This document shows positions 1-64,000 of a stretch of 64,000 bases of DNA, piece after piece. The notes beneath the pieces are model-generated. The model worked only from the letters and a program-made list of their open reading frames with translations, had not been told where the DNA came from and did not search any database. The number at the start of each line of letters is the position of its first letter. The first letter of the stretch is position 1. Made by a program: the position numbers and the translations under genes. This stretch comes from Glaciihabitans sp. INWT7 (lineage in GTDB: Bacteria > Actinomycetota > Actinomycetes > Actinomycetales > Microbacteriaceae), in the NCBI RefSeq assembly GCF_014217685.1, contig NZ_CP043653.1, forward strand, positions 3,166,419 to 3,230,418. The letters are read 5' to 3'.

Positions 1-870
1 GGCCGCCCCGAAGGCCGCGTTGCTGCTGGATGCGGCGGGCTTCTGCCGCACGGCAGGGCCGCTGAAGCCCCCACGCGGGCCCCAGTAGTCGCCGCCGACG
101 GCATCCGGGTCCGTCGCCGCGCGAACCGCGGACCAGGCGGCACGGTCCTTTCCGCCGCCGACGAAGGGGAAGGCCCGGGCGAACATCCGGCCAGCCGCCG
201 AGGGATTCGTCACCCCGGCACGCTGCGGGCTGAGGCCGTCTATGCCGCTGCCCGGATGCGCCACGAGCGAGGTGACGGATCCGCGCGCAGCGCGCAGCCG
301 CCGGTCGAGCTCGAACCCGAAGGACTGGGTCGCGTGCTTGGACTGGCCGTAGGCAGCGAACGGCGCGAAGGAGGATGCGCTCTGAAGGTCGGTGAGGTGC
401 GCCTTGGTCAGGCGTGTGGCACCGCTCCCCATGGCGACCACGCGGGCGCCGGGGGTCGCGGCGAGCGTGGGGTAGAGCAGCGCGGTGAGCAGGAAATGCC
501 CCAGGTGGTTGGTGCCGAACATCACCTCGTTGCCGTCGACGGTGGTCTCTCGCTTCTTGCTCGGCATGATCGAACCGGCGTTCTCGATGAGCGCGTCGAT
601 CCGGCGTCCGGCCAAGGCAGCCGCGGCGGACCGGACCGAGGCGTAGGAGGAGAGGTCGAGGGTCACGTGCTCGAGCTGTGCTCCCGGGGTGCGTACGTGG
701 ATCGCGGCGATGGCGGCATCCGCTTTGGCCGCGCTGCGGCAGGCGATGATGACGTGCCCGCCGGCCGCTGCGAGCTGTTCACTGATGAAGTAGCCGATTC
801 CGGCGTTGCCCCCGGTCACGACGAAGGTCTTGCCGGCCTGGGACGGGATGGACCGCGGATCCCAGCTCAT
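1..870 (-). CDS. Short-chain dehydrogenase/reductase (3' end cut by window edge)
   Basis: NAD(P)-dependent oxidoreductase of the SDR superfamily, cytosolic, substrate unknown. The 290 visible residues start at an ATG at 870 and run off the left edge. The Rossmann motif TGGNAGIG is at residues 19-26, the structural NAG at 97-99, the catalytic Ser near 149, and the Tyr-x3-Lys pair at Y174/K178, so the active site is complete. The layout resembles the retinol dehydrogenase/WW-domain-oxidoreductase-like SDRs of actinobacteria. The start codon overlaps the stop of the upstream chorismate mutase gene (ATGA), so translation is probably coupled. No substrate can be assigned from context. Confidence 0.88.
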   Translation of the reverse strand, partial: MSWDPRSIPSQAGKTFVVTGGNAGIGYFISEQLAAAGGHVIIACRSAAKADAAIAAIHVRTPGAQLEHVTLDLSSYASVRSAAAALAGRRIDALIENAGSIMPSKKRETTVDGNEVMFGTNHLGHFLLTALLYPTLAATPGARVVAMGSGATRLTKAHLTDLQSASSFAPFAAYGQSKHATQSFGFELDRRLRAARGSVTSLVAHPGSGIDGLSPQRAGVTNPSAAGRMFARAFPFVGGGKDRAAWSAVRAATDPDAVGGDYWGPRGGFSGPAVRQKPAASSSNAAFGAA

Positions 871-1187
871 TCGGAGTGGGTGGCGATCGTGCCGGTGCTG
901 GCGATCTGTTCGTGCTGGTGGATGACCTCCGCGATGATGAAGTTGAGGAACTTCTCGCCGAACGCGGGGTCGAGATGGGACTCGGATGCCAGCGCCTTGA
1001 GCTTCGTGATCTGCTCACGTTCCCGGCCCGGGTCGGCCGCCGGCAGGCCGCTCGACGCCTTGAGGCGCCCGACCTGCTGGGTGAACTTGAAGCGCTCGGC
1101 GAGAAGGTGCACGAGGGCGGCATCGACATTGTCGATGCTCTGGCGAAGGCTCAGGAGCTGGGCTGCGGAATCGAGAGAGTCGGGCAT
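867..1187 (-). CDS. Chorismate mutase, AroQ class (type II)
   Basis: Converts chorismate to prephenate, the first committed step to Phe and Tyr. The 106-residue length is typical of stand-alone AroQ mutases. The sequence is all-helical. Helix 1 carries the family pattern R-x2-I-D-x2-D-x3-L-x2-L-x-ER (from about residue 15), and the helix 2 start has the Lys/Asp/Arg-Glu pattern (VGRLK followed by a D-x2-RERE segment) that lines the active site. A TAGCCT box (minus strand, 1194-1199) lies exactly 6 nt before the ATG, suggesting a leaderless transcript. The gene overlaps the downstream SDR gene by 4 nt. There is no signal peptide, so this is the cytosolic form. Confidence 0.88.
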   Translation of the reverse strand: MPDSLDSAAQLLSLRQSIDNVDAALVHLLAERFKFTQQVGRLKASSGLPAADPGREREQITKLKALASESHLDPAFGEKFLNFIIAEVIHQHEQIASTGTIATHSE

Positions 1188-1193
1188 GGTTCG

Positions 1194-1199
1194 AGGCTA
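1194..1199 (-). promoter_or_regulatory. -10 box of the chorismate mutase gene, leaderless spacing
   Basis: TAGCCT on the minus strand ends 6 nt before the ATG at 1187, the normal -10 to +1 distance, so transcription may begin at the start codon. Seen directly; function inferred. Confidence 0.5.
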
Positions 1200-1209
1200 C
1201 CGGGCATGG

Positions 1210-1246
1210 GTCTCGATACGCGCGCCGGCGGGCGCTAGTCGACCAG
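1210..1246. repeat. Dispersed palindromic repeat, copy 1, overlapping the ohr stop codon
   Basis: An imperfect palindrome that begins TCTCGATACG and ends CTAGTCGACCAG around a GC-rich centre. Related sequences lie at 46753-46808, 47927-47940 and 53356-53439. It contains the last two sense codons and the TAG stop of ohr, and sits between ohr and chorismate mutase. It is REP-like by appearance; family membership is my inference. Confidence 0.5.
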
Positions 1247-1654
1247 GGTCAGAGTGACCTCGATGTTGCCCCGGGTGGCGTTGGAGTACGGGCAGACCTG
1301 GTGGGCGGCATCCGCGAGTTCCTGCTGGCGGTCCGCCGGCACGTTCGGGGTGTAGATGTCGAGCTCGACCGCGAGGCCGAATCCCCCTTGCCCGTTGCTG
1401 CCGATGCCGACGCTCGCGGAGACCGAGGAGTCCGAGGTGTCGAGCTTCAGCGAGCGTCCGACGGCGTGGAGGGCGCTGAGGAAGCAGGCAGAGAATCCCG
1501 CCGCGAAGAGCTGCTCCGGGTTGGTGCCCTCACCGCTCCCGCCGAGTTCCTTCGGGGGACGGGTGTCGAAATCGAGACGGTCATCCTCGGAACGGACGTG
1601 GCCGTCGCGGCCGCCTCCGGTGGCGTGGGCGATGGCGGTGTAAGAGATTTCCAT
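1235..1654 (-). CDS. ohr: Organic hydroperoxide resistance protein (Ohr/OsmC family)
   Basis: Thiol peroxidase that reduces organic hydroperoxides with dihydrolipoamide-type reductants. The 139 residues match the Ohr length. The two catalytic cysteines are in their family contexts: C57 in FSACF and C121 in VCPYSNAT. The conserved N-P-E-Q-L-F-A-A-G segment (45-53) precedes C57. The Ohr subfamily fits better than OsmC because of the length and the VCPYSNAT context. No MarR-type OhrR gene is adjacent. The gene lies downstream of a GNAT gene on the same strand, separated by about 100 bp that hold a tandem duplication. Its last codons and stop fall inside a dispersed palindromic repeat. Confidence 0.92.
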   Translation of the reverse strand: MEISYTAIAHATGGGRDGHVRSEDDRLDFDTRPPKELGGSGEGTNPEQLFAAGFSACFLSALHAVGRSLKLDTSDSSVSASVGIGSNGQGGFGLAVELDIYTPNVPADRQQELADAAHQVCPYSNATRGNIEVTLTLVD

Positions 1655-1676
1655 GGGGCAAGCCGACCATCCCGAT

Positions 1677-1782
1677 CTGGGCGTTGGCCGAGTGCGGCCC
1701 TCATCCGGAGGCGCGAGCGCACAAGAGCACTGGGCGTTGGCCGAGTGCGGCCCCTACTCGGTGGCGCGAGTGCGGAAGAGCA
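1677..1782. repeat. Tandem duplication of a ~53-bp unit across the GNAT gene 3' end
   Basis: Two copies offset by 53 bp: 1677-1729 and 1730-1782. The first 24 bases of each copy (1677-1700 and 1730-1753) are identical, and the remainder agrees at 22 of 30 positions by my count. The right-hand copy contains the last codons and the TAG stop of the acetyltransferase gene; the left copy lies downstream of it. Confidence 0.75.
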
Positions 1783-2401
1783 CCGGCCGGTCGCCGTGGC
1801 GCTCGAGGCGCTGCTCGAGCCCGGAGCGCACACGGGGCCAGTCGTCCACGATGATCGAGAAGACCGCGCTGTCTCGCCAGCTGCCATCCGCCCGCGGAAG
1901 GTCACGGCGCACGATGCCCTCGAAGGTCGCGCCGATGCCGCCGATCGCGGCACGGGACCGTTCGTTGAGGGCATCCGCCTGGATCTTGACGCGACCGAAA
2001 CCGTGATCGAAGGCCAGGTCGAGCAACAGCAGCTTCGCCTCCGCGTTCACGGCAGTGCCCCAGACCCGCGGGTCGTAGGCGGTCCAGCCGATGTGGGTGG
2101 CTTCCCGAGTGGGCTCGAAGTCGGCGAGGGTCGTGGTGCCGACCAGTTCGCCGTCGTGCGGTCCGCCGACGAGGAACACCGCAGAGGGATTGCAGTCGTC
2201 CCAGCGGAAATAGCTCTCCGCCCACTCGATGAAACCCGCCTCGGTGTCTCGGAATCCGGCCAGACCGCCGCCGTATCCCCCGGCGAAGACGATCGGATGC
2301 CCGATCGCGAGGAACAGTGCGGGCAGATGCTCCCGGCGCAGCGGTTCGAGACGAACGAAACGCCCTTCGATGAGGCTGGGCACGGGACGGGTTGCGGTCA
2401 C
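1754..2401 (-). CDS. GNAT family N-acetyltransferase (RimJ/RimL-like)
   Basis: Predicted acetyl-CoA-dependent N-acetyltransferase of 215 residues. The pattern is that of RimJ/RimL-type GNATs: an N-terminal R-x-V-R-L-E-P-L-R strand, a central GTTTLADF beta strand followed by HIGWTAYDPRVWGTAVNAEAK (split here as HIGWTAYDP then RVWGTAVNAEAK), the usual acetyl-CoA-binding loop region, and a V-K-I-Q-A-D-A-L-N-E-R-S-R-A-A-I segment. The substrate is unknown. I chose the GTG at 2401 because a CAGACT box (minus strand, 2409-2414) lies 7 nt upstream. A longer in-frame extension exists but it runs antisense through the DinB-like gene and looks non-coding. The 3' end lies in a tandem duplication. Confidence 0.85.
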   Translation of the reverse strand: MTATRPVPSLIEGRFVRLEPLRREHLPALFLAIGHPIVFAGGYGGGLAGFRDTEAGFIEWAESYFRWDDCNPSAVFLVGGPHDGELVGTTTLADFEPTREATHIGWTAYDPRVWGTAVNAEAKLLLLDLAFDHGFGRVKIQADALNERSRAAIGGIGATFEGIVRRDLPRADGSWRDSAVFSIIVDDWPRVRSGLEQRLERHGDRPVLFRTRATE

Positions 2402-2408
2402 AGCACCC

Positions 2409-2414
2409 AGTCTG
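2409..2414 (-). promoter_or_regulatory. -10 box of the GNAT gene, leaderless spacing
   Basis: CAGACT (minus strand) ends 7 nt before the GTG at 2401. It lies in the 72-bp divergent intergenic region shared with the DinB-like gene. Confidence 0.4.
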
Positions 2415-2460
2415 GCAGGAGGCGCCCGCCCGGCGCGGCCGTCACGGCTCCGCGTTAGTG

Positions 2461-2466
2461 AATAAT
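2461..2466 (+). promoter_or_regulatory. -10 box of the DinB-like gene, leaderless spacing
   Basis: AATAAT (or ATAATT, shifted by one) ends 6-7 nt before the GTG at 2474. No ribosome-binding site fits between them, consistent with a leaderless mRNA. Confidence 0.45.
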
Positions 2467-2473
2467 TGCACGC

Positions 2474-3082
2474 GTGACCAACACCGCACTCTTCCTCAGT
2501 TCCGCCGACGCGTTCGTGGGCCTGCTCGGCGAGGTGCGGGATGACCAGTGGTCCGAGCCCGGACTCGGAACGTGGACTCTCCGCAGCCTCGCCGGACACA
2601 CCGCCCGCGCCATCCTCACGGTGGAGAACTACCTGCTGCAGGAGGAGCCCGGCGACGTGACCATCGCCACCGCCGAGGCGTATTACACCTCCGCCTACCT
2701 CACCTTCACGGATGACGCGGCCGTCGCCGCCCGGGGAGTCGAGGCCGGAGAGTGGCTGGGCGAGCATCCGGTGGCACAGGTCTCCGCGGCGCTCGCGCGG
2801 GTGATCGCGGCGATCGAATCCCAGCCCTCGAATCGCATCGTATCGATCGGGGGGATGGGCATCCGCCTGCCCGAGTACCTGCGCACCCGAGTGTTCGAGC
2901 TCGTGGTTCACACGATCGACCTCTCCCGGGCATCCGGTATCCCCCATCGCCTTCCCGAGGCCGCGGTGGAGGATGCTGTGAAGCTCGCGGCGGCGGTGGC
3001 CACCCGACGCGGCTCTGGCGTAGACGTGCTTCTCGCGCTCACCGGCCGCAGCGCCCTGCCCGAGGGCTTCAGCGTCGTCTGA
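2474..3082 (+). CDS. DinB/mycothiol-dependent maleylpyruvate isomerase-like protein
   Basis: A 202-residue four-helix-bundle protein of the actinobacterial DinB-like/maleylpyruvate isomerase N-terminal family, whose members bind a divalent metal and in some cases use mycothiol. The family marks seen are W34-T-L-R-S-L-A-G-H42 and a second histidine, H146, in a V-V-H-T-I-D-L segment; these are expected metal ligands. The third ligand is not obvious. The C-terminus matches the family's small extra domain. Substrate unknown: many paralogues occur per actinobacterial genome, and most are annotated only by family. The start is a GTG placed directly after a -10 box. Confidence 0.8.
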   Translation: MTNTALFLSSADAFVGLLGEVRDDQWSEPGLGTWTLRSLAGHTARAILTVENYLLQEEPGDVTIATAEAYYTSAYLTFTDDAAVAARGVEAGEWLGEHPVAQVSAALARVIAAIESQPSNRIVSIGGMGIRLPEYLRTRVFELVVHTIDLSRASGIPHRLPEAAVEDAVKLAAAVATRRGSGVDVLLALTGRSALPEGFSVV

Positions 3083-3106
3083 GCGAGGGACGGAGCCGGT
3101 GGGCCG

Positions 3107-3859
3107 TCAGCGCACGCGCTGCGAAGCCACCGATGCCAGGAAGCTTCCCCAGCGGCGATAGAGACCCAGATAGCTGAAGGCACCGTCGACGAAATCCGAC
3201 TTCTCGATGGCGGGCATGGCCACCAGGTGGGTCTTGGGCGAGCGGGCACACGCGGCTTCCGCAATGGCGGAGAACCGCGCGGCGTCGTCGTCGAGGATGC
3301 GGCTCAGAGTGCGCCCGACCTGCACGTAGCCCGAGACCCGGGGAATCCTGGTCACCAACACCAGGGCACGGGGCGAGGTATTCTCGGTAAGGAACGCGAT
3401 CAGGCGCTCGAGCTCGTGACGCCAGAGTCGGACAGAAGAGAAGGAGAGCATGTCCATCGTGCCCGGAGAGAGCACGATGAAGTCGAAGCTGCCCAGTCCG
3501 TCGAGCGCGTGGACCGCGGCCGAAGTCGACGCGAGCCGGGGTCGGGCGGTGGCGATGCTCTCCCATTCGACCCCTCGTCCGGTCGCCTTCGCGAGGTTCC
3601 TCGCGAACTGGTGTGCGACGCCGAGTTCATAGCTGCGCACGCCGACGGATGAGCCGCTGATCCCTCCCACGACGAGAATATGGAGCACGCGCGGTCCCTC
3701 GATCAGCCCATGCGGGTCGTCGTCCGGCACGCCAGCGGCCAGACGCGTCGGCGCGCCGGCCACGTAGTTGAAGGCGATGAGGGGGCGCACCACCCGCAGG
3801 CAGGTGCGGAGCACCCGGCGGGCCAGTGGCGGCCGTTCGATCGTCACCGCCTCGGACAC
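3107..3859 (-). CDS. SGNH/GDSL hydrolase-like protein with altered nucleophile block
   Basis: A 250-residue protein with a hydrophobic N-terminal stretch (about 12-35) but no clear signal cleavage site. The segment ILVVGGISGSS (61-71), followed by V-G-V and an E-L-G-x3-Q-F-A-R-N-L-A helix, sits where SGNH hydrolases carry GDS-x3-G-V-G. SPGTMD (131-136) replaces block III (GxND). The fold assignment is therefore likely, but the canonical GDS is missing, so catalytic competence is uncertain. It starts with GTG 3 nt after the purA stop and is probably co-transcribed with purA. No function beyond the fold can be assigned. Confidence 0.55.
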   Translation of the reverse strand: MSEAVTIERPPLARRVLRTCLRVVRPLIAFNYVAGAPTRLAAGVPDDDPHGLIEGPRVLHILVVGGISGSSVGVRSYELGVAHQFARNLAKATGRGVEWESIATARPRLASTSAAVHALDGLGSFDFIVLSPGTMDMLSFSSVRLWRHELERLIAFLTENTSPRALVLVTRIPRVSGYVQVGRTLSRILDDDAARFSAIAEAACARSPKTHLVAMPAIEKSDFVDGAFSYLGLYRRWGSFLASVASQRVR

Positions 3860-3862
3860 CGG

Positions 3863-5149
3863 TCAGCCCAGGAGGTCGTGCCGAACCACGATCGCCTCGC
3901 GGTCGGGACCGACTCCGATGGCAGAAATGCGTGCACCACTCATCTTCTCGACCGCGAGCACATAGTCGCGCGCATTCTTCGGCAGGTCGTCGAATGTGCG
4001 GGCGCCGGTGATGTCCTCGGTCCAGCCGGGCAATTCCTCGTAGATCGGCACGGCATGGTGGAAGTCCGACTGCGATACCGGCACCTCGTCGACACGCACG
4101 CCGTCGATGTCGTAGGCGACACAGACCGGGATGCGCTCGAGCCCGGTGAGCACATCGAGCTTGGTCAGCACGAAGTCGGTCACCCCGTTGATGCGTGCCG
4201 CATACCGCGCGACGGGAGCGTCGTACCATCCACAGCGCCGCGGTCGCCCGGTGGTGGTGCCCCACTCGAAGCCCTTCGAGCGGAGGAACTCGCCGGATTC
4301 GTCGTGCAGCTCAGTGGGGAACGGGCCGGAGCCCACCCGGGTCGTGTAGGCCTTCACGACGGCGATGACGCGCTCCAACCGGTTCGGCGCGACGCCGGAT
4401 CCGGTGGCAGCGCCGCCGCTCGTGGCGTTGGACGAGGTCACGAAGGGGTAGGTGCCGTGATCGACGTCGAGCATGGTGGCTTGGCCGCCCTCGAACAACA
4501 CAGTCTTCCCGTCATCGAGAGCCTGGTTGAGCACGAGGCTCGTGTCGGCGACCATGGGGCGCAGCCTGTCGACGTAGGAGAGCAGGTCGGCGACGACCTC
4601 CTCTGCACCGATAGCGCGCCGGTTGTAGATCTTCACCAGTAGGTGGTTCTTCTGCTCGAGTGCACCCTCCACTTTCTGGCGCAGGATGTTCTCGTCGAAC
4701 AGGTCCTGGATGCGGATGCCCACGCGGTTGATCTTGTCGGCGTAGGCCGGTCCGATGCCGCGCCCGGTGGTTCCGATCATCCGCTTGCCGAGGAAGCGTT
4801 CCGTGACCTTGTCGAGCGTGCGGTGATACTGCGTGATGACGTGGGCGTTCGCGGAGACGAGAAGCCGCGAGACATCCACCCCTCGCGCGGTGAGCGCTTC
4901 GAGCTCGTGGAAGAGCACCTCGATGTCGACGACGACACCGTTGGCGATCACCGGGACGACCCCGGGGCTCAGGATGCCGGAGGGCAGCAGGTGCAACGCG
5001 TACTTCTCATCACCGACGACCACGGTGTGGCCGGCGTTGTTTCCGCCGTTGAATTTGACGACATAGTCGACACGGGGGCCGAGGAGATCGGTGGCCTTCC
5101 CCTTGCCCTCATCGCCCCACTGGGCGCCGATCAAGACAATCGCGGGCAT
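3863..5149 (-). CDS. purA: Adenylosuccinate synthetase
   Basis: GTP-dependent ligation of IMP and aspartate to adenylosuccinate, the first step from IMP to AMP. The 428 residues are the standard length. It opens with the invariant WGDEGKGK phosphate loop, followed by a NAGHT segment, and retains the family sequences [10 protein letters not shown], [19 protein letters not shown] chemistry as [13 protein letters not shown], and KLDVLTG (GTP/base recognition). An AAGGA ribosome-binding site lies 6 nt before the ATG. It is upstream of and nearly abuts the SGNH-like gene, and follows the giant surface-protein gene by 55 bp on the same strand. Confidence 0.97.
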
Positions 5150-5169
5150 GGCGGATCCTTACGTCAAAC

Positions 5170-5182
5170 GGGGATGAGCCCC
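5170..5182 (-). terminator. Weak hairpin between the giant gene and purA
   Basis: A GGGG/CCCC stem with a 5-nt loop, followed on the minus strand by GTTT. It is short; if it terminates the giant transcript it does so weakly, or it could lie in the purA leader. Confidence 0.25.
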
Positions 5183-5204
5183 AAGTCTACCAATCCGTGC
5201 GGTT

Positions 5205-8200
5205 TCAGGGGTTCGTGCGATTGCGTCGCCCGACGATCACGATCATGACACCGAGCATGAGCAACAGCAGGCCGATGGCCACCATCGACCAGGGGTCCGC
5301 CCCGGTGAAGGCGAGGCCCGTGTTGGCGAGACCGATCTTCGTGGAATGGGACTTGGTCGAGCCGGTGAACGCGAGCCCGATGGACGGCGTCACCGTGATC
5401 GTGATGGCGGCGGTCGCGGTGCTGCCCGCGGCATCCGTCGTCGTGTAGCTCAGGGTCTCGAGTCCAGACCAGCCGTCGGTGGGCGTGAAGGTGGCGGTTC
5501 CGTCGGCGGTGATTGCCATCGTGCCGTGGGTGGACTTCGCGAAGGCCGTGACCGTGAGGCCGGTTCCCACGTCGTTGCCGAGCAGCGCGAAGCTCACGGC
5601 CTTGCCGGCGGGGGTCTTCGCCGCATCCGGAGCCGCGGTGGGGCGGATGGTGATGGTGGCGAGGTTCGCTGTGGTGAGGCCGGCCCAGTCGGTGGTGGTG
5701 TACTCCATCGTCGCGATACCGGACCAGCCGGTCGGTGGCGTGAACGAAACCGTGCCGTTGCGCTGGATGCTCGCGCGACCGTTGCTCGGGATGCCGATGC
5801 TGGTCACCGCAAGGCTCCAGCCGATGTCGTTGCCGTTCAGGTCGATCACGATGGGGGCGTTCGCCGATCCCGTGGCGGTGTCCGGCAGCGAGATCGGCGA
5901 GACGAATACCGTGACGAGCGCGGTGCGCAGCACCCCGGCGCCGTCCTGAGCGGTGTAGCTGAAGGTGTCGGTGCCCGAGAAGCCCGCGAGGGGCACGTAG
6001 CGGATGCGGCCGTCGACGACACTGGTCGTGCCGTGATCCGGCGTGCCCGGGTCGGTGATCTCGAATCCGGTGCCGACGTCGTTGGCGAGCACGTCGATGT
6101 CTACCGGCTGGTCGGCGACGGTGGTTCCGACGTCGCCGGCGGTCGTCGGCGAGACCGCGATGCGCACCGTGGCTGTGGACGTTCCGCCGTCGCCGGCCAT
6201 CACGTAGGTGAAGACGTCGGCTCCCGAGTAGCCGTCGTTCGGAAGGTAGCTGATGCCGCCGTCGACGATCGTCACGGTGCCGTGCGACGACGGGGAGGCG
6301 CTGGTGACGGTGAGGGTGGTGCCGAGGTCGTTGGCGAGAACCGGGACTACCACCGCGATGCCGGTGACGGTGGCATCCACATCACTGACGGCAACGGGGC
6401 CGACGGTGACTGTGACCGTGGTGGTGGCGGTGTTGCCCGCGGCATCCCGCACCGTGTAGTCGTAGCCGCCCGTGCCGGAGAAGCCGACTGTCGGCACGAA
6501 GTGCACCGAGCCCGAGGCCAGGGTGACGGTGCCGCCAACCGGGTTTGCCACCGAGGTGATTACGAGTGTCGAACCGAGGTCGTTGGCGGTGAGAGCGGAT
6601 GCGGCGCTCACGAGCTCGATGCCCGCGGAGGTTGCACGGGCGTCGGGAGTGGCGCTCGGGCGTACGGTGACCGCGACCGTCGCGGTCACCGTCTGGCCGG
6701 ACGCATCCGTCGCCGTGTACGAGAAGCTCGCGTTGCCCGAGAAGCCGGCCGCCGGGGTGAAGGTGACGACGCCGTTCAGCAGTGCGACGGTGCCGTGGGT
6801 GGCTGAGGTGACCGCCGTGACGGTGAGCGCGCTTCCCACATCGTTACCGGTGAGCTCGGCGCCGGTGATGGTCGCCGCGGCGCCGGCCGTGGTGGTGAGC
6901 GCGTCACCGGCGGCGATCGGTCGCACGGTGACCGTGACCGTGGCGGTAGCGGTATTGCCGGCGGCATCCGTGACGGTGTAGTCGAAGGAGGCCGCCCCGG
7001 AGAACCCGGGCGCCGGCGTGAACACCGGGTTGCCGCCGCCGAGCACGACGCTGCCGCCCGCGGCGTTCTGCACCGAGGTCACGGTGAGGGACGAGCCCGC
7101 GTCATTGCCGACCAGGGAAGCGCGGGTCACCGTCACCGGCGCACCGGCCAGGGTCGAGGCGGCATCCGCAGCGGCGACCGGAAGCACTGTGACGGTGACC
7201 GTCGTCGAGGTGGTGTTGCCCGAGGAGTCGGTGGCCGTGTAGCCGAAGGAGGCCGCACCCGAGAACCCGGCGGTCGGGGTGAACACCGGGTTGCCGGCGT
7301 TGAGCGTGACGGCTCCGTGCGACGCGGATCCCACCGAGGTCACGACGAGCGAGCTGCCGGAGTCGTTGGCCAGGAGCGTGGAACCGGGGAGGGTGATCGC
7401 CGTGTTGGCGTTGGTGCTGGCGGAGTCGGCGACAGCGAGCGGCAACACCGTGACCGTGACGGTCGCCGTGGAGCTGTTGCCCGCGGAATCCGTGACCGTG
7501 TAGGAGAAGCTCGCGGTGCCCGAGAAGCCGGCGGTCGGTGTGAACACCGGGTTGCCCGCGAGATCCAGGGCGACGGCGCCGTTGACCGGGTTGCCGACCG
7601 CCGTGAGCGACAGTCCGGAGCCGAGGTCGTCACCGATGAGGCTGGCGGTGGTCACGAGGAGCGGGGCACCGCCTCGTGTGGTCGCGGTGTCTGGCGTGGC
7701 GACCGGAAGCACCGTGACCGAGACGGTGGATGTCACGGTGTTGCCGCTGCCGTCGGTGGCGGTGTACGCGAACGAGGCCGGGCCGGAGAAGCCTGCCGCC
7801 GGGGTGAAGCGCGGGCTTCCGCCGTTGAGGGTGACGGTGCCACCGACCGCCGACGAGACCGCGGTGATCGTGAGAACGGAGCCGGAGTCGTTGGTGGTGA
7901 GGTCGGTCAGCGTGACCGGTGTGCCCGCGGGGGTCGAGGCCTGGTCCGGGGTGGCGGTCGGAAGCACGGTGACGGTGACCGTGGCGGTGGTCTGCTGGCC
8001 CGCGGCATCCGTCGCCGTGTAGTCGAAGGTGGCGGTGCCCGAGAAGCCGGAGGCCGGAGTGAACTGCGCGGCGACCGCCGGGCCGGCGAGCAGTGCGACC
8101 GATCCGTGGGTCGGGCTGCTCACGTTGGTGAGCTGCAGCGTCGTGCCGGTGTCGTTGGCGAGGAGGGTCGTCGCGCTGAGGGAGACCGGAGTGCCCGCGG

Positions 8201-11200
8201 TGGTCGAGGCGCTGTCAGCGGTCGCGGTCGGCGTCACGGTGACGTGGACCGTCGCACTGGTCACGCTGTTCGCGCCATCGGTGACGGTGTAGTCGAAGGA
8301 GGCCGCCCCGGAGAATCCGGCGGCCGGGGTGAAGCGCGGGTTGCCGCCGTTCAGCGCCACCGAGCCGTTGACCGGGTTGGAGACACCGGTGATCGTGAGT
8401 CCGGCACCGGAGTCGTTGGAGAGCAGTACCGCGGCCGGGAAGGTCACCGGGGCGGCGGCCGTGGTGGTGCCGTTGTCGTCCACGGCGCCCGGAGAGACGA
8501 CGACCGTCACCATCGAGGTGGTGGTGGCGCCGGAGGCATCCGTCGCCGTGTATTGGAAGGATGCGACGCCCGAGAAGCCCGCCGCCGGGGTGAAGCGCGG
8601 GTTGCCGCCGTTCAGGGCGACGGAGCCGTTGACTGCGGAGCCGACCGCGGTGACGGTGAGGCCGGTACCGGCATCGTTGGCGGTGAGGATGCTTCCCGTG
8701 ATCACGAGCGGCACGTCGACGCCGGTGGCGGCGCTGTCGCCGACCGAACTCGGGGTCACGGTGATCGCTACCGTGGCGGTGGCGGTGCGGCCGGAGGCGT
8801 CGGTCACGGTATACGTGAAGACTGCGGGTCCCGAGTAGTTGTTGGCCGGAGTGAACGCGGCGTTGCCCGCGGTGAGGCCGACAGTGCCGTGGGTCGCGCC
8901 GGAGACCGCGGTGACGGTGAGAGCGGATCCGGAGTCATTGCCCGCGAGGGTGGCACCGGGGATCGTGACCGTGGTGTTCGCCGCGGTGGTGGCGGAATCG
9001 GCGGTTGCGGTCGGCCGCACGGTGACGGTGACGGTGGAACCGGTCGTCGAACCGGAGGCGTCGGTGACGGTGTAGTCGAACCCGGCGGTGCCGGAGAAGC
9101 CTGCGGCCGGGGTGAAGACCGGGCTGCCTCCGCCGAGGACGACTGTTCCGTTCGTCGGGTTCGCGACGGCGGTGACGGTGAGACCGGTGCCCGCGTCATT
9201 GGCGGTGATCGCGCTGCCTGCGATGATCACGGCGGTGTTCGCGGTCGTGCTGGCGGTATCCGTCGCCGCGGTCGGCGTGACAGTGACGGTGACCGTGGCC
9301 GAGGTGGTGGCTCCGCTGGAGTCGGTGACGGTGTACAGGTACGACGCCTGGCCGGAGAAGCCGGCGGCCGGAGTGAAGACCGGGTTGCCGGAGTTCAGAG
9401 CGACGGTGCCGTGCGAGGGGCTGCCGACCGCGGTGACCGCGAGGCCGGATCCCGCGTCATTGCCGAGCAGGGATGCCCCGGCTGCGGTCACTGCCGTGTT
9501 GGCGGTCGTGGTGACGGAGTCGGCCGCGGCCGTCGGACGCACCGTGATCGTCACGGTGCTCGAGACTGTTGCGCCACTGGCGTCGGTGGCCGTGTAGGAG
9601 AAGCCGGCCGCGCCGGAGAAGTTGCTCGCCGGGGTGAAGATCGGGCTGCCCGCATTCAACACGACGGAGCCGTTGGTGGCCGAGCCGACCGCCGTGACCG
9701 TGAGGACCGAGCCCGCGTCATTGGACGTGAGGGTCGTGAGGGTCACCGGCGTGTTCGCGTTCGTGCTGGCCGCATCCGGCGCGGCGACCGGGAGCACGGT
9801 GACGGTGACGGTCGCCGAGGTGGTCTTGCCCGCGGCATCCGTGGCCGTGTAACCGTAGGACGCTTGGCCGGAGAAGCCTGCCGCCGGGGTGAAGATCGCA
9901 TTGCCCGCGTTCAGCACGACGGAGCCGTTGGTCGCGGATCCGACGGCGGTGACCGTGAGACCGGAGCCCGCGTCGTTACCGACCAGTGCGCTGCTCGTCA
10001 CGGGGGTGTTCGCCGTGGTGGTGGCCGTGTCGGCCGCGGCGACCGGAAGCACCGTGACCGTGACGGCGGCGACCGCGGTGAGGCCGGATGAATCGGTGGC
10101 CGTGTAGGCGAAGCTCGCGCTTCCCGAGAATCCCGTCGCGGGCACGAAGGTGGCGATTCCCGAGGCGAGGGAGACCGTTCCGTGCGTGGGCGCAGACACC
10201 GCGGTCACCTGCAGTCCGGACCCGAGGTCGTTGCCGACCAGGTCCGTCGCGGCGACGTCGACGGCGGTGTTCGCGGGGGTAATGGCCGAGTCGTCGACGG
10301 CGAGCGGACGCACGGTGACCGTGACGGTCGCGCTGGCGGTCTTGCCGGAGGCATCCGTCGCCGTGTACTGGTAGCTGGCGGCACCGGAGTAGCCGGGCGT
10401 CGGCGTGAAGCGCGGGTTGCCGGAGTTAAGAGCGACGGTGCCGTGGCTTCCGTTCGCGACGGCGACGACGGTCATTCCGGTGCCGAGGTCGTTGGAGGTC
10501 AGATCCGTGCCGAGGGTGGTGACCGAGGTGTTCGTCACCGTCGAGGTGGCGTCCGCGGTCGCGGTCGGGAGCACGCTGACGGAGACGGTCGCGGTGGAGG
10601 TCGCGCCCGCGGCATCCGTCACCGTGTAGTCGAAGGAGGCCGGGCCGGAGTATCCGGCGGCGGGGGTGAAGACCGGGCTGCCGGCCGTCAGGACGACGGT
10701 GCCGTGGCTGGCGCCGCCGACGGCCGTGACCGTGAGGCTGGTGCCGCGGTCGTTGCCGGTGAGGGCGGATGCGGCGACGCCGAGCGCGGTGTTGGCGGTG
10801 GTGGTCGCGGTGTCGGCGACCGCCTTCGGCAGGACCGTCACGGTGACGGTGGCGGACGAGGAGGTGCCGGTGGAATCGGCGACCGTGTACTGGAAGCTCG
10901 CCACACCCGAGAAGTTCGCGGTCGGCACGAATACCGGGTTGCCGCTCGCGTCGAGGGAGACCGTGCCGTTAACCGGGGAGGAGACAGCCGTGAGGTGGAG
11001 GCCGGATCCGCTGTCATTGGCCAGCAGGTCCGAGGCCAGGATGGTGGTCGTGACGTCGACCGTGGTGATCGCCGTGTCGTTGCCCGCTCCCGGCGTCACC
11101 GTGACGGTGACGGTGGCGGAGCTGGTCGCGCCGGCGGAGTCGGTGGCGGTGTAGACGAAGCTCGCGATGCCCGAGAAGCCGAGGGCCGGGGTGAACCGGG

Positions 11201-14200
11201 GGCTGCCACCGTTGAGAACGACGGTGCCGTTCACCGGGGACGAGACGCCCGTGACGCTGAGGCTCGAGCCGGCGTCGTTACCGAGCAGGGTCAATCCGAG
11301 CAGCGTGACCGGCACATTCACGCCGGTCGTCGTCGAGTCGGCGCCGGCGACGGGGAGCACGGTCACCGATACCGTGGCCGAGGTGGTCTTGCCGCTCGCG
11401 TCGGTGGCGGTGTAGTCGAAGGATGCCGCGCCGGAGAAGCCTGCCGCCGGGGTGAAGATCGGGCTGCCCGCATTCAGGGCGACCGTGCCGTGGCTGGCGG
11501 ATCCCACCGCGGTGACGGTGAGTGCGGTTCCCACGTCGTTGCCGGTGAGGGTCGGGAAGGTGACGGGGGTGTTCGCGGTGGTCGAACCCGCATCCGTTGC
11601 CGCGACGGGCAGAACGGTGATCGTGACGGTCGCGGAGCTCGTCTTGCCGCTGCCGTCGGTGGCGGTGTAGCCGAAGGATGCCGTGCCGGAGAAGCCTGCC
11701 GCCGGGGTGAAGATCGGGCTGCCCGAGTTCAGCACCACTGTGCCGTTCACCGGGGAGGAGACCGCGGTGACGGTGAGCGCTGATCCCGCATCGTTCGCGG
11801 TGAGGGTCGACAGGGTCAGCGGGGTGTTCGCGGTGGTCGAACCGGCATCCGCCGCGGCGACCGGCAGAACCGTGATCGTGACCGTGGCCGAGCTGGACTT
11901 GCCGCTGGCGTCGGTGGCCGTGTAGCCGTAGGACGCGGTGCCGGAGAAGTTGTTGGCCGGCGTGAAGACGGGGCTCCCGCCGCCCAGGACGACAGTGCCG
12001 TTGGCCGGGGTCGAGACCGCGGTGACCGTGAGGCCGGTGCCCGCGTCGTTCGCCAGCAGATCGGAGCTGACGAGCGGGGTGTTCGCGTTGGTGGTGCGCG
12101 CGTCCGCGACGGCGGTCGGGAGCACGGTGATGGTCACCGTTGCCGTGGAGGTCGTGCCGGTGCCATCCGTCGCGGTGTAGAGATACGAGGCGGTGCCGGA
12201 GAAGTTGGTGGTCGGGGTGAAGATCGGCGATCCGCCGTTGAGGGCGACGGTACCGTTCGTCGCGGCCGAGACCGCGGTGACGGTGAGCCCGGTGCCGATG
12301 TCATTGGCGGTGAGGTCGCCGGTGGTGATCGCGACGTTCGCGGTGGTGGTGCGGGCATCGGCGACCGCTCCCGGCAGCACGGTCACGGTGACCGTCGCCG
12401 AGGTGGTCTTGTTGTTGCCATCGGTGGCGGTGTAGACGAAGGTCGCGACGCCGGAGAAGCCCGCGGTCGGGGTGAACGTGGGGTTGCCGCCGGCCAGGGA
12501 GACCGTGCCGTGAGTGGCGCTCGAGACGGCTGTGACGGTGAGGCCGGTGCCCGCGTCGTTGGCGACCAGGGTCGATCCGGGCACGGTCACCGCGGTGTTC
12601 GCCGCGGTGCTGGTGGAATCGGCGGCGGCGACCGGCAGCACCGTGACGGTGACGGTGGCGCTGCTCGTGCGGTTGGCGGCATCCGTGGCCGTGTAGGAGT
12701 AGGAGCCGACAGCGGAGAACCCGGCGGCCGGGGTGAAGATCGGCGCGCCACCGTTCAGGGCGACCGTGCCGTTCACCGGCGCGGAGACGGCGGTGACGCT
12801 GAGGCCGGTGCCCGCATCGTTCGCCGCGAGGGTGGAGGAGGTCACCGGCGTGTTGGCGGTCGTGGTGGCGGTGTCAGCGGCGGCGACCGGAAGCACGGTG
12901 ACGGAGACGGTGGAGGAGGCGGTCTGGCCCGCGGCATCCGTCACCGTGTAACCGAACGATGCGGTGCCGGAGAAGTTGTTCGCCGGTGTGAAGACCGGGC
13001 TGCCGTTCGTGAGCACTACAGTGCCGTTGACCGGGGCCGCGACCGCGGTGACGGAGAGCGAGGTTCCGGCGTCATTTGCGGTGAACGTCGAGACGGTGAC
13101 CGGGGTGTTCGCGTTGGTGCTGGCCGTGTCCGGTGCCGCGATCGGGCGAACGGTGACGGTCACGGTCGCGGAGGTGGTGCCACCGGTGGAGTCGGTGGCG
13201 GTGTAGAGGTAGGTGGCGGGACCGGAGTAGTTGGCGTCCGGGGTGAAGACGGCGTTGCCCGCGGTCAGGACGACGGTGCCGTGGCTCGGCGACGAGACCG
13301 CAGTGACTGTGAGGCCGGTGCCCGCGTCGTTCGCGACGAGGGCCGAACCGGCGGTCGAGACCGGCGAGTTCGCGTTCGTGGCGACGGCATCTGCGGCAGC
13401 GACGGGCACCACGGTGATGCTGACGGTCGCGGAGGTGGACTTGCCGGAGCCATCCGTCGCCGTGTACACGAAGCTGGCCGGGCCCGAGAAGTTGGTCGTG
13501 GGGGTGAAGATGGGCGAGCCGGCGTTCAGCGTGACGGCGCCGTTGCTCGCCGTGCCGACCGCGGTGACGGCGAGGCTGGTGCCCGCGTCGTTCGCGACGA
13601 GGTTGGACAGCGTGATCGCGGTGTTCGCGTTGGTGGAGCTGGCGTCCTCTGCCGCGATCGGCAGGACGGTGATCGTGACGGTCGCTGTGGTCGACGCTCC
13701 GGTGCCGTCTTTCGCCGTGTAGGGGAAGGATCCGGTGCCGGAGAAGCCGGGGCTCGGGGTGAAGATCGGGCTGCCGGCGTTCAGGACGACGGTGCCGTTG
13801 GTGGCGGCGCCAACGGCGGTGACGGTGAGACCGGTGCCCAGGTCGTTGCCGGTGAGGGCGGAGAGGGTGATCGCGGTGTTCGCATTCGTGGTCGCCGCGT
13901 CGTTGATCGCGGTCGGCAGCACGGTGACCGTGACGGTGGAGGTCGCGACCTGGCCGGACGCGTCGGTCACCGTGTACGCGAACGAGGCTGAGCCCGAGAA
14001 GCCTGCCGCCGGGGTGAAGACCGGGTTGCCGCCGGCGTTCAGGACCACAGAGCCGTTGACCGGGCTGCCCACCGCGGTGACGGTGAGGGTGGTGCCGACG
14101 TCGTTGCTGGTGAGGGATGCGGCGGGGATGGTGACGGCGGTGTTCGCGGTCGTGGTCTTGGCGTCCGGCGCGGCGGTCGGGGTCACCGAGACGGTGACAG

Positions 14201-17200
14201 TGGAAGAGACGATCGCCCCGCTGGAGTCGGTGGCCGAGTAGGAGAAGACGGCCGGGCCGGAGTAGCCGGCGGCCGGAGTGAACACCGGGTTGCCGGAGTT
14301 GAGCGCGACGGTGCCGTTGCTCACGGCGCCGACGGCCGTGACGGTCAGGCCGGTGCCGGCGTCATTGGCGACGAGCGACGCACCCGGGACGGTGACGGCG
14401 GTGCCGGCCGGGGTGGTGGCGACATCGGGGGTCGCGGTCGGAAGCACGGTGATCGTGACTGTCGCGTTGACAGCCTGGCCGGAGGAATCCTTCGCGGTGT
14501 ACCCGAAGGATGCCGTTCCAGAGAAGCCCGTCGCGGGGGTGAAGATCGGGCTGCCCGCGTTGAGGACTACCGTGCCGTTGGTGGCGGAGCCGACCGCGGT
14601 GACGGTGAGGCCGGTGCCGGCGTCGTTCGCGGTGAGGGTCGAGAGGGTGACCGGGGTGTTGGCGGTGGTGGTCTTCGCATCGGCGACCGCGACGGGAAGC
14701 ACGGTGACCGTGACCGTTGCGGAGCTCGTGCGGTTGGAGGAGTCGGTGGCGGTGTAGAGGAATGACGCGGTGCCGGAGAAGCCGGTCGCCGGGGTGAAGA
14801 TCGGGCTTCCCCCGTTGAGGACGACCGTGCCGTTCGTGGCGGAACCGACCGCGGTGACGGTGAGGCCGGTTCCGGCGTCGTTCGCGGTGAGGGTCGAGAG
14901 CGTCACGGCGGTGTTCGCGGTGGTGGTGCGGGCATCCGCGGCAGCGACCGGCAGCACGGTGACGGTGACGGTGGCGGAGGTGGTCTTGCCGCTGCTGTCG
15001 GTGGCCGTGTAGGAGTAGCTGGCGGTGCCGGAGAAGCCGGTGGTCGGAGTGAAGATCGGCGACACACCGTTCAGCACGACGGTGCCGTTGACCGGGGAGG
15101 CGACCGCGGTGACGGTGAGGCCGGTTCCGGCGTCGTTCGCGGTGAGGGTCGAGATCGTCACCGCGGTGTTCGCCGCGGTGGTGGCGGAATCGGCGGCGGC
15201 GACCGGGAGCACCGTCACCGTGACGGAGGCGGAAGTGGCCTTGCCATTCCCGTCGGTGACCGTGTAGCCGTAGGCGGCGGTGCCGGAGAAGCCCGTCGTC
15301 GGGGTGAAGATCGGCGAGCCGCCGTTCAGCACGACAGCGCCGTTCACCGGGGAGGAGACCGCGGTGACGGCCAGTCCGGTACCGAGGTCGTTGCCGGTGA
15401 GGTCGGTGGAGGTGACCGGCGTGTTCGCGTTCGTGGTGCGAGCGTCCGAGACGGCGGTCGGGAGCACGGTCACGGTGACCGTGGTGCTGGAGCTTGCGCC
15501 CGAGGCATCCGTGACCGTGTAGTCGAAGGTTGCGATGCCGGAGAAGGAAGGCGCCGGGGTGAAGACCGGGTTGCCGGAGACGAGAATGATCGTGCCGTGG
15601 GTGGCGTTGGAGACGGCGGTGATGCCGAGCCCGGTGCCACGGTCATTCGCCAGGAGAGCGGATGCCGCGGTGGTGACCGCGGTGTTCGCGTTCGTGGTCG
15701 CGACGTCGGCGACGGCCCTCGGCACTACCGTCACGGCGACGGTCGCTGTGCTGGTGCGGTTGGACGAATCGGTCGCCGTGTAGACGAAGGATGCGGCTCC
15801 GGAGAAGTTCGCGCTCGGCACGAACACGGGGTTGCCGCTCGCGTTGAGGGACACAGTGCCGTTCACCGGGGAGGAGACGGCGGTGAGGGCGAGGCCCGAT
15901 CCTGAGTCGTTCGCCAGCAGGGTCGCCGCCGGGATCGTGACTGTCACGTCGACGACGGTGCTCGTGGTGTCGTTGACGGCGCCCGGGGTGACCGTGACGG
16001 TCACCGTCGCGCTGGTGCTCTTACCGGCGGCATCGGTGGCGGTGTAGCCGTAAGAGGCGGTTCCAGAGAAGCCGAGGGCCGGAGTGAAGATGGGGTTGCC
16101 GCCGTTGAGGGCGACGGTGCCGTTGACCGCGGAACCGACCCCGGTCACCGTCAGGCCGGTGCCGGCGTCGTTACCGACGAGGGTCATGCCGAGGCTCGTG
16201 ACCGGTACGTTCACGCCGGTCGCTGCAGCATCCGCGGCCGCGACCGGAAGAACTGTGACGGTCACCGTCGCGGAGCTCGTCTTGCCGCTTCCGTCAGTCG
16301 CGGTGTAGGAGAAGGATGCGGCGCCGGAGAAGTTGTTCGCGGGGGTGAAGATCGGGGCGCCCCCGTTCAAAGCGACGGTGCCATTCACCGCGCTGCCCAC
16401 TGTGGTGACGGTCAGCGCCGTGCCCGCATCGTTGCCGGTCAGAGCCGATAACGTCACCGGGGTGTTCGCGTTAGTCGTGCCGGCATCCGGGGCCGCGATC
16501 GGGAGGACCGTGACCGTGACGGTCGCCGTGGTCGTGCGGTTCGAGGAGTCGGTGGCCGTGTAGCTGAACGATCCGGTGCCGGAGAAGTTCGCGCTCGGGG
16601 TGAAGATCGGCGAGCCGCCGTTCAGGGCGACCGAGCCGTTCGCCGGAGCGGAAACCGCCGTGACCGAGAGGGACGAGCCCGCATCGTTCGCGGTCAGGTT
16701 CGCGATCGTGAGCGGGGTGTTCGCGTTCGTGCTGCGAGCGTCCGCGACCGCGACCGGCACCACTGTGACGGTGACCGTGGAGGAGGCGGCCCTGCCCGCC
16801 GCATCGGTGACCGTGTAGCCATAGGAGGCTGTGCCGGAGAAGCCGGTCGTCGGCGTGAAGATCGGCGAACCCGAGTTCAGCGCCACGGTGCCGTTCACCG
16901 GGGAGGAGACCGCGGTGACGGTGAGACCCGTTCCGGCGTCGTTCGCGGCGAGGGAGGAGCTGGTCACCGGGGTGTTGGCGTTCGTGGTGGCGGTGTCGGC
17001 GACGGTGGTCGGAAGCACCGTGACCGCGACAGAGGCCGAAGTGGTCTTGCCCGAGGCATCCGTCGCCGTGTATCCGTACGAGGCGGCTCCGGAGAAGCCG
17101 GTCGTCGGCGTGAAGACCGGGCTGCCGCCGTTCAGGGCGACGGTGCCGTTGACCGGGCTGGAGACTGCGGTGACAGTGAGACCCGCGCCTGCGTCGTTGC

Positions 17201-20200
17201 CGGTGAGGGTCGCCACCGTGACTGCGGTGTTCGCGTTGGTGGTGACCGAGTCGTTCGCCGCGACAGGCAGCACCGTGACGGTCACCGTCGCGGTGGAAGT
17301 CTTTCCGGCCCCGTCGGCGACCGTGTAGGCGAAGGATGCCGTGCCGGAGAAGTTGTTCGCGGGGGTGAAGATCGGCGAACCGCCGTTCACCACGACCGTG
17401 CCGTTCACCGGGGAAGACACCGTGGTGACGGTGAGGCCGGTGCCCGCGTCGTTAGCGCGCAGGGCCGAGAGCGTGATCGCGGTGTTCGCGTTCGTGGTCG
17501 CGGTGTCGGCGGCCGCGACCGGCAGCACGGTGACCGTCACGGTGGCGGAGGTGGTCTTGCCGCTGCCATCCGTCGCGGTGTAGCTGTAGGAAGCCTGACC
17601 CGAGAAGCCCGCGGTCGGGGTGAAGACGGGGTTGCCGCCGCCCAAGACGACGGTGCCGTTCACCGGGGCGGAGACGACGGTGACGGTGAGGCCGGTGCCC
17701 GCGTCGTTCGCGGTGAGGTTCGTCGACGTGACGGCGGTGTTCGCGGTGGTTGTCGCGGTGTCAGCCGAAGCGATCGGCAGCACCGTGATGGTGACGATGG
17801 CCGACGAGGTCTTGCCCGCCGAGTCCGTCGCGTTGTACTGGTAGCTGCCGGTGCCCGAGAATCCGGCGGTCGGGGTGAAGCTCGGGTTTCCGCCGTTGAA
17901 GGCGATGGTGCCGTTGACCGCGGCGCTCACCGAGGTGACGGTGAGGCCGGATCCGCCGTCATTCGCGACCAGGGTGGCGCCGGGGATCGTGATCGCGGTG
18001 TTCGCATTGGTCGTGCCGCTGTCGTCGACCGCCTTCGGCGTGACCGAGATGGTGAGGATGCTCGAGGAGCTGCCGCCCGCCGCGGTGAGGGTGTAGCTCA
18101 CCGAATCGGGACCGGAGTAACCGGCGGTCGGGGTGTAGGTGTACGCGCCGGTGGTGGCGGTGAGGGTGAGCGTCCCATGGCTCGGACCGGATGTCACGGC
18201 CACGGATTTGCCGGTGCCCAGGTCGTTCGTGAGCAGGTTGCCGGCGGCCGCGGTGTCCACCGGTGTCGAGAGTGTGTCGGCGACGGCAACCGGGGTGACC
18301 GTGATCGTCACGGTGGCCACAGCGGTTCCGCCGTCGCCGGTGAGCGTGTAGGTGAAGGAGTCGGTGCCGGAGAAGCCGGCGTTCGGGGTGTAGGTGCCCG
18401 TGCCATCCGCTGCGAGCACGACGGTGCCGTTGCTCGGGTTCGTGAGCTTCGCTGCGGACTTGTTGGTGCCCTTGTCGTTTGCGAGCACCGAGAGCGCTGC
18501 CGGGGTGCCGGCGGCGGTCGTGTAGGCGTCGTTGACGGCAAGCGGCGTGACCGTGATGGTCGCGGTCGCGGTCGATGTGCCGCCATCGGCCGTGAGGGTG
18601 TAGGTGAAGGAGTCGGTGCCCGTAAAGTTCGCATTCGGCGTGTAGGTGTACGCCCCGGGCGCGGAGAGAGTGAGCGTGCCGTTGGTCACGGTGGTGCCGA
18701 GCGCGACGGACTTGTTGGAGCCGTTGTCATTGATGGTGACATTGCCCGAGACAGCGGTGTTGACTCCGGTGGTGATGGTGTCGTTGACCGCGGTGGGCTT
18801 GACCGCGATCGACACGGTGGCCGTGGCGGTGCCACCATCGGCGGTGAGCGTGTAGGTGAAGACATCCGCGCCGGAGAAGGTTCCGGTGGGGGTGTAGGTG
18901 TACGCCCCGGTCGTGGGGTCGAGCACGACGGTGCCGTGGGTGGGTGCGGTGGTCACCGCGACCGATCGGTTTGTGCCGTGGTCGTTGGTGAGTACGTTTC
19001 CGGAGACGGCCACCGTCGACGTGGTGGTCGCCGAGTCGTTCGCCGCCGTCGGTGTGACGAGGATGCTGACGGTGGCGGTGGCCGATCCCCCGGTGCCGCT
19101 CAGCGTGTAGGTGAAGGTGTCGGTGCCGGTGAATTCCGCGTTCGGCACGTAGGAGCCCGTGCCATTGCTCGCGATCGTCACGGTTCCGTGGGCCGGATCG
19201 GTGAGCTTCGTCGCCGTGATGCTCGTGCCCTTGTCGTTGGCGAGCACGCTCACCGGCACGGCGGTGTTGACCGGGGTCGTGTACGAGTCGTTCACGGCGA
19301 GCGGGGTGACGGTGATGTTGACGGTCGCGGTGGAGGTGCCGCCGGTGGCCGTCTGCGTGTAGGTGAAGGAGTCGGTGCCGGAGTATCCGCTCGCCGGCGT
19401 GTAGGTGACGGTGCCGTTCGGCGCGAAGTTGAGCGTGCCGTGGGTCGGGTTCGTCGCGACCGCTGCGGTCTCGCTCGCCCCCGGGTCGTTGGCGAGCACG
19501 TTGATTGTCGCGGGGGTGTTGGTGGATGTCGCGATCGTGTCGTTGTACGCCTTCGGGGGCACGGTGACGGTGACGGTCGCGGTCGCGACCTGGCCGTACT
19601 GGTCCGTCACGGTGTAGGTGAAGCTGTCGGTGCCGGAGAAATTGGCCGCCGGGGAGTACGTCACGGTGTTTCCGACACCGGTGCCGGTGACGACGGCGAT
19701 GCCGTTGGCGGGGGTGGACACCGCGGTCACGGAGAGTCCCGTGCCGGTGTCGTTGGCGAGCACGCCGATGTTCACCGGTGTCGCGGTGGTGGTGACCGCG
19801 GCCGGGTAGGTAGTGGATGCTGTGTCGTTGACGGCCTTGATGGCGGTTGGAGCGACTGTGGTCGTTACGCTCGCCGTGTTGTTCGAGAGGTCGGTGTCGG
19901 CTTCGTTGCCGGTGACCTTCGCGGTGTTCTTGAGGGTGGCGAATCCATTGGGAGCCGTGGCCTTCACGGTGATAACGACACTCGCACCGACGGCGAGCGC
20001 CCCGCTCGTACAGTCGAGATTCGATCCCGCGATGGTGCAGTTCGCGTTCGTGGACGTGGCCGTCACCGCGGAGATGCCGGTCGGCAGGGCGTCCTGAACG
20101 ACGAAGCCGGAGCTGAGCCCGGGGCCCGCATTGTTGACGGTGATGGTCCAGGTGACCTGCGTCGAGACGAGCACGGCGGCCGGGCCGGTCTTCGTGATCG

Positions 20201-21095
20201 AGAGGTTGGCGGGAAGGCTCAGGCAGTTCGTCGCGTCACTGCGCGCGTTCGCGGGGGTGGTGATCGCCGTTCCGACGAGAGCGAGAGTCGGTGCCGCCGA
20301 GGTGGGGTTGGTCACAGCGACCTGGTACATCGTCGCGGCTGTCGAGATGAAGGCGAGGTTGCCGTTGTTCATCGCGAACACCGAGCCGTACCCGTTCACG
20401 GGGATGATCGTGGACGAGATCGTCGTGACATTTCCGGAGAAATCGATGCGGTAGAAGTTGTTGTTCGTGTTGTAGTCGTGGCCCCAGAGGTAGCCGTCCT
20501 TGACCGCGAGGTCGGCGAATCGGATGTTCGGGATCGTGATCGTCGTGCGGGTGAGGGCGGCGCCGGTGGCGAGGTTGGCGATCTTGTAGATCGCGGTGGT
20601 GCCCGCGTTTCCGTTGGCGACATAGTAGTTGCCGGCGCTGTCGAAGGTGCCGCTGTCCCACAGCGAGCTCGGCGCGGTGCCGAGAGCCGGGGAGGCGGCG
20701 AAGGTGGCCACGATGTTGCCGGTGCTGTCGATCCGCACGATCGAGCCGTTGATCAGCGTGCCGTAGAGGAAGTTGTCGACGGGGTTGAAGGCGAGGGCGT
20801 TGTAGTTGGTGGTCGCGGTGCCTTGATTCGGGCCGAAGGCGGTGAAGGTGGAGCTGCCATTCGAGTTGTAGGTGCCCTTGTAGAGCTGGGTGCTCGTGCC
20901 CGAACTGGGGCCGTACTGGGCGAAGAAGGTGGGAACGACGCAGTCGAACTTGAGTCCGGCGCCGTCGGCGACCGCAGCCTGCGGTGTGGTGACGACCTCG
21001 GAGACGACGGTGATTCCGAAGACGGCGATGCTGAGCGCAAGGGTCGCCGCAAGGAAGCGGGTGAGGAGCGCTGAACTTCGGGTCGCGATAGTCAC
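5205..21095 (-). CDS. Giant LAXTG-anchored surface protein with 56 Ig/cadherin-like repeats
   Basis: A predicted 5,296-residue wall-anchored surface protein. The order is: signal peptide (1 to about 43, charged start, hydrophobic core, A-V-A-D cleavage region); a 250-residue beta-propeller-like head (about 48-295, resembling DUF6923); a DUF11 domain (about 296-418); 56 tandem 84-94-residue repeats (about 419-5238) of the Big_9/cadherin-like type, each with an A-x-x-D start, an A-N-D-x-G turn, N/H-G-T, F-T-P and G-F-S-G motifs and a Y-T-x-T-D strand; then LAFTG, LANTG and LAFTG (5241-5265), a membrane span (5270-5288) and an RRNR tail. LAXTG is the class E sortase motif. The GTG at 21095 is chosen because the signal peptide begins there and GAAAGG precedes it. 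The frame is intact throughout. Likely role: adhesin or stalk; ligand unknown. Confidence 0.85.
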   Translation of the reverse strand: MTIATRSSALLTRFLAATLALSIAVFGITVVSEVVTTPQAAVADGAGLKFDCVVPTFFAQYGPSSGTSTQLYKGTYNSNGSSTFTAFGPNQGTATTNYNALAFNPVDNFLYGTLINGSIVRIDSTGNIVATFAASPALGTAPSSLWDSGTFDSAGNYYVANGNAGTTAIYKIANLATGAALTRTTITIPNIRFADLAVKDGYLWGHDYNTNNNFYRIDFSGNVTTISSTIIPVNGYGSVFAMNNGNLAFISTAATMYQVAVTNPTSAAPTLALVGTAITTPANARSDATNCLSLPANLSITKTGPAAVLVSTQVTWTITVNNAGPGLSSGFVVQDALPTGISAVTATSTNANCTIAGSNLDCTSGALAVGASVVITVKATAPNGFATLKNTAKVTGNEADTDLSNNTASVTTTVAPTAIKAVNDTASTTYPAAVTTTATPVNIGVLANDTGTGLSVTAVSTPANGIAVVTGTGVGNTVTYSPAANFSGTDSFTYTVTDQYGQVATATVTVTVPPKAYNDTIATSTNTPATINVLANDPGASETAAVATNPTHGTLNFAPNGTVTYTPASGYSGTDSFTYTQTATGGTSTATVNITVTPLAVNDSYTTPVNTAVPVSVLANDKGTSITATKLTDPAHGTVTIASNGTGSYVPNAEFTGTDTFTYTLSGTGGSATATVSILVTPTAANDSATTTSTVAVSGNVLTNDHGTNRSVAVTTAPTHGTVVLDPTTGAYTYTPTGTFSGADVFTYTLTADGGTATATVSIAVKPTAVNDTITTGVNTAVSGNVTINDNGSNKSVALGTTVTNGTLTLSAPGAYTYTPNANFTGTDSFTYTLTADGGTSTATATITVTPLAVNDAYTTAAGTPAALSVLANDKGTNKSAAKLTNPSNGTVVLAADGTGTYTPNAGFSGTDSFTYTLTGDGGTAVATVTITVTPVAVADTLSTPVDTAAAGNLLTNDLGTGKSVAVTSGPSHGTLTLTATTGAYTYTPTAGYSGPDSVSYTLTAAGGSSSSILTISVTPKAVDDSGTTNANTAITIPGATLVANDGGSGLTVTSVSAAVNGTIAFNGGNPSFTPTAGFSGTGSYQYNATDSAGKTSSAIVTITVLPIASADTATTTANTAVTSTNLTANDAGTGLTVTVVSAPVNGTVVLGGGNPVFTPTAGFSGQASYSYTATDGSGKTTSATVTVTVLPVAAADTATTNANTAITLSALRANDAGTGLTVTTVSSPVNGTVVVNGGSPIFTPANNFSGTASFAYTVADGAGKTSTATVTVTVLPVAANDSVTTNANTAVTVATLTGNDAGAGLTVTAVSSPVNGTVALNGGSPVFTPTTGFSGAASYGYTATDASGKTTSASVAVTVLPTTVADTATTNANTPVTSSSLAANDAGTGLTVTAVSSPVNGTVALNSGSPIFTPTTGFSGTASYGYTVTDAAGRAASSTVTVTVVPVAVADARSTNANTPLTIANLTANDAGSSLSVTAVSAPANGSVALNGGSPIFTPSANFSGTGSFSYTATDSSNRTTTATVTVTVLPIAAPDAGTTNANTPVTLSALTGNDAGTALTVTTVGSAVNGTVALNGGAPIFTPANNFSGAASFSYTATDGSGKTSSATVTVTVLPVAAADAAATGVNVPVTSLGMTLVGNDAGTGLTVTGVGSAVNGTVALNGGNPIFTPALGFSGTASYGYTATDAAGKSTSATVTVTVTPGAVNDTTSTVVDVTVTIPAATLLANDSGSGLALTAVSSPVNGTVSLNASGNPVFVPSANFSGAASFVYTATDSSNRTSTATVAVTVVPRAVADVATTNANTAVTTAASALLANDRGTGLGITAVSNATHGTIILVSGNPVFTPAPSFSGIATFDYTVTDASGASSSTTVTVTVLPTAVSDARTTNANTPVTSTDLTGNDLGTGLAVTAVSSPVNGAVVLNGGSPIFTPTTGFSGTAAYGYTVTDGNGKATSASVTVTVLPVAAADSATTAANTAVTISTLTANDAGTGLTVTAVASPVNGTVVLNGVSPIFTPTTGFSGTASYSYTATDSSGKTTSATVTVTVLPVAAADARTTTANTAVTLSTLTANDAGTGLTVTAVGSATNGTVVLNGGSPIFTPATGFSGTASFLYTATDSSNRTSSATVTVTVLPVAVADAKTTTANTPVTLSTLTANDAGTGLTVTAVGSATNGTVVLNAGSPIFTPATGFSGTASFGYTAKDSSGQAVNATVTITVLPTATPDVATTPAGTAVTVPGASLVANDAGTGLTVTAVGAVSNGTVALNSGNPVFTPAAGYSGPAVFSYSATDSSGAIVSSTVTVSVTPTAAPDAKTTTANTAVTIPAASLTSNDVGTTLTVTAVGSPVNGSVVLNAGGNPVFTPAAGFSGSASFAYTVTDASGQVATSTVTVTVLPTAINDAATTNANTAITLSALTGNDLGTGLTVTAVGAATNGTVVLNAGSPIFTPSPGFSGTGSFPYTAKDGTGASTTATVTITVLPIAAEDASSTNANTAITLSNLVANDAGTSLAVTAVGTASNGAVTLNAGSPIFTPTTNFSGPASFVYTATDGSGKSTSATVSITVVPVAAADAVATNANSPVSTAGSALVANDAGTGLTVTAVSSPSHGTVVLTAGNAVFTPDANYSGPATYLYTATDSTGGTTSATVTVTVRPIAAPDTASTNANTPVTVSTFTANDAGTSLSVTAVAAPVNGTVVLTNGSPVFTPANNFSGTASFGYTVTDAAGQTASSTVSVTVLPVAAADTATTTANTPVTSSTLAANDAGTGLSVTAVSAPVNGTVALNGGAPIFTPAAGFSAVGSYSYTATDAANRTSSATVTVTVLPVAAADSTSTAANTAVTVPGSTLVANDAGTGLTVTAVSSATHGTVSLAGGNPTFTPTAGFSGVATFVYTATDGNNKTTSATVTVTVLPGAVADARTTTANVAITTGDLTANDIGTGLTVTAVSAATNGTVALNGGSPIFTPTTNFSGTASYLYTATDGTGTTSTATVTITVLPTAVADARTTNANTPLVSSDLLANDAGTGLTVTAVSTPANGTVVLGGGSPVFTPANNFSGTASYGYTATDASGKSSSATVTITVLPVAAADAGSTTANTPLTLSTLTANDAGSALTVTAVSSPVNGTVVLNSGSPIFTPAAGFSGTASFGYTATDGSGKTSSATVTITVLPVAATDAGSTTANTPVTFPTLTGNDVGTALTVTAVGSASHGTVALNAGSPIFTPAAGFSGAASFDYTATDASGKTTSATVSVTVLPVAGADSTTTGVNVPVTLLGLTLLGNDAGSSLSVTGVSSPVNGTVVLNGGSPRFTPALGFSGIASFVYTATDSAGATSSATVTVTVTPGAGNDTAITTVDVTTTILASDLLANDSGSGLHLTAVSSPVNGTVSLDASGNPVFVPTANFSGVASFQYTVADSTGTSSSATVTVTVLPKAVADTATTTANTALGVAASALTGNDRGTSLTVTAVGGASHGTVVLTAGSPVFTPAAGYSGPASFDYTVTDAAGATSTATVSVSVLPTATADATSTVTNTSVTTLGTDLTSNDLGTGMTVVAVANGSHGTVALNSGNPRFTPTPGYSGAASYQYTATDASGKTASATVTVTVRPLAVDDSAITPANTAVDVAATDLVGNDLGSGLQVTAVSAPTHGTVSLASGIATFVPATGFSGSASFAYTATDSSGLTAVAAVTVTVLPVAAADTATTTANTPVTSSALVGNDAGSGLTVTAVGSATNGSVVLNAGNAIFTPAAGFSGQASYGYTATDAAGKTTSATVTVTVLPVAAPDAASTNANTPVTLTTLTSNDAGSVLTVTAVGSATNGSVVLNAGSPIFTPASNFSGAAGFSYTATDASGATVSSTVTITVRPTAAADSVTTTANTAVTAAGASLLGNDAGSGLAVTAVGSPSHGTVALNSGNPVFTPAAGFSGQASYLYTVTDSSGATTSATVTVTVTPTAATDTASTTANTAVIIAGSAITANDAGTGLTVTAVANPTNGTVVLGGGSPVFTPAAGFSGTAGFDYTVTDASGSTTGSTVTVTVRPTATADSATTAANTTVTIPGATLAGNDSGSALTVTAVSGATHGTVGLTAGNAAFTPANNYSGPAVFTYTVTDASGRTATATVAITVTPSSVGDSAATGVDVPLVITGSILTANDAGTGLTVTAVGSAVNGSVALNGGNPRFTPAAGFSGVASFQYTATDASGATTTSMVTVVVSPGAVDDNGTTTAAAPVTFPAAVLLSNDSGAGLTITGVSNPVNGSVALNGGNPRFTPAAGFSGAASFDYTVTDGANSVTSATVHVTVTPTATADSASTTAGTPVSLSATTLLANDTGTTLQLTNVSSPTHGSVALLAGPAVAAQFTPASGFSGTATFDYTATDAAGQQTTATVTVTVLPTATPDQASTPAGTPVTLTDLTTNDSGSVLTITAVSSAVGGTVTLNGGSPRFTPAAGFSGPASFAYTATDGSGNTVTSTVSVTVLPVATPDTATTRGGAPLLVTTASLIGDDLGSGLSLTAVGNPVNGAVALDLAGNPVFTPTAGFSGTASFSYTVTDSAGNSSTATVTVTVLPLAVADSASTNANTAITLPGSTLLANDSGSSLVVTSVGSASHGAVTLNAGNPVFTPTAGFSGAASFGYTATDSSGNTTSTTVTVTVLPVAAADAASTLAGAPVTVTRASLVGNDAGSSLTVTSVQNAAGGSVVLGGGNPVFTPAPGFSGAASFDYTVTDAAGNTATATVTVTVRPIAAGDALTTTAGAAATITGAELTGNDVGSALTVTAVTSATHGTVALLNGVVTFTPAAGFSGNASFSYTATDASGQTVTATVAVTVRPSATPDARATSAGIELVSAASALTANDLGSTLVITSVANPVGGTVTLASGSVHFVPTVGFSGTGGYDYTVRDAAGNTATTTVTVTVGPVAVSDVDATVTGIAVVVPVLANDLGTTLTVTSASPSSHGTVTIVDGGISYLPNDGYSGADVFTYVMAGDGGTSTATVRIAVSPTTAGDVGTTVADQPVDIDVLANDVGTGFEITDPGTPDHGTTSVVDGRIRYVPLAGFSGTDTFSYTAQDGAGVLRTALVTVFVSPISLPDTATGSANAPIVIDLNGNDIGWSLAVTSIGIPSNGRASIQRNGTVSFTPPTGWSGIATMEYTTTDWAGLTTANLATITIRPTAAPDAAKTPAGKAVSFALLGNDVGTGLTVTAFAKSTHGTMAITADGTATFTPTDGWSGLETLSYTTTDAAGSTATAAITITVTPSIGLAFTGSTKSHSTKIGLANTGLAFTGADPWSMVAIGLLLLMLGVMIVIVGRRNRTNP
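5301..5375 (-). other. Triple LAXTG sorting-motif cluster
   Basis: Encodes LAFTG, then after ten residues LANTG directly followed by LAFTG. The last copy is the one correctly placed 4 residues before the hydrophobic span. Only one motif is normally needed for sortase cleavage. Confidence 0.8.
5382..19840 (-). repeat. Array of 56 in-frame ~255-261-bp repeats
   Basis: I aligned the translated repeats by eye and counted 56 units. The first seven (N-terminal) and last four are the most divergent and lack the V-N-G-T-V-x-L-N-G-G core; units 8-52 are closely related. Most units are 85 residues (255 bp) or 87 residues. A higher-order pattern is also present: units 15-17 (around 15.5-16.3 kb) closely match units 34-36 (around 10.7-11.4 kb). 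Confidence 0.85.
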
Positions 21096-21299
21096 GGGAC
21101 TATGCCTTTCGGGTATTCCCCGACACGGGTGAGGCGTCGAGCAGAATCCACCTCCCTGGGCGGGGAAGCGAACAATTCGGGTGTGCTGCGGGCAGAGCGC
21201 GGCAGAGAGTCGGCCGACGTCACAGTCGGCCAGATAGCCCCCAACCACCCCCGAGCCTATTGACGCCGCCGCGCCGCGACACTCCCCAATGCGGGTGTC

Positions 21300-21337
21300 G
21301 TGTAATAACTTGCACAGTCTTGTGCAAGTTATTACAC
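21300..21337. promoter_or_regulatory. 38-bp palindrome containing the TetR-gene promoter (probable operator)
   Basis: Arms 21300-21316 and 21321-21337 are perfectly complementary (17 bp each) around a GTCT centre. A promoter lies inside it on the plus strand: TTGCAC (21310-21315), 17-nt spacer, TACACT (21333-21338), with the ATG of the TetR gene 6 nt further. By symmetry the minus strand carries TTGCAC-N17-TACACG, pointing to the giant surface-protein gene 205 bp away. The operator role is inferred from its position in front of a TetR gene. Confidence 0.8.
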
Positions 21338-21344
21338 TGGAGCC

Positions 21345-22022
21345 ATGACCACCGCCTCCCCACTGCGTGCACCGCGCCGCGATGCCGCCGAGAATCGCGA
21401 GTCCCTTCTCGCCGCGGCGCGCGTCGTGTTCAACCACGATCCCTCCGCCTCACTCGAGGCGGTGGCCGCTCAGGCGGGCCTCAGCCGTCGCTCGGTCTAC
21501 GGGCACTTCGCCAATCGCGAGGAGCTGCTGCTGGAGCTCGTGACCACCGGCGCGCGCCGGGTGGCGACGGCGCTGGAGTCGGTGACCCATCCCGATCCCC
21601 TCGTGCGCCTCGCCCTGATCGCCTCGAGCCTCTGGCGCGAGGTGGAGAGCGTGCGCGTGATGGCGCTGGTGGCCGTGCGTGGCCCACTCGCGGTCCACAC
21701 CGCCGCGACCCTTGGTGCCATCAGGGCGAACGTGCGTGCCGCGATCACCGAGGGCCAGGCCGACGGATCGATGCGAACAGACCTCGCGGTCGAGCGCCTC
21801 GCCCGGCTGGTGGAAGACACTGCTCTCGTCGTGCTCGAAGACTCGACGGAGCATCCGCTCGGCGCGCAGGAGGGCGACCGCCTCGCCATGCTGATGACCC
21901 TGGCTGTCGTCGGTCTCGGCTGGCGCGAAGCCGGCACCTTCATCGACGGGCGACCCGAGCTCGCCTGGCCCGCCGCCACCGAACCAGCCGCCGATCTGCG
22001 AGCAGACAGGGCGGGCCAGTGA
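21345..22022 (+). CDS. TetR/AcrR family transcriptional regulator
   Basis: One-component repressor of 225 residues. The N-terminal helix-turn-helix is typical of TetR: R-E-S-L-L-A-A-A-R-V-V-F, then L-E-A-V-A-A-Q-A-G-L-S-R-R-S-V-Y-G-H-F and N-R-E-E-L-L-L-E-L. The C-terminal ligand domain is not recognisable to substrate level. The gene heads a three-gene operon (ATGA overlap with the next gene), and the palindrome covering its own promoter indicates autoregulation of the ABC-like/YhgE operon and possibly of the divergent giant gene. The start codon sits 6 nt after the -10 box. Confidence 0.9.
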   Translation: MTTASPLRAPRRDAAENRESLLAAARVVFNHDPSASLEAVAAQAGLSRRSVYGHFANREELLLELVTTGARRVATALESVTHPDPLVRLALIASSLWREVESVRVMALVAVRGPLAVHTAATLGAIRANVRAAITEGQADGSMRTDLAVERLARLVEDTALVVLEDSTEHPLGAQEGDRLAMLMTLAVVGLGWREAGTFIDGRPELAWPAATEPAADLRADRAGQ

Positions 22023-22729
22023 TGCGCATAGAACTCCAACAGGCCGCCATCGGGCGGGGGCTCGGCGCTTCTGTGCCCGCTCTCGACCTGATCGTCGACG
22101 GACCGGTTCCCGTCGTGGTGGCCGTCCAGACCGATGAACGCCCGATGCTGGTGTCGATGCTGCTCGCCGGGCGGGTTCGCTGCGACACCGGGCGCGTGCT
22201 CGTCGATGGCACGGAGGATGCCGACCGGCTTCGTCGCCGCACGGCCCTGGTCGACACCCCGATCGTCGCAGAGCCCGGCGCGGGAATCGCCCTCTCCACC
22301 ATCGTCGCCGAGGAGTTCTCCTTCGCCGGATTGCCCACCTCCGGGCGGGCCGTACGCCGCTTTCTCGCCGATCACGGGCTGGCCGACTTCGCCCCCCTCC
22401 CGGTGCGCGCTCTTCCGCCGGCCGATCGCATCCGCCTCTTCAGCGAACTGGCGGTGCTGCGTGCGGGAGTCGACGGCATCATCGTCACCTCGCCGGAGCG
22501 CCACGGCGGCGCACCCGCCGAGTGGTTCGGGCACCTGGTGGACCTTGCCGACCGCGGCGTGACCGTGGCCATCGTCACCGACTACGCCACCGCCAAGATC
22601 CTCATCGGCCTGGGAGCGCGGGACGGCGCAACGCCGGAAACCCCACCCGACCAAGAACCAGCAGAAACAGAAACGGATCCAGAACCGTTGCTGGCCCCCA
22701 CGGATCCCCCGGAAAGCGACCTGTCGTGA
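22022..22729 (+). CDS. Degenerate ABC-transporter ATPase-like protein (pseudoenzyme)
   Basis: A 235-residue protein whose layout follows an ABC nucleotide-binding domain while the catalytic motifs are gone. The Walker A position reads A-V-Q-T-D-E-R-P-M instead of GxxGxGKS/T. It is followed by the expected L-L-A-G-x8-G-R-V-L-V-D-G strand. The signature LSGGQ is A-L-P-P-A-D-R, and Walker B LLLDEP is I-I-V-T-S-P-E. The C-terminal 35 residues are acidic and Pro/Glu-rich. It overlaps the TetR gene (TGATG) and the YhgE gene (GTGA), so it should be made with them, perhaps as a non-hydrolysing partner of the YhgE membrane protein. ATP binding is unlikely. Distant relationship judged by motif position only. 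Confidence 0.6.
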   Translation: MRIELQQAAIGRGLGASVPALDLIVDGPVPVVVAVQTDERPMLVSMLLAGRVRCDTGRVLVDGTEDADRLRRRTALVDTPIVAEPGAGIALSTIVAEEFSFAGLPTSGRAVRRFLADHGLADFAPLPVRALPPADRIRLFSELAVLRAGVDGIIVTSPERHGGAPAEWFGHLVDLADRGVTVAIVTDYATAKILIGLGARDGATPETPPDQEPAETETDPEPLLAPTDPPESDLS

Positions 22730-24624
22730 AGATCTCCCCTCTCATCCGCGCCGAATTCGCGCGCCTCACCTCCAGCCGAATCGGCATCGCATCCCTCATC
22801 GCCCTCATGACGGTGCCGCTCGTCTACGGCGGCCTCTACCTGTGGGGCAACCAGGACCCGTATTCGAGCCTCGACAAGGTGCCCGCCGCGCTCGTCGTGC
22901 AGGACACCGGAACCACTGTCGACGGCACGCGGACCAACTACGGCGAGAAGGCCGCGAAGTCCCTGTTGACAGACGAGAAGTTCGGCTGGGTCGAGGTCAC
23001 CGCCGCGCAGGCGGCCGCCGGCGTGAAGAACGGCACCTACGACTTCGGCATCACCTTTCCGTCCGACTTCTCCGCCCGGCTCTCCTCCGCATCGGGTGAC
23101 AGCCCTCGGTCCGCCCAGTTGAAGGTCACGACCGACGACACGAACAGCTACCTCTCCACGACCATCGCCAAGCAGGCCGCAGAGGCCGTGCGGGTGGAGA
23201 TCGCCAAAGAGGTCGGCGCAGAGGCATCCCTCACCCTGCTCGCCGCGGTGGGCGACCTCCGCGACGGCCTGGTGAAAGCCGACGACGGGGCGAGCACGCT
23301 GGCGGATGGCGCGGCCTCTGCCGCGACCGGTGCGGCGTCTCTCAGCTCCGGCAGCTCGACCCTCGCCAGCGGAGCGGCGTCGCTCTCGAGCGGGATCTCC
23401 CGGCTCGACGCGAAGGCCTCGAGCCTTCCGTCTTCGGCCACACAACTCAGCAGCGGCGCATCGAGCGTGGCATCAGGGGCGGCAGCGGCCTCATCCGGCA
23501 GCGCGACGCTCGCCGGCAAGGCCACCCAGGTGGCGACCCTCGCCGCTGGCACCCGGTCCCAGGTGGCCGCCGAGCTGGCCGACGCGGGAGTGGATCCGGC
23601 CGTCGCCGCGACTGTCGACGCTCAGCTCGCCGGGGTCTCCGGCGCGACCGCCCAGGTCGGAGCGGGAACCTCGTCGCTCTCGACGAGTCTCGGCACTCTC
23701 GCCGCCGGCGCGGCGCAGGTCTCGGCGGGAGCGGCCACCCTGAAGGCCTCCGCGCCGGCCCTCTCCTCTGCGGTGCATTCGGCAGCGACCGGGGCCACGA
23801 GCCTCTCGAGCGGAGCCGGCGAGCTGGCGAGCGGGGCATCCGCTCTCGGCAGTGGCACGGCGGAACTGGCGAGCGGATCGGCGACGCTCGAGAGCTCGCT
23901 CTCCGACGCGGTGGCCAAGGTTCCCGTCACCACCGCCGCCGATCGCCAGGCGACAGCGGATCTCATCGCCAACCCGCTCGCGGTGAAACAGAGCGCGATC
24001 ACGCAGGCGGCCAACTACGGAGCCGGCCTCGCGCCGTTCTTCCTCGCGCTGGCCTCATGGATCGGCATTTACGCGCTCTTCCTGCTGGTGCGACCGCTCT
24101 CGCGCCGGGCCCTGACCGCGGTGCGCCGCCCGATCCGCACCACCCTGGCCGGCTGGCTGACGCCCGCCATGCTCGGGGTCGTGCAGATGGTCGGGCTCTT
24201 CGCTCTGGTGACCCTCGCTCTGCACCTGCCCGTGGCGAACCCGGTGGGCCTCGTCGCCTTCATGGCCTTCGTGGCGATGACCTTCGCCGCGATCGTGCTT
24301 GCCCTCAACGTGCTGCTCGGCAGTGTCGGGCAGTTTCTCGCGCTGGTCTTCATGGTGGTGCAGCTGGTGACCGCCGGCGGAACCTTCCCCTGGCAGACCC
24401 TCCCTGGTCCGCTCGCCGCGCTGCACCAGGCGCTGCCGATGAGTCATGCGGTGGATGGCATCCGCCAACTCATGTACGGCGGTCTGAGCGCGAGCGTCTG
24501 GTCTTCGATCCTGCCGCTCGTGCTCTGGCTGGTCGGCTCGTTGGTGGTCTCCGTGCTCGGCGCGATGCGCCAGGGGCGGTTCCGCATCCTGCGCGAGCTG
24601 CGACAGTCGCCGATCGGGGCGTGA
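22726..24624 (+). CDS. YhgE/Pip family membrane protein
   Basis: A 632-residue membrane protein of the YhgE/phage-infection-protein family. One N-terminal membrane span (about 17-37) is followed by a large extracytoplasmic region. Its second half (about 186-405) is a low-complexity Ala/Ser/Gly array in which L-x-S-G or L-A-S-G recurs about every 7 residues, which suggests a long helical rod or coiled coil. Five spans follow from about residue 436 and resemble an ABC-2 permease domain. The start is a GTG overlapping the previous stop. Relatives include Lactococcus Pip, a phage receptor, and proteins of type VII/ESX clusters; no ESX gene is nearby. Function here is unknown, possibly export or envelope related. 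Confidence 0.88.
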   Translation: MKISPLIRAEFARLTSSRIGIASLIALMTVPLVYGGLYLWGNQDPYSSLDKVPAALVVQDTGTTVDGTRTNYGEKAAKSLLTDEKFGWVEVTAAQAAAGVKNGTYDFGITFPSDFSARLSSASGDSPRSAQLKVTTDDTNSYLSTTIAKQAAEAVRVEIAKEVGAEASLTLLAAVGDLRDGLVKADDGASTLADGAASAATGAASLSSGSSTLASGAASLSSGISRLDAKASSLPSSATQLSSGASSVASGAAAASSGSATLAGKATQVATLAAGTRSQVAAELADAGVDPAVAATVDAQLAGVSGATAQVGAGTSSLSTSLGTLAAGAAQVSAGAATLKASAPALSSAVHSAATGATSLSSGAGELASGASALGSGTAELASGSATLESSLSDAVAKVPVTTAADRQATADLIANPLAVKQSAITQAANYGAGLAPFFLALASWIGIYALFLLVRPLSRRALTAVRRPIRTTLAGWLTPAMLGVVQMVGLFALVTLALHLPVANPVGLVAFMAFVAMTFAAIVLALNVLLGSVGQFLALVFMVVQLVTAGGTFPWQTLPGPLAALHQALPMSHAVDGIRQLMYGGLSASVWSSILPLVLWLVGSLVVSVLGAMRQGRFRILRELRQSPIGA

Positions 24625-24661
24625 GCCACTCAGGCTGAGGCCCCGCCCGGGGCCGGGCCGC

Positions 24662-24681
24662 CTGAGGCCGGACGGCCTCAG
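24662..24681. terminator. Bidirectional hairpin between convergent genes
   Basis: CTGAGGCC and GGCCTCAG form a perfect 8-bp stem around GGAC, with further GC-rich pairing just upstream. It lies between the YhgE gene and the RNA methyltransferase gene, which converge, and overlaps the methyltransferase stop. There is no T-tract, as is common in high-GC actinobacteria. Confidence 0.55.
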
Positions 24682-25313
24682 AAGGTGGCGTGCTGCGTGA
24701 TCCACGCGTGCATGGCGACGGCAGCGGCAGCCGAGGCGTTGAGGCTGCGGGTGGATCCGAACTGGCTGATCTCCACGATGTGCGACGCGGCGGCGATCGC
24801 CTCGGCACTGAGCCCCGGACCCTCCTGCCCGAACAGCAGGATGCAGGCCGGCGCGAATGAGAAGGTCTCGATGATTACGGAGCCGGGCACGTTGTCGATG
24901 GCGATGATCGGGAGGGCGGCATCCGCTGCCCAGCTGGCGAAGCTCGCGACATCCGGGTGGTACATCACGTGCTGGTAGCGGTCGGTCACCATGGCGCCGC
25001 GCTTGTTCCAGCGCTTGCGACCGATGATGTGCACGGTGTCGGCCCCGAAGGCGTTCGCGCTGCGCACGATCGAGCCGATGTTCATGTCGTGCTGCCAGTT
25101 CTCGATCGCCACGTGGAAGGGATGCCGCGACTCGTCGAGATCCGCCACGATCGCCTCCATCGTCCAATAGCGGTAGCGATCGACGACGTTGCGTGAGTCG
25201 CCCCTCTCGAGCAGTTCGGGATCGTAGAACGGCTCGGTGGGCAGCGCACCCTTCCACGGTCCGACGCCGTTGGTGGTGAGCTCGACGCTCGGGTTGGGCT
25301 CTGGCGATGTCAC
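24678..25313 (-). CDS. SpoU/TrmH-family RNA 2'-O-methyltransferase
   Basis: SAM-dependent ribose methyltransferase of the SPOUT superfamily acting on tRNA or rRNA. The 211 residues contain the three SpoU motifs: N-I-G-S-I-V-R-S-A-N-A-F-G (motif 1), L-L-F-G-Q-E-G-P-G-L-S (motif 2) and R-S-L-N-A-S-A-A-A-A-V-A-M (motif 3, knot and cofactor binding). The target nucleotide cannot be inferred. I chose GTG at 25313 because a TACCCT box (minus strand, 25320-25325) lies 6 nt upstream; an in-frame ATG at 25370 would place the promoter inside the gene. Stand-alone gene. Confidence 0.9.
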   Translation of the reverse strand: MTSPEPNPSVELTTNGVGPWKGALPTEPFYDPELLERGDSRNVVDRYRYWTMEAIVADLDESRHPFHVAIENWQHDMNIGSIVRSANAFGADTVHIIGRKRWNKRGAMVTDRYQHVMYHPDVASFASWAADAALPIIAIDNVPGSVIIETFSFAPACILLFGQEGPGLSAEAIAAASHIVEISQFGSTRSLNASAAAAVAMHAWITQHATF

Positions 25314-25319
25314 TCCGTC

Positions 25320-25325
25320 AGGGTA
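25320..25325 (-). promoter_or_regulatory. -10 box of the RNA methyltransferase gene, leaderless spacing
   Basis: TACCCT (minus strand) ends 6 nt before the GTG at 25313. Confidence 0.45.
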
Positions 25326-25461
25326 GCCGGGATCCTCCGCCGCAATTGCTGTTGGGAAGGCTGCTGACAAGCTGACGAAGAGACCTCGGCCCGTGGCCGG
25401 GGTCCTTTCTCGCGCTGCGCTCCACAGCTACTCTCCTGACAGACGAGGGATGATAGACGCG

Positions 25462-26670
25462 ATGTTCACGCCCACCCGAGCCGCGGGACTTGAGTTCCTC
25501 GCCGATTTCCTCCCTCGTGCGGGACGCGATTACGCGCGCGACCGTAACCATGACCATGGACCGTCGCGCACCAACGTTTCCGGTCTCTCCCCCTACCTCC
25601 GTCACAGGCTCGTGGCAGAGCGCGAGGTGGTCGCGGTCGTGCTCCAGCAGCATCCGCTCGGATCGTGCGAGAAATTCGTGCAGGAGGTATTCTGGCGCAC
25701 CTACTGGAAGGGATGGCTTGAACAGCGTCCTGAGGTGTGGCGGCGGTATCGCCGTGACCTCGCAGAACTCGAACTCCTCGGCGACTACCCGTCTGCCGAC
25801 TACGAAGCGGCCATCGCCGGACGCACCGGCATCGACGCGATGGATGCCTGGGTGCACGAACTCATCGACACCGGGTACTTGCACAACCACACCCGCATGT
25901 GGTTCGCGAGCATGTGGATCTTCACCCTCGACCTGCCCTGGCAGCTCGGCGCGGACTTCTTCTATCGACACCTTCTCGACGGGGATGCCGCGTCGAACAC
26001 GCTGTCGTGGCGCTGGGTCGCCGGGCTCCAGACCGCGGGCAAGACCTATCTCGCGACGGCGTCCAACATCGCTCGCTACACCGACGGTCGGTTCTCGCCC
26101 GTGGGGCTTGCGACATCGGACCGGGCGCTCGTGGAGGATCCACTTCCGTCTCCCCAGGGCATCGCGCCGGTGGAGTCCGCCGCGGTCGGAGGACGCGTCG
26201 GGCTGCTGCTGCATGAGGAGGATCTCGACGCGGTGAGCCTGCTCGACGAGCATCCGGGACTCGATGCACAACGGCTCGTAGCGGTCGCCGGATACGCGGA
26301 TCCGGATGCTCGATCACCACTGGGCGCATCGCATGCTGTTCGTCGATTCACGACATCCGCGCTCGAGGACGGGGTCGCGCGGGCATCGGCTCACTTCGGA
26401 CAACCCGGTCGGGTTCTGCAGGACGCCTTCTCGTCGACGGTGCTCGAGTGGGCGGCATCCGAAGGCCTCGATGCAGTTGCCGTGCCGTACGCCCCGGTGG
26501 GCCCGGTGGAGGAACGGATGCTGGCCCTCCAGGCCGCGCTCGCGTCAGAGGGCGTGGCCCTCACGTCGGTGCGGCGACGCTGGGATACCCTCGCCTGGCC
26601 GCATGCCGCGCGGGGCTTCTTCCCCTTTCGCGAGCAGATTCCCGGGCTGCTGCGCCAGCAGGGTCTGTAA
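25462..26670 (+). CDS. Photolyase/cryptochrome-like FAD-binding protein with atypical domain order
   Basis: A 402-residue protein. The FAD-binding domain of photolyases is at the N-terminus rather than the C-terminus: S-G-L-S-P-Y-L (40-46), GRTGIDAMDA (120-129), H-N-H-T-R-M (141-146) and the segment 171-188 with N179, W183 and W185, which in photolyases contact FAD and the lesion. The usual alpha/beta antenna domain is missing before it. Instead about 170 residues follow (from about 230) that look alpha/beta and end in F-F-P-F-R-E-Q-I-P. It could be a repair enzyme, a light sensor or a degenerate relative. Start ATG 25462 is chosen for GAGGG at 25445-25449; an ATG at 25450 is also in frame. 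Confidence 0.75.
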   Translation: MFTPTRAAGLEFLADFLPRAGRDYARDRNHDHGPSRTNVSGLSPYLRHRLVAEREVVAVVLQQHPLGSCEKFVQEVFWRTYWKGWLEQRPEVWRRYRRDLAELELLGDYPSADYEAAIAGRTGIDAMDAWVHELIDTGYLHNHTRMWFASMWIFTLDLPWQLGADFFYRHLLDGDAASNTLSWRWVAGLQTAGKTYLATASNIARYTDGRFSPVGLATSDRALVEDPLPSPQGIAPVESAAVGGRVGLLLHEEDLDAVSLLDEHPGLDAQRLVAVAGYADPDARSPLGASHAVRRFTTSALEDGVARASAHFGQPGRVLQDAFSSTVLEWAASEGLDAVAVPYAPVGPVEERMLALQAALASEGVALTSVRRRWDTLAWPHAARGFFPFREQIPGLLRQQGL

Positions 26671-26714
26671 ACCCGAGGCTGCGGATTTCGCGCCCCACCG
26701 GGCGATTGTTGCCG

Positions 26715-27635
26715 TCACCCCAGCAGGGCCGCCACCACCACGAGCACCGGGATCGATCCGATCGTGGTGATGAGCACCGTGTCGCGGGCGATGATCTCCC
26801 CCCGGCTGTAGCGCGAGGCGTAGTTGAAAACGTTCTGGGCGGCCGGAAGCGCGGCGAGCGCCACCACCACGAACAGCGGATGCCCGTGCACGCCGAACAC
26901 GAAACGACCGAATATCCACGCCGCCACGGGCATCCCGACCAGCTTGATCGCGGATGCCACCAGCACGTCGCGACGCCCGCTGCCGGCCTGAAGCAACTTC
27001 TGCCCGTGCAGGGACATCCCGAACGCGAGGAGCACGACCGGCACCGCTGCACCCCCCAGCAACTCGAAGGGCTTGAGCACCGCATCCGGCGGATGCCATC
27101 CCGTGACCGCCAGCACCACGCCGAGCACGGATCCGATGATGAGCGGATTGCTGATCGGCTTCAGCAACACCCTCCAGACCGACACGCGCCCGGTGGTGGC
27201 CACATCGAGGATCGTGAGCGCGATCGGCGCGAAGACGAGCAGTTGCAGCAGCACGACCGGGGCGGAATAGGCCGCGCTGCCCAGCACGTACACGGCGACC
27301 GGGATGCCGATGTTGTTGGCGTTCACGTACCCGGCGCCCAGCGCCCCGACGACCATCTCCGGCACTTCGCGGCGCCAGACGAAGCGCGCTATCGCCGTGT
27401 AGGCCGCGAAGGCCACGAGTGCCGCGACGAGCGACACCACGAGCAGGGAGGAGAACAACACCGAGACCTTCGCCGACTCCAGCACGGTGAAGAGCAGGCA
27501 CGGCGACAGCACGAAGAACACGATCCGATTGAGCACGAACCCGGCATTGGGCCCGAGGATGCCGATGCGGCCCACGAGATATCCCACCGCGATGATGAAA
27601 CCGATGATCGCGAATCCGACGAGTACCCCGCCCAT
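26715..27635 (-). CDS. AEC (auxin efflux carrier) family transporter
   Basis: Integral membrane carrier, 306 residues, with about ten hydrophobic segments in the 5+5 arrangement of the AEC/BASS fold. Family marks are the early F-A-I-I-G-F-I-I-A-V-G-Y-L-V-G-R segment, the polar N-A-N-N-I-G-I-P-V crossover in the first half, the Pro-containing P-L-I-I-G-S-V-L-G in the middle, and the final A-L-P-A-A-Q-N-V-F crossover. Bacterial AEC proteins export or import carboxylates such as malate; the substrate here is not determinable. The start at 27635 is supported by GATAGT 7 nt upstream. It is divergent from the HAD phosphatase gene. Confidence 0.88.
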   Translation of the reverse strand: MGGVLVGFAIIGFIIAVGYLVGRIGILGPNAGFVLNRIVFFVLSPCLLFTVLESAKVSVLFSSLLVVSLVAALVAFAAYTAIARFVWRREVPEMVVGALGAGYVNANNIGIPVAVYVLGSAAYSAPVVLLQLLVFAPIALTILDVATTGRVSVWRVLLKPISNPLIIGSVLGVVLAVTGWHPPDAVLKPFELLGGAAVPVVLLAFGMSLHGQKLLQAGSGRRDVLVASAIKLVGMPVAAWIFGRFVFGVHGHPLFVVVALAALPAAQNVFNYASRYSRGEIIARDTVLITTIGSIPVLVVVAALLG

Positions 27636-27698
27636 GCCCCCCACTATCTCCGGGCTGCTGCGCGCGAGACCAGTCACCTTCAGGATAGGTGCGCTCGC

Positions 27699-27704
27699 TA
27701 CGAT
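27699..27704 (+). promoter_or_regulatory. -10 box of the HAD phosphatase gene, leaderless spacing
   Basis: TACGAT followed by GGGCGC and the ATG at 27711. The same GGGCGC-ATG follows a TAAAGT box in front of the exonuclease III gene. Confidence 0.55.
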
Positions 27705-27710
27705 GGGCGC

Positions 27711-28511
<801 letters not shown>

Positions 28512-28527
28512 GACGCCGCTCAGGCCG

Positions 28528-29619
28528 CTACTTGGCCGGGGTGCCCGCGACGCTGCCGGTGATGGGCTCCCCGCCGGAGCGGTTGACGAAGCAGAAATAG
28601 TCGTGCTGCCCCTTCGTCCACTCGTCCGCGGTCGCCGCATACGAGGCCTGGAACTGGATGTCGTTGTACGCCCCGGCTGTCGCCAGGTCGATCACGCCCG
28701 GGGCCGTGCAGAGCAGGTTGATCTGCGACTGAAGTGAATCCAGCCCGGGGTAGGCCGCCGTCGCTTCCCCGGGGAAGGTGCCACGGAACACCATCTGGGC
28801 CGGATGCGCCGCCGCGCAGTCCACGACGGTGAAGCGCAGGTCGAAGGGGGTGGAGTAGGGGTCGACGCACTCGCCCCCGCGCAAGTCGCTCCACAGGTGC
28901 ACGCCCACGGCCGCCGGAACCCCCGGCACCGCTGTCGCGCTGGGAGATGCCGACGGCGAGACCTTCGGGGCCGCGCTCTTCGTGGCGGCGACCGGCTCCG
29001 AAGGGGGCGCGATCTTGATGCCGATCACGAAGAGGAGAGCGAGCACGAGAAGGGCGATCACTCCCCCCGCGATCCAGAACAGCAGCTTCTGGTCGCGGGT
29101 GAAAGGTGCGCGCGGCTCGCGTGGTGCTACTCGGCTCGGCTCACGCGCACTCTCACTCTCGGCGATCGGGTCTTCGGCGAGCGCTGACGTCTCGAAGCTG
29201 GCAAAGGGTCCGGCGACCGCGGCAGAGGGCGTCGAGGCGGGAGGCGATGCGGCGAAGGGGTTGAGCCTCCCCGGGATCGCACCGACCAGAGGCTCTCCCT
29301 CGTAGTCCTTGAATTGCGTCTCGCCGAACAGGGAGTCGATCGGAGTCGTCGGGTCGACGTCTTCGTCCGAGTCCGAGCTGAAGTACGGCTCAGGGCGCTG
29401 CGGCGATGCGGATGCCGCCGGCCGGGGCGTCGCCGGAATCAGTTCGGTGGCGGGCGCGGGTGAGTCAGGCAACTTCGGGGTGGTCGAGGCGGGCGCGGCC
29501 CTCCCGGGCGTGGCATCCGGCACGCTCGCACTGCCGAGTCCCCAATCGAAGGGGGAGGTGATCGGGTGGGGTCCGGTGTTCTTCCCGGTGCCCTCTCCGG
29601 TGTCGTCGCCAGCGGCCAT
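28528..29619 (-). CDS. Single-pass membrane protein with Septum_form-like extracellular domain
   Basis: A 363-residue protein with a long cytoplasmic Pro/Ala/Ser-rich acidic N-terminal region (1-175), one transmembrane helix (about 180-203), a Ser/Pro/Ala linker and a C-terminal extracytoplasmic domain. That domain has the W-x2-L-x2-G-x-C ... F-x-V-V-D-C-x3-H-P-A-Q pattern and later paired cysteines typical of the actinobacterial Septum_form domain; at least four cysteines suggest two disulfides. The domain's role is poorly known (cell division or envelope stress has been proposed). It lies upstream of and in line with no other minus gene except pyrE, which precedes it by 11 bp, so the two are probably co-transcribed. 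Confidence 0.7.
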   Translation of the reverse strand: MAAGDDTGEGTGKNTGPHPITSPFDWGLGSASVPDATPGRAAPASTTPKLPDSPAPATELIPATPRPAASASPQRPEPYFSSDSDEDVDPTTPIDSLFGETQFKDYEGEPLVGAIPGRLNPFAASPPASTPSAAVAGPFASFETSALAEDPIAESESAREPSRVAPREPRAPFTRDQKLLFWIAGGVIALLVLALLFVIGIKIAPPSEPVAATKSAAPKVSPSASPSATAVPGVPAAVGVHLWSDLRGGECVDPYSTPFDLRFTVVDCAAAHPAQMVFRGTFPGEATAAYPGLDSLQSQINLLCTAPGVIDLATAGAYNDIQFQASYAATADEWTKGQHDYFCFVNRSGGEPITGSVAGTPAK

Positions 29620-29630
29620 CGTGCGATTCG

Positions 29631-30182
29631 CTACTTCGAGAGCCCGAGGTCGGCGAGGCCGATCGCAGCGAAATAGGGGTACCCGGCGGCCTCGATGACC
29701 TCACGAGCGCCCGTGTCACGGTCGACGACGACGGCTACGCCGGCGATCTCCGCCCCCACCTTCTTGAGCGCCTCGATGGCGGCGAGCGGGGATCCGCCGG
29801 TAGTAGAGGTGTCTTCGAGCACGATCACGCGCTTTCCGGCCAGGTCCGGTCCCTCCACCTGGCGGCCGCGCCCATGATCCTTGGGTTCCTTGCGCACGAC
29901 GAAGGCGTCGTAGGAGAGCCCGCGGGCAGCACCCTGGTGCAACACCGCGGCGGCGATCGGGTCTGCCCCCATCGTCATGCCGCCGACCGCGGAGACCTCC
30001 GCGACATCCGCGATCAGGTCGAGCATGACCTGGCCGATCAGGGGCGCGACGCGGTGGTCGAGGCTCACCTTGCGCAGATCCACGTAGTAGGTGGCCTTCT
30101 TGCCGCTCGTGAGCGTGAAATCGCCGTGGAACACGGCTCCCTCGGAGATGTAGTCGATGAGCTGCTGTCTGGCGTCGGTCAC
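29631..30182 (-). CDS. pyrE: Orotate phosphoribosyltransferase
   Basis: Transfers phosphoribose from PRPP to orotate giving OMP in pyrimidine synthesis. The 183 residues are typical of actinobacterial PyrE. The PRPP-binding motif V-I-V-L-E-D-T-S-T-T-G-G-S is present, as is the flexible catalytic-loop region R-K-E-P-K-D-H-G-R-G-R-Q-V-E-G with Lys and His. The start is GTG, with a good -10 (TAGAAT) 7 nt upstream. It is divergent from the exonuclease III gene, with 82 bp between the starts, and followed at 11 bp by a membrane protein gene. Confidence 0.96.
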   Translation of the reverse strand: MTDARQQLIDYISEGAVFHGDFTLTSGKKATYYVDLRKVSLDHRVAPLIGQVMLDLIADVAEVSAVGGMTMGADPIAAAVLHQGAARGLSYDAFVVRKEPKDHGRGRQVEGPDLAGKRVIVLEDTSTTGGSPLAAIEALKKVGAEIAGVAVVVDRDTGAREVIEAAGYPYFAAIGLADLGLSK

Positions 30183-30189
30183 GGCCCCG

Positions 30190-30195
30190 ATTCTA
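30190..30195 (-). promoter_or_regulatory. -10 box of pyrE, leaderless spacing
   Basis: TAGAAT on the minus strand ends 7 nt before the GTG at 30182; five of six bases match TATAAT. Confidence 0.6.
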
Positions 30196-30252
30196 CTTGG
30201 CAGTTTCCGGCCGGGCTCCGTTGCGGGTCGAAGGGGCAGGCTTCCCAGCGAT

Positions 30253-30258
30253 TAAAGT
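30253..30258 (+). promoter_or_regulatory. -10 box of the exonuclease III gene, leaderless spacing
   Basis: TAAAGT then GGGCGC then the ATG at 30265. Confidence 0.55.
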
Positions 30259-30264
30259 GGGCGC

Positions 30265-31101
30265 ATGCGTGTTGCCACCTGGAATGTGAACTCCATCCGA
30301 ACGCGAGCCGCCCGAGTGGTCGACTGGCTGGGGCGTGAAGACATCGACGTGCTCGGTATGCAGGAGATCAAGTGCAAGGAGAGCCAGTTTCCGTTCGAGC
30401 TCTTCGAGGAAGCGGGCTACGAGGTGCAGCTTCATGGCCTCAACCAGTGGAATGGCGTCGCCTTCGCCAGTCGGCTGCCCATGGACGATGTGCAGATCGG
30501 ATTCCCCTCCGCTCCCGGCTTCAGCAAGACCGAGATTGAGGGCGCGCCGCCGCAGGAGGCCAGGGCGATGGCCGTGACCGTGGAGGGAGTGCGCCTCTGG
30601 AGTCTCTACGTTCCGAACGGACGCAGCCTCGACGACCCGCATCTCGCCTACAAGCTGGACTGGCTGGCGAAGCTCGCCTCGGACACGAGGGCGTGGCTCG
30701 CCGAGCATCCAGACACTCCGCTCGCCCTCATGGGTGACTGGAACATCGCTCCCTTCGACACCGACGTCTGGCCGACCTGGGACTTCGCCAACAGCACCCA
30801 CACCTCGGCACCCGAGCGAGCGGCCTTCGCCGAATTCGAGACGATCGGGCTCTCGGATGTCGTGCGGCCCCTGGTGCCGGACGGCTTCACCTACTGGGAC
30901 TACCAGCAGCTGCGCTTCCCCCGCAACGAGGGAATGCGCATCGACTTCATCATGGGCTCCGCCCCCTTCGCCGAACTGGTGACGGCGGCGAGCATTCACC
31001 GCGACGAACGCAAGGGCGACGGTCCGAGCGACCACGTTCCGGTGGTCGTCGACCTCGAGGTCGACGTCGAGGACGACGAGGATCGGCCGATGATCTTTTG
31101 A
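30265..31101 (+). CDS. xthA: Exodeoxyribonuclease III (AP endonuclease family)
   Basis: Mg-dependent base-excision-repair nuclease that cuts 5' of abasic sites and trims 3' ends. The 278 residues have all EEP-family catalytic blocks: T-W-N-V-N-S (metal/phosphate, N7), Q-E-I-K-C (E34), a Y-V-P-N-G loop, G-D-W-N-I-A-P, and the terminal S-D-H-V-P-V. The C-terminus is acidic. It is a single gene on its own promoter, divergent from pyrE. I assign exonuclease III rather than endonuclease IV from the fold. Confidence 0.95.
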   Translation: MRVATWNVNSIRTRAARVVDWLGREDIDVLGMQEIKCKESQFPFELFEEAGYEVQLHGLNQWNGVAFASRLPMDDVQIGFPSAPGFSKTEIEGAPPQEARAMAVTVEGVRLWSLYVPNGRSLDDPHLAYKLDWLAKLASDTRAWLAEHPDTPLALMGDWNIAPFDTDVWPTWDFANSTHTSAPERAAFAEFETIGLSDVVRPLVPDGFTYWDYQQLRFPRNEGMRIDFIMGSAPFAELVTAASIHRDERKGDGPSDHVPVVVDLEVDVEDDEDRPMIF

Positions 31102-31139
31102 GTCCCGCGGGGTTGCCCGATCCGGCACGACGGGGCCGG

Positions 31140-31145
31140 TAGGGT
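31140..31145 (+). promoter_or_regulatory. -10 box of the GntR gene, leaderless spacing
   Basis: TAGGGT ends 6 nt before the GTG at 31152. Confidence 0.45.
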
Positions 31146-31151
31146 CGGAGA

Positions 31152-31922
31152 GTGAGTGACAACCGAACCTCCAGCGCCGCCGGCGATAGAGACAAGTCGT
31201 CTTTCGCCACGAGCCCGGTGGTCAACCTCGTGTTCGAGCGGGTTCTGACCTCGGTGCACGAGGGTCGCCTGTTGCCCGGCCAGCGCATCAGCGATTCGGA
31301 GCTCGCCGAGCAGCTCGGGGTTTCGCGAACCCCCGTGCGCGAGGCGCTCCAACGCCTCCGCGACATCGGGATCATCGAGGCCTCCGCCAGCCGGTTCACG
31401 CGCGTCGCGCTCGTCACCCCGAAACAGACCGCGGATGCCATGGTCGTCTGGGTCGCGCTCTACAGCGCTCTCGTCAACGAGGTCATTCCTCTCGTGACGC
31501 CAGAGATGGTGGCCGCCATGCGCGCCGACCACGCGCTCTTCCTCGAGCACGTGAGCTGGGCGCTCGACCCGAAGCGGATGGCCGAACTGCGCGCGAATCC
31601 GCAACTCGTGCATGAGCACGTCGCCGAACTCGTGCCGCAGAAGATCGCCATGGCCAACGCCAAGTTCTTCAATCACCTGGTGGGACTCTCGCAGAATCCC
31701 TCACTCGTGCGCGGCATCAACTCCGTGGTGCACCTCATCCAGCTCGGCAGCCTCTACCTGCCCGACTATCTCGACTTCCGAGCGCTCAGCGAGTCCCAGC
31801 AGCTGCTCATCGCCGCCGCGCGGGACCACGACCGCGCAGCGGCCCAGGGCGCGCTGCGAATGCTCGGTCTGATCAGCGTGCCGACAGCGGCGCTCGAGGC
31901 AGAGGCGCAAGCCGAGCTCTGA
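31152..31922 (+). CDS. GntR family regulator (FadR/FCD-like)
   Basis: A 256-residue DNA-binding regulator. The winged helix-turn-helix of the GntR family is clear: G-R-L-L-P-G-Q-R-I-S-D-S-E-L-A-E-Q-L-G then V-S-R-T-P-V-R-E-A-L and L-R-D-I-G-I-I-E. The C-terminal effector domain is helical and FCD/FadR-sized but lacks an obvious complete D-x3-H-x2-H metal set. Ligand and targets are unknown. A symmetric TATAC-N7-GTATA site lies about 45 bp downstream of the stop, which could be its operator for whatever is transcribed rightwards, or a promoter element. Confidence 0.85.
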   Translation: MSDNRTSSAAGDRDKSSFATSPVVNLVFERVLTSVHEGRLLPGQRISDSELAEQLGVSRTPVREALQRLRDIGIIEASASRFTRVALVTPKQTADAMVVWVALYSALVNEVIPLVTPEMVAAMRADHALFLEHVSWALDPKRMAELRANPQLVHEHVAELVPQKIAMANAKFFNHLVGLSQNPSLVRGINSVVHLIQLGSLYLPDYLDFRALSESQQLLIAAARDHDRAAAQGALRMLGLISVPTAALEAEAQAEL

Positions 31923-31945
31923 GGTGTCCCCGAACGGGGGGTTCT

Positions 31946-31963
31946 GTCCTCCTTTCGGAGGAC
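31946..31963 (+). terminator. Hairpin downstream of the GntR gene
   Basis: GTCCTCC-TTTC-GGAGGAC, a perfect 7-bp stem 24 bp after the stop codon; no strong T-tract follows. Confidence 0.45.
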
Positions 31964-32098
31964 CAATATACTGCTAACGTATACCTACGCATGAAAGTGC
32001 GGAGTCGGTTTCGACGTCTGGAATTCCCACTCGATGCATCACCCGAATCGAGTGACGACGCCGAAATTCTAGCCACGTCGCCCCTTACCCAGGCGATC

Positions 32099-32132
32099 CA
32101 GCGGACTGGTCGCCCGAATGACCAGTCCGCTG
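32099..32132 (+). other. Stable 13-bp-stem hairpin in the leader of the DUF6421-like gene
   Basis: Arms 32099-32111 and 32120-32132 are perfectly complementary around an 8-nt loop. It lies about 170 bp upstream of the ATG at 32301, with no T-tract. If the AT-rich TATACT near 31969 is a promoter, this hairpin sits in a long 5' UTR. Confidence 0.6.
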
Positions 32133-32300
32133 ACGTGCATCCGGGGAACGCCGCCCCCGCGCACGCCTCATGCGTCTCAGGGGCCCTCCTGTGCAACTTT
32201 TCCGCGCCGATGACAACCAAACGGCGCGATTGCGCAGATATCCTCGAGAGAGGCGCATTCGCGCCGTCTTGTCGTTTCTCTCGGGATCGGAGGTCGAACC

Positions 32301-33689
32301 ATGTCATACGCCGCTTCAGCACCACAGAGCGCAATCGTCGGGGAGCCTGAGGTCCTCGAGGACGGCCCCGTCGAAACGAGCGCGGCGTGGCTCGAACTGA
32401 AGGCCGCGGTCGCGGCGCTCCGCCCGCTGCAAGTGCAGGACGGGAGCATCCCGAACAGCGCAGACCATGCGGATGCCCGCGGCCTGGTCGCCACCATCGC
32501 CGGCACGCTCCGCGCCTTCGTGCCGGTCTTTCCGCACGATGAGGCCTACCTGCATGCCGCTGCCCTCGACTTCGAACAGTGGGCGGCGTCCGGATTCGGC
32601 GTGCCAGACTTCTTCGACTCCCTCGCCGCCTTCCAGCCGCAGCTCCACCGCGTGGACGGCCTGCGTCACGTGGTCGTGTTCCCCATGTACACGCAGAATG
32701 GCAGCACGGACCGCCTGGTCGAGGCCGTGATCGTCGAGGTGATCTGGCCGCAATTCGTGGCCGCCCTCGAAGCTGGGGAGTACTCGAACGCGCTCTTCGT
32801 TCCCATTCGTTTCGTCGACTTCACCGCGGGCTACGACACGAACTCCGCGGTGCTGTTCCCCGAGACGATCGCCCTGCGCGCGGTGCCGACCTTCACCTGG
32901 GGAGCGATCTTCGCCGACCGGGAGGCCGCGCGGTTCCGCCGGGTCGTGCGCGAGGCATCCGCCGTCACGAAGCTCGACCTGCCGGCGGACGCGCTGCGGC
33001 TGCTCGACGATCAGCACCTGGCCGAAGAGACCTTCGTCATGTGGGACCTCATCCACGACCGCACCCATATGCGCGGAGACCTGCCCTTCGATCCGTTCAT
33101 GATCAAGCAGCGCATGCCGTACTTCCTGTATTCGCTCGAGGAACTGCGCTGCGACCTCACCGCCTACCGCGAGGCGGTGCGCCTGGAGCGTGCCGAGGAC
33201 ACGGATGACGTGACCCGCGACCACGCGAAACTGGTGCAGTACACCGTGCTCTTCGACCGGATCTTCCGGTTCGCGATCACCGGCACCCGGGTGCGCAACT
33301 ACGACGGGGTCGGCGGGCAGCTGCTGTTCGCCTGGCTGCACCAGCACCACGTGCTGCACTGGACCGATACACGCCTCACCATCGACTGGGCGGACGTGCC
33401 GGAGGTAGTCATCGCTCTCGGACGGGAGATCGAGGAGCTGTACTGGCGCTCGATCGACCGGCCGAAGACCGCGCACTGGCTGGCGGCCTACGAACTGGTG
33501 TCTGGCACCCTGACGCCGCATCCGGCATCGAACTGGGCGAAGCGGGACCTGCCGCTGGATGGACCGCCCAAGGGTTTCACCGATGCCGTGCTGCCCGACG
33601 AGTTCCCCCTGTCGATGTTCTACGAGGCGCTCTCCAAGAAGATGGCCGACGTGATCGAGTCGACCGCTGGCCTGACCGGCCGCAGCTAG
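32301..33689 (+). CDS. DUF6421-like protein of unknown function, possible metallohydrolase
   Basis: A 462-residue cytosolic protein that I recognise as similar to the actinobacterial DUF6421 proteins; no function is established to my knowledge. The most conserved-looking part is the segment from residue 247, with H252-D-R-T-H256 followed by E280-E281 about 25 residues later. This H-x3-H plus downstream Glu layout resembles metal sites of zincin-type or DinB-like hydrolases. There is no signal peptide or membrane span. The start ATG has GGAGGT 6 nt upstream and, unlike most lone genes here, a long potential leader. Monocistronic. Confidence 0.7.
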   Translation: MSYAASAPQSAIVGEPEVLEDGPVETSAAWLELKAAVAALRPLQVQDGSIPNSADHADARGLVATIAGTLRAFVPVFPHDEAYLHAAALDFEQWAASGFGVPDFFDSLAAFQPQLHRVDGLRHVVVFPMYTQNGSTDRLVEAVIVEVIWPQFVAALEAGEYSNALFVPIRFVDFTAGYDTNSAVLFPETIALRAVPTFTWGAIFADREAARFRRVVREASAVTKLDLPADALRLLDDQHLAEETFVMWDLIHDRTHMRGDLPFDPFMIKQRMPYFLYSLEELRCDLTAYREAVRLERAEDTDDVTRDHAKLVQYTVLFDRIFRFAITGTRVRNYDGVGGQLLFAWLHQHHVLHWTDTRLTIDWADVPEVVIALGREIEELYWRSIDRPKTAHWLAAYELVSGTLTPHPASNWAKRDLPLDGPPKGFTDAVLPDEFPLSMFYEALSKKMADVIESTAGLTGRS

Positions 33690-33746
33690 CGGCCGCGGCG
33701 GCGGCCGGCACTTCGCGTCGACCATCCATGCCGTGCGCGCGTCATC

Positions 33747-33838
33747 ATTCAGGAACATGTGAGGCGGACGATGCGGCTGGGCATCCCTGAGGTGCGCAGC
33801 CGCATCATCCGCCCCGTCTGTCCCGCATCGTCCTGAAT
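33747..33838 (+). repeat. 92-bp structured repeat element, copy 1
   Basis: Begins ATTCAGGA and ends TCCTGAAT (8-bp terminal inverted repeats). The interior forms a long stem: 33763-33779 pairs with 33797-33813 with one mismatch that becomes a G-U pair in minus-strand RNA. It shares 62 of 92 positions (my ungapped count) with the reverse complement of the element at 35935-36026. It lies just past the stop of the glycosidase-like gene on the minus strand, so it may also terminate that transcript. Confidence 0.7.
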
Positions 33839-33857
33839 AGCGGAAATGCTTCCGGCG

Positions 33858-35897
33858 CTAGCGCGTGACCACCGCGAATCCACCGGGCCTCAGCAGGATC
33901 GTCGACGAGCCCGAGATCACCCGAGTTTGCAGGAGTCGTCCGCCGGAGTCATAGGTGCGCACCGTCGTGCGCTCCCCCGCGGTGCCGACGCGGGTCGGTA
34001 GCGGAAGCACGGATGTCGAATGCACCAGTTCCGTCGAGGCAGAAGCACCCCCTAGCACCAGCCGCGAGACGAGCGGTCGCACGATCACGGCATCGAGCTG
34101 CACCGTTCCAGAGGTTGCCCGAACGGTGACGGTCGTCGCCCCGGCGCCGATCGGCAACGTGAGCGTCTGCGGCAGCAGCGCCCCCGGCACCGCGGTGATC
34201 CCCTGTGCGCCGACGCCGTCTCGGATGATGCCGAGCGGAATCCGGCCGGCCGTCCACACCGAGGATGCCGAACCCGGGTTGGGCTCGAAAGTCACCGGCT
34301 CGAGGTGCCGAGCACCCGATCCGGCCGGTATCGCCAGGCTCGCGGTCGACTTCGACGGCAGAGAGAGGTAGGCACCTCCCCCGAACTGCGACTCACCGGT
34401 CCAGGCCGAAGCCGGGGTGACGATCGTGCCGGTGGTGGCCGTCGCGGACTCGGCCTGCACCACGGTGAGACCGTCGTGCGAGACGGTGGCCGGGGTCGCG
34501 ACAGCACGCGCCGCGACATCCGGATTCGCGTCGAGCGCGAGCATGGAGAGCAGGCCGTGAATCGTGCTCTCCGCCCCGGAATTGGGGTTCACCGTGCCGT
34601 CGGGTTGCACCCCGTCGAAGGTGACTCCCGTGGCGCGATCGTAGGTCGGCCTCCCGGAGGGATTCGCGCCGAAGAACCACGACCCGGCGATGCCCGCCAG
34701 CTGCCGGATGCCCGGCCGATCGCCCGCCGTGGCGACCGCGAGCAGCGACTGCAGCCGCGAATCGGCGCCGTAGGCGATCTGGGTGGTGTCGACCGGCGTC
34801 GGGTACCAGCCGTTGTCGGGGCCACCAGCCGCGAGCAGTTCTGTCGTGAACCCGACCGAATCGGCCACGGCGGGCTCCAGCAGCGCCGGGTTCTTCAGCA
34901 CGGTGGATGCCACGGCGAGGGCCGCCGGCATCTGCGAAGCGTACGCGTGCCACATCGAGCGGGACTCCGCCCAGGGGAGGATGGCACCGTAGGGCCATTG
35001 GGTGGATGACCCGGCTCCCCTCTTCGAGATACCCTCGGCGAGCTGCGCGAGCGCGGTGCGGGAAGCGGTGTCGCCGGGGGCAGCCGCCGAATACGCGCTG
35101 AGGCCGAGGACGGCCTCGGCAGAGGCATCCGCCCCGTCGATGATCAACCAGGCCGGCACTCTGGCACCGTCCGCGATGGCGTAGGTGCCGTACTTGTTGA
35201 GCACCTCCCGGTCGAGCGCCGCGACGCCGAGTTGGAGACGCTGCTGGAGGAAGCTCGCGAAGGCCGGATCGGAGTCCTTGAAGTCGGCGTACCCCTCACC
35301 GAAGGCCCAGAGGCTGCGAGCGAGCCAGTAGCTCGGCCCGCTGTCGGAGGGATCGGGAAGCTCCACCGGCACAGGCGACGTGTTGAAGGTGCCGTCGGAC
35401 TGCATCCAGAGCACGACGTTTCCGGCATTCGGACCGCTGGAGGTCTGGAAATAGGCGACGGATCTCAGCAGCTCGTACGCCTTGGTGCGGCTCGCGGCGG
35501 AACCGCTCTGCTTCCAGTCCCGCAGGTAGACGACGGCGGCGCGGGTGATGTCATCGGCGTTGTAGGCGCCCTGGCCGTAGTGTCCCGTTGCGGGGTCGAG
35601 TGGTCCACCACCGACACGGGCGAAGGTGCCTCCGGGCCGGGAGTCCGCGTAGGTCCATGGCATGGTGATGGCCGGCTCCTCCGCGAGGCGGTAGGTGCTG
35701 TGGCCGTCTACGGCACCGGGCGAGGCCGTGTCGAGCAGGAAATCGAGGTGCGCGAGGTTGGTGAGGCGTGCCGGGGCAGCTGAAGCGCCGGCCGCACTCG
35801 ACGGGCTGGCAACCGCCGGGCTCGCGACAGCCGCAGCACCGACCATCGCGGTTGCAGCCAGTGCGACAAGCCAGCGCCGGGAGAGGGAGTTCGTCAT
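33858..35897 (-). CDS. Secreted six-hairpin glycosidase-like protein with C-terminal carbohydrate-binding module
   Basis: A 679-residue secreted protein. The signal peptide has a R-R-W-L-V-A-L-A-A-T-A start and A-V-A-S-P cleavage region near 30. The body (about 55-460) is an alpha/alpha toroid by pattern: repeated Trp/Ala-rich helices, A-D-D-I-T-R-A-A, a W-x4-L-P-W-A-E-S segment, and G-A-N-P-S-G then N-S-G-A-E-S-T-I-H-G-L near its end, the latter resembling GH9-type or related six-hairpin enzymes. The last 220 residues are beta-rich, with A-E-S-A and G-G-G-A-Y-L-S-L typical of CBM6/35-like modules. It is the last gene of the sugar operon direction and is flanked by two 92-bp elements. RBS AAGGA. 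The glycoside family is uncertain. Confidence 0.65.
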   Translation of the reverse strand: MTNSLSRRWLVALAATAMVGAAAVASPAVASPSSAAGASAAPARLTNLAHLDFLLDTASPGAVDGHSTYRLAEEPAITMPWTYADSRPGGTFARVGGGPLDPATGHYGQGAYNADDITRAAVVYLRDWKQSGSAASRTKAYELLRSVAYFQTSSGPNAGNVVLWMQSDGTFNTSPVPVELPDPSDSGPSYWLARSLWAFGEGYADFKDSDPAFASFLQQRLQLGVAALDREVLNKYGTYAIADGARVPAWLIIDGADASAEAVLGLSAYSAAAPGDTASRTALAQLAEGISKRGAGSSTQWPYGAILPWAESRSMWHAYASQMPAALAVASTVLKNPALLEPAVADSVGFTTELLAAGGPDNGWYPTPVDTTQIAYGADSRLQSLLAVATAGDRPGIRQLAGIAGSWFFGANPSGRPTYDRATGVTFDGVQPDGTVNPNSGAESTIHGLLSMLALDANPDVAARAVATPATVSHDGLTVVQAESATATTGTIVTPASAWTGESQFGGGAYLSLPSKSTASLAIPAGSGARHLEPVTFEPNPGSASSVWTAGRIPLGIIRDGVGAQGITAVPGALLPQTLTLPIGAGATTVTVRATSGTVQLDAVIVRPLVSRLVLGGASASTELVHSTSVLPLPTRVGTAGERTTVRTYDSGGRLLQTRVISGSSTILLRPGGFAVVTR

Positions 35898-35934
35898 CGA
35901 ACGTGTCCTTTTCTGTGAGTTGTGTGCTTTCAGA

Positions 35935-36026
35935 ATTCAGGAGGATGTGGTGCTGATGTGGTGGATGGTGCAGGTGTCGACCTCAGGAGGGCTCGGCAGC
36001 CCCATCCGTGCCGCGCCTTCCTGAAT
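35935..36026 (-). repeat. 92-bp structured repeat element, copy 2 (inverted)
   Basis: Same length and same 8-bp terminal inverted repeats (ATTCAGGA/TCCTGAAT) as the element at 33747-33838, in the opposite orientation. The shared central CTGAGGT and right-hand C-A-x-C-x-G-C-A and ATCC blocks fall at identical offsets. It lies between the GH130 gene and the glycosidase-like gene and could end the upstream transcript or carry a promoter. Confidence 0.7.
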
Positions 36027-36047
36027 GATGAGAGCGGCAGGGCGGGG

Positions 36048-37103
36048 CTAGAGACGGTCGATGCGCGCGACCCCGATCTTGGAGTCGGCCATGCCGTAGA
36101 AGACGAAGAGCTGGCCGTCGATACGCTCGATAGCGGTGGGGAAGACCACGTTGGGCACGATTCCGCTGCGCTCGTCCTCCGTCTCCGCCGCCAGCAGCGG
36201 CTCGGTGGTGCGAGCGAGGATCTTCGTCGGATCCGCGGCATCCAGGATCATGCCGCCCGCGGAGTAGTTCACCTTCTGCTGCTGCGTGAACGCGTTGTCG
36301 ATCTCCCCGGTGACACCGTGGTAGAGCACCAGCCAGCCTTCGTCGACGAGCACCGGCGGCGGTCCGCCCCCGATCTTCAGTTGCTCGAAGGGGGATTCCG
36401 GGGCGGCGAGCATGCGGTGTCCGCGCCACAGCACGATCGAGCGTATGTCTTCCATCACCTCGGCCACGGGAACGTAGCTGATCCAGATGCTCTGCCGATC
36501 GTCGGCGGTGCCGGCCGGCACGGTGCGAAGCTCCCCCGGTTTGATCTCGCCGAGGTCCCACATCGGGCGGTGGAGCACCGCGAAACTCTCCACCCCGTCG
36601 GGGGCGGTCACGGGCTCGGGAAAGAACACCGTGTCTTTGTTGTGGAAGAGATTGAGATCGATGTCGAGGGAGTCATCGAACTCGAAGAGCGCCGGGCCGA
36701 GTCTCGTCCATTCGCGCAGGTCGGTGGATGTCGCGATCGCGGTGCGCGGACCCAGCGGCCCGAACGCCACGTAGGTCATCACATGGAGGCCGAGCCGCGG
36801 GACGAACGTGACCCGCGGATCCTCGGTGCCGGAGTTCTTCGCGCCGCGCTCCCACGAGCGCTCCGGCTGCAACACGACTCCCTCGCGTTCCACCCCGACC
36901 GGCACTCCGTGCTCGATCACCACCCGCGCAAGACCGACCCGGCTCACGTTTCCGGTGGCGACCATGCGGGGAAGGAGGTAGAGCGTGCCGTCATCCGAAT
37001 GTCCGGTGGCCGGATTCAGCACCCCCTCGGCCTCCAGCTCGTCCCCGGGGGTCGGAGACATGATCACTCCGGCGCGGGTGAGGGAATAGGGGAAGGGGAA
37101 CAT
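36048..37103 (-). CDS. GH130 family beta-mannoside phosphorylase/mannosidase
   Basis: A cytosolic five-bladed propeller enzyme, 351 residues. Family marks: S-G-T-E-D-P-R-V (the catalytic Asp of GH130 lies in this E-D-P-R motif), N-K-D-T-V-F-F-P-E, L-H-R-P-M-W, and G-W-L-V-L-Y-H-G-V. GH130 enzymes phosphorolyse or hydrolyse beta-mannosides such as mannosyl-glucose, mannobiose or mannosyl-GlcNAc from N-glycans; which applies cannot be read here. It starts 2 bp after the permease stop with GAAAGG as ribosome site, so it is part of the ABC transporter operon and probably processes the imported sugar. Confidence 0.88.
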   Translation of the reverse strand: MFPFPYSLTRAGVIMSPTPGDELEAEGVLNPATGHSDDGTLYLLPRMVATGNVSRVGLARVVIEHGVPVGVEREGVVLQPERSWERGAKNSGTEDPRVTFVPRLGLHVMTYVAFGPLGPRTAIATSTDLREWTRLGPALFEFDDSLDIDLNLFHNKDTVFFPEPVTAPDGVESFAVLHRPMWDLGEIKPGELRTVPAGTADDRQSIWISYVPVAEVMEDIRSIVLWRGHRMLAAPESPFEQLKIGGGPPPVLVDEGWLVLYHGVTGEIDNAFTQQQKVNYSAGGMILDAADPTKILARTTEPLLAAETEDERSGIVPNVVFPTAIERIDGQLFVFYGMADSKIGVARIDRL

Positions 37104-37105
37104 GG

Positions 37106-37981
37106 TCAACCTTTCACGCCCGAACCGATATTGGTCGAGACGAAGTACCTCTGGAACACGATGAAGAGCACGACGACGGGCGCCGCAAGAACGACAGCGC
37201 CCGCGAGGGTCGCGCCGAACGGGTTGGACGCGGAGGCCGCGACATTGGAGATGTAGTTGGCGAGGGAGACGGCCAGCGGTTGCAGGCTCGCCTCCTTCGT
37301 CACGAGGAATGGCCAGAGGAACTCGTTCCACGGACCGATGAACGTGAGCAGCACCACGGTGATGATCGCGGGGCGCACGAGCGGGATCGCGATGCGCCAG
37401 AGCAGCACAAGCTCACTCGCCCCGTCGATCCTGGCCGCCTCGAAGAGCTCTTTGGGCAGCTGCAGGAAGTACTGCCGGAAGATCACCACCGCCGTCGAGT
37501 TGATGAAGAACGGCAGGATCATGCCCAGGTAGTTGTCGGCGAGCCCGTAGTCGCGCGCGATGAGCACATACAGGGGGATCATCAGCAACTGGAACGGGAT
37601 CACCTGCACCAGCAACGCGAGAGCGAAGGTGACCCCGCGGCCGCGCCACTGCAGCACGGCGAGCGCGTAGCCGGCCAGGAGTCCGAACACCATGGTGCCG
37701 AGGAGGACGCCCCCGGTGAAGATGCCCGAATTGAGCAGCCCCTGGAAGAGGTTGATGCGGTCGTTGATCTGCACATAGTTCTCCCCCGTGATGTTGGTGA
37801 CGTTGGGGAAGGCTCCGGCGACCGAGGGATCGGGCTTGGCCTGCAGCGACCCGATCACCATGTAGTAGAACGGGAACAGGAAGACGAGGGCGCCGAGGGC
37901 GAGCACCACACCCCTCAGAGTGCGCTGGGGGCGTGACATCCGGGTGTGCGCGAAGTGGTCCGTGCGCTGTTTGGTGGCCAT
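37106..37981 (-). CDS. Carbohydrate ABC transporter permease (MalG/AraQ-like)
   Basis: An inner-membrane permease of 291 residues with six membrane spans. The binding-protein-dependent transport EAA loop reads E-A-A-R-I-D-G-A-S-E-L-V-L-L-W-R-I-A-I-P, which contacts the ATPase. The R-x-A-G-V-K-G-like ending of MalG-type permeases appears as G-S-G-V-K-G. The start codon overlaps the stop of the partner permease (TGATG). No sugar ATPase gene is in the cluster, so it probably uses a shared MsiK-type ATPase, as is usual in actinobacteria. Confidence 0.93.
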   Translation of the reverse strand: MATKQRTDHFAHTRMSRPQRTLRGVVLALGALVFLFPFYYMVIGSLQAKPDPSVAGAFPNVTNITGENYVQINDRINLFQGLLNSGIFTGGVLLGTMVFGLLAGYALAVLQWRGRGVTFALALLVQVIPFQLLMIPLYVLIARDYGLADNYLGMILPFFINSTAVVIFRQYFLQLPKELFEAARIDGASELVLLWRIAIPLVRPAIITVVLLTFIGPWNEFLWPFLVTKEASLQPLAVSLANYISNVAASASNPFGATLAGAVVLAAPVVVLFIVFQRYFVSTNIGSGVKG

Positions 37982-38934
37982 CAGTCGTTTCCTCCGGCGA
38001 ATCGGTTCTGCAACCAGGCGATGACGAGCACCACGAGCACCAGCACGACCCCGATGGCCGCGGCGGTATCCGGATGCCCCTGCTGCAGCCCGTCCTGGTA
38101 CATGATCAGAACCGGCGAAGCGGATGCCCCGTTGGGACCACCACCGCCGGTGAGCAGGTACGGCTCGGTGAACAGGTTCGCTCCGGTGACTGTCGAGACG
38201 AGCAGCACGAGCACGGTGGCCGGTCGCACGCCCGGCACGGTGACCGAGAAGAAGCTGCGCACGGCACCGGCGCCGTCGGTTGAGGCCGACTCGTAGAGCT
38301 CTTTCGGCACCGCCTGGAGGGCGGCGAGGTAGAGCAGGATGTAGAAGCCGAGTTGCTTCCACGTGACGAACAGGGCAATGGTCGGCATCGCCCAATGCGT
38401 GTTGACGAGCCAGGATGGGCTCGGCGCGAGCGGGCCGAGCACCTGGTTGACGATGCCGTTTCCGTTGAAGAGAAACAGCCACACGGCCACGACCGCCACG
38501 CTCGCGGCGAGGTAGGGCACGTAGAAGCTCACCCGCAGGAATGCCCTGAATCGGGTCACCTTGTTGAGCGCACTCGCCAGCAGCAGCGACAGCACGACCG
38601 TCAGCGGCACGTTGATCAACAGGAAGATGCCGACATTGCCGAAGGAACGGATGACCGCCGGGTCGGAGAACGCGGTGATGTAGTTCTGCAGCCCGACGAA
38701 TGGACGATCGACCTGCGCGCCGGGGGCCGCGAAGAAGAAGTCGTGGAACGAGATCCAGACCGAATAGATCAGCGGATAGGCGAACACCAGGATCACGAAC
38801 GCCAGATACGGTGCGCTGAACAGCAGCCCGAGCGGATGCTTGCCGAGAATGCCGCCCCGCTTGCGTTTGCGCGTCGGCGAGGCACCCGGCTCCGGTGGCC
38901 GCGAGGCCACCGGAGACGTCAGGGTGGTGGTCAT
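37981..38934 (-). CDS. Carbohydrate ABC transporter permease (MalF/UgpA-like)
   Basis: The partner permease, 317 residues, with a Lys/Arg-rich cytoplasmic start and six membrane spans. The EAA-like loop reads E-S-A-S-T-D-G-A-G-A-V-R-S-F-F-S-V-T-V-P. The segment F-H-D-F-F-F near the first periplasmic loop is typical of the CUT1 family. It begins 2 bp after the binding protein's stop codon. Together with the other permease it should form the channel for the oligosaccharide captured by the adjacent lipoprotein. Confidence 0.93.
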   Translation of the reverse strand: MTTTLTSPVASRPPEPGASPTRKRKRGGILGKHPLGLLFSAPYLAFVILVFAYPLIYSVWISFHDFFFAAPGAQVDRPFVGLQNYITAFSDPAVIRSFGNVGIFLLINVPLTVVLSLLLASALNKVTRFRAFLRVSFYVPYLAASVAVVAVWLFLFNGNGIVNQVLGPLAPSPSWLVNTHWAMPTIALFVTWKQLGFYILLYLAALQAVPKELYESASTDGAGAVRSFFSVTVPGVRPATVLVLLVSTVTGANLFTEPYLLTGGGGPNGASASPVLIMYQDGLQQGHPDTAAAIGVVLVLVVLVIAWLQNRFAGGND

Positions 38935-38936
38935 GA

Positions 38937-40214
38937 CTACTTCTGCTTCGCGATCGTGTCGATCTTCGACGCGGCGTCCTTCAGGGCGCTCTTCACATCT
39001 CCGTCGCCCGTGACCACTGTCTTGGTCCAGGCGTCACGGAAGGTCCGAAGCATCTCGACCGTGTTCGGTCCCGGCGGGACCTCGACGGTGCGGGAGGCCT
39101 GGTCGCCGAAGGCCTGGTAGGCGGGATTCTTCGCGAAGTAGTCCGCGTAGGTGGTCTGCAGGTCGCTGCGGAGCGGCATCTGACCCGTGATCTCCAGCAG
39201 CTTCTGGTCTTGCGCCTTGCTGGTCGAGAACTTGAGGACATCCCACGCCGTGCCCTGGTTCTTGCAGGCGGAGTAGAGGCCGATGTTCTTGGCGTCGCTG
39301 AAGGTCCACGTCTTGTCAGCCGCGATCCCATCCTTGGTCGGAACCGGCACGGAGCCCCAGTTCACGTCCTTGTAGACAGAGACGGCCCACGGGCCGACGA
39401 TGGCCATGGCCGAGTTGCCAGAGGCGAAAGAGTCTCCCGTGTACTGCTCCGGGCTCGAGAGCTTGTCCTTGTACATCGTCTGCCAGAAGTCGGCGACGTC
39501 GAAGCCGTCCTGGGTGGCGAAGGTCGCCTTGTTGTCTGCGACGATCTGCTTTCCGCCCGTGGCCGCGGCATAGAGCGGATAGAAGTCGAACTGGCTCTGG
39601 AAGAACTCGCTCGTGGGCGCCGGCTGGATCGCGACCTTGGAGACTCCCGCCGCGACGAGTTTCTTCGAGGTGTCGATGAAGTCGGCGTAGGTCGAGAGCT
39701 TCGGGTTCTCAGGGTCGAGTCCCGCCTTGGCGAACATGTCCTTGTTGTAGAAGATCACGACGGGGTTCGACTTCCACGGCATCTGGAAGTAGTCACCGGA
39801 GGTGTTCTTGTACTGGTCGGCGACCTTGCCGCTGCGAGCTTCGATGTAGGACGCGCCATCCGAGATCTTGGAGATGTCGACGAGACCGCCCTGCTTCTCG
39901 AATTGGCCGACAGCGGAGGGGGCAGTGTTGTAGATGAGGCAGGGAGCATTGCCCGCCGCGATGGCGGCACCGATCACCTCTTCGCTGCTCTTTCCGGCCG
40001 GGATCTCCTGGCCCTTGACCTGCTCCTTCGGGTGGTCGGCGTTCCAGGCAGCGACCATCTGCTTGCCCCAGGCCACCTCCTGCTCGTTGTTCGAGTACCA
40101 GATCGTGATCGCACCCTTGCCGGTGGTCGAGGTGGTTCCGGCGCCGCTGCTGCAGGCCGTGAGGGCGAGCGCGCCGGCGAGCACCGTGGCGGCGATAACT
40201 GTTCTTCTTTGCAC
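38937..40214 (-). CDS. Sugar ABC transporter substrate-binding lipoprotein
   Basis: A 425-residue extracytoplasmic solute-binding protein of the CUT1 (family 1) type. The lipoprotein signal ends in L-A-L-T-A-C21. The mature part opens I-T-I-W-Y-S, the first beta strand of this family, and carries the hinge segment N-P-V-V-I-F-Y-N-K-D-M-F-A-K-A-G-L and G-P-W-A-V-S-V-Y. The start is GTG with AGGA 7 nt upstream. It lies 23 bp after the LacI gene. The ligand is probably a mannose-containing oligosaccharide, judged from the GH130 gene in the operon. Confidence 0.93.
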   Translation of the reverse strand: MQRRTVIAATVLAGALALTACSSGAGTTSTTGKGAITIWYSNNEQEVAWGKQMVAAWNADHPKEQVKGQEIPAGKSSEEVIGAAIAAGNAPCLIYNTAPSAVGQFEKQGGLVDISKISDGASYIEARSGKVADQYKNTSGDYFQMPWKSNPVVIFYNKDMFAKAGLDPENPKLSTYADFIDTSKKLVAAGVSKVAIQPAPTSEFFQSQFDFYPLYAAATGGKQIVADNKATFATQDGFDVADFWQTMYKDKLSSPEQYTGDSFASGNSAMAIVGPWAVSVYKDVNWGSVPVPTKDGIAADKTWTFSDAKNIGLYSACKNQGTAWDVLKFSTSKAQDQKLLEITGQMPLRSDLQTTYADYFAKNPAYQAFGDQASRTVEVPPGPNTVEMLRTFRDAWTKTVVTGDGDVKSALKDAASKIDTIAKQK

Positions 40215-40237
40215 AGTCTTTCCTTTTCTTCGTGCGG

Positions 40238-41284
40238 CTAGAGAGCCGCGGTGGGGGTTGGGGGGATCGGAGCGACAGCGCTGGATTCGCGGATGACGAG
40301 GCGCGCCGGCGGAAGTTCGATGTCGTCGACCGTCTCGCCGGCGATCACTCGCAACAGCAGTCCAGCGGCTTGGCGACCCCATTCCTGCACCGCGGTGGTC
40401 ACCGTCGTCAGGGAGGGGAAGAGGTGGGCGCCGATGTCGCTTCCGTCGAATCCCGTGATGGAGAGGTCACGGGGAACGGAGAGCCCCGCCCGCGCAGCCA
40501 CGCCGAGGCCGGCGATCGCCATCACATCGTTCGAATAGACAATCGCCGTCGGCCGGTCGGCGAGCGCGACGAGCAGTTGGGTGGCGCGGGCCCCGCCGGC
40601 CGCGGTGAAGTCGGTCTCGATGATGAGCCCGCCGTCCAGGCCGTGCGAGTGCATGGTGTTCGTGAAGGACACGCTCCGGCGCACCCCGTGCAACATGCGT
40701 GAGGGTCCGGCGACGTGCGCGATCCGACGATGTCCGAGGGCGATGAGGTGCTCGACGGCCGCGACGATGCCCGGGGTGTCTTCGACGTTCACCGAGGGCA
40801 GATCAGACGGCACATCCGGATGCCCGATGGTGATCGCCGTGAGCCCGAGCCGAGCGACGAGCGCGATGCGGGGATCGTCGCGACGGAGGTCTGTGAGGAT
40901 CACCCCGTCGACACGGTCGTGATCGGAGAGCTGGCGGTAACTTGCCTCTTCGTCGGCTTCGCTGCCGACGACGCTCAGCACGAGTGCCTGCCCCGCCGGC
41001 GCCAGGGCGGATTCGATGCCCGAGATGAAGGCCGGGAAGAACGGATCGCCCGACATCACCTCGGGGTCGCGTGCGATCACGAGTCCGAGCGCGAAGGACC
41101 GATCGGTACTGAGCGAGCGTGCCCGAACGCTGGGTCGCCACCCGAGCTCATCGGCGACGAGAAGAATGCGGTCACGCGTCTCCGGCGATACCCCGGGACG
41201 ATCGTTGAGCGCGAAGGAGACCAGCCCCTTGCTCACACCGGCGGCACGGGCGACATCCGTGATCGTCGCGCGCTGTTTCGCCAT
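40238..41284 (-). CDS. LacI family transcriptional regulator of the sugar operon
   Basis: A 348-residue repressor. The N-terminal LacI headpiece is T-I-T-D-V-A-R-A-A-G-V-S-K-G-L-V-S-F-A-L-N, then R-P-G-V-S-P-E-T-R-D-R-I, and the effector domain is of periplasmic-binding-protein type, with F-A-L-G-L-V-I-A-R, V-D-G-V-I-L-T and G-H-R-R-I-A-H-V-A-G. It is the first gene of the operon and lies directly upstream of the binding-protein gene, so it is probably autoregulated from the operator cluster at 41311-41485. Confidence 0.93.
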   Translation of the reverse strand: MAKQRATITDVARAAGVSKGLVSFALNDRPGVSPETRDRILLVADELGWRPSVRARSLSTDRSFALGLVIARDPEVMSGDPFFPAFISGIESALAPAGQALVLSVVGSEADEEASYRQLSDHDRVDGVILTDLRRDDPRIALVARLGLTAITIGHPDVPSDLPSVNVEDTPGIVAAVEHLIALGHRRIAHVAGPSRMLHGVRRSVSFTNTMHSHGLDGGLIIETDFTAAGGARATQLLVALADRPTAIVYSNDVMAIAGLGVAARAGLSVPRDLSITGFDGSDIGAHLFPSLTTVTTAVQEWGRQAAGLLLRVIAGETVDDIELPPARLVIRESSAVAPIPPTPTAAL

Positions 41285-41589
41285 GAGTACTCCACCCTGA
41301 GTGTTCGTGTCGCCGGCAGTGTTCTGAACCGGTGTCGTTCCGCGCCAGTCGGTGCTGGCCGCACGTGGGCCGCCGGCAGTCGTCTGAACCGGTGGCGCTT
41401 CGATCTCGGTCGTGCTTTTTCGTGCGTGGTGCGGATCGAATCGCACCGTCCGGCAGGTTTCTGAACCGGTTTAGTCAACCTAAACCCGATCGCGGGAGAA
41501 AGCAACCCCTCACGAACAGGTCCACTGGCAGGGCAGCCTCCCCCTCGCGGGGGATGCCGCTCGGTGCGGCGCGGACTAGCGTTGTCGGG
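41285..41589. promoter_or_regulatory. Divergent regulatory region with three direct repeats and two dyads
   Basis: It holds CGGCAG-N3-TCTGAACCGGT three times, at 41314-41333, 41374-41393 and 41451-41470. The last copy extends to the near-palindrome CTGAACCGGTTTAG, which fits LacI-type operators (central CG). Immediately next to it GTTTAG-TCAAC-CTAAAC (41469-41485) is a perfect dyad. TTGACT on the minus strand (41473-41478) could be the -35 of the lacI operon. On the plus side TAGCGT (41577-41582) is the -10 of the histidine kinase gene. No gene is seen in these 305 bp. Confidence 0.7.
41577..41582 (+). promoter_or_regulatory. -10 box of the histidine kinase gene, leaderless spacing
   Basis: TAGCGT ends 7 nt before the GTG at 41590. 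Confidence 0.4.
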
Positions 41590-42891
41590 GTGACCGAACC
41601 GTCGAGCGCCCGCCGCTGGAGCGAACCCCGGGGCGACGTCGACCGGGAATGGGTGCGACCCGGGCCCGAACGTCAGGAGTACGTGCGGGATGCCGCGCTC
41701 GCCGCGGTCCTGCTGGGAGCCACTGCTCTCAGCACGCTGCTCTCCCAGAGCGCGGGCTTCTCCGAGCATCCTTCTGCGATCTGGATCAGCGCGCTCTACG
41801 TGGTGATGTGCACGGCTCCGCTGGCGTTGCGGCGTCGGTGGCCGGAAGCGGTCGCCGTCGTGGTTGGCCTCGTGTTCGCGCTCTCGCAGATCCTCTCCGT
41901 ACCGGAGATGCTCTTCGCCAACATCTCCCTCTTCATCGCCCTGTACTCGGTGGGCGCCTGGGGTCGCCATCGCCTGCGCGCCACGATCGTGCGCGTGGTG
42001 ATCGTCATCGGGATGTTCGTGTGGCTCTTCACCGCGCTCGTCGCGCATGCCTCCGATCCCGGCTCCTTCGCGAACATCCCTCGCAACGGTGCGATCTCGC
42101 CGATCGTCGCCCTCGGCCTGCTGCAGATCGTGACCAACCTGCTGTACTTCGGCGGCGCCTTTTACTTCGGGGATCGAGCCTGGGCCGCCGCCCGCGAACG
42201 CTCGGCACTCGTTGCCCGCACGGCAGAGCTCGCCGCCGAACGGGAGCTCAACGCTGAGCGGGCGGTGTCGCTCGAACGCGTGCGGATCGCGAGGGACCTT
42301 CACGACATCGTCGCGCATCATGTCTCCGTGATGGGAGTGCAGGCGGGGGCCGCCCGCCGGGTCGTGGGTTCCGATCCGGAGGGAGCCGCGGCATCCCTCC
42401 GCTCCATCGAGTCGAGCGCCCGCACCGCCGTCGCCGAGCTCCACCGCATGCTCACGACCCTCCGGGACGATGAGCAACCGCCCGGCGACGCCCCGAGCAC
42501 CCGCGGCCTCGACCAGCTCTCGACCCTGGTCGCGGATACCCGGGGAGCGGGCGTCACGATCCTCTCGCGCACGGTCGGCACCGAGCGCCCGGTGCCGCCC
42601 ACCATCGGAGCGACGCTCTACCGGGTCGCGCAGGAGGCCATCACCAATACCCTCAAGCACGCCGGCCCGGGCGCCGAGATCGACCTCCGGTTGCGTTATC
42701 TCGACGACGCCGTCGAGCTCGAACTCGGCGATTCCGGCTCCGGCTCGGCCGTCGCCGCCCCGGGCACGGGCCACGGGCAGCTCGGCATGCGAGAGCGGGT
42801 GGATGCCGTCGGCGGCACCATCCAGATCGGCCCGCGCGCCCGGGGCGGCTACCTCGTGCGTGCGCGAATCCCCACCGGGGAGGCGGGGTGA
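41590..42891 (+). CDS. Two-component sensor histidine kinase (NarL-type, HisKA_3)
   Basis: A membrane histidine kinase of 433 residues. After a charged N-terminus come about five membrane spans (about 35-200), a short coiled-coil-like linker (R-T-A-E-L-A-A-E-R-E-L-N-A-E-R), then the HisKA_3 dimerisation helix R-D-L-H238-D-I-V-A-H-H-V-S-V-M with H238 as phosphorylation site, and a HATPase_c domain with Q-E-A-I-T-N-T-L-K-H (N box) and G-x-G-Q-L-G-M-R-E-R (G box). The start is GTG, supported by the -10 box at leaderless distance; a longer upstream frame is antisense to the LacI region. It overlaps the response regulator gene (TGATG). Confidence 0.93.
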   Translation: MTEPSSARRWSEPRGDVDREWVRPGPERQEYVRDAALAAVLLGATALSTLLSQSAGFSEHPSAIWISALYVVMCTAPLALRRRWPEAVAVVVGLVFALSQILSVPEMLFANISLFIALYSVGAWGRHRLRATIVRVVIVIGMFVWLFTALVAHASDPGSFANIPRNGAISPIVALGLLQIVTNLLYFGGAFYFGDRAWAAARERSALVARTAELAAERELNAERAVSLERVRIARDLHDIVAHHVSVMGVQAGAARRVVGSDPEGAAASLRSIESSARTAVAELHRMLTTLRDDEQPPGDAPSTRGLDQLSTLVADTRGAGVTILSRTVGTERPVPPTIGATLYRVAQEAITNTLKHAGPGAEIDLRLRYLDDAVELELGDSGSGSAVAAPGTGHGQLGMRERVDAVGGTIQIGPRARGGYLVRARIPTGEAG

Positions 42892-43550
42892 TGGCCGACC
42901 TGCGCGTGCTCATCGTCGACGACCAGGACCTCGTGCGCGCGGGATTCTCGGTCATCCTGCAGAGCGAGCCCGGAATCACGGTCGTCGGCGAGGCGAGGAA
43001 TGGCGAGGAAGCCGTCGCGCGAGTGCTCGAACTTCGCCCCGACGTGGTCTGCATGGACGTGCAGATGCCCGTCATGGACGGACTCGAAGCCGCTCGCCGG
43101 ATCGCCGCGCGGGCCCCGGGTACCGGTGTGCTCATCCTCACCACCTTCGATCGCGACGACTACCTCTTCGATGCGCTCACCGCCGGAGCGAGCGGTTTCC
43201 TGCTGAAGAACTCGACGCCCGAGAAGCTCATCGAAGCGGTGCAGATCATCGGCCGCGGAGACGCTCTCCTTGCCCCGGATGTCACGCGGCGGGTGATCGA
43301 GCGCTGCGCCGGTCGGTCGACGATTCCGCCGACGGCGAGCCCGGAACTCGACGACCTGAGCGGGAGAGAACGCGAAGTCCTCGGCCTGCTCGCGCGGGGG
43401 ATGAGCAACTCCGAGATCGCACTCGCGCTCTACGTGGGCGAGGCGACGGTCAAGTCCCACGTCTCGAAGGTGCTGCAGAAGCTCGGCCTGCGGGATCGGG
43501 TGCACGCCGTCGTCTTCGCCTACGAGAACGGCGTCGTGGCGCGCACCTGA
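42891..43550 (+). CDS. LuxR/NarL-type response regulator
   Basis: A 219-residue response regulator paired with the preceding kinase. The receiver domain has V-D-D-Q-D near residue 10, the phospho-acceptor D56 in C-M-D-V-Q-M-P, a T-T-F switch Thr and the conserved Lys in L-L-K-N-S. The C-terminal LuxR helix-turn-helix is L-S-G-R-E-R-E-V-L-G-L-L-A-R-G-M-S-N followed by T-V-K-S-H-V-S-K-V-L. ATG 42891 overlaps the kinase stop; GTG 42888 is an alternative. The ABC exporter genes 95 bp downstream are the likely regulated target, as in DesKR/LiaRS-like loci. Confidence 0.94.
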   Translation: MADLRVLIVDDQDLVRAGFSVILQSEPGITVVGEARNGEEAVARVLELRPDVVCMDVQMPVMDGLEAARRIAARAPGTGVLILTTFDRDDYLFDALTAGASGFLLKNSTPEKLIEAVQIIGRGDALLAPDVTRRVIERCAGRSTIPPTASPELDDLSGREREVLGLLARGMSNSEIALALYVGEATVKSHVSKVLQKLGLRDRVHAVVFAYENGVVART

Positions 43551-43645
43551 GACTCCCCCGCGAGGCGGAGCGGGAATCCCCCCGCGAGGCGGATGCCCCG
43601 CGCCGTGCCACCTCCTACGGTTGAGAGCAGACACGAGGGAGCACG

Positions 43646-44530
43646 ATGCTAGAGGTAGACAGGGTGACCAAGACCTACGGCGGTCGAACGGCGATCAACG
43701 AGGTGAGCTTCACCGTCGGCGACGGGCGCATCACCGGATTCGTCGGGGGAAACGGCGCCGGCAAGACGACCACGATGCGCATCATCCTCGGGGTGCTCTC
43801 GGCCGATTCCGGCGCGGTGAGCCTGGGCGGGTCGAGGCTCAGCGGCGACGACCGGCGCATCTTCGGGTACATGCCGGAAGAGCGTGGCCTCTACCCGAAG
43901 ATGAAGGTGGCCGAGCAGATCACCTACTTCGGTCGACTGCACGGCATGACCGCCCGCGATGCGGCGGCGAGCACGACCCGCTTGCTCGACAGGCTCGAAC
44001 TCGGCGCGAGGGCCAACGACACCGTCGATGCCCTGTCCCTCGGCAACCAGCAGCGGGCACAGATCGCCGCAGCCCTCGTTCACCAGCCGGAGGTGCTGAT
44101 TCTCGACGAGCCGTTCTCCGGTCTCGACCCGATGGGCGTCGACACCGTTCTCGGGGTGCTGCGGGATGCGGCCTCCGACGGTGCCCCCGTGCTGTTCTCC
44201 AGTCACCAGCTCGACCTCGTCGAGCGCCTGTGCGACGACCTGGTGATCATCGCCAACGGCGAGATCCGGGCGAGCGGTTCGCGCGAACAGCTGCAACGCG
44301 AGCACGGTCACGACCGCTACCAGCTCGATGTCGACGGGGATCTCGGCTGGCTGCGCGAGGTGCCGGGCATCACCGTCGTCGACTTCGACGGCGGCCACGC
44401 CCTCTTCGAGGCAGCGGATGCCGCAGCCGCCCAGTCCGTGCTGAAGCGCGCGGTCGCGGATGGCACCGTGCAGCGATTCGCCCCGCAACATCCATCCCTC
44501 GCCCAGATCTTCCGGGAGGTCATCCAGTGA
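43646..44530 (+). CDS. ABC transporter ATP-binding protein (NatA/DrrA type)
   Basis: The ATPase of an ABC-2 exporter, 294 residues. Walker A GGNGAGKTT is at 34-42 (K40), the signature is the variant L-S-L-G-N-Q-Q-R instead of LSGGQ, Walker B is V-L-I-L-D-E-P, and the D-loop is S-G-L-D-P followed by the H-loop S-S-H-Q. The NatA-type C-terminal extension (about 215-294) is present. GAGGGAG precedes the ATG. It overlaps the permease gene by 4 nt. Relatives export Na+, drugs or antimicrobial peptides; the substrate is undefined. Confidence 0.94.
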   Translation: MLEVDRVTKTYGGRTAINEVSFTVGDGRITGFVGGNGAGKTTTMRIILGVLSADSGAVSLGGSRLSGDDRRIFGYMPEERGLYPKMKVAEQITYFGRLHGMTARDAAASTTRLLDRLELGARANDTVDALSLGNQQRAQIAAALVHQPEVLILDEPFSGLDPMGVDTVLGVLRDAASDGAPVLFSSHQLDLVERLCDDLVIIANGEIRASGSREQLQREHGHDRYQLDVDGDLGWLREVPGITVVDFDGGHALFEAADAAAAQSVLKRAVADGTVQRFAPQHPSLAQIFREVIQ

Positions 44531-45618
44531 GCACCACCGCCCCCTCATTCCTGCAGAGCACTCTTCTCGTATCGAACCGCGAGATCACCATGCGACTGCG
44601 CAGCAAGGCCTTCCTCATCTCGACCGGCATCCTGCTGCTCGCGGTGCTCGCCTCCATCGTGATCGGCAGCATCGTCAGCGCGAACGCCGAGCCGACCAAG
44701 ATCGCCGTCCAGCGCTCGGTGGTCAATGCCCTGCCCGACCTCCCCCAGTTCGCGGTGACGGATGTCGACACTCGCGCCCAAGCGCAGAAGCTGGTGCGAT
44801 CGGGCGCGGTGGAAGCGGCGATCGTGTCGAACTCCACGGTCTCGAAGCTCGGCATCACCGTGATCGGGCTCGATTCGCCGCCGACCGCCGTGATCGCGGC
44901 GGTCAGTGTTGCGCCAGACGTGAAGATCCTCGATACCTCGAAGAAGAATCCGCTGCTCATCTACTTCGTCGCTCTCGGCTTCGGGCTGGTGTTTTTCATG
45001 TCGGCCGTGACCTTCGGATCCACCATCGCGCAGAGCGTCGTGGAGGAGAAGGCGACGCGAGTGGTCGAGATCCTCATGTCGACGATCCCGGTGCGCACGC
45101 TGCTCGCCGGCAAGGTGCTCGGCAACAGCATCCTCGCCTTCGGCCAGATCGCGCTCATCGCCATCCTCGCCGGGGTGGGGCTGCTCGTCACCGGGCAGTC
45201 CACCCTGCTCGGCGCGCTCGGGCCGTCGATCATCTGGTTCGTGGTCTTCTTCGCTTTCGGGTTCGTGTTGCTCGCGGCGCTCTTCGCCGCCGCCGCGTCC
45301 CTGGTCTCCCGCCAGGAGGACATGGCATCGGTCACCACCCCGGTCACGATGCTCGTCATGGTGCCCTACGTGCTCGTGATCGTCTTCAACGACAATCCGA
45401 TCGTGCTCGGCATCATGTCGTACGTGCCGTTCTCGGCGCCGGTCGGCATGCCCATGCGCATCTTCCTCGGCACCGCCGAGTGGTGGGAGCCACTGCTGTC
45501 CCTGGCGATCCTGCTGATCTCGACCGCCCTCGTCATCGCCATCGGCTCCCGCATCTACGAGAACTCCCTGCTGAGGATGGGCGGCAGGGTGAAGTTGCGC
45601 GAGGCGCTGGCGCGCTGA
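44527..45618 (+). CDS. ABC-2 type exporter permease (NatB-like)
   Basis: A membrane permease of 363 residues that starts with GTG overlapping the ATPase stop. The first span (about 28-50) is followed by an extracytoplasmic region of about 110 residues and then five or six clustered spans from about residue 142, the ABC-2/NatB arrangement. The E-E-K-A-T-R-V-V-E-I-L-M-S coupling segment between spans is characteristic. It forms an exporter with the preceding ATPase, probably regulated by the two-component system upstream. Confidence 0.92.
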   Translation: MSTTAPSFLQSTLLVSNREITMRLRSKAFLISTGILLLAVLASIVIGSIVSANAEPTKIAVQRSVVNALPDLPQFAVTDVDTRAQAQKLVRSGAVEAAIVSNSTVSKLGITVIGLDSPPTAVIAAVSVAPDVKILDTSKKNPLLIYFVALGFGLVFFMSAVTFGSTIAQSVVEEKATRVVEILMSTIPVRTLLAGKVLGNSILAFGQIALIAILAGVGLLVTGQSTLLGALGPSIIWFVVFFAFGFVLLAALFAAAASLVSRQEDMASVTTPVTMLVMVPYVLVIVFNDNPIVLGIMSYVPFSAPVGMPMRIFLGTAEWWEPLLSLAILLISTALVIAIGSRIYENSLLRMGGRVKLREALAR

Positions 45619-45667
45619 CTGCGTCGGGCCCGAGCGCGGCCCACCGCGCACGTGCAACGCGCAATGG

Positions 45668-45673
45668 CAGACT
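45668..45673 (+). promoter_or_regulatory. -10 box of the threonine aldolase gene, leaderless spacing
   Basis: CAGACT ends 6 nt before the ATG at 45680. Confidence 0.4.
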
Positions 45674-45679
45674 GGACCC

Positions 45680-46762
45680 ATGACCACGCTTCACGACACG
45701 AACTACCGCGGATTCGCCTCTGACAACTACGCGGGAGCCCACCCAGAAGTGCTTGCCGCTATCGCCGACGCCAATGGTGGCCACCAGATCGCGTACGGCG
45801 AAGACGTCTACACGGCTCGTCTGCAAGAGGTCATGAGGGAACACTTCGGCGACCAGGCCGAAGCCTTCCCGGTCTTCAACGGCACCGGGGCAAATGTCAC
45901 GGCCCTGACATCCGTTCTTCCCCGATGGGGAGCCGTGATCGCCACTTCGACCGCCCACATCCACACGGATGAGAACGGAGCTCCCGAGCGCATCAGCGGG
46001 CTCAAGCTGCTCACCGTTCCGACCCCCGACGGCAAGCTCACGCCGGAGCTCATCGACCGCGAAGCGTGGGGCTGGGGCGACGAGCACCGCGCGCAGCCGC
46101 TCGCGGTGAGCATCACCCAGACCACCGAACTCGGCACGCTCTACTCCGTGGACGAGGTGCGGGCCATCGCCGACCACGTCCATTCCAAGGGGATGGTGCT
46201 TCACATGGACGGGGCGCGGATCTCGAATGCCGCGGCGGCCCTCGATGTGCCGCTGCGGGAGTTCACGACGGATGCCGGCGTCGACATCCTGAGCTTCGGG
46301 GGCACCAAGAACGGGCTGCTCTACGGCGAGGCGATCGTTCTGCTGAACCCGGATGTCTCGGACGGGCTCGTCTTCCTCCGAAAACTCAACATGCAACTGG
46401 CGTCGAAGATGCGCTTCGTCTCCGCGCAGCTGATCGCCCTGCTCAGCGACGACCTCTACCGCCGCTCGGCGAGCCACGCCAACGTGATGGCGGCCCACCT
46501 TCGCTATTCTCTCGACAACGCGATCGCCGATGGCCTGGTGAGCAACCTCTCCTTCAGCCAAGAGACGACCGCCAACGCGGTGTTCGCGGTTCTGCCGAAC
46601 GAATCCTCCGACCGACTGAAGCAGAAGTTCCGCTTCTACGACTGGGACCGGGCCGCGAACGAGGTGCGCTGGATGACAGCGTTCGACACGACGGAAGCGG
46701 ATGTCGACGCCTTCGTCGCCGCGATCGTTGAGGAACTCGGCCCCAACCCGTCGGTCGAGTAG
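45680..46762 (+). CDS. Threonine aldolase-family PLP enzyme (beta-eliminating lyase)
   Basis: PLP-dependent fold-type I enzyme of 360 residues, likely low-specificity L-threonine aldolase (threonine to glycine plus acetaldehyde). Marks: F-A-S-D-N-Y-A-G at the N-terminus, the G-T-G-A-N cofactor-phosphate loop, H-M-D-G-A-R with the Asp that pairs with the pyridine nitrogen, and the Schiff-base K210 in S-F-G-G-T-K-N-G. The gene's final three codons and stop (S-V-E-stop, GGTCGAGTAG) lie in a dispersed palindromic repeat. Monocistronic, convergent with the alcohol dehydrogenase gene. Confidence 0.9.
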   Translation: MTTLHDTNYRGFASDNYAGAHPEVLAAIADANGGHQIAYGEDVYTARLQEVMREHFGDQAEAFPVFNGTGANVTALTSVLPRWGAVIATSTAHIHTDENGAPERISGLKLLTVPTPDGKLTPELIDREAWGWGDEHRAQPLAVSITQTTELGTLYSVDEVRAIADHVHSKGMVLHMDGARISNAAAALDVPLREFTTDAGVDILSFGGTKNGLLYGEAIVLLNPDVSDGLVFLRKLNMQLASKMRFVSAQLIALLSDDLYRRSASHANVMAAHLRYSLDNAIADGLVSNLSFSQETTANAVFAVLPNESSDRLKQKFRFYDWDRAANEVRWMTAFDTTEADVDAFVAAIVEELGPNPSVE

Positions 46763-46808
46763 CGCCGAGACCTCACCCGCCGGTTCCGCTGGCGCTCGCT
46801 ACTCGACC
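46753..46808. repeat. Dispersed palindromic repeat, copy 2, hairpin between convergent genes
   Basis: Arms GGTCGAGTAGCG (46753-46764) and CGCTACTCGACC (46797-46808) are perfectly complementary. It supplies the stop codon of the threonine aldolase gene and probably terminates both convergent genes. Confidence 0.7.
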
Positions 46809-46820
46809 ACCGTGTGCGGA

Positions 46821-47870
46821 CTACGGGCGCAGCAGCACCTTCACCGCGCGACGGTCATCCATGGCGTCGTAGGCCTCGGCCACATCGGCGAGCGGCAACT
46901 CCAGGTCGAAGACCCGTCCGGGAGTGATCGCTCCGGAGAGCACCTCCGGCAGGAGCTCCTCGATGTAGTTGCGCACCGGAGCGACTCCGCCCGCGACGCC
47001 GACGTTCGCGCCGAAGAGGGAGCGGATCGGCAGCTCTGATCCGCCGTTCGGCACGCCGACGTACCCGATCTTGCCGCCCGGACGGGCGGATCGGATCGCC
47101 TGGTCCATCGACTCCTTGGTGCCGACGCACTCGAGAACGCGGTCGGCCCCGATGCCGCCGAGCAGTTCCTTGATGCGGGCGACGCCCTCATCGCCGCGCT
47201 CCTCGACGATGTCGGTGGCGCCGAATTCGGTCGCGAGCGCCTGCCGGTCGGCGTGGCGCGACATGGCGATGATGCGGGTGGCCCCGAGTCGCTTGGCCGC
47301 GATGATCGCGCAGAGACCGACCGCGCCATCTCCGACCACCACGACGGAGTCGCCGGCCGAGACCCCCGCCGAGTGGGCCGCGTGATGCCCCGTGCCCATG
47401 ACGTCGGCGAGGGTGAGGAGTCCGGGGATCTGCTCGGGGCTGGGCTGTTCTGGCGTCGCGACGAGCGTGCCGTCCGCGTTCGGCACCCGAACGAATTCGC
47501 CCTGGGCCCCATCGACGAAGTCTCCGTTGCGGTCATCCGCTCCCCACCAACCACCGGCGAGGCAGGAGGTGCTCACCCCGTTGAGGCAGTTCACGCAGGT
47601 CATGTCGCAGTGGTAGAACGGGGCGATCACGAAGTCGCCGACGCGGATCTTCGACACGCCCTCGCCGATCTCCGTGACGACTCCGACGAACTCGTGTCCG
47701 ATGCGGTGGGCATGCTTGGTGGGGGTGACACCCCGGTAGGGCCAGAGGTCGGAACCGCAGACGCAGGCGGCGACGACCTTGACGATCGCGTCGGTGCCGG
47801 TGATGAGCTGGGGGTCGGCCACGTCTTCGAGTCGGATGTCCCGCTCGCCGTGGATCAGTGTTGCACGCAT
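46821..47870 (-). CDS. Zinc-dependent alcohol dehydrogenase family protein
   Basis: A medium-chain dehydrogenase of 349 residues. The catalytic zinc site is in C-V-C-G-S-D-L-W and G-H-E-F-V-G-V-V. The structural zinc lobe retains a Cys set (H-C-D-M-T-C-V-N-C then S-C), and the Rossmann fold V-V-V-G-D-G-A-V-G-L follows near residue 170. The G-G-x-W-W-G segment after the last Cys is found in the actinobacterial subgroup related to glutathione/mycothiol-independent aldehyde and sorbitol dehydrogenases. The substrate is unknown. TAAGCT (minus strand, 47877-47882) lies 6 nt before the ATG, so it has its own promoter despite following clpB. Confidence 0.92.
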   Translation of the reverse strand: MRATLIHGERDIRLEDVADPQLITGTDAIVKVVAACVCGSDLWPYRGVTPTKHAHRIGHEFVGVVTEIGEGVSKIRVGDFVIAPFYHCDMTCVNCLNGVSTSCLAGGWWGADDRNGDFVDGAQGEFVRVPNADGTLVATPEQPSPEQIPGLLTLADVMGTGHHAAHSAGVSAGDSVVVVGDGAVGLCAIIAAKRLGATRIIAMSRHADRQALATEFGATDIVEERGDEGVARIKELLGGIGADRVLECVGTKESMDQAIRSARPGGKIGYVGVPNGGSELPIRSLFGANVGVAGGVAPVRNYIEELLPEVLSGAITPGRVFDLELPLADVAEAYDAMDDRRAVKVLLRP

Positions 47871-47876
47871 GCTTCC

Positions 47877-47882
47877 AGCTTA
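47877..47882 (-). promoter_or_regulatory. -10 box of the alcohol dehydrogenase gene, leaderless spacing
   Basis: TAAGCT (minus strand) ends 6 nt before the ATG at 47870. Confidence 0.5.
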
Positions 47883-47926
47883 TTTGGATGACCGGGTGCC
47901 CGATGACGTTCGGCGTCGTCCCGGCC

Positions 47927-47940
47927 GGCTACTCGACCGG
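47927..47940. repeat. Dispersed palindromic repeat fragment, copy 3, at the clpB stop codon
   Basis: GGCTACTCGACCGG; read on the minus strand it gives CCGGTCGAGTAG, i.e. the final P-V-E codons and stop of clpB, the same arrangement as in the threonine aldolase gene. Confidence 0.5.
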
Positions 47941-50091
47941 CGCGTCCCCCTTGCGGATACTGAGCGTGTCGTTGTCGGAGTCGAGGTCGACGATCACGAA
48001 GTCGCCATCGCGGATCTCCCCACTGAGCAGCGCCGTCGCGAGCTTGTCGTCGATCTCGTGCTGCATCAGCCGGCGCAGCGGTCGCGCACCGTAGATCGGA
48101 TCGTACCCGCGTTCCGCGAGCCAGCTGCGGGCATCCGGAGTCACCGCGAGGTCGAGCCGACGGTCTTGCAGGCGCCGGGTCAGCCGGTCGATGTACAGCT
48201 CCACGATCTGGGCGAGGTCGTCTTTGGAGAGGGCGCTGAAGATCACGATGTCGTCGAGGCGGTTGAGGAACTCGGGCTTGAAGGCCTGACGCACCATCGC
48301 GTTGACGGCATCCTCTTTCGCCTCCGCGCTGAGGGTGGGGTCGACCAGGTACTGGCTACCGAGGTTGGAGGTGAGGATGAGGATCACGTTGCGGAAGTCG
48401 ACGGTGCGGCCCTGGCCGTCGGTGAGTCGACCGTCGTCGAGCACCTGGAGCAACACGTCGAATACACCGCTGTGCGCCTTCTCCACCTCGTCGAGCAGCA
48501 CTACCGAGTACGGGCGTCGGCGCACGGCCTCGGTGAGCTGGCCGCCCTGTTCGTAACCGATGTACCCGGGAGGGGCACCGAGCAGGCGCGCGACGGAATG
48601 CCGCTCGCTGTACTCGCTCATGTCGATGCGCACCATCGCCTTCTCGTCGTCGAAGAGGAATTCGGCGAGGGCCTTGGCGAGCTCGGTCTTGCCGACGCCG
48701 GTCGGGCCGAGGAACAGGAACGAGCCGGTCGGCCGATCCGTGTCGGCGATGCCCGCGCGTGAACGACGGACCGCATCCGCGACCGCACGGACCGCGGGCT
48801 TCTGGCCGACCAGCCGCTTGCCGAGCTCGTTCTCGAGATTGAGCAGTTTGTCCGTCTCGCCCTGCATGAGACGCCCGACCGGGATGCCCGTCCAGGCCGC
48901 GACGACGGCGGCGATATCTTCCTCCGTCACCTGCTCGTTCACCATGCGCGGGCCGGTCGTCTCCATGGATTCGGCCGCGGCGATGTCGCGCTCGATCTTC
49001 TTGATCACTTCGTAGTCGAGGCGCGACGCGTCTTCGTAACGCCCCTCGCGCATGGCGCGGTCGAGTTCGATGCGCGCATCGTTGAGACGCATCCGCAGGT
49101 CGCCGACGCCCTGGAGCGAGGCCTTCTCCGCGGTCCAGCGTGCGTTGAGCCCGTCGAGCTTCTTCTGCATCTCGGCCATCTCGTCGCGGAGCTTCTGCAG
49201 GCGCGCCTTCGAGGCGGCATCCTTCTCCTTCTTGAGGGCGAGCTCTTCGAGCTTCATGCGGTCGATGGCGCGCTTGAGCTGATCGATCTCCACCGGGGAG
49301 GAGTCGATCTCCATCTTGAGTCGGCTGGCCGCCTCATCCACAAGGTCGATCGCCTTGTCAGGAAGCTGACGTCCGCTGATGTAGCGATTGCTGAGGGATG
49401 CCGCGGCCACGAGCGCGGTGTCGGCGATGGCCACCTTGTGGTGCGCCTCATACCGTTCCTTCAGGCCGCGCAGGATGGCGATGGTGTCTTCGACAGAGGG
49501 CTCGCCGACGAACACCTGCTGAAAACGGCGCTCGAGAGCGGCGTCCTTCTCGATGTATTCGCGGTATTCGTCGAGGGTGGTGGCGCCGATGAGACGCAGT
49601 TCACCGCGCGCGAGCATCGGCTTCAGCATGTTGGATGCGGCGACGGATCCCTCGCCGCCTCCCGCTCCCATGAGCGTGTGCAGCTCATCGACGAAGGTGA
49701 TGATCTCGCCGTCGGCGTCGTTGATCTCCTTGAGCACGGCCTTGAGCCGCTCCTCGAACTCTCCGCGATACTTGGCCCCGGCCACGAGGGCGGCCAGGTC
49801 GAGGGAGACGAGCTTCTTTCCCTTCAGCGAGTCGGCGACATCGCCGGCCACAATGCGCTGGGCGAGCCCCTCGACCACCGCGGTCTTGCCAACGCCGGGT
49901 TCGCCGATGAGTACCGGGTTGTTCTTGGTTCGGCGGGTGAGCACCTGGCTCACGCGGCGGATCTCGGCATCCCGACCGATCACCGGGTCGAGCTTGCCGG
50001 TGCGCGCGATCGCCGTGAGGTCGACACCGTACTTCTCGAGAGCGGTCTGCTGCTCTTCGTCGGTGGCGGGAGCGCCCTGGAGGTTGGCCAT
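47929..50091 (-). CDS. clpB: ATP-dependent chaperone ClpB lacking the N-terminal domain
   Basis: Hsp100 disaggregase working with DnaK, 720 residues. NBD1 Walker A GEPGVGKT is at 63-70; in full-length ClpB it lies near residue 206, so the roughly 140-residue Clp_N domain is absent. The middle coiled-coil domain and NBD2 (Walker A GPTGVGKT, sensor and arginine-finger regions) are complete, and there is no ClpP-binding loop. The start M-A-N-L-Q-G is preceded by GTAACG-type spacing only 5 bp after the methyltransferase stop. Internal-start ClpB variants are known from other bacteria; here the short form appears to be the only product. It probably lies in the dnaK operon. Confidence 0.95.
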
Positions 50092-50096
50092 TCGCG

Positions 50097-51266
50097 TTAC
50101 CTTTCTGTGCGCGGATCGGAGGTACCCGTGCTGTTATCAGCGGATGCGGTCACGCGTCTCCGAGACGACGTGACCGTGAACTTGGTGTTGCGCACCACCT
50201 CACGGGTGGAGCCGATCACCGACTCGAGGGTCGGCCGGTACGCGAGGTGCGAGTTGTAGACGGTCCAGAGCTCTCCGCCGGGACGGAGCACGCGCGCGGC
50301 ATCCCGGAACAGGCGGTCGGCGAGCCCGGTGTGCACGGTCGCGCCCACATGGAACGGCGGGTTGAGCACGATGAGGTCGGCGCTCGCGTTGGGCTGCGAT
50401 TTCAGACCGTCGTCGCGAACAACGGTGACCCGATCGGCGAGCTCATTCGCCTGCACGGTAGCCAAGGAGGATGCCACCGCGGCGGCGGACTGGTCGGTGG
50501 CGATCACCGAGAGGGAGGGTCGCGATTTCGCGAGCATGGCCGCGAGGATCCCGGTGCCGCTGCCGAGATCGATGGCGGTGGTCGCATCCGCCAGCGCGCC
50601 ATCGAGCACGGAGAGGAGCAACCGGGTGCCGAGATCGAGTTTCGCGCCGGCGAAGACGGCACCATGAGCGCATACCCAGAGGCCGAGCTCGTCGTTGTAT
50701 TCCCGCACCGGGAATTCGCTCGTCGCAGCGAGAGGCTCCCTGGCGATGAGCACCCGGGACTTCTGGCGCGCGAGGGAGACATCCAGCCTGCCGAAGTGTT
50801 TCCTGAGCACGGCGTTCATCGTCAGCGAGAGATGCTTGATTCGACCGCCGGCGAAGACGACGACGGAGGGGTGGGCCCAGCGCGCGATCTCCGCGGCGAT
50901 CTCATCGAGTTCGGCGAGCGAGCGCGGCACCTGCAGCAGCACGACCGTCGCGCCCGAGAGCAACTCCCGACCGAGCGGCAGGCTCCGCAGCTCCTCGGTG
51001 ATCCCCCGCGCGTTGGCGGCGAGCGCGGCCTCTGACACCAGGGGATCCTGGAACACCCGCACCGCGGTGGCCCCCAGGTTCGCGGCGGCACCGATGGCGA
51101 GCGCGCCGTAGTGGTCGTTGATCACCACGACGGTGCCGGCGGGTGCCGCGGAGATGGCGTCGGATGCCTCGTCGAGAATCAGGCGGTCGCTGGCGTCGAC
51201 CGCGAACAGGTTGGGAGCCTCTACGTCGGGCCAGCGGCGCAGCGTGTCCAGGTCGACGTCAGGCAT
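50097..51266 (-). CDS. Class I SAM-dependent methyltransferase (RlmG/RsmC-like)
   Basis: A 389-residue protein with two related domains, as in RlmG/RsmC 23S/16S rRNA guanine-N2 methyltransferases. The C-terminal half carries SAM motif [12 protein letters not shown] and the catalytic N-P-P-F-H motif, typical of N2-guanine or amino methylation; the N-terminal half is a degenerate copy used for RNA binding in the family. It overlaps the upstream membrane gene by 8 nt and lies 5 bp before clpB, so it appears translationally linked to the heat-shock operon. The target base is not determinable. Confidence 0.88.
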
Positions 51267-51906
51267 TCGAACCCGTCAGGACGGCACCGGGGAGGGCGGC
51301 GGGACGCAACGCGTGCGCCATCCACCACCAGCTCAGCCAGCCGATCACGGCGTTGAGCGCCACGGAGAGTACGCCCGAGACCACCAGTACGGTCACCAGC
51401 GAGGATCCGCCCGACGACGAGTTCCAGTCGATCCCGCCGAGACCGACCCTCGTGAAGATCCCGCCGATCCCCGAGACGACCCAGGATGCCACGATCGCGA
51501 CGCCGACTCCGGCCCAGGTGACCGCCACGGGGCGCCGCACCTCGTGCGCGGAGAGCACACGAGCGCTCACCACGATCGCGACCGCCATCAGCGCGACACC
51601 GAGGATGCCCACGAGCACCAGCGGCGCGATGAATGGGCGCAGATCCAATCCGGCGAGCACTCGGACGAGGCCGGAGTACCACTCGCTCGTGGACGAGCGT
51701 GCTGCACGCAGGATCAGCCCGATGAAGGCCGCCAGAAGCGCGATCCCGAGACTGAACGCGACCAGGGCGTAGCCGATGCTGAGCACGACGAACCCGACGG
51801 CCCCCGCGATGGCGGCGCCGCGCTTCGCCCGCGGAGTGAGGGGCGGTCGTACGGCGCGGGGTGCGGGGGGCAGCGCGGCGTAGCCGGGCGGCGGCGAGAC
51901 AGTCAT
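51259..51906 (-). CDS. Small integral membrane protein of unknown function
   Basis: A 215-residue protein. A Pro-rich cytoplasmic N-terminus (V-S-P-P-P-G-Y-A-A-L-P-P) is followed by four or five hydrophobic spans between residues 30 and 200, with the last near a W-L-S-W-W-W-M-A segment. I do not recognise the family. It starts 10 bp after hspR and overlaps the methyltransferase gene, so it belongs to the same transcript. Start ATG chosen because the Pro-rich N-terminus follows it directly; the longer frame overlaps hspR. Its position in a heat-shock operon hints at an envelope-stress link, but nothing in the sequence proves it. Confidence 0.7.
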   Translation of the reverse strand: MTVSPPPGYAALPPAPRAVRPPLTPRAKRGAAIAGAVGFVVLSIGYALVAFSLGIALLAAFIGLILRAARSSTSEWYSGLVRVLAGLDLRPFIAPLVLVGILGVALMAVAIVVSARVLSAHEVRRPVAVTWAGVGVAIVASWVVSGIGGIFTRVGLGGIDWNSSSGGSSLVTVLVVSGVLSVALNAVIGWLSWWWMAHALRPAALPGAVLTGSNA

Positions 51907-51916
51907 CGTCGGGTTC

Positions 51917-52333
51917 TCAATCGTGGTCGAGTGGTCGCCAGACCACGAGTTGGGTGTTGCGCTGTGCGCGGGTTCCCGCCCGCAACGACACAACCTCGCC
52001 GGTTCCTCCGCCCGCGAAGACCCGGCTGCCCGGGCGCGAGAGCAGCTCGTCGGCGAGTGCATGCTCCAGTTCGCGAAGGCGGTCGGAGAGTGCCGCCACC
52101 TGGTTCTCGAGCTGCAGTATCCGCTTGATGCCCTCGAGACTCACGCCCTCGGTTCCGAGGCGCGCGATCTCCCGCAACTGCATGACGTCCCGCATCGAAT
52201 AACGGCGGGACTGCCCGGAGGTGCGTTGCGGGATCACGAGCTCGAGACGGTCATACTGGCGCAGCGTCTGCGGGTGCATCCCCGCGAGTTCGGCCGCGAT
52301 CGCGATCGCGAAGACGGGATCGGTCGCTTCCAT
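51917..52333 (-). CDS. hspR: Heat-shock repressor HspR (MerR family)
   Basis: Negative autoregulator of the actinobacterial dnaK operon, 138 residues. The MerR winged helix-turn-helix is clear: F-A-I-A-I-A-A-E-L-A-G-M-H-P-Q-T-L-R-Q-Y-D-R (split by me; recognition helix around residues 17-30), then R-R-Y-S and a coiled-coil dimer helix L-Q-L-E-N-Q-V-A-A-L-S-D-R-L. HspR binds HAIR operators with DnaK as co-repressor; a perfect HAIR site is present upstream of dnaK at 56009-56029. The gene follows dnaJ by 16 bp. Confidence 0.95.
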   Translation of the reverse strand: MEATDPVFAIAIAAELAGMHPQTLRQYDRLELVIPQRTSGQSRRYSMRDVMQLREIARLGTEGVSLEGIKRILQLENQVAALSDRLRELEHALADELLSRPGSRVFAGGGTGEVVSLRAGTRAQRNTQLVVWRPLDHD

Positions 52334-52349
52334 TGCTGTGCCTCTCCGC

Positions 52350-53330
52350 TCAGACCCGCGACTTGGCGATCAGGTCGGCGCGAGGATTCTCGTCGGGCTG
52401 CAGAGAGGCGAACTTCTCGAGGGCCTCGCGGGCATCCGTGGTCAGGTGCGATGGCACGGCCACCTGCACGGTCGCCAGCAGGTCGCCGACGCCCTTGTCG
52501 GTGGTCACACCGCGTCCCTTGACGCGCAGCACGCGCCCGGACGGTGTTCCCGCGGCCACCCGCAGTTTCACCGGGTCACCGCCGAGGGTCGGCACTTCGA
52601 TGGTTGCGCCGAGCGTCGCCTCGGTGAAGGTGACGGGCACATCCACCCGCAGGTTGAGTCCGTCGCGTTCGAACACCGGATGCCGGCGCACGGTCACGGT
52701 CAGGGTCAGGTCACCGGGGGGCCCGCCGTCGTAGCTCGGCTCACCCTTGCCCTTGAGGCGGATCTTCTGCCCGTCGCTCACACCGGCCGGGATCTTCACG
52801 CTGATCGGCTTGCCCTCCGCGGGCTGGAGCTTCACGGTGTCCCCGTTGATGGCGGTGAGGAAGTCGAGAGTGGTACCCGCGGTCTGGTCGCGGCCCTTCG
52901 TTGGGCCACCGGCCCCGCGGAAACCGCCGGAGGACTGGCCGAAGCCACCCTGGCCGAACATGCCACTGAAGATGTCGTCGAACCCGCCGGAGCCGCCGGA
53001 GCGCTGGCCGCCGCCCTGGCCGAACATGCCGCCGAAGACATCCTCGAAGCCCGCGCTCTGGCCGGGAGCCCCGGAGGTGAAGCGGGGGCGACCGGGGCCC
53101 ATGGCCCGCATCTGGTCGTATTCCTTGCGTTGTTCAGCATCGGAGAGCACCGAGTTGGCCTCGCTGATCTCCTTGAACTTCGACTCGGCAGCGGCGTTTC
53201 CCGGGTTGGAGTCCGGGTGGTACTTGCGCGCGAGCTTGCGGTAGGCCTTCTTGAGGTCTGCCGCGGTGACATCTTTGGAGACGCCGAGAACGGCGTAGAA
53301 GTCCTTGTCGAACCAATCCTGGCTGGCCAC
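52350..53330 (-). CDS. dnaJ: Co-chaperone DnaJ, zinc-finger-less type (DnaJ1/CbpA-like)
   Basis: Stimulates DnaK ATPase. The 326 residues have a J domain with the H38-P-D40 motif, then a Gly/Phe-rich linker with repeated G-G-M-F-G-Q-G and F-D-D-I-F-S-G-M-F units, and two C-terminal beta-sandwich substrate domains. The four C-x-x-C-x-G-x-G zinc repeats are absent, so this is the class B form typical of the HspR-regulated operon; a zinc-finger DnaJ2 is expected elsewhere in the genome. It follows grpE after 116 bp that contain two palindromic repeat copies. Confidence 0.94.
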
Positions 53331-53355
53331 AGGCGCCTCCTTTCATACGATTTTG

Positions 53356-53439
53356 TTGGTCGAGCAGGCCGCCCGACGACCGAATCGAGACCGGATGAAG
53401 GATCTCGATACGGTCGCTAGGGCGACCTACTCGATCAGC
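53356..53439. repeat. Dispersed palindromic repeats, copies 4 and 5, paired head-to-head
   Basis: Copy 4 (53356-53392) starts TTGGTCGAG and ends TCGAGACC. Copy 5 (53401-53439) starts GATCTCGATACG and ends CTACTCGATCAGC. They are arranged in opposite orientation, 8 bp apart, within the grpE-dnaJ intergenic region, like a bacterial interspersed mosaic element. The pair could form a large structure that lowers dnaJ relative to grpE expression. Confidence 0.6.
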
Positions 53440-53446
53440 AGTGGTT

Positions 53447-54049
53447 CTATTCTGCGGGAACTGCGACTGCCACCTTTGCGGGGCGCAGCAGGCGTTCGCC
53501 GAGCTTGTAGCCCGGTGCGATCACGTCGGCGACGGTGTTGACCGTCACCCCCGGAGTCGGCAACTGCACGAGCGCCTCGTGCTGGTGAGGGTCGAACACG
53601 TCGCCCTTCTCGCCGACGACGGTGAGCCCGAACTTCTCGAGACTCGCCCGCAACTTGGCCACGATGACGACCATCGGGCCCTCGGTGAGGTCGCCGTGCG
53701 CTTCCGCGAGCGACAGGTCGTCGAACACAGGAAGCAGCGACTTCACCACTTCGGCGATGTTCGACTCCCGGTTCGCTTCCCGGTCACGCTCGACGCGCTT
53801 GCGGTAGTTGGCGAATTCGGCCTGCACGCGCTTGAGATCGTCCAGGATCTCGGCCGCGGGGTCCTTCGCAGCTCCCGCTGCCGAGGCGCCCTTCGAACCG
53901 GCATCGGCGTCTCCGGCGAGGAAGGCGAGATCGTCGTCGGTGAACGAGGTCTCGACATCCGGTCCCTCGAAACCCTCGGAGGCGCCGTTGTCCGGCTCCT
54001 CCGGGTCGCCCTTGCCCTTGCCGGGCTTCGGATTCTTGTTGGCTGCCAT
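53447..54049 (-). CDS. grpE: Nucleotide exchange factor GrpE
   Basis: Accelerates ADP release from DnaK. The 200 residues have a long acidic, low-complexity N-terminus (1-60, rich in Gly/Ser/Glu), a coiled-coil (about 65-110, with L-K-R-V-Q-A-E-F-A-N-Y-R-K-R) and the C-terminal beta-domain (F-D-P-x-x-H-E-A-L, then V-A-D-V-I-A-P-G-Y-K-L-G-E-R-L-L-R-P-A-K-V split here), the GrpE signature. It starts 5 bp after dnaK. Confidence 0.96.
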   Translation of the reverse strand: MAANKNPKPGKGKGDPEEPDNGASEGFEGPDVETSFTDDDLAFLAGDADAGSKGASAAGAAKDPAAEILDDLKRVQAEFANYRKRVERDREANRESNIAEVVKSLLPVFDDLSLAEAHGDLTEGPMVVIVAKLRASLEKFGLTVVGEKGDVFDPHQHEALVQLPTPGVTVNTVADVIAPGYKLGERLLRPAKVAVAVPAE

Positions 54050-54054
54050 CAGCG

Positions 54055-56056
<2,002 letters not shown>

Positions 56057-56071
56057 GTCGAACTGGCAAAA

Positions 56072-56092
56072 CTTGAGTCGGTCTGGCTCAAC
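56072..56092. promoter_or_regulatory. Second, degenerate HAIR-like site
   Basis: CTTGAGT at 56072-56078, 7-nt spacer, GCTCAAC at 56086-56092: the left half is perfect, the right half 5 of 7. It is 63 bp from the first HAIR site centre-to-centre and upstream of the predicted -35. Confidence 0.5.
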
Positions 56093-56224
56093 TGTCAGTT
56101 TCGAGTCACGCGGCTCCGCCGCCTCACGACCGGCTCGACCGGGGAAGCAGGAGGCGGACCCTCCCAGAACGAGGTTCCTGATCCGGTATCGACCGCGCTC
56201 CCCCTGATGTTCTCCCTCGACCAC

Positions 56225-56230
56225 TAACCT
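56225..56230 (+). promoter_or_regulatory. -10 box of the MFS transporter gene, leaderless spacing
   Basis: TAACCT, then GTGCAC, then the ATG at 56237. A GTG at 56231 is in frame but too close to the box. Confidence 0.5.
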
Positions 56231-56236
56231 GTGCAC

Positions 56237-57673
56237 ATGACGGACAGCGCTCCTCTTCCTCCGACGGTTCCGAAGCCCGCCCGCACCGGCGCGATCGCCG
56301 TGGCAGGCCTCGACCTGCAGGAGGGCAAGAAGATCCCTCGCGGCTGGGTCGTGGCCTGGGCATTCTGGGACTGGGGAGGCGCAGCGTTCAACGCCGTCAT
56401 CACGACCTTCGTCTTCACGGTCTACCTCACCTCGAGCTACTTCGTGGATCCGGCGATCGTCGCCGCCCGGGACGCCGAGAGCTCGCCCACCGGCGCCGCA
56501 CACCGCGCGTTCACCGCGGCCGAGGCATCCCTCACCTCGAGCCTGGGCTTCGGGCTTGCGATCGCCGGCGTCATCGTCGCCCTCATCGCGCCGGTACTCG
56601 GGCAGCGGACGGATGCCTCGGGCCGCCGCAAGCTCTGGCTCGCCATCAACACCGGGGTGGTCGTGGTGATGACCGCCCTCATGTTCTTCGTCGAGGGAAA
56701 ACCCGCGTTCTTCTTGCTCGGGGTCGGACTCGTCTCGGTGGGAACGATCTTCTACGAGATCGCCACCGTCAACTACAACGCCATGCTCATCCAGGTCTCC
56801 ACGCCAAGGACCGTCGGCAAGGTCTCGGGGCTCGGCTGGGGTGCCGGGTATCTCGGCGGCATCGTGCTGCTGCTGTTCGTGCTTCTCGGCCTGGTGGGGC
56901 TCACCGCGGATTCCGGCGGGTTCTTGGGCATCTCGCACGACGATGGCCTCAACATCCGTCTCATCGCAGTGATCGCGGCCCTCTGGACGCTCGCCTTCTC
57001 CCTGCCGATCCTCTTCACCGTGCCAGAGATCAGCCGAGAGAATCGTCGTGACAAGGTCGGATTCTTCGAGGCATATGTCGTGCTGTTCCGTGACATCGCG
57101 AACCTCTGGCGCGAGAGCCGCAACACTGTGCTGTTCCTCATCTCGAGCGCGCTGTTCCGCGACGGCCTCGTGGGTGTGTTCACCTTCGGCGGCATCCTTG
57201 CGCAGGGGACCTTCGGTTTCTCCAGCAGCCAGGTGATCATCTTCGCGATCGCGGCGAATGTGGTCGCCGGGGTGAGCACCTTCATCTCCGGCCTCTTCGA
57301 CGACAGGTTCGGAGCGAAGCCGGTGATCGTGGTCTCGCTCATCGGACTGATCCTCGCCGGGCTCGGTGTCTTCTTCGCCCACGACCTCGGCTCGAACGCG
57401 TTCTGGGTGGGCGGCCTCATCCTCTGTCTGTTCGTCGGGCCGGCCCAGTCCGCGAGCCGCACCTTCCTCGCCCGGGTCACTCCGGCGGGCCGCGAGGGCG
57501 AGGTGTTCGGCCTCTACGCCACCACCGGTCGCGCGGTGAGCTTCCTCGCTCCCCTGCTGTTCTCCACCTTCGTCGCCGTCGCCGGGGCCCAGTACTGGGG
57601 CATCCTCGGCATCGTGATCGTGCTGTTCGTCGGGCTGATCCTGCTGATCCCGGTGAAGGCGCGCTCGAACTAG
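56237..57673 (+). CDS. MFS transporter, UMF1/Atg22-like family
   Basis: A 478-residue integral membrane protein with about 12 hydrophobic segments. The opening W-A-F-W-D-W-G-G-A-A-F-N-A-V segment in the first span, with its F-N-A-V-I-T-T-F-V-F-T-V-Y continuation, is characteristic of the UMF1 (Atg22-like) branch of the major facilitator superfamily. The G-Q-R-T-D-A-S-G-R-R-K loop between spans 2 and 3 is the MFS motif A. Yeast Atg22 exports amino acids from the vacuole; the bacterial substrates are unknown. It is divergent from dnaK with 289 bp between, and has its own promoter. Confidence 0.88.
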   Translation: MTDSAPLPPTVPKPARTGAIAVAGLDLQEGKKIPRGWVVAWAFWDWGGAAFNAVITTFVFTVYLTSSYFVDPAIVAARDAESSPTGAAHRAFTAAEASLTSSLGFGLAIAGVIVALIAPVLGQRTDASGRRKLWLAINTGVVVVMTALMFFVEGKPAFFLLGVGLVSVGTIFYEIATVNYNAMLIQVSTPRTVGKVSGLGWGAGYLGGIVLLLFVLLGLVGLTADSGGFLGISHDDGLNIRLIAVIAALWTLAFSLPILFTVPEISRENRRDKVGFFEAYVVLFRDIANLWRESRNTVLFLISSALFRDGLVGVFTFGGILAQGTFGFSSSQVIIFAIAANVVAGVSTFISGLFDDRFGAKPVIVVSLIGLILAGLGVFFAHDLGSNAFWVGGLILCLFVGPAQSASRTFLARVTPAGREGEVFGLYATTGRAVSFLAPLLFSTFVAVAGAQYWGILGIVIVLFVGLILLIPVKARSN

Positions 57674-57708
57674 ATTCCCTCCCGCCCGATCTCCCTCTGC
57701 GCACATGG

Positions 57709-57714
57709 CAGGGT
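57709..57714 (+). promoter_or_regulatory. -10 box of the PEP mutase-family gene, leaderless spacing
   Basis: CAGGGT ends 6 nt before the ATG at 57721. Confidence 0.35.
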
Positions 57715-57720
57715 GGAACC

Positions 57721-58512
57721 ATGACCTCCACTGCCGACAAGGCCGCCCTGCTCAGCTCACTCCACCGCCCCGGTGAGCCGCTCATCGTCACCAATATCTG
57801 GGATGCCGTCACCGCCCGCATCGTGGCGCAGGCCAAGGGCGTCAAGGCTCTCGCGACCGCCAGTCACGCCGTCAGCTTCGCCCACGGCGTGCCAGACAAC
57901 GAGGGGCTCACGGTCGAGCAGGCGCTCGAGACCGCGCGGATCATCGCCGCTGCGGTGTCGATCCCGGTCTCGGTGGACTTCGAGAAGGGTTACGCGGCGG
58001 ATGGGGCGGGGGTTCGCGAAAACGTGGCGCGATTGATCGAGGCCGGGGCCGCCGGCCTCAACATCGAAGACTCGCTTGAGGCGGCATCCGGTCCGCTGCG
58101 CGACCTCGAGAGCTCCGTTGCCCGGGTCGCCGCGGCACGGATCGCCGCCGATGAGGCTGGCGTGCCGCTCGCGATCAACGCGCGCGTCGACTCTCTGGTG
58201 AGCAATCCGGCCGACTGGGCGGGAGCCATGGAACGCGCCAACCGCTACCTGGATGCCGGGGCCACCAGTATTTTCGTGCTTCGCCTTCCCACCGAGGGGC
58301 TGGTGGAGCGTGCCATCCGCGACGTCAACGGTCCGGTCTCGGTGATCTCCAATCCCACCTCGGTGTCGCTCAAGAAGCTCGCCGAACTCGGCGTCGCGCG
58401 CGTCAGCTTCGGACCGGGCGTGCTCGGCCTCACCCTCGCGCACCTGCAGAGGGCGGCGACCACCCTGACCGCGCTCGGCGACTACCCCGAGGAGCTCGGC
58501 TTCGAGTACTGA
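57721..58512 (+). CDS. Isocitrate lyase/PEP phosphonomutase family protein
   Basis: A 263-residue TIM-barrel enzyme of the ICL/PEPM superfamily, which cleaves or makes C-C or C-P bonds of 2-oxo acid enolates with Mg. Marks: T-N-I-W-D-A-V at the first strand, T-A-S-H-A-V, S-V-D-F-E-K-G-Y (Mg-ligand Asp region), and G-L-N-I-E-D-S. The ICL catalytic KKCGH motif is absent, so it is not a glyoxylate-shunt isocitrate lyase; relatives include methylisocitrate-lyase-like and phosphonopyruvate hydrolase-like proteins. Substrate undetermined. Lone gene between the MFS and MarR genes. Confidence 0.85.
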   Translation: MTSTADKAALLSSLHRPGEPLIVTNIWDAVTARIVAQAKGVKALATASHAVSFAHGVPDNEGLTVEQALETARIIAAAVSIPVSVDFEKGYAADGAGVRENVARLIEAGAAGLNIEDSLEAASGPLRDLESSVARVAAARIAADEAGVPLAINARVDSLVSNPADWAGAMERANRYLDAGATSIFVLRLPTEGLVERAIRDVNGPVSVISNPTSVSLKKLAELGVARVSFGPGVLGLTLAHLQRAATTLTALGDYPEELGFEY

Positions 58513-58575
58513 CTGACCCGCCGAGAGTTCTCCACGCCCCGCGCTCCGCATCGCCGAGCGGCGAGGCGCTCCCAC

Positions 58576-58581
58576 TACCCT
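58576..58581 (+). promoter_or_regulatory. -10 box of the MarR-like gene, leaderless spacing
   Basis: TACCCT, then GTGCTC, then the ATG at 58588; nearly the same context as before the MFS gene. Confidence 0.45.
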
Positions 58582-58587
58582 GTGCTC

Positions 58588-59007
58588 ATGACCGATCACC
58601 GCCCCATCGGATTCTGGCTCAAACTCGTCGACCGTCTGATCGACGAGCGGTTCGCCGACACCCTCGAGGAGCACGGAGTCACCCGCCGCCAGTGGCAGTT
58701 GCTCAATGTGCTCTCTCGCGGCCCCGCCACGGGTACCGAACTGGATGCCGCGCTCGCCCCCTTCCTCTCTGCGGTCGATGGCGAGACGGTGCAAGAGAAC
58801 CTCGCCGAGCTGGTGGAGAGCGGATGGGTCGCACTCTCGCCGTCGGGATACTCCCTCGCCGATTCGGGGCGAACCGCCCTCGCCGCACTCTCTTCCACCG
58901 TCGACAAGACCCGCGCTATCACCGCGGACGGCATTTCCGCGGAGCAGTACGCGCAGACCCTCGACACCCTCGAGCGGATGGCGCGCAACCTCGGCTGGAA
59001 CGAGTAG
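58588..59007 (+). CDS. MarR family winged helix regulator
   Basis: A 139-residue protein. Helix alpha1 (I-G-F-W-L-K-L-V-D-R-L-I-D-E-R-F), a R-R-Q-W-Q-L-L-N-V-L segment and the winged-helix part (V-E-S-G-W-V-A-L followed by Y-S-L-A-D-S-G-R-T-A-L) fit small MarR regulators. The recognition helix region T-E-L-D-A-A-L-A-P-F-L is unusual and a little divergent. Targets and ligand unknown. It is not linked to an obvious operon. Confidence 0.75.
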   Translation: MTDHRPIGFWLKLVDRLIDERFADTLEEHGVTRRQWQLLNVLSRGPATGTELDAALAPFLSAVDGETVQENLAELVESGWVALSPSGYSLADSGRTALAALSSTVDKTRAITADGISAEQYAQTLDTLERMARNLGWNE

Positions 59008-59484
59008 CGCGCGGGCAGCCCCCTCCGATCAGCCTGCGGGCAAGTGCTTCGCCATGGGAGTTGCGATCGAAAAGCCCCGGGCTCGAGATCCCCTCGGTGG
59101 GACCATCCAGTCCTCAAACCCACGACCACAACCCTCGTGGCGGGGGATACGCTCGCTCCCGGAGCAGTATCGCTCTCGCGGAGGGAGATACGCCTCCCGC
59201 CGTGAGGGTATTCGCCCGCCGCGACTCGCTGCGCGCCCTCCCACACGGATGCTGCGGTGCGCGAGCGCTCAATCCGGGCACGATCGTGCCCGCCCCTGCC
59301 CGCCCCGCCCCCGCCCGCCCCGCCCCGATGTCACGCCGGCGGCAATCACACTCGCGGAGTGTGCAGGCCCTCGCGGCGGGAGGCGTAACTCACTCCGCGA
59401 AGTCCTGAGTCCTCCGCGAGGGGGCGTATCCCCCGCCACGGGACTCAAGTCCGATGCCTGAGTCGAGCGGGAACGATCAGGCAG
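59008..59484. other. 477-bp gene-free region holding an inverted repeat and GC-rich tract
   Basis: No gene seen. Frames running through it on the plus strand are continuations of non-coding frames of the MarR gene. It holds the 305-bp inverted repeat (59136-59440), a C/G-rich low-complexity tract around 59286-59327 and scattered GCGGAG motifs. The region separates the MarR gene from a decayed GH1 gene and looks like repeat-invaded or decaying DNA. Confidence 0.6.
59136..59440. repeat. 305-bp inverted repeat with ~80-bp arms
   Basis: The outer 17 bp (59136-59152 and 59424-59440) are perfectly complementary. A second perfect block of 14 bp (59189-59202 and 59374-59387) lies at exactly the same offset (53 bp) from each end. 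Over 80 positions the arms agree at about 62 by my ungapped count. No transposase is present, so it is either a miniature element or two inverted copies of a dispersed repeat. Confidence 0.75.
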
Positions 59485-59960
59485 TCACACCCCGTTGGCG
59501 CGCGCCACAGCGCCGTACCACGAGGCACTCGGTTTCGGCGTGCGGGCGAAGGACCGCTTGTCCCAGCCGATGAGAGTGGTCCCCATGTCGGTGGCGACCG
59601 GAACGGGACCGTCCGGTCCGATGAAGGTGCGCGTGTAGGCCTGGACCTCCACGAAGTCGTCCCCGGCGGTGTTCTCGAGGTACCTGTCGTCGCGGGGATA
59701 GCCCTCGGCGGCGAGCGCCTCCTCCGCGCCCGGCTCGACCGAGCCGTCGGGCAGCACCGAGCCGTCGGGCAGCGTGGTGGGGGCGAATGTCTGGGTCGCC
59801 ACCGTCCAGCCGGTCTTGAGGCCCGACCCAGAGGAGAGCACCTCGCGCGACCGCTGATGAGAGGCGAGAAGGGCATCCGCGACCAGCAGGTCGAGGTTCG
59901 GAAGCTCGAAGGCGACCAGCTTTGATGAGTCCCCTCGGATGCTTCGACGGCTTGCGCGCC
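59485..59960 (-). pseudogene. Decayed GH1 beta-glucosidase remnant
   Basis: The frame ending at the TAG/TGA near 59485 encodes a readable C-terminal relic of a family 1 glycosidase. N-L-D-L-L-V-A-D-A-L-L-A-S-H corresponds to a GH1 helix, G-W-T-V-A-T-Q-T-F-A-P to the strand after it, and G-D-D-F-V-E-V-Q-A-Y-T-R-T with I-G-P-D-G-P-V-P to the segment before the nucleophile. T-T-L-I-G-W-D is then joined directly to R-T-P-K-P-S-A-S-W-Y-G-A-V-A-R-A-N-G at the C-terminus. About 150 residues with the catalytic TENG nucleophile are deleted, and the N-terminal half with the acid/base Glu is missing; upstream the frame turns into Arg-rich nonsense. No plausible start was found. The left and right limits are approximate. 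Confidence 0.7.
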
Positions 59961-60084
59961 ATCGACGATTGTTGCTCGACTCCCGAGTGTATTCGGTGGG
60001 GGATCGACCCCGCCGAGAGTCCGGCGTGGCTCCGGCGCCGGTCGGAACTCAGACGGACGGATCAGCGCCCGGCCGCCCAACCGG

Positions 60085-61050
60085 TCAGCGGCAGGCGACG
60101 AAGTCGCGGGCGGGGCCCATCTCGGACTGCGCCACCCGCAGCGGCTCATACGATCCCGAATAGTGCACGGTCGTGCCCGCGCAGCCCACGGTGAGCAGCC
60201 CGTACCAGATGAGCAGCATCGTCACGAGGAATCCGGCGGCGAAGTTGATGGTGAGAAAGCGCCTCCAGCCACGGTTCGCGGTCTCGGCGTCGGCATCCGT
60301 GATGTTCCAGTACGGCAGCACCGTGATCGCGTACGGCAGCACGAGCACCGCCGCGAACGGCCCGGGAAACCGCGTGAACAGCAGCAGGATGCCCGCGAGC
60401 AGGTAGGCGCAGAAGGCAAGTCGCACGGTGGCCCGCCCGCCGATCACTGTGGCGATCGACGCGATGCCCCCCTCGCGGTCGGCCACGATGTCTTGCACCG
60501 CGCCGAACGCGTGCGACGCGATGCCCCAGAGGAAGAACGCGGCGAGAACCGCCCAGAGGGCCGGGGTGAACACGGTGGCGGCGAGCACGAATCCGTACAC
60601 GGCCGGCGAGACGAAGTGGGTGCTCGAGGTGAGCGAGTCGACGAATGGCCGCTCCTTGAAACGCAGGCCAGGGGCCGAGTACGCGATCACCGCGAAGACG
60701 CTGATCGCGAGCACCAGCCATGACAGCGGACTTCCCACCGCGATGAGGAACACGAGGAACGGCACGTTGAGCACGATGGCCGCGCGCAGGGTGAGCCGGT
60801 GCACGCTCGGGTCGAGCAGCGCGCCCTCCACCCCGCCCTTGCGCGGATTTCGCAGATCGGACTCGTAGTCGAAGACGTCGTTGATGCCGTACATCGCGAG
60901 GTTGTATGGGATGAGGAAGTAGATCGTGCCCACGATGAACACCACGTCGATCTGACGCGTCGACATGAAATAGGCCGCGGCGAACGGAAACGCGGTGTTC
61001 ACCCAGCTGAGGGGCCGGGACGACACGAACAGGCTCTTAAGATTCTTCAC
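60085..61050 (-). CDS. crtEb: Lycopene elongase-type prenyltransferase (UbiA superfamily)
   Basis: Membrane prenyltransferase, 321 residues, about eight spans. It should attach C5 units to lycopene to give flavuxanthin-type C50 precursors. The two Asp-rich UbiA motifs are N-D-V-F-D-Y-E-S-D (first) and D-I-V-A-D-R-E-G (second). It is the last gene of the crt operon and overlaps crtYf by 14 nt. GGGAGG precedes the GTG start by 5 nt. The order B-I-Ye-Yf-Eb matches the Corynebacterium decaprenoxanthin cluster. The C-terminal 30 residues after the last span contain a soluble tail. Confidence 0.9.
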   Translation of the reverse strand: MKNLKSLFVSSRPLSWVNTAFPFAAAYFMSTRQIDVVFIVGTIYFLIPYNLAMYGINDVFDYESDLRNPRKGGVEGALLDPSVHRLTLRAAIVLNVPFLVFLIAVGSPLSWLVLAISVFAVIAYSAPGLRFKERPFVDSLTSSTHFVSPAVYGFVLAATVFTPALWAVLAAFFLWGIASHAFGAVQDIVADREGGIASIATVIGGRATVRLAFCAYLLAGILLLFTRFPGPFAAVLVLPYAITVLPYWNITDADAETANRGWRRFLTINFAAGFLVTMLLIWYGLLTVGCAGTTVHYSGSYEPLRVAQSEMGPARDFVACR

Positions 61051-61348
61051 GAGACCTCCCGGGCAGCAGCAGCCACAGCGAGGGCAGCAGCACCGCGGCG
61101 GCCACGGCGTAGGCGAAGTCCTCGAGCGGTGCGATGCCGATGAAAGCGCCGCTGATCTTGGCGGCGTCGTAGCCGACGAGTCCGATGCCGATCATGACGT
61201 TGTCGAAGACCGCGGTCACCAGCAGCAGGATGCCGAGGGTGCCGAGAATCGGCAGCACGGGCATCGCACGCCGGGATTTCGCGATCGCGAGGCATCCGAC
61301 CACCGCCACGGCGGCGAGGAAGATCGCGTTGAGCTGCCAGTAGTTCAT
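61037..61348 (-). CDS. crtYf: Heterodimeric C50 carotenoid epsilon-cyclase subunit CrtYf
   Basis: One half of the heterodimeric lycopene cyclase-like enzyme, 103 residues with three membrane spans. The conserved P-L-E-D-F-A-Y segment corresponds to the P-x-E-[ED] catalytic-region motif of the CrtYe/CrtYf family. It starts inside the crtYe stop (ATGA overlap) and overlaps crtEb by 14 nt, so the two subunits and the elongase are translationally coupled. In Corynebacterium the pair cyclises C50 flavuxanthin to decaprenoxanthin. Confidence 0.88.
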   Translation of the reverse strand: MNYWQLNAIFLAAVAVVGCLAIAKSRRAMPVLPILGTLGILLLVTAVFDNVMIGIGLVGYDAAKISGAFIGIAPLEDFAYAVAAAVLLPSLWLLLPGRSREES

Positions 61349-61701
61349 CGAGAATCCGCCCCCTCGCTCGATCTCGTCACGACCGCGGACGGCCCGCTCG
61401 ACCGGCGGGAGAGGAAGCCGAACAGGTTCATCACGAGGTAGCAGAGCAGGGTGAGGAAGAAGAGCTCCTCGAGCGGGAACTCCGGCGCCACGACCAGTCC
61501 GGTCATGAATGAGGTCTCCCCACGGAAGAAGATCCCCAGGCCGATGCCGGAGAGATCCCAGGCGATGAAGAAGGCGAGCCCTGCCGCCAGCACTATCGCT
61601 GCTCGTCTCGCATCCCGCCAGAAGAACAGCGTGAAGCGCCGGTCGAGCATCACCATGCCGGTGAGCGCGACCGCGAGCGCCGCCAGGTACAGGATCGCCA
61701 T
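61345..61701 (-). CDS. crtYe: Heterodimeric C50 carotenoid epsilon-cyclase subunit CrtYe
   Basis: The other cyclase subunit, 118 residues with three membrane spans. The motif P-E-F-P-L-E-E-L-F-F (around residues 74-83) is the family hallmark. The start overlaps the crtI stop by one base (TGATG). Its length and the paired arrangement with crtYf distinguish it from fused CarR/CrtY-type cyclases. Confidence 0.88.
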   Translation of the reverse strand: MAILYLAALAVALTGMVMLDRRFTLFFWRDARRAAIVLAAGLAFFIAWDLSGIGLGIFFRGETSFMTGLVVAPEFPLEELFFLTLLCYLVMNLFGFLSRRSSGPSAVVTRSSEGADSR

Positions 61702-63263
61702 CAGGCCAGGGTGCGCTGCAGCGGCTCGGCGAGAGGTTCGGTCGAGCGGTCACCGCGGATGCGCTTGAGCACGACCTCGGCGCTGATGAGGCACATGGGC
61801 AGGCCGATTCCCGGAATCGTGGATCCCCCGGCGTAGAACAGCCCCTCGACTTTGCGACTCTTGTTGCCCGACCGGAACATCGCGCTCTGTCCCAGCGTGT
61901 GGGCAGGCCCGAGGGCCGTGCCCCGCCAGGCGTTGAGATCGCTCACGAAGTCTCCCGGCCCGAGCGTGCGGCGCAGAGTGATGCGCGAGGCGAGGTCGGG
62001 GATGCCCGCCCAGACCGAGATCTGCGTGATGACCCGATCGGCAAGGGTCTCGATACGCGTATCGCCGTCGCCGTCGACATCGCCCTTGCCGATGCTGGGA
62101 TCGGCGGGAATGGGCACGAGCACGAAGAGGTTCTCGTAGCCGTCTGGCGCGGTGGAGCGATCGATGCCGCTCGGCTTGCAGACATAGATGGATGCCGGAT
62201 CGGGAATAGACGAATTCTTTCCGAAGATCTTCTCGAATCCCGCCTTCCAGTCACGTGCGAAGAACAGCGTGTGGTGCTCGAGTTGCGGCAGTTCGCCCTT
62301 GACGCCCAGGTAGATCAGCAGAGCGCTCGGCCCGGGCACCTTCTTGTCCCAGTACTCCTGGGGGAAGGTCTGCAACTCGACCGGCAGCAACGCGGTCTCG
62401 CTGTGGTGCAGGTCGGCGGCGGAGACCACGATGTCGGCGACCAGCGTGCGGGTGGCGCCGGTGGCATCCGTGTAGTCCACCCCGGTGACCACGGCGTCAC
62501 GGGTGTTGATCGCGGTGACCGGGGAACCGGTGAGGATGGTGACCCCCTGAGCCTCGGCGAGAGCCTCGATGCGCCCGATGAGCTGGGTGAAGCCGCCCAT
62601 CGGATACATCACCCCGCCCTCGAGGTCGAGGTGGCTCATCAGGTGGTACATGCTCGGAGCGATATACGGCGAGGAGCCGAGGAAGACGGCGGGGTATCCG
62701 AGAATCTGCTGGAGTCGGGCATCCTTCACCGTGCGCCGCACGAGGGTGGCGAGCGGGGTGAGGAGCAGCGAGACGAGCGTGCCCGTGCGGGTGAGCACAT
62801 CTTTGCGCAGCAACGGGCGGATGTCAGCGAAGCTCGAGTAGAGGAAGCGCTTCTTGGCGATCTCGTAGACGTCGCGAGCGGAGTCGAGGTACTTCACCAT
62901 CTTGCGACGGGTGCCCGGCTCGATGCGCTCGAACAGCTCGAGGTTCTCCTCTCGGCTCGCGGTGATGTCGATCGGTTCCGCCACCCCCTCGAACAACACC
63001 CGGTAACCGGGATCGAGCGTGACCAGTTGCAGCTGCTCGTCTGCCGTGGTCCCGAGCAGGCGGAAGAAGTGGTCGAAGACCTCCGGCATGAGGTACCAGC
63101 TTGGCCCGGTGTCGAAGCGGAAACCGTCGCGCTCCCAGGATCCGGCACGACCGCCGACGCTCGGGCGGCCTTCGAGCAGGGTCACCTCGTGACCGTCTTT
63201 CGCGAGGAGGGCGGCGGACGCCAATCCGGCGATTCCCCCGCCGATGACGACGATGCTGCTCAT
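61701..63263 (-). CDS. crtI: Phytoene desaturase
   Basis: FAD-dependent desaturase converting phytoene to lycopene in four steps, membrane associated, 520 residues. The N-terminal dinucleotide-binding fold V-I-G-G-G-I-A-G-L and E-x5-G-G-R-A-G are intact, and the C-terminal CrtI signature appears as G-L-F-Y-A-G-G-S-T-I-P-G-I-G-L-P. The start overlaps the crtB stop (ATGA). The ATG at 63263 is chosen because the flavin motif begins directly after it; a longer frame continues into crtB. Confidence 0.95.
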   Translation of the reverse strand: MSSIVVIGGGIAGLASAALLAKDGHEVTLLEGRPSVGGRAGSWERDGFRFDTGPSWYLMPEVFDHFFRLLGTTADEQLQLVTLDPGYRVLFEGVAEPIDITASREENLELFERIEPGTRRKMVKYLDSARDVYEIAKKRFLYSSFADIRPLLRKDVLTRTGTLVSLLLTPLATLVRRTVKDARLQQILGYPAVFLGSSPYIAPSMYHLMSHLDLEGGVMYPMGGFTQLIGRIEALAEAQGVTILTGSPVTAINTRDAVVTGVDYTDATGATRTLVADIVVSAADLHHSETALLPVELQTFPQEYWDKKVPGPSALLIYLGVKGELPQLEHHTLFFARDWKAGFEKIFGKNSSIPDPASIYVCKPSGIDRSTAPDGYENLFVLVPIPADPSIGKGDVDGDGDTRIETLADRVITQISVWAGIPDLASRITLRRTLGPGDFVSDLNAWRGTALGPAHTLGQSAMFRSGNKSRKVEGLFYAGGSTIPGIGLPMCLISAEVVLKRIRGDRSTEPLAEPLQRTLA

Positions 63264-64000
63264 GATGCTGCTTTCGGTGTGGTCGTGCGGGAGGAGAGTG
63301 TGGTTCGGGGAGTGCGGCCGGCAAGCGCTCCGGCGGCGATGCGGAGCTTCACCGGGTTCGGCACTCGAACGCGGGAGGTCACGAGCCGGTCGGCCGGGGT
63401 CGCCCGCAACCGCACGGCGAGCTCGGTGAAGAGCCCCTGGGCGAGGGCGACGGCGCGACGAGAACTGGCGGGAAGCAGGGGAACGACCGCAGCGGAATCG
63501 CGCAGGTCGGAGTCGATGTCCTCGAGCAGGCGGGTCTTGTCCGCCTCGCTGAACGATTCGACGCTCACCCCGGGGAAGTAGCTGCGGCCGAGCGTCTCGA
63601 AGTCGGCGGAGAGATCGCGAAGGAAGTTGACTTTCTGGAAGGCTGCGCCGAGCTTGCGCGCGCCGTGTTCCAGCCGGGCCAGCTCTGCGGGGGACACTGT
63701 GCTGCCCTGCAGGAAGGTGGCGAGGCACATGAGTCCGACGACCTCTGCAGACCCGTAGACGTAGGCATCGAAGCTCTCGGCGTCGTGCTCGGTCTGCACC
63801 AGATCCATGCGCATCGACTCGAAGAACGGCTGAGTGAGCTCGCGGCCGAAGCCGGTGGCTCGTGCCGTGCGGGCGAAGGCGTGGATCACGAGATTGGTGC
63901 TGTAGCCGCAATCGAGTGCGGCCTCGGTGTCGCGCTCGAAGTCGTTGAGCACTCGCGCAGCGGCCAGCGGATCGAGTCCGGCATCCGCCGCTCCCCCATC
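63260..64000 (-). CDS. crtB: Phytoene synthase (5' end beyond window)
   Basis: Condenses two GGPP to phytoene. About 246 residues of the C-terminal part are visible. The second Asp-rich motif is in V-N-F-L-R-D-L-S-A-D-F, followed by the G-R-S-Y-F-P element typical of squalene/phytoene synthases; the first Asp-rich motif must lie just outside the window. The frame is open to the right edge (63953-64000 encodes a D-G-G-A-A-D-A-G-L-D-P segment). It is the first visible gene of the crt operon; crtE (GGPP synthase) may lie upstream. Confidence 0.95.
   Translation of the reverse strand, partial: DGGAADAGLDPLAAARVLNDFERDTEAALDCGYSTNLVIHAFARTARATGFGRELTQPFFESMRMDLVQTEHDAESFDAYVYGSAEVVGLMCLATFLQGSTVSPAELARLEHGARKLGAAFQKVNFLRDLSADFETLGRSYFPGVSVESFSEADKTRLLEDIDSDLRDSAAVVPLLPASSRRAVALAQGLFTELAVRLRATPADRLVTSRVRVPNPVKLRIAAGALAGRTPRTTLSSRTTTPKAAS

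Follow-up and report, generated by a model that had tools for sequence, protein, structure and literature searches.

The window analysed here, a stretch of 64,000 nucleotides from Glaciihabitans sp. INWT7, holds on its minus strand a single giant gene that sits between purA and the operator-like inverted repeat of a tetR gene. The features of the locus are listed below in window positions, with the evidence for each in brackets.

5205 to 21095, minus strand: giant surface-protein gene (5,296 aa, 509 kDa, pI about 4.05, 20% Thr)
20964 to 21095, minus strand: signal-peptide-like N-terminus, about aa 1–44 (read by eye)
20220 to 20924, minus strand: DUF6923 head, aa 58–292 (Pfam PF21959, 210 bits against a cut-off of 27; all-beta model)
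19863 to 20204, minus strand: DUF11 domain, aa 298–411 (Pfam PF01345, 78.8 bits against a cut-off of 24.6)
5385 to 19835, minus strand: 56 tandem Big_9/tandem-95 units, aa 421–5237 (own HMM; PF17963, NF012211)
5301 to 5315, minus strand: last of three LAXTG-type motifs (read from the sequence)
3863 to 5149, minus strand: purA, adenylosuccinate synthetase, directly downstream of the giant gene (PF00709, 600 bits)
21300 to 21337, no strand: operator-like inverted repeat with 17-nt arms, 100% complementary, in front of tetR
21345 to 22022, plus strand: divergent TetR-type regulator gene (PF00440, 37.8 bits against a cut-off of 24)

The giant gene runs from a GTG start at 21095 to a stop ending at 5205. 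The original prediction of one intact frame over this interval, made without naming a strand, was borne out, as the minus-strand reading gives 5,296 aa with a sole, terminal stop; the plus-strand reading contains stops. When the bases of the gene were shuffled (20 mononucleotide shuffles), no open run exceeded 534 codons, and the frame thus lies far beyond chance. At the proposed start the sequence reads CCCGAAAGGC, then GTGAC, and a matching start context in the shorter relative L018, described below, supports this GTG. The GC3 of the gene is 91%, a value at which long antisense ORFs are expected; two lie on the plus strand opposite the gene, at 7317–10091 and 18177–21074 (924 and 965 aa). 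Collapse or another assembly artefact of the array was considered and is unlikely because the repeats are divergent (longest exact DNA repeat 54 bp, no recurring 75-mer), and the genome consists of 2 contigs and is listed as 100% complete.

Head, repeat units and predicted wall anchor

The protein is ordered as a signal-like N-terminus, a DUF6923 head, one DUF11 domain, 56 Big_9/tandem-95 units and a LAFTG anchor. The domain search suggested with the original prediction placed DUF6923, DUF11 and Big_9 all above their Pfam cut-offs. In three pieces of the protein, Big_9 (PF17963) scored 146–478 bits against a cut-off of 23.6 and the tandem-95 model NF012211 scored 308.6–501.5 bits against 90, with the highest value in the N-terminal third; by these scores the protein belongs to the tandem-95/Big_9 repeat proteins. 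The Cadherin_5 and Cadherin_4 models also exceeded their cut-offs on the array, with lower scores than Big_9 and tandem-95.

An HMM built from the giant protein itself delimited 56 contiguous units over aa 421–5237, each of 83–94 residues and mostly of 85 or 87, once two hits outside the array with sub-zero scores had been dropped; the number of repeats first proposed was thereby confirmed. Their description as near-identical did not hold. Over all 1,540 unit pairs, amino acid identity averaged 54% (range 25–86%) and nucleotide identity ranged from 43 to 82%, and units 8–52 averaged 61% and 67% identity at the amino acid and nucleotide level, respectively. The earlier argument for selection, drawn from an intact frame across near-identical repeats, loses that premise; selection on the units themselves is upheld by the substitution pattern, as 99.5% of the 990 pairs that units 8–52 form had a dN smaller than dS (median dN 0.35, dS 0.70, dN/dS 0.48), these pairs being non-independent and dS being high. 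Seven residues (D5, D30, G32, G46, P64, Y76 and P96) are invariant in 56/56 units and D80 is kept in 49/56. The units are short after the conserved ND (e.g. NDAGTGL), and a DxDxD-type loop at this position occurs 0 times in the giant protein. Among six Big_9 loci from the genus and family, NDSDPDGD/NDTDPDGD-type loops were seen in three (L101, L104 and L106, from G003, G008 and G033) and in none of the other three, one of which is from the same genome as the giant gene. The units could still bind Ca2+, given the aspartates retained at D5 and D30 in every unit and at D80 in most.

The model of units 19–21 contained strands only and was confident (mean pLDDT 96.7, pTM 0.82), although its alignment was drawn from the window's own triples and is hence narrow. 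Foldseek returned a fucoidan hydrolase as the top match; cadherins made up most of what followed, and SraP and RTX adhesin repeats ranked lower. Among the matches listed, TM-scores were 0.2–0.4 of the query. By sequence, the unit profile matched an RTX protein chain (E 5.1e-11) and also a KIAA0319-like chain. The head was modelled as all beta bar short turns (mean pLDDT 88.5). Its best solved sequence relative is glutamine cyclotransferase, a propeller enzyme, at a weak E of 1.8e-5; by fold, a sialidase and integrins came top, and Kelch, WD40 and fishelectin propellers came lower, at TM-scores below 0.4 of the query among the matches listed. The view of the head as propeller-like is thus plausible from the all-beta model and the cyclotransferase match, but is tempered by the low scores of the propeller folds. 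A CLIPPER adhesin domain (TM-score 0.76 of the target) was also matched and was assigned by size to the DUF11 part.

The C-terminus carries LAFTG, LANTG and LAFTG, and after these come a hydrophobic stretch and a basic tail. LAXTG is described as a sorting signal used by class E sortases (PMC5148588), and the genome encodes a class E sortase (246.5 bits against a cut-off of 160) and three other sortase-like genes. The features of a class E sortase substrate, namely the LAXTG motif, the hydrophobic stretch and the basic tail, are therefore present together with the enzyme, and anchoring itself is predicted. The LAXTG anchor proposed earlier can be read directly from the sequence, but two NCBIfam LAXTG models matched it below cut-off (20.1 against 65 bits and 20.3 against 27 bits).

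About 10 kb ahead of the window start is L003 (G000:C1:3154358-3157777), a sortase gene that resembles class F most but, at 108.4 bits, does not reach the cut-off of 166; its neighbours are by eye sigma-factor-like and exported-protein-like. Prompted by the Thr content of 20%, we also considered O-mannosylation; the genome has two partial matches to PMT (34.9 and 32.1 bits against 22.7), which made no case for it.

The purA site and a seven-unit relative

Homology to relatives on the purA side ends between 5148 and 5206, and on the tetR side it starts at 21304–21306, short extra self-matches of the inverted repeat being left aside. These ends bracket the giant gene together with its leader. 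Of the 12 congeners, 9 have tetR immediately next to purA, with a similar inverted repeat in the short gap between them; in two others (G001 and G002) another gene follows purA and no tetR was found. One congener (G005), in which purA is split over contigs, was left out of the count. The giant gene was absent from the purA site in all 11 judgeable congeners, and the genus thus does not need it. A search with the head and DUF11 across 13 genomes of the genus gave matches in the gene's own genome and in G009 only, the latter weak and mostly to the DUF11 part; DUF6923 also matched in G009, at three other places.

About 205 bp separate the inverted repeat from the start of the giant gene, and control of the gene by TetR through this repeat is a guess. 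A promoter and terminator scan of 20900–21500 gave 0 promoter-like and 0 terminator-like sites, a result that is uninformative for a GC-rich actinobacterium.

A different giant protein of DUF11 type with a LAFTG end (L121:7261-14001, G009:C113; 2,842-codon frame) was observed in congener G009, at the far edge of the tetR-ABC module adjoining purA; the purA/tetR neighbourhood thus hosts different giant surface proteins. The tetR and ABC-2 transporter stretch beside purA (window 21345–24624) is itself variable, with no tetR match there in 2 of 12 congeners (G001 and G002) or in L018.

A gene of 1,038 aa with 7 units (L018:4610-7726) was found in the MAG Homoserinimonas sp. RYN_87 (Microbacteriaceae). 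Like the giant gene, it lies directly before purA in the same orientation and combines DUF6923, DUF11, Big_9-type units and LAFTG; its head is about 51% identical to that of the giant protein, and the purA beside it is 89% identical. It differs from the window in having 7 rather than 56 units and in the absence of a tetR match in its locus. Judged from position and domain order, this gene looks like a positional orthologue of the giant gene, and the contrast of 7 with 56 units probably spans genera, not strains. G079, a genome of another genus-level group in the family, carries an equally long frame at the corresponding place on its contig and is probably the same MAG, which is the basis for this view.

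The wider family was surveyed for DUF6923 (E ≤ 1e-10) in 249 genomes drawn from it, which gave 31 matches in 27 genomes. The window frame was the longest (5,414 codons), followed by one of 3,269; in a sample of 60 relatives the next longest after it was 3,392. Of 78 loci, 55 were analysed and 23, which matched mostly the DUF11 part only, were left out. DUF6923 was recognised in 51 of these 55 loci, the longest DUF6923 frame among them being 2,297 codons, and 5 of the 51 carry Big_9-like units (1 to 11 units). Many actinobacterial relatives combine a DUF6923-DUF11 head with a LAXTG or LPXTG motif at the C-terminus. Overall, the giant gene is extreme in length within the family as sampled, and ordinary in kind.

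The first look at genome G015 gave 170 candidates. Another family member, G036 (C1, around 2607295), has a frame of 5,113 codons that matches Big_9 and at first looked like a second giant. In the stretch of it that was analysed the architecture is different. The longest frame there, of 3,059 codons, extends past the end of the stretch, 6 unit-like hits score above 15 bits, and the upstream region differs from that of the giant gene and is itself duplicated.

Probable growth of the repeat array

By HMM scores, identities and tree position, the array divides into a central class and two edge classes, and contains two runs of related units.

18036 to 19835, minus strand: units 1–7, edge class adjoining the head (lower scores to the central model; tree)
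6396 to 18035, minus strand: units 8–52, expanded central class, mean 61% aa identity (identities; tree grouping loose)
5385 to 6395, minus strand: units 53–56, edge class adjoining the wall (own HMM scores; L018 matches)
15459 to 17009, minus strand: units 12–17, one copy of a probable six-unit block duplication (lag-19 segment)
10566 to 12116, minus strand: units 31–36, other copy of the probable six-unit block (lag-19 segment)

The similarity between units at lags 1 and 19 was reached in 0 of 2000 permutations (40 lags tested); lags 7, 10 and 13 also fell below 0.05, uncorrected, among the 40 lags. The lag-19 signal was located in units 12–17 versus 31–36, and from this run an old six-unit block duplication is probable; the lag-19 partner was the best match for units 15, 16 and 17 only (3 of 26 units at lag 19). 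In a unit tree with an arbitrary (midpoint) root, the best clade joined 40 of the 45 central units with two L018 units at a support of 0.53, and because the central units group this loosely, the expansion history is only suggestive. Best matches to the shorter relative were also compared: 37 of the 45 central units matched L018 unit 3 best, window unit 53 matched L018 unit 4, unit 54 matched unit 5, and units 55 and 56 both matched unit 6. In the other direction, L018 units 1, 2, 4 and 7 had their best matches in window units 6, 45, 4 and 56, respectively. Together, these matches would fit an array that expanded in its interior and kept its edges, for which the backing from the tree is loose.

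We infer that the direction of change was from 7 to 56 units; alternatively, the L018 array could have been shortened by loss from a longer ancestor. The giant array would have grown mainly by duplication of the inner unit class, probably including the six-unit block, and its copies would then have diverged. Now that the copies differ, the array would be expected to vary less easily in length than that of a periscope protein.

Likeness to large adhesins and interpretation

Several known giant proteins resemble the product of this gene in part. SiiE of Salmonella is described as a linear protein of 53 BIg (Ig-type) domains, 595 kDa and about 175 nm, encoded by an apparently stable gene (PMC6272769), and is in a similar size class (53 versus 56 domains, 595 versus 509 kDa). 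It is described with type I secretion and Ca2+-binding Asp sets, whereas the giant protein has a signal-like N-terminus, a sortase motif and no DxDxD-type loop. The giant adhesin of Mobiluncus mulieris is reported as 7,651 aa with 51 Ig-like domains, and its M. curtisii homologue as differing by 21 inserted domains (PMC10619420). Like the window's protein, it is actinobacterial, a single chain with about 50 Ig-like domains and a wall-anchor motif, but its domains are described as carrying covalent cross-links. In the window, Cys is absent from 56/56 units, Lys from 30 and Gln from 37, so such cross-links are not expected in most units, and assignment to cross-linked Ig adhesins of the Mobiluncus type was rejected on these counts, made from sequence alone.

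CshA-type fibril models matched some pieces of the giant protein (TIGR04225, 87.8 and 96.1 against 60 bits in 2 of 3; PF19076, 86.1 against 27 bits in 1 of 3) but were far outscored there by Big_9 and tandem-95, and the BapA/Bap/LapF model (NF045619, cut-off 180 bits) reached 81, 34.2 and 19.3 bits in the three pieces, so that this assignment was discarded. Fibrillar adhesin-like proteins are described as having 1 to 73 stalk domains each, with Big_9 as a named stalk domain (PMC8286594). The 56 tandem units form such a stalk; the class is further defined by at least one recognised adhesive domain from a list of 27, and in the head Pfam shows DUF6923 and DUF11 only. Both Big_9 and DUF11 are described as domains frequent in huge bacterial proteins (PMC11573180). 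Set beside 53 domains in SiiE, 51 in Mobiluncus and up to 73 in fibrillar adhesin-like proteins, the size of the giant protein is not unprecedented.

We favour, with a probability of roughly 0.7, the reading that the gene encodes a giant fibrillar adhesin-like protein, a stalk with a head that is anchored to the wall by the class E sortase. Its N-terminus would direct Sec-dependent export and, as suggested by motif and enzyme, the sortase would couple LAFTG to peptidoglycan. By stacking, the 56 beta-sandwich units would give a long acidic rod, its length very roughly 180–185 nm if each contributed the about 3.3 nm per domain of SiiE; a stalk of more than 100 nm, as originally predicted, is a reasonable estimate. 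At its tip, clear of the wall, the DUF6923-DUF11 head could bind a surface or polymer. The wall-anchored stalk with a head is supported by the Pfam and NCBIfam domains, the class E sortase and the confident all-beta model of three units. Points against the adhesin reading are the generic fold matches, headed by fucoidan hydrolase for the units and by sialidase and integrins for the head, the absence of the gene from the purA site in the 11 judgeable congeners, and the head domain DUF6923 itself, which is not known to have a binding function. An adhesive or binding role of the head is predicted, and a host as the source of its ligand is an assumption.

The same architecture could serve as a surface shield or matrix, a dense brush of acidic, Thr-rich rods with a head of little importance that would repel phages, predators or other cells, or hold cells in a film. 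We regard this as doubtful, though it is the most credible of the alternatives. Bulk and acidity do come from the stalk (pI 4.05 and 20% Thr for the whole protein, pI 5.6 for the head alone), and the head has diverged to about 51% identity with that of the orthologue beside a purA that kept 89%; however, stalks of different kinds carry DUF6923-DUF11 heads, suggesting that it is the head that is displayed. Whether unit number changes fast between strains, as in a periscope-type protein, is a separate matter that is compatible with an adhesin role. Periscope proteins (e.g. Sgo_0707) share the N-terminal head, tandem folded stalk, C-terminal wall anchor and length differences with the giant protein, and 7 versus 56 units at one locus would agree with rapid change. 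They are described, however, as needing long, highly similar DNA repeats, adjacent repeats being 82–100% identical in protein (PMC8201768), whereas all pairs of giant-protein units average 54%, no pair exceeds 82% in nucleotides and exact repeats reach no more than 54 bp. The 7-unit copy, moreover, is probably from another genus-level group rather than another strain, in a comparison that took one genome per species and set 7 against 56 units between relatives of one family. We therefore consider this reading unlikely. Least probable, and in our view very improbable, is an inflated repeat gene without current function: the gene is accessory, tetR lying directly beside purA without it in 9 of 12 congeners, but the frame has stayed intact while its units diverged to at most 82% nucleotide identity, and both the excess of dS over dN in 99.5% of the 990 non-independent pairs and the seven residues invariant in 56/56 units argue against this reading.

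Returning to the adhesin-like reading, a more specific history can be put forward tentatively, although the odds are against its holding in full: the lineage may have turned a surface protein of few units into one of 56 at a fixed site, by amplification of the inner class and divergence of the copies that locked the length, without long Asp-rich Ca2+ loops or cross-links and possibly switched through the tetR operator. DUF6923, a name for which our literature search found no paper, gains a defined experimental setting as the head of this protein. The giant protein would add to the known kind of giant adhesins represented by SiiE and the Mobiluncus protein, and has a useful, much shorter counterpart at the corresponding site in L018. 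This pair of 7 and 56 units at one site is a natural comparison for the effect of stalk length on a surface protein, and for how an array of this sort expands and later ceases to vary.
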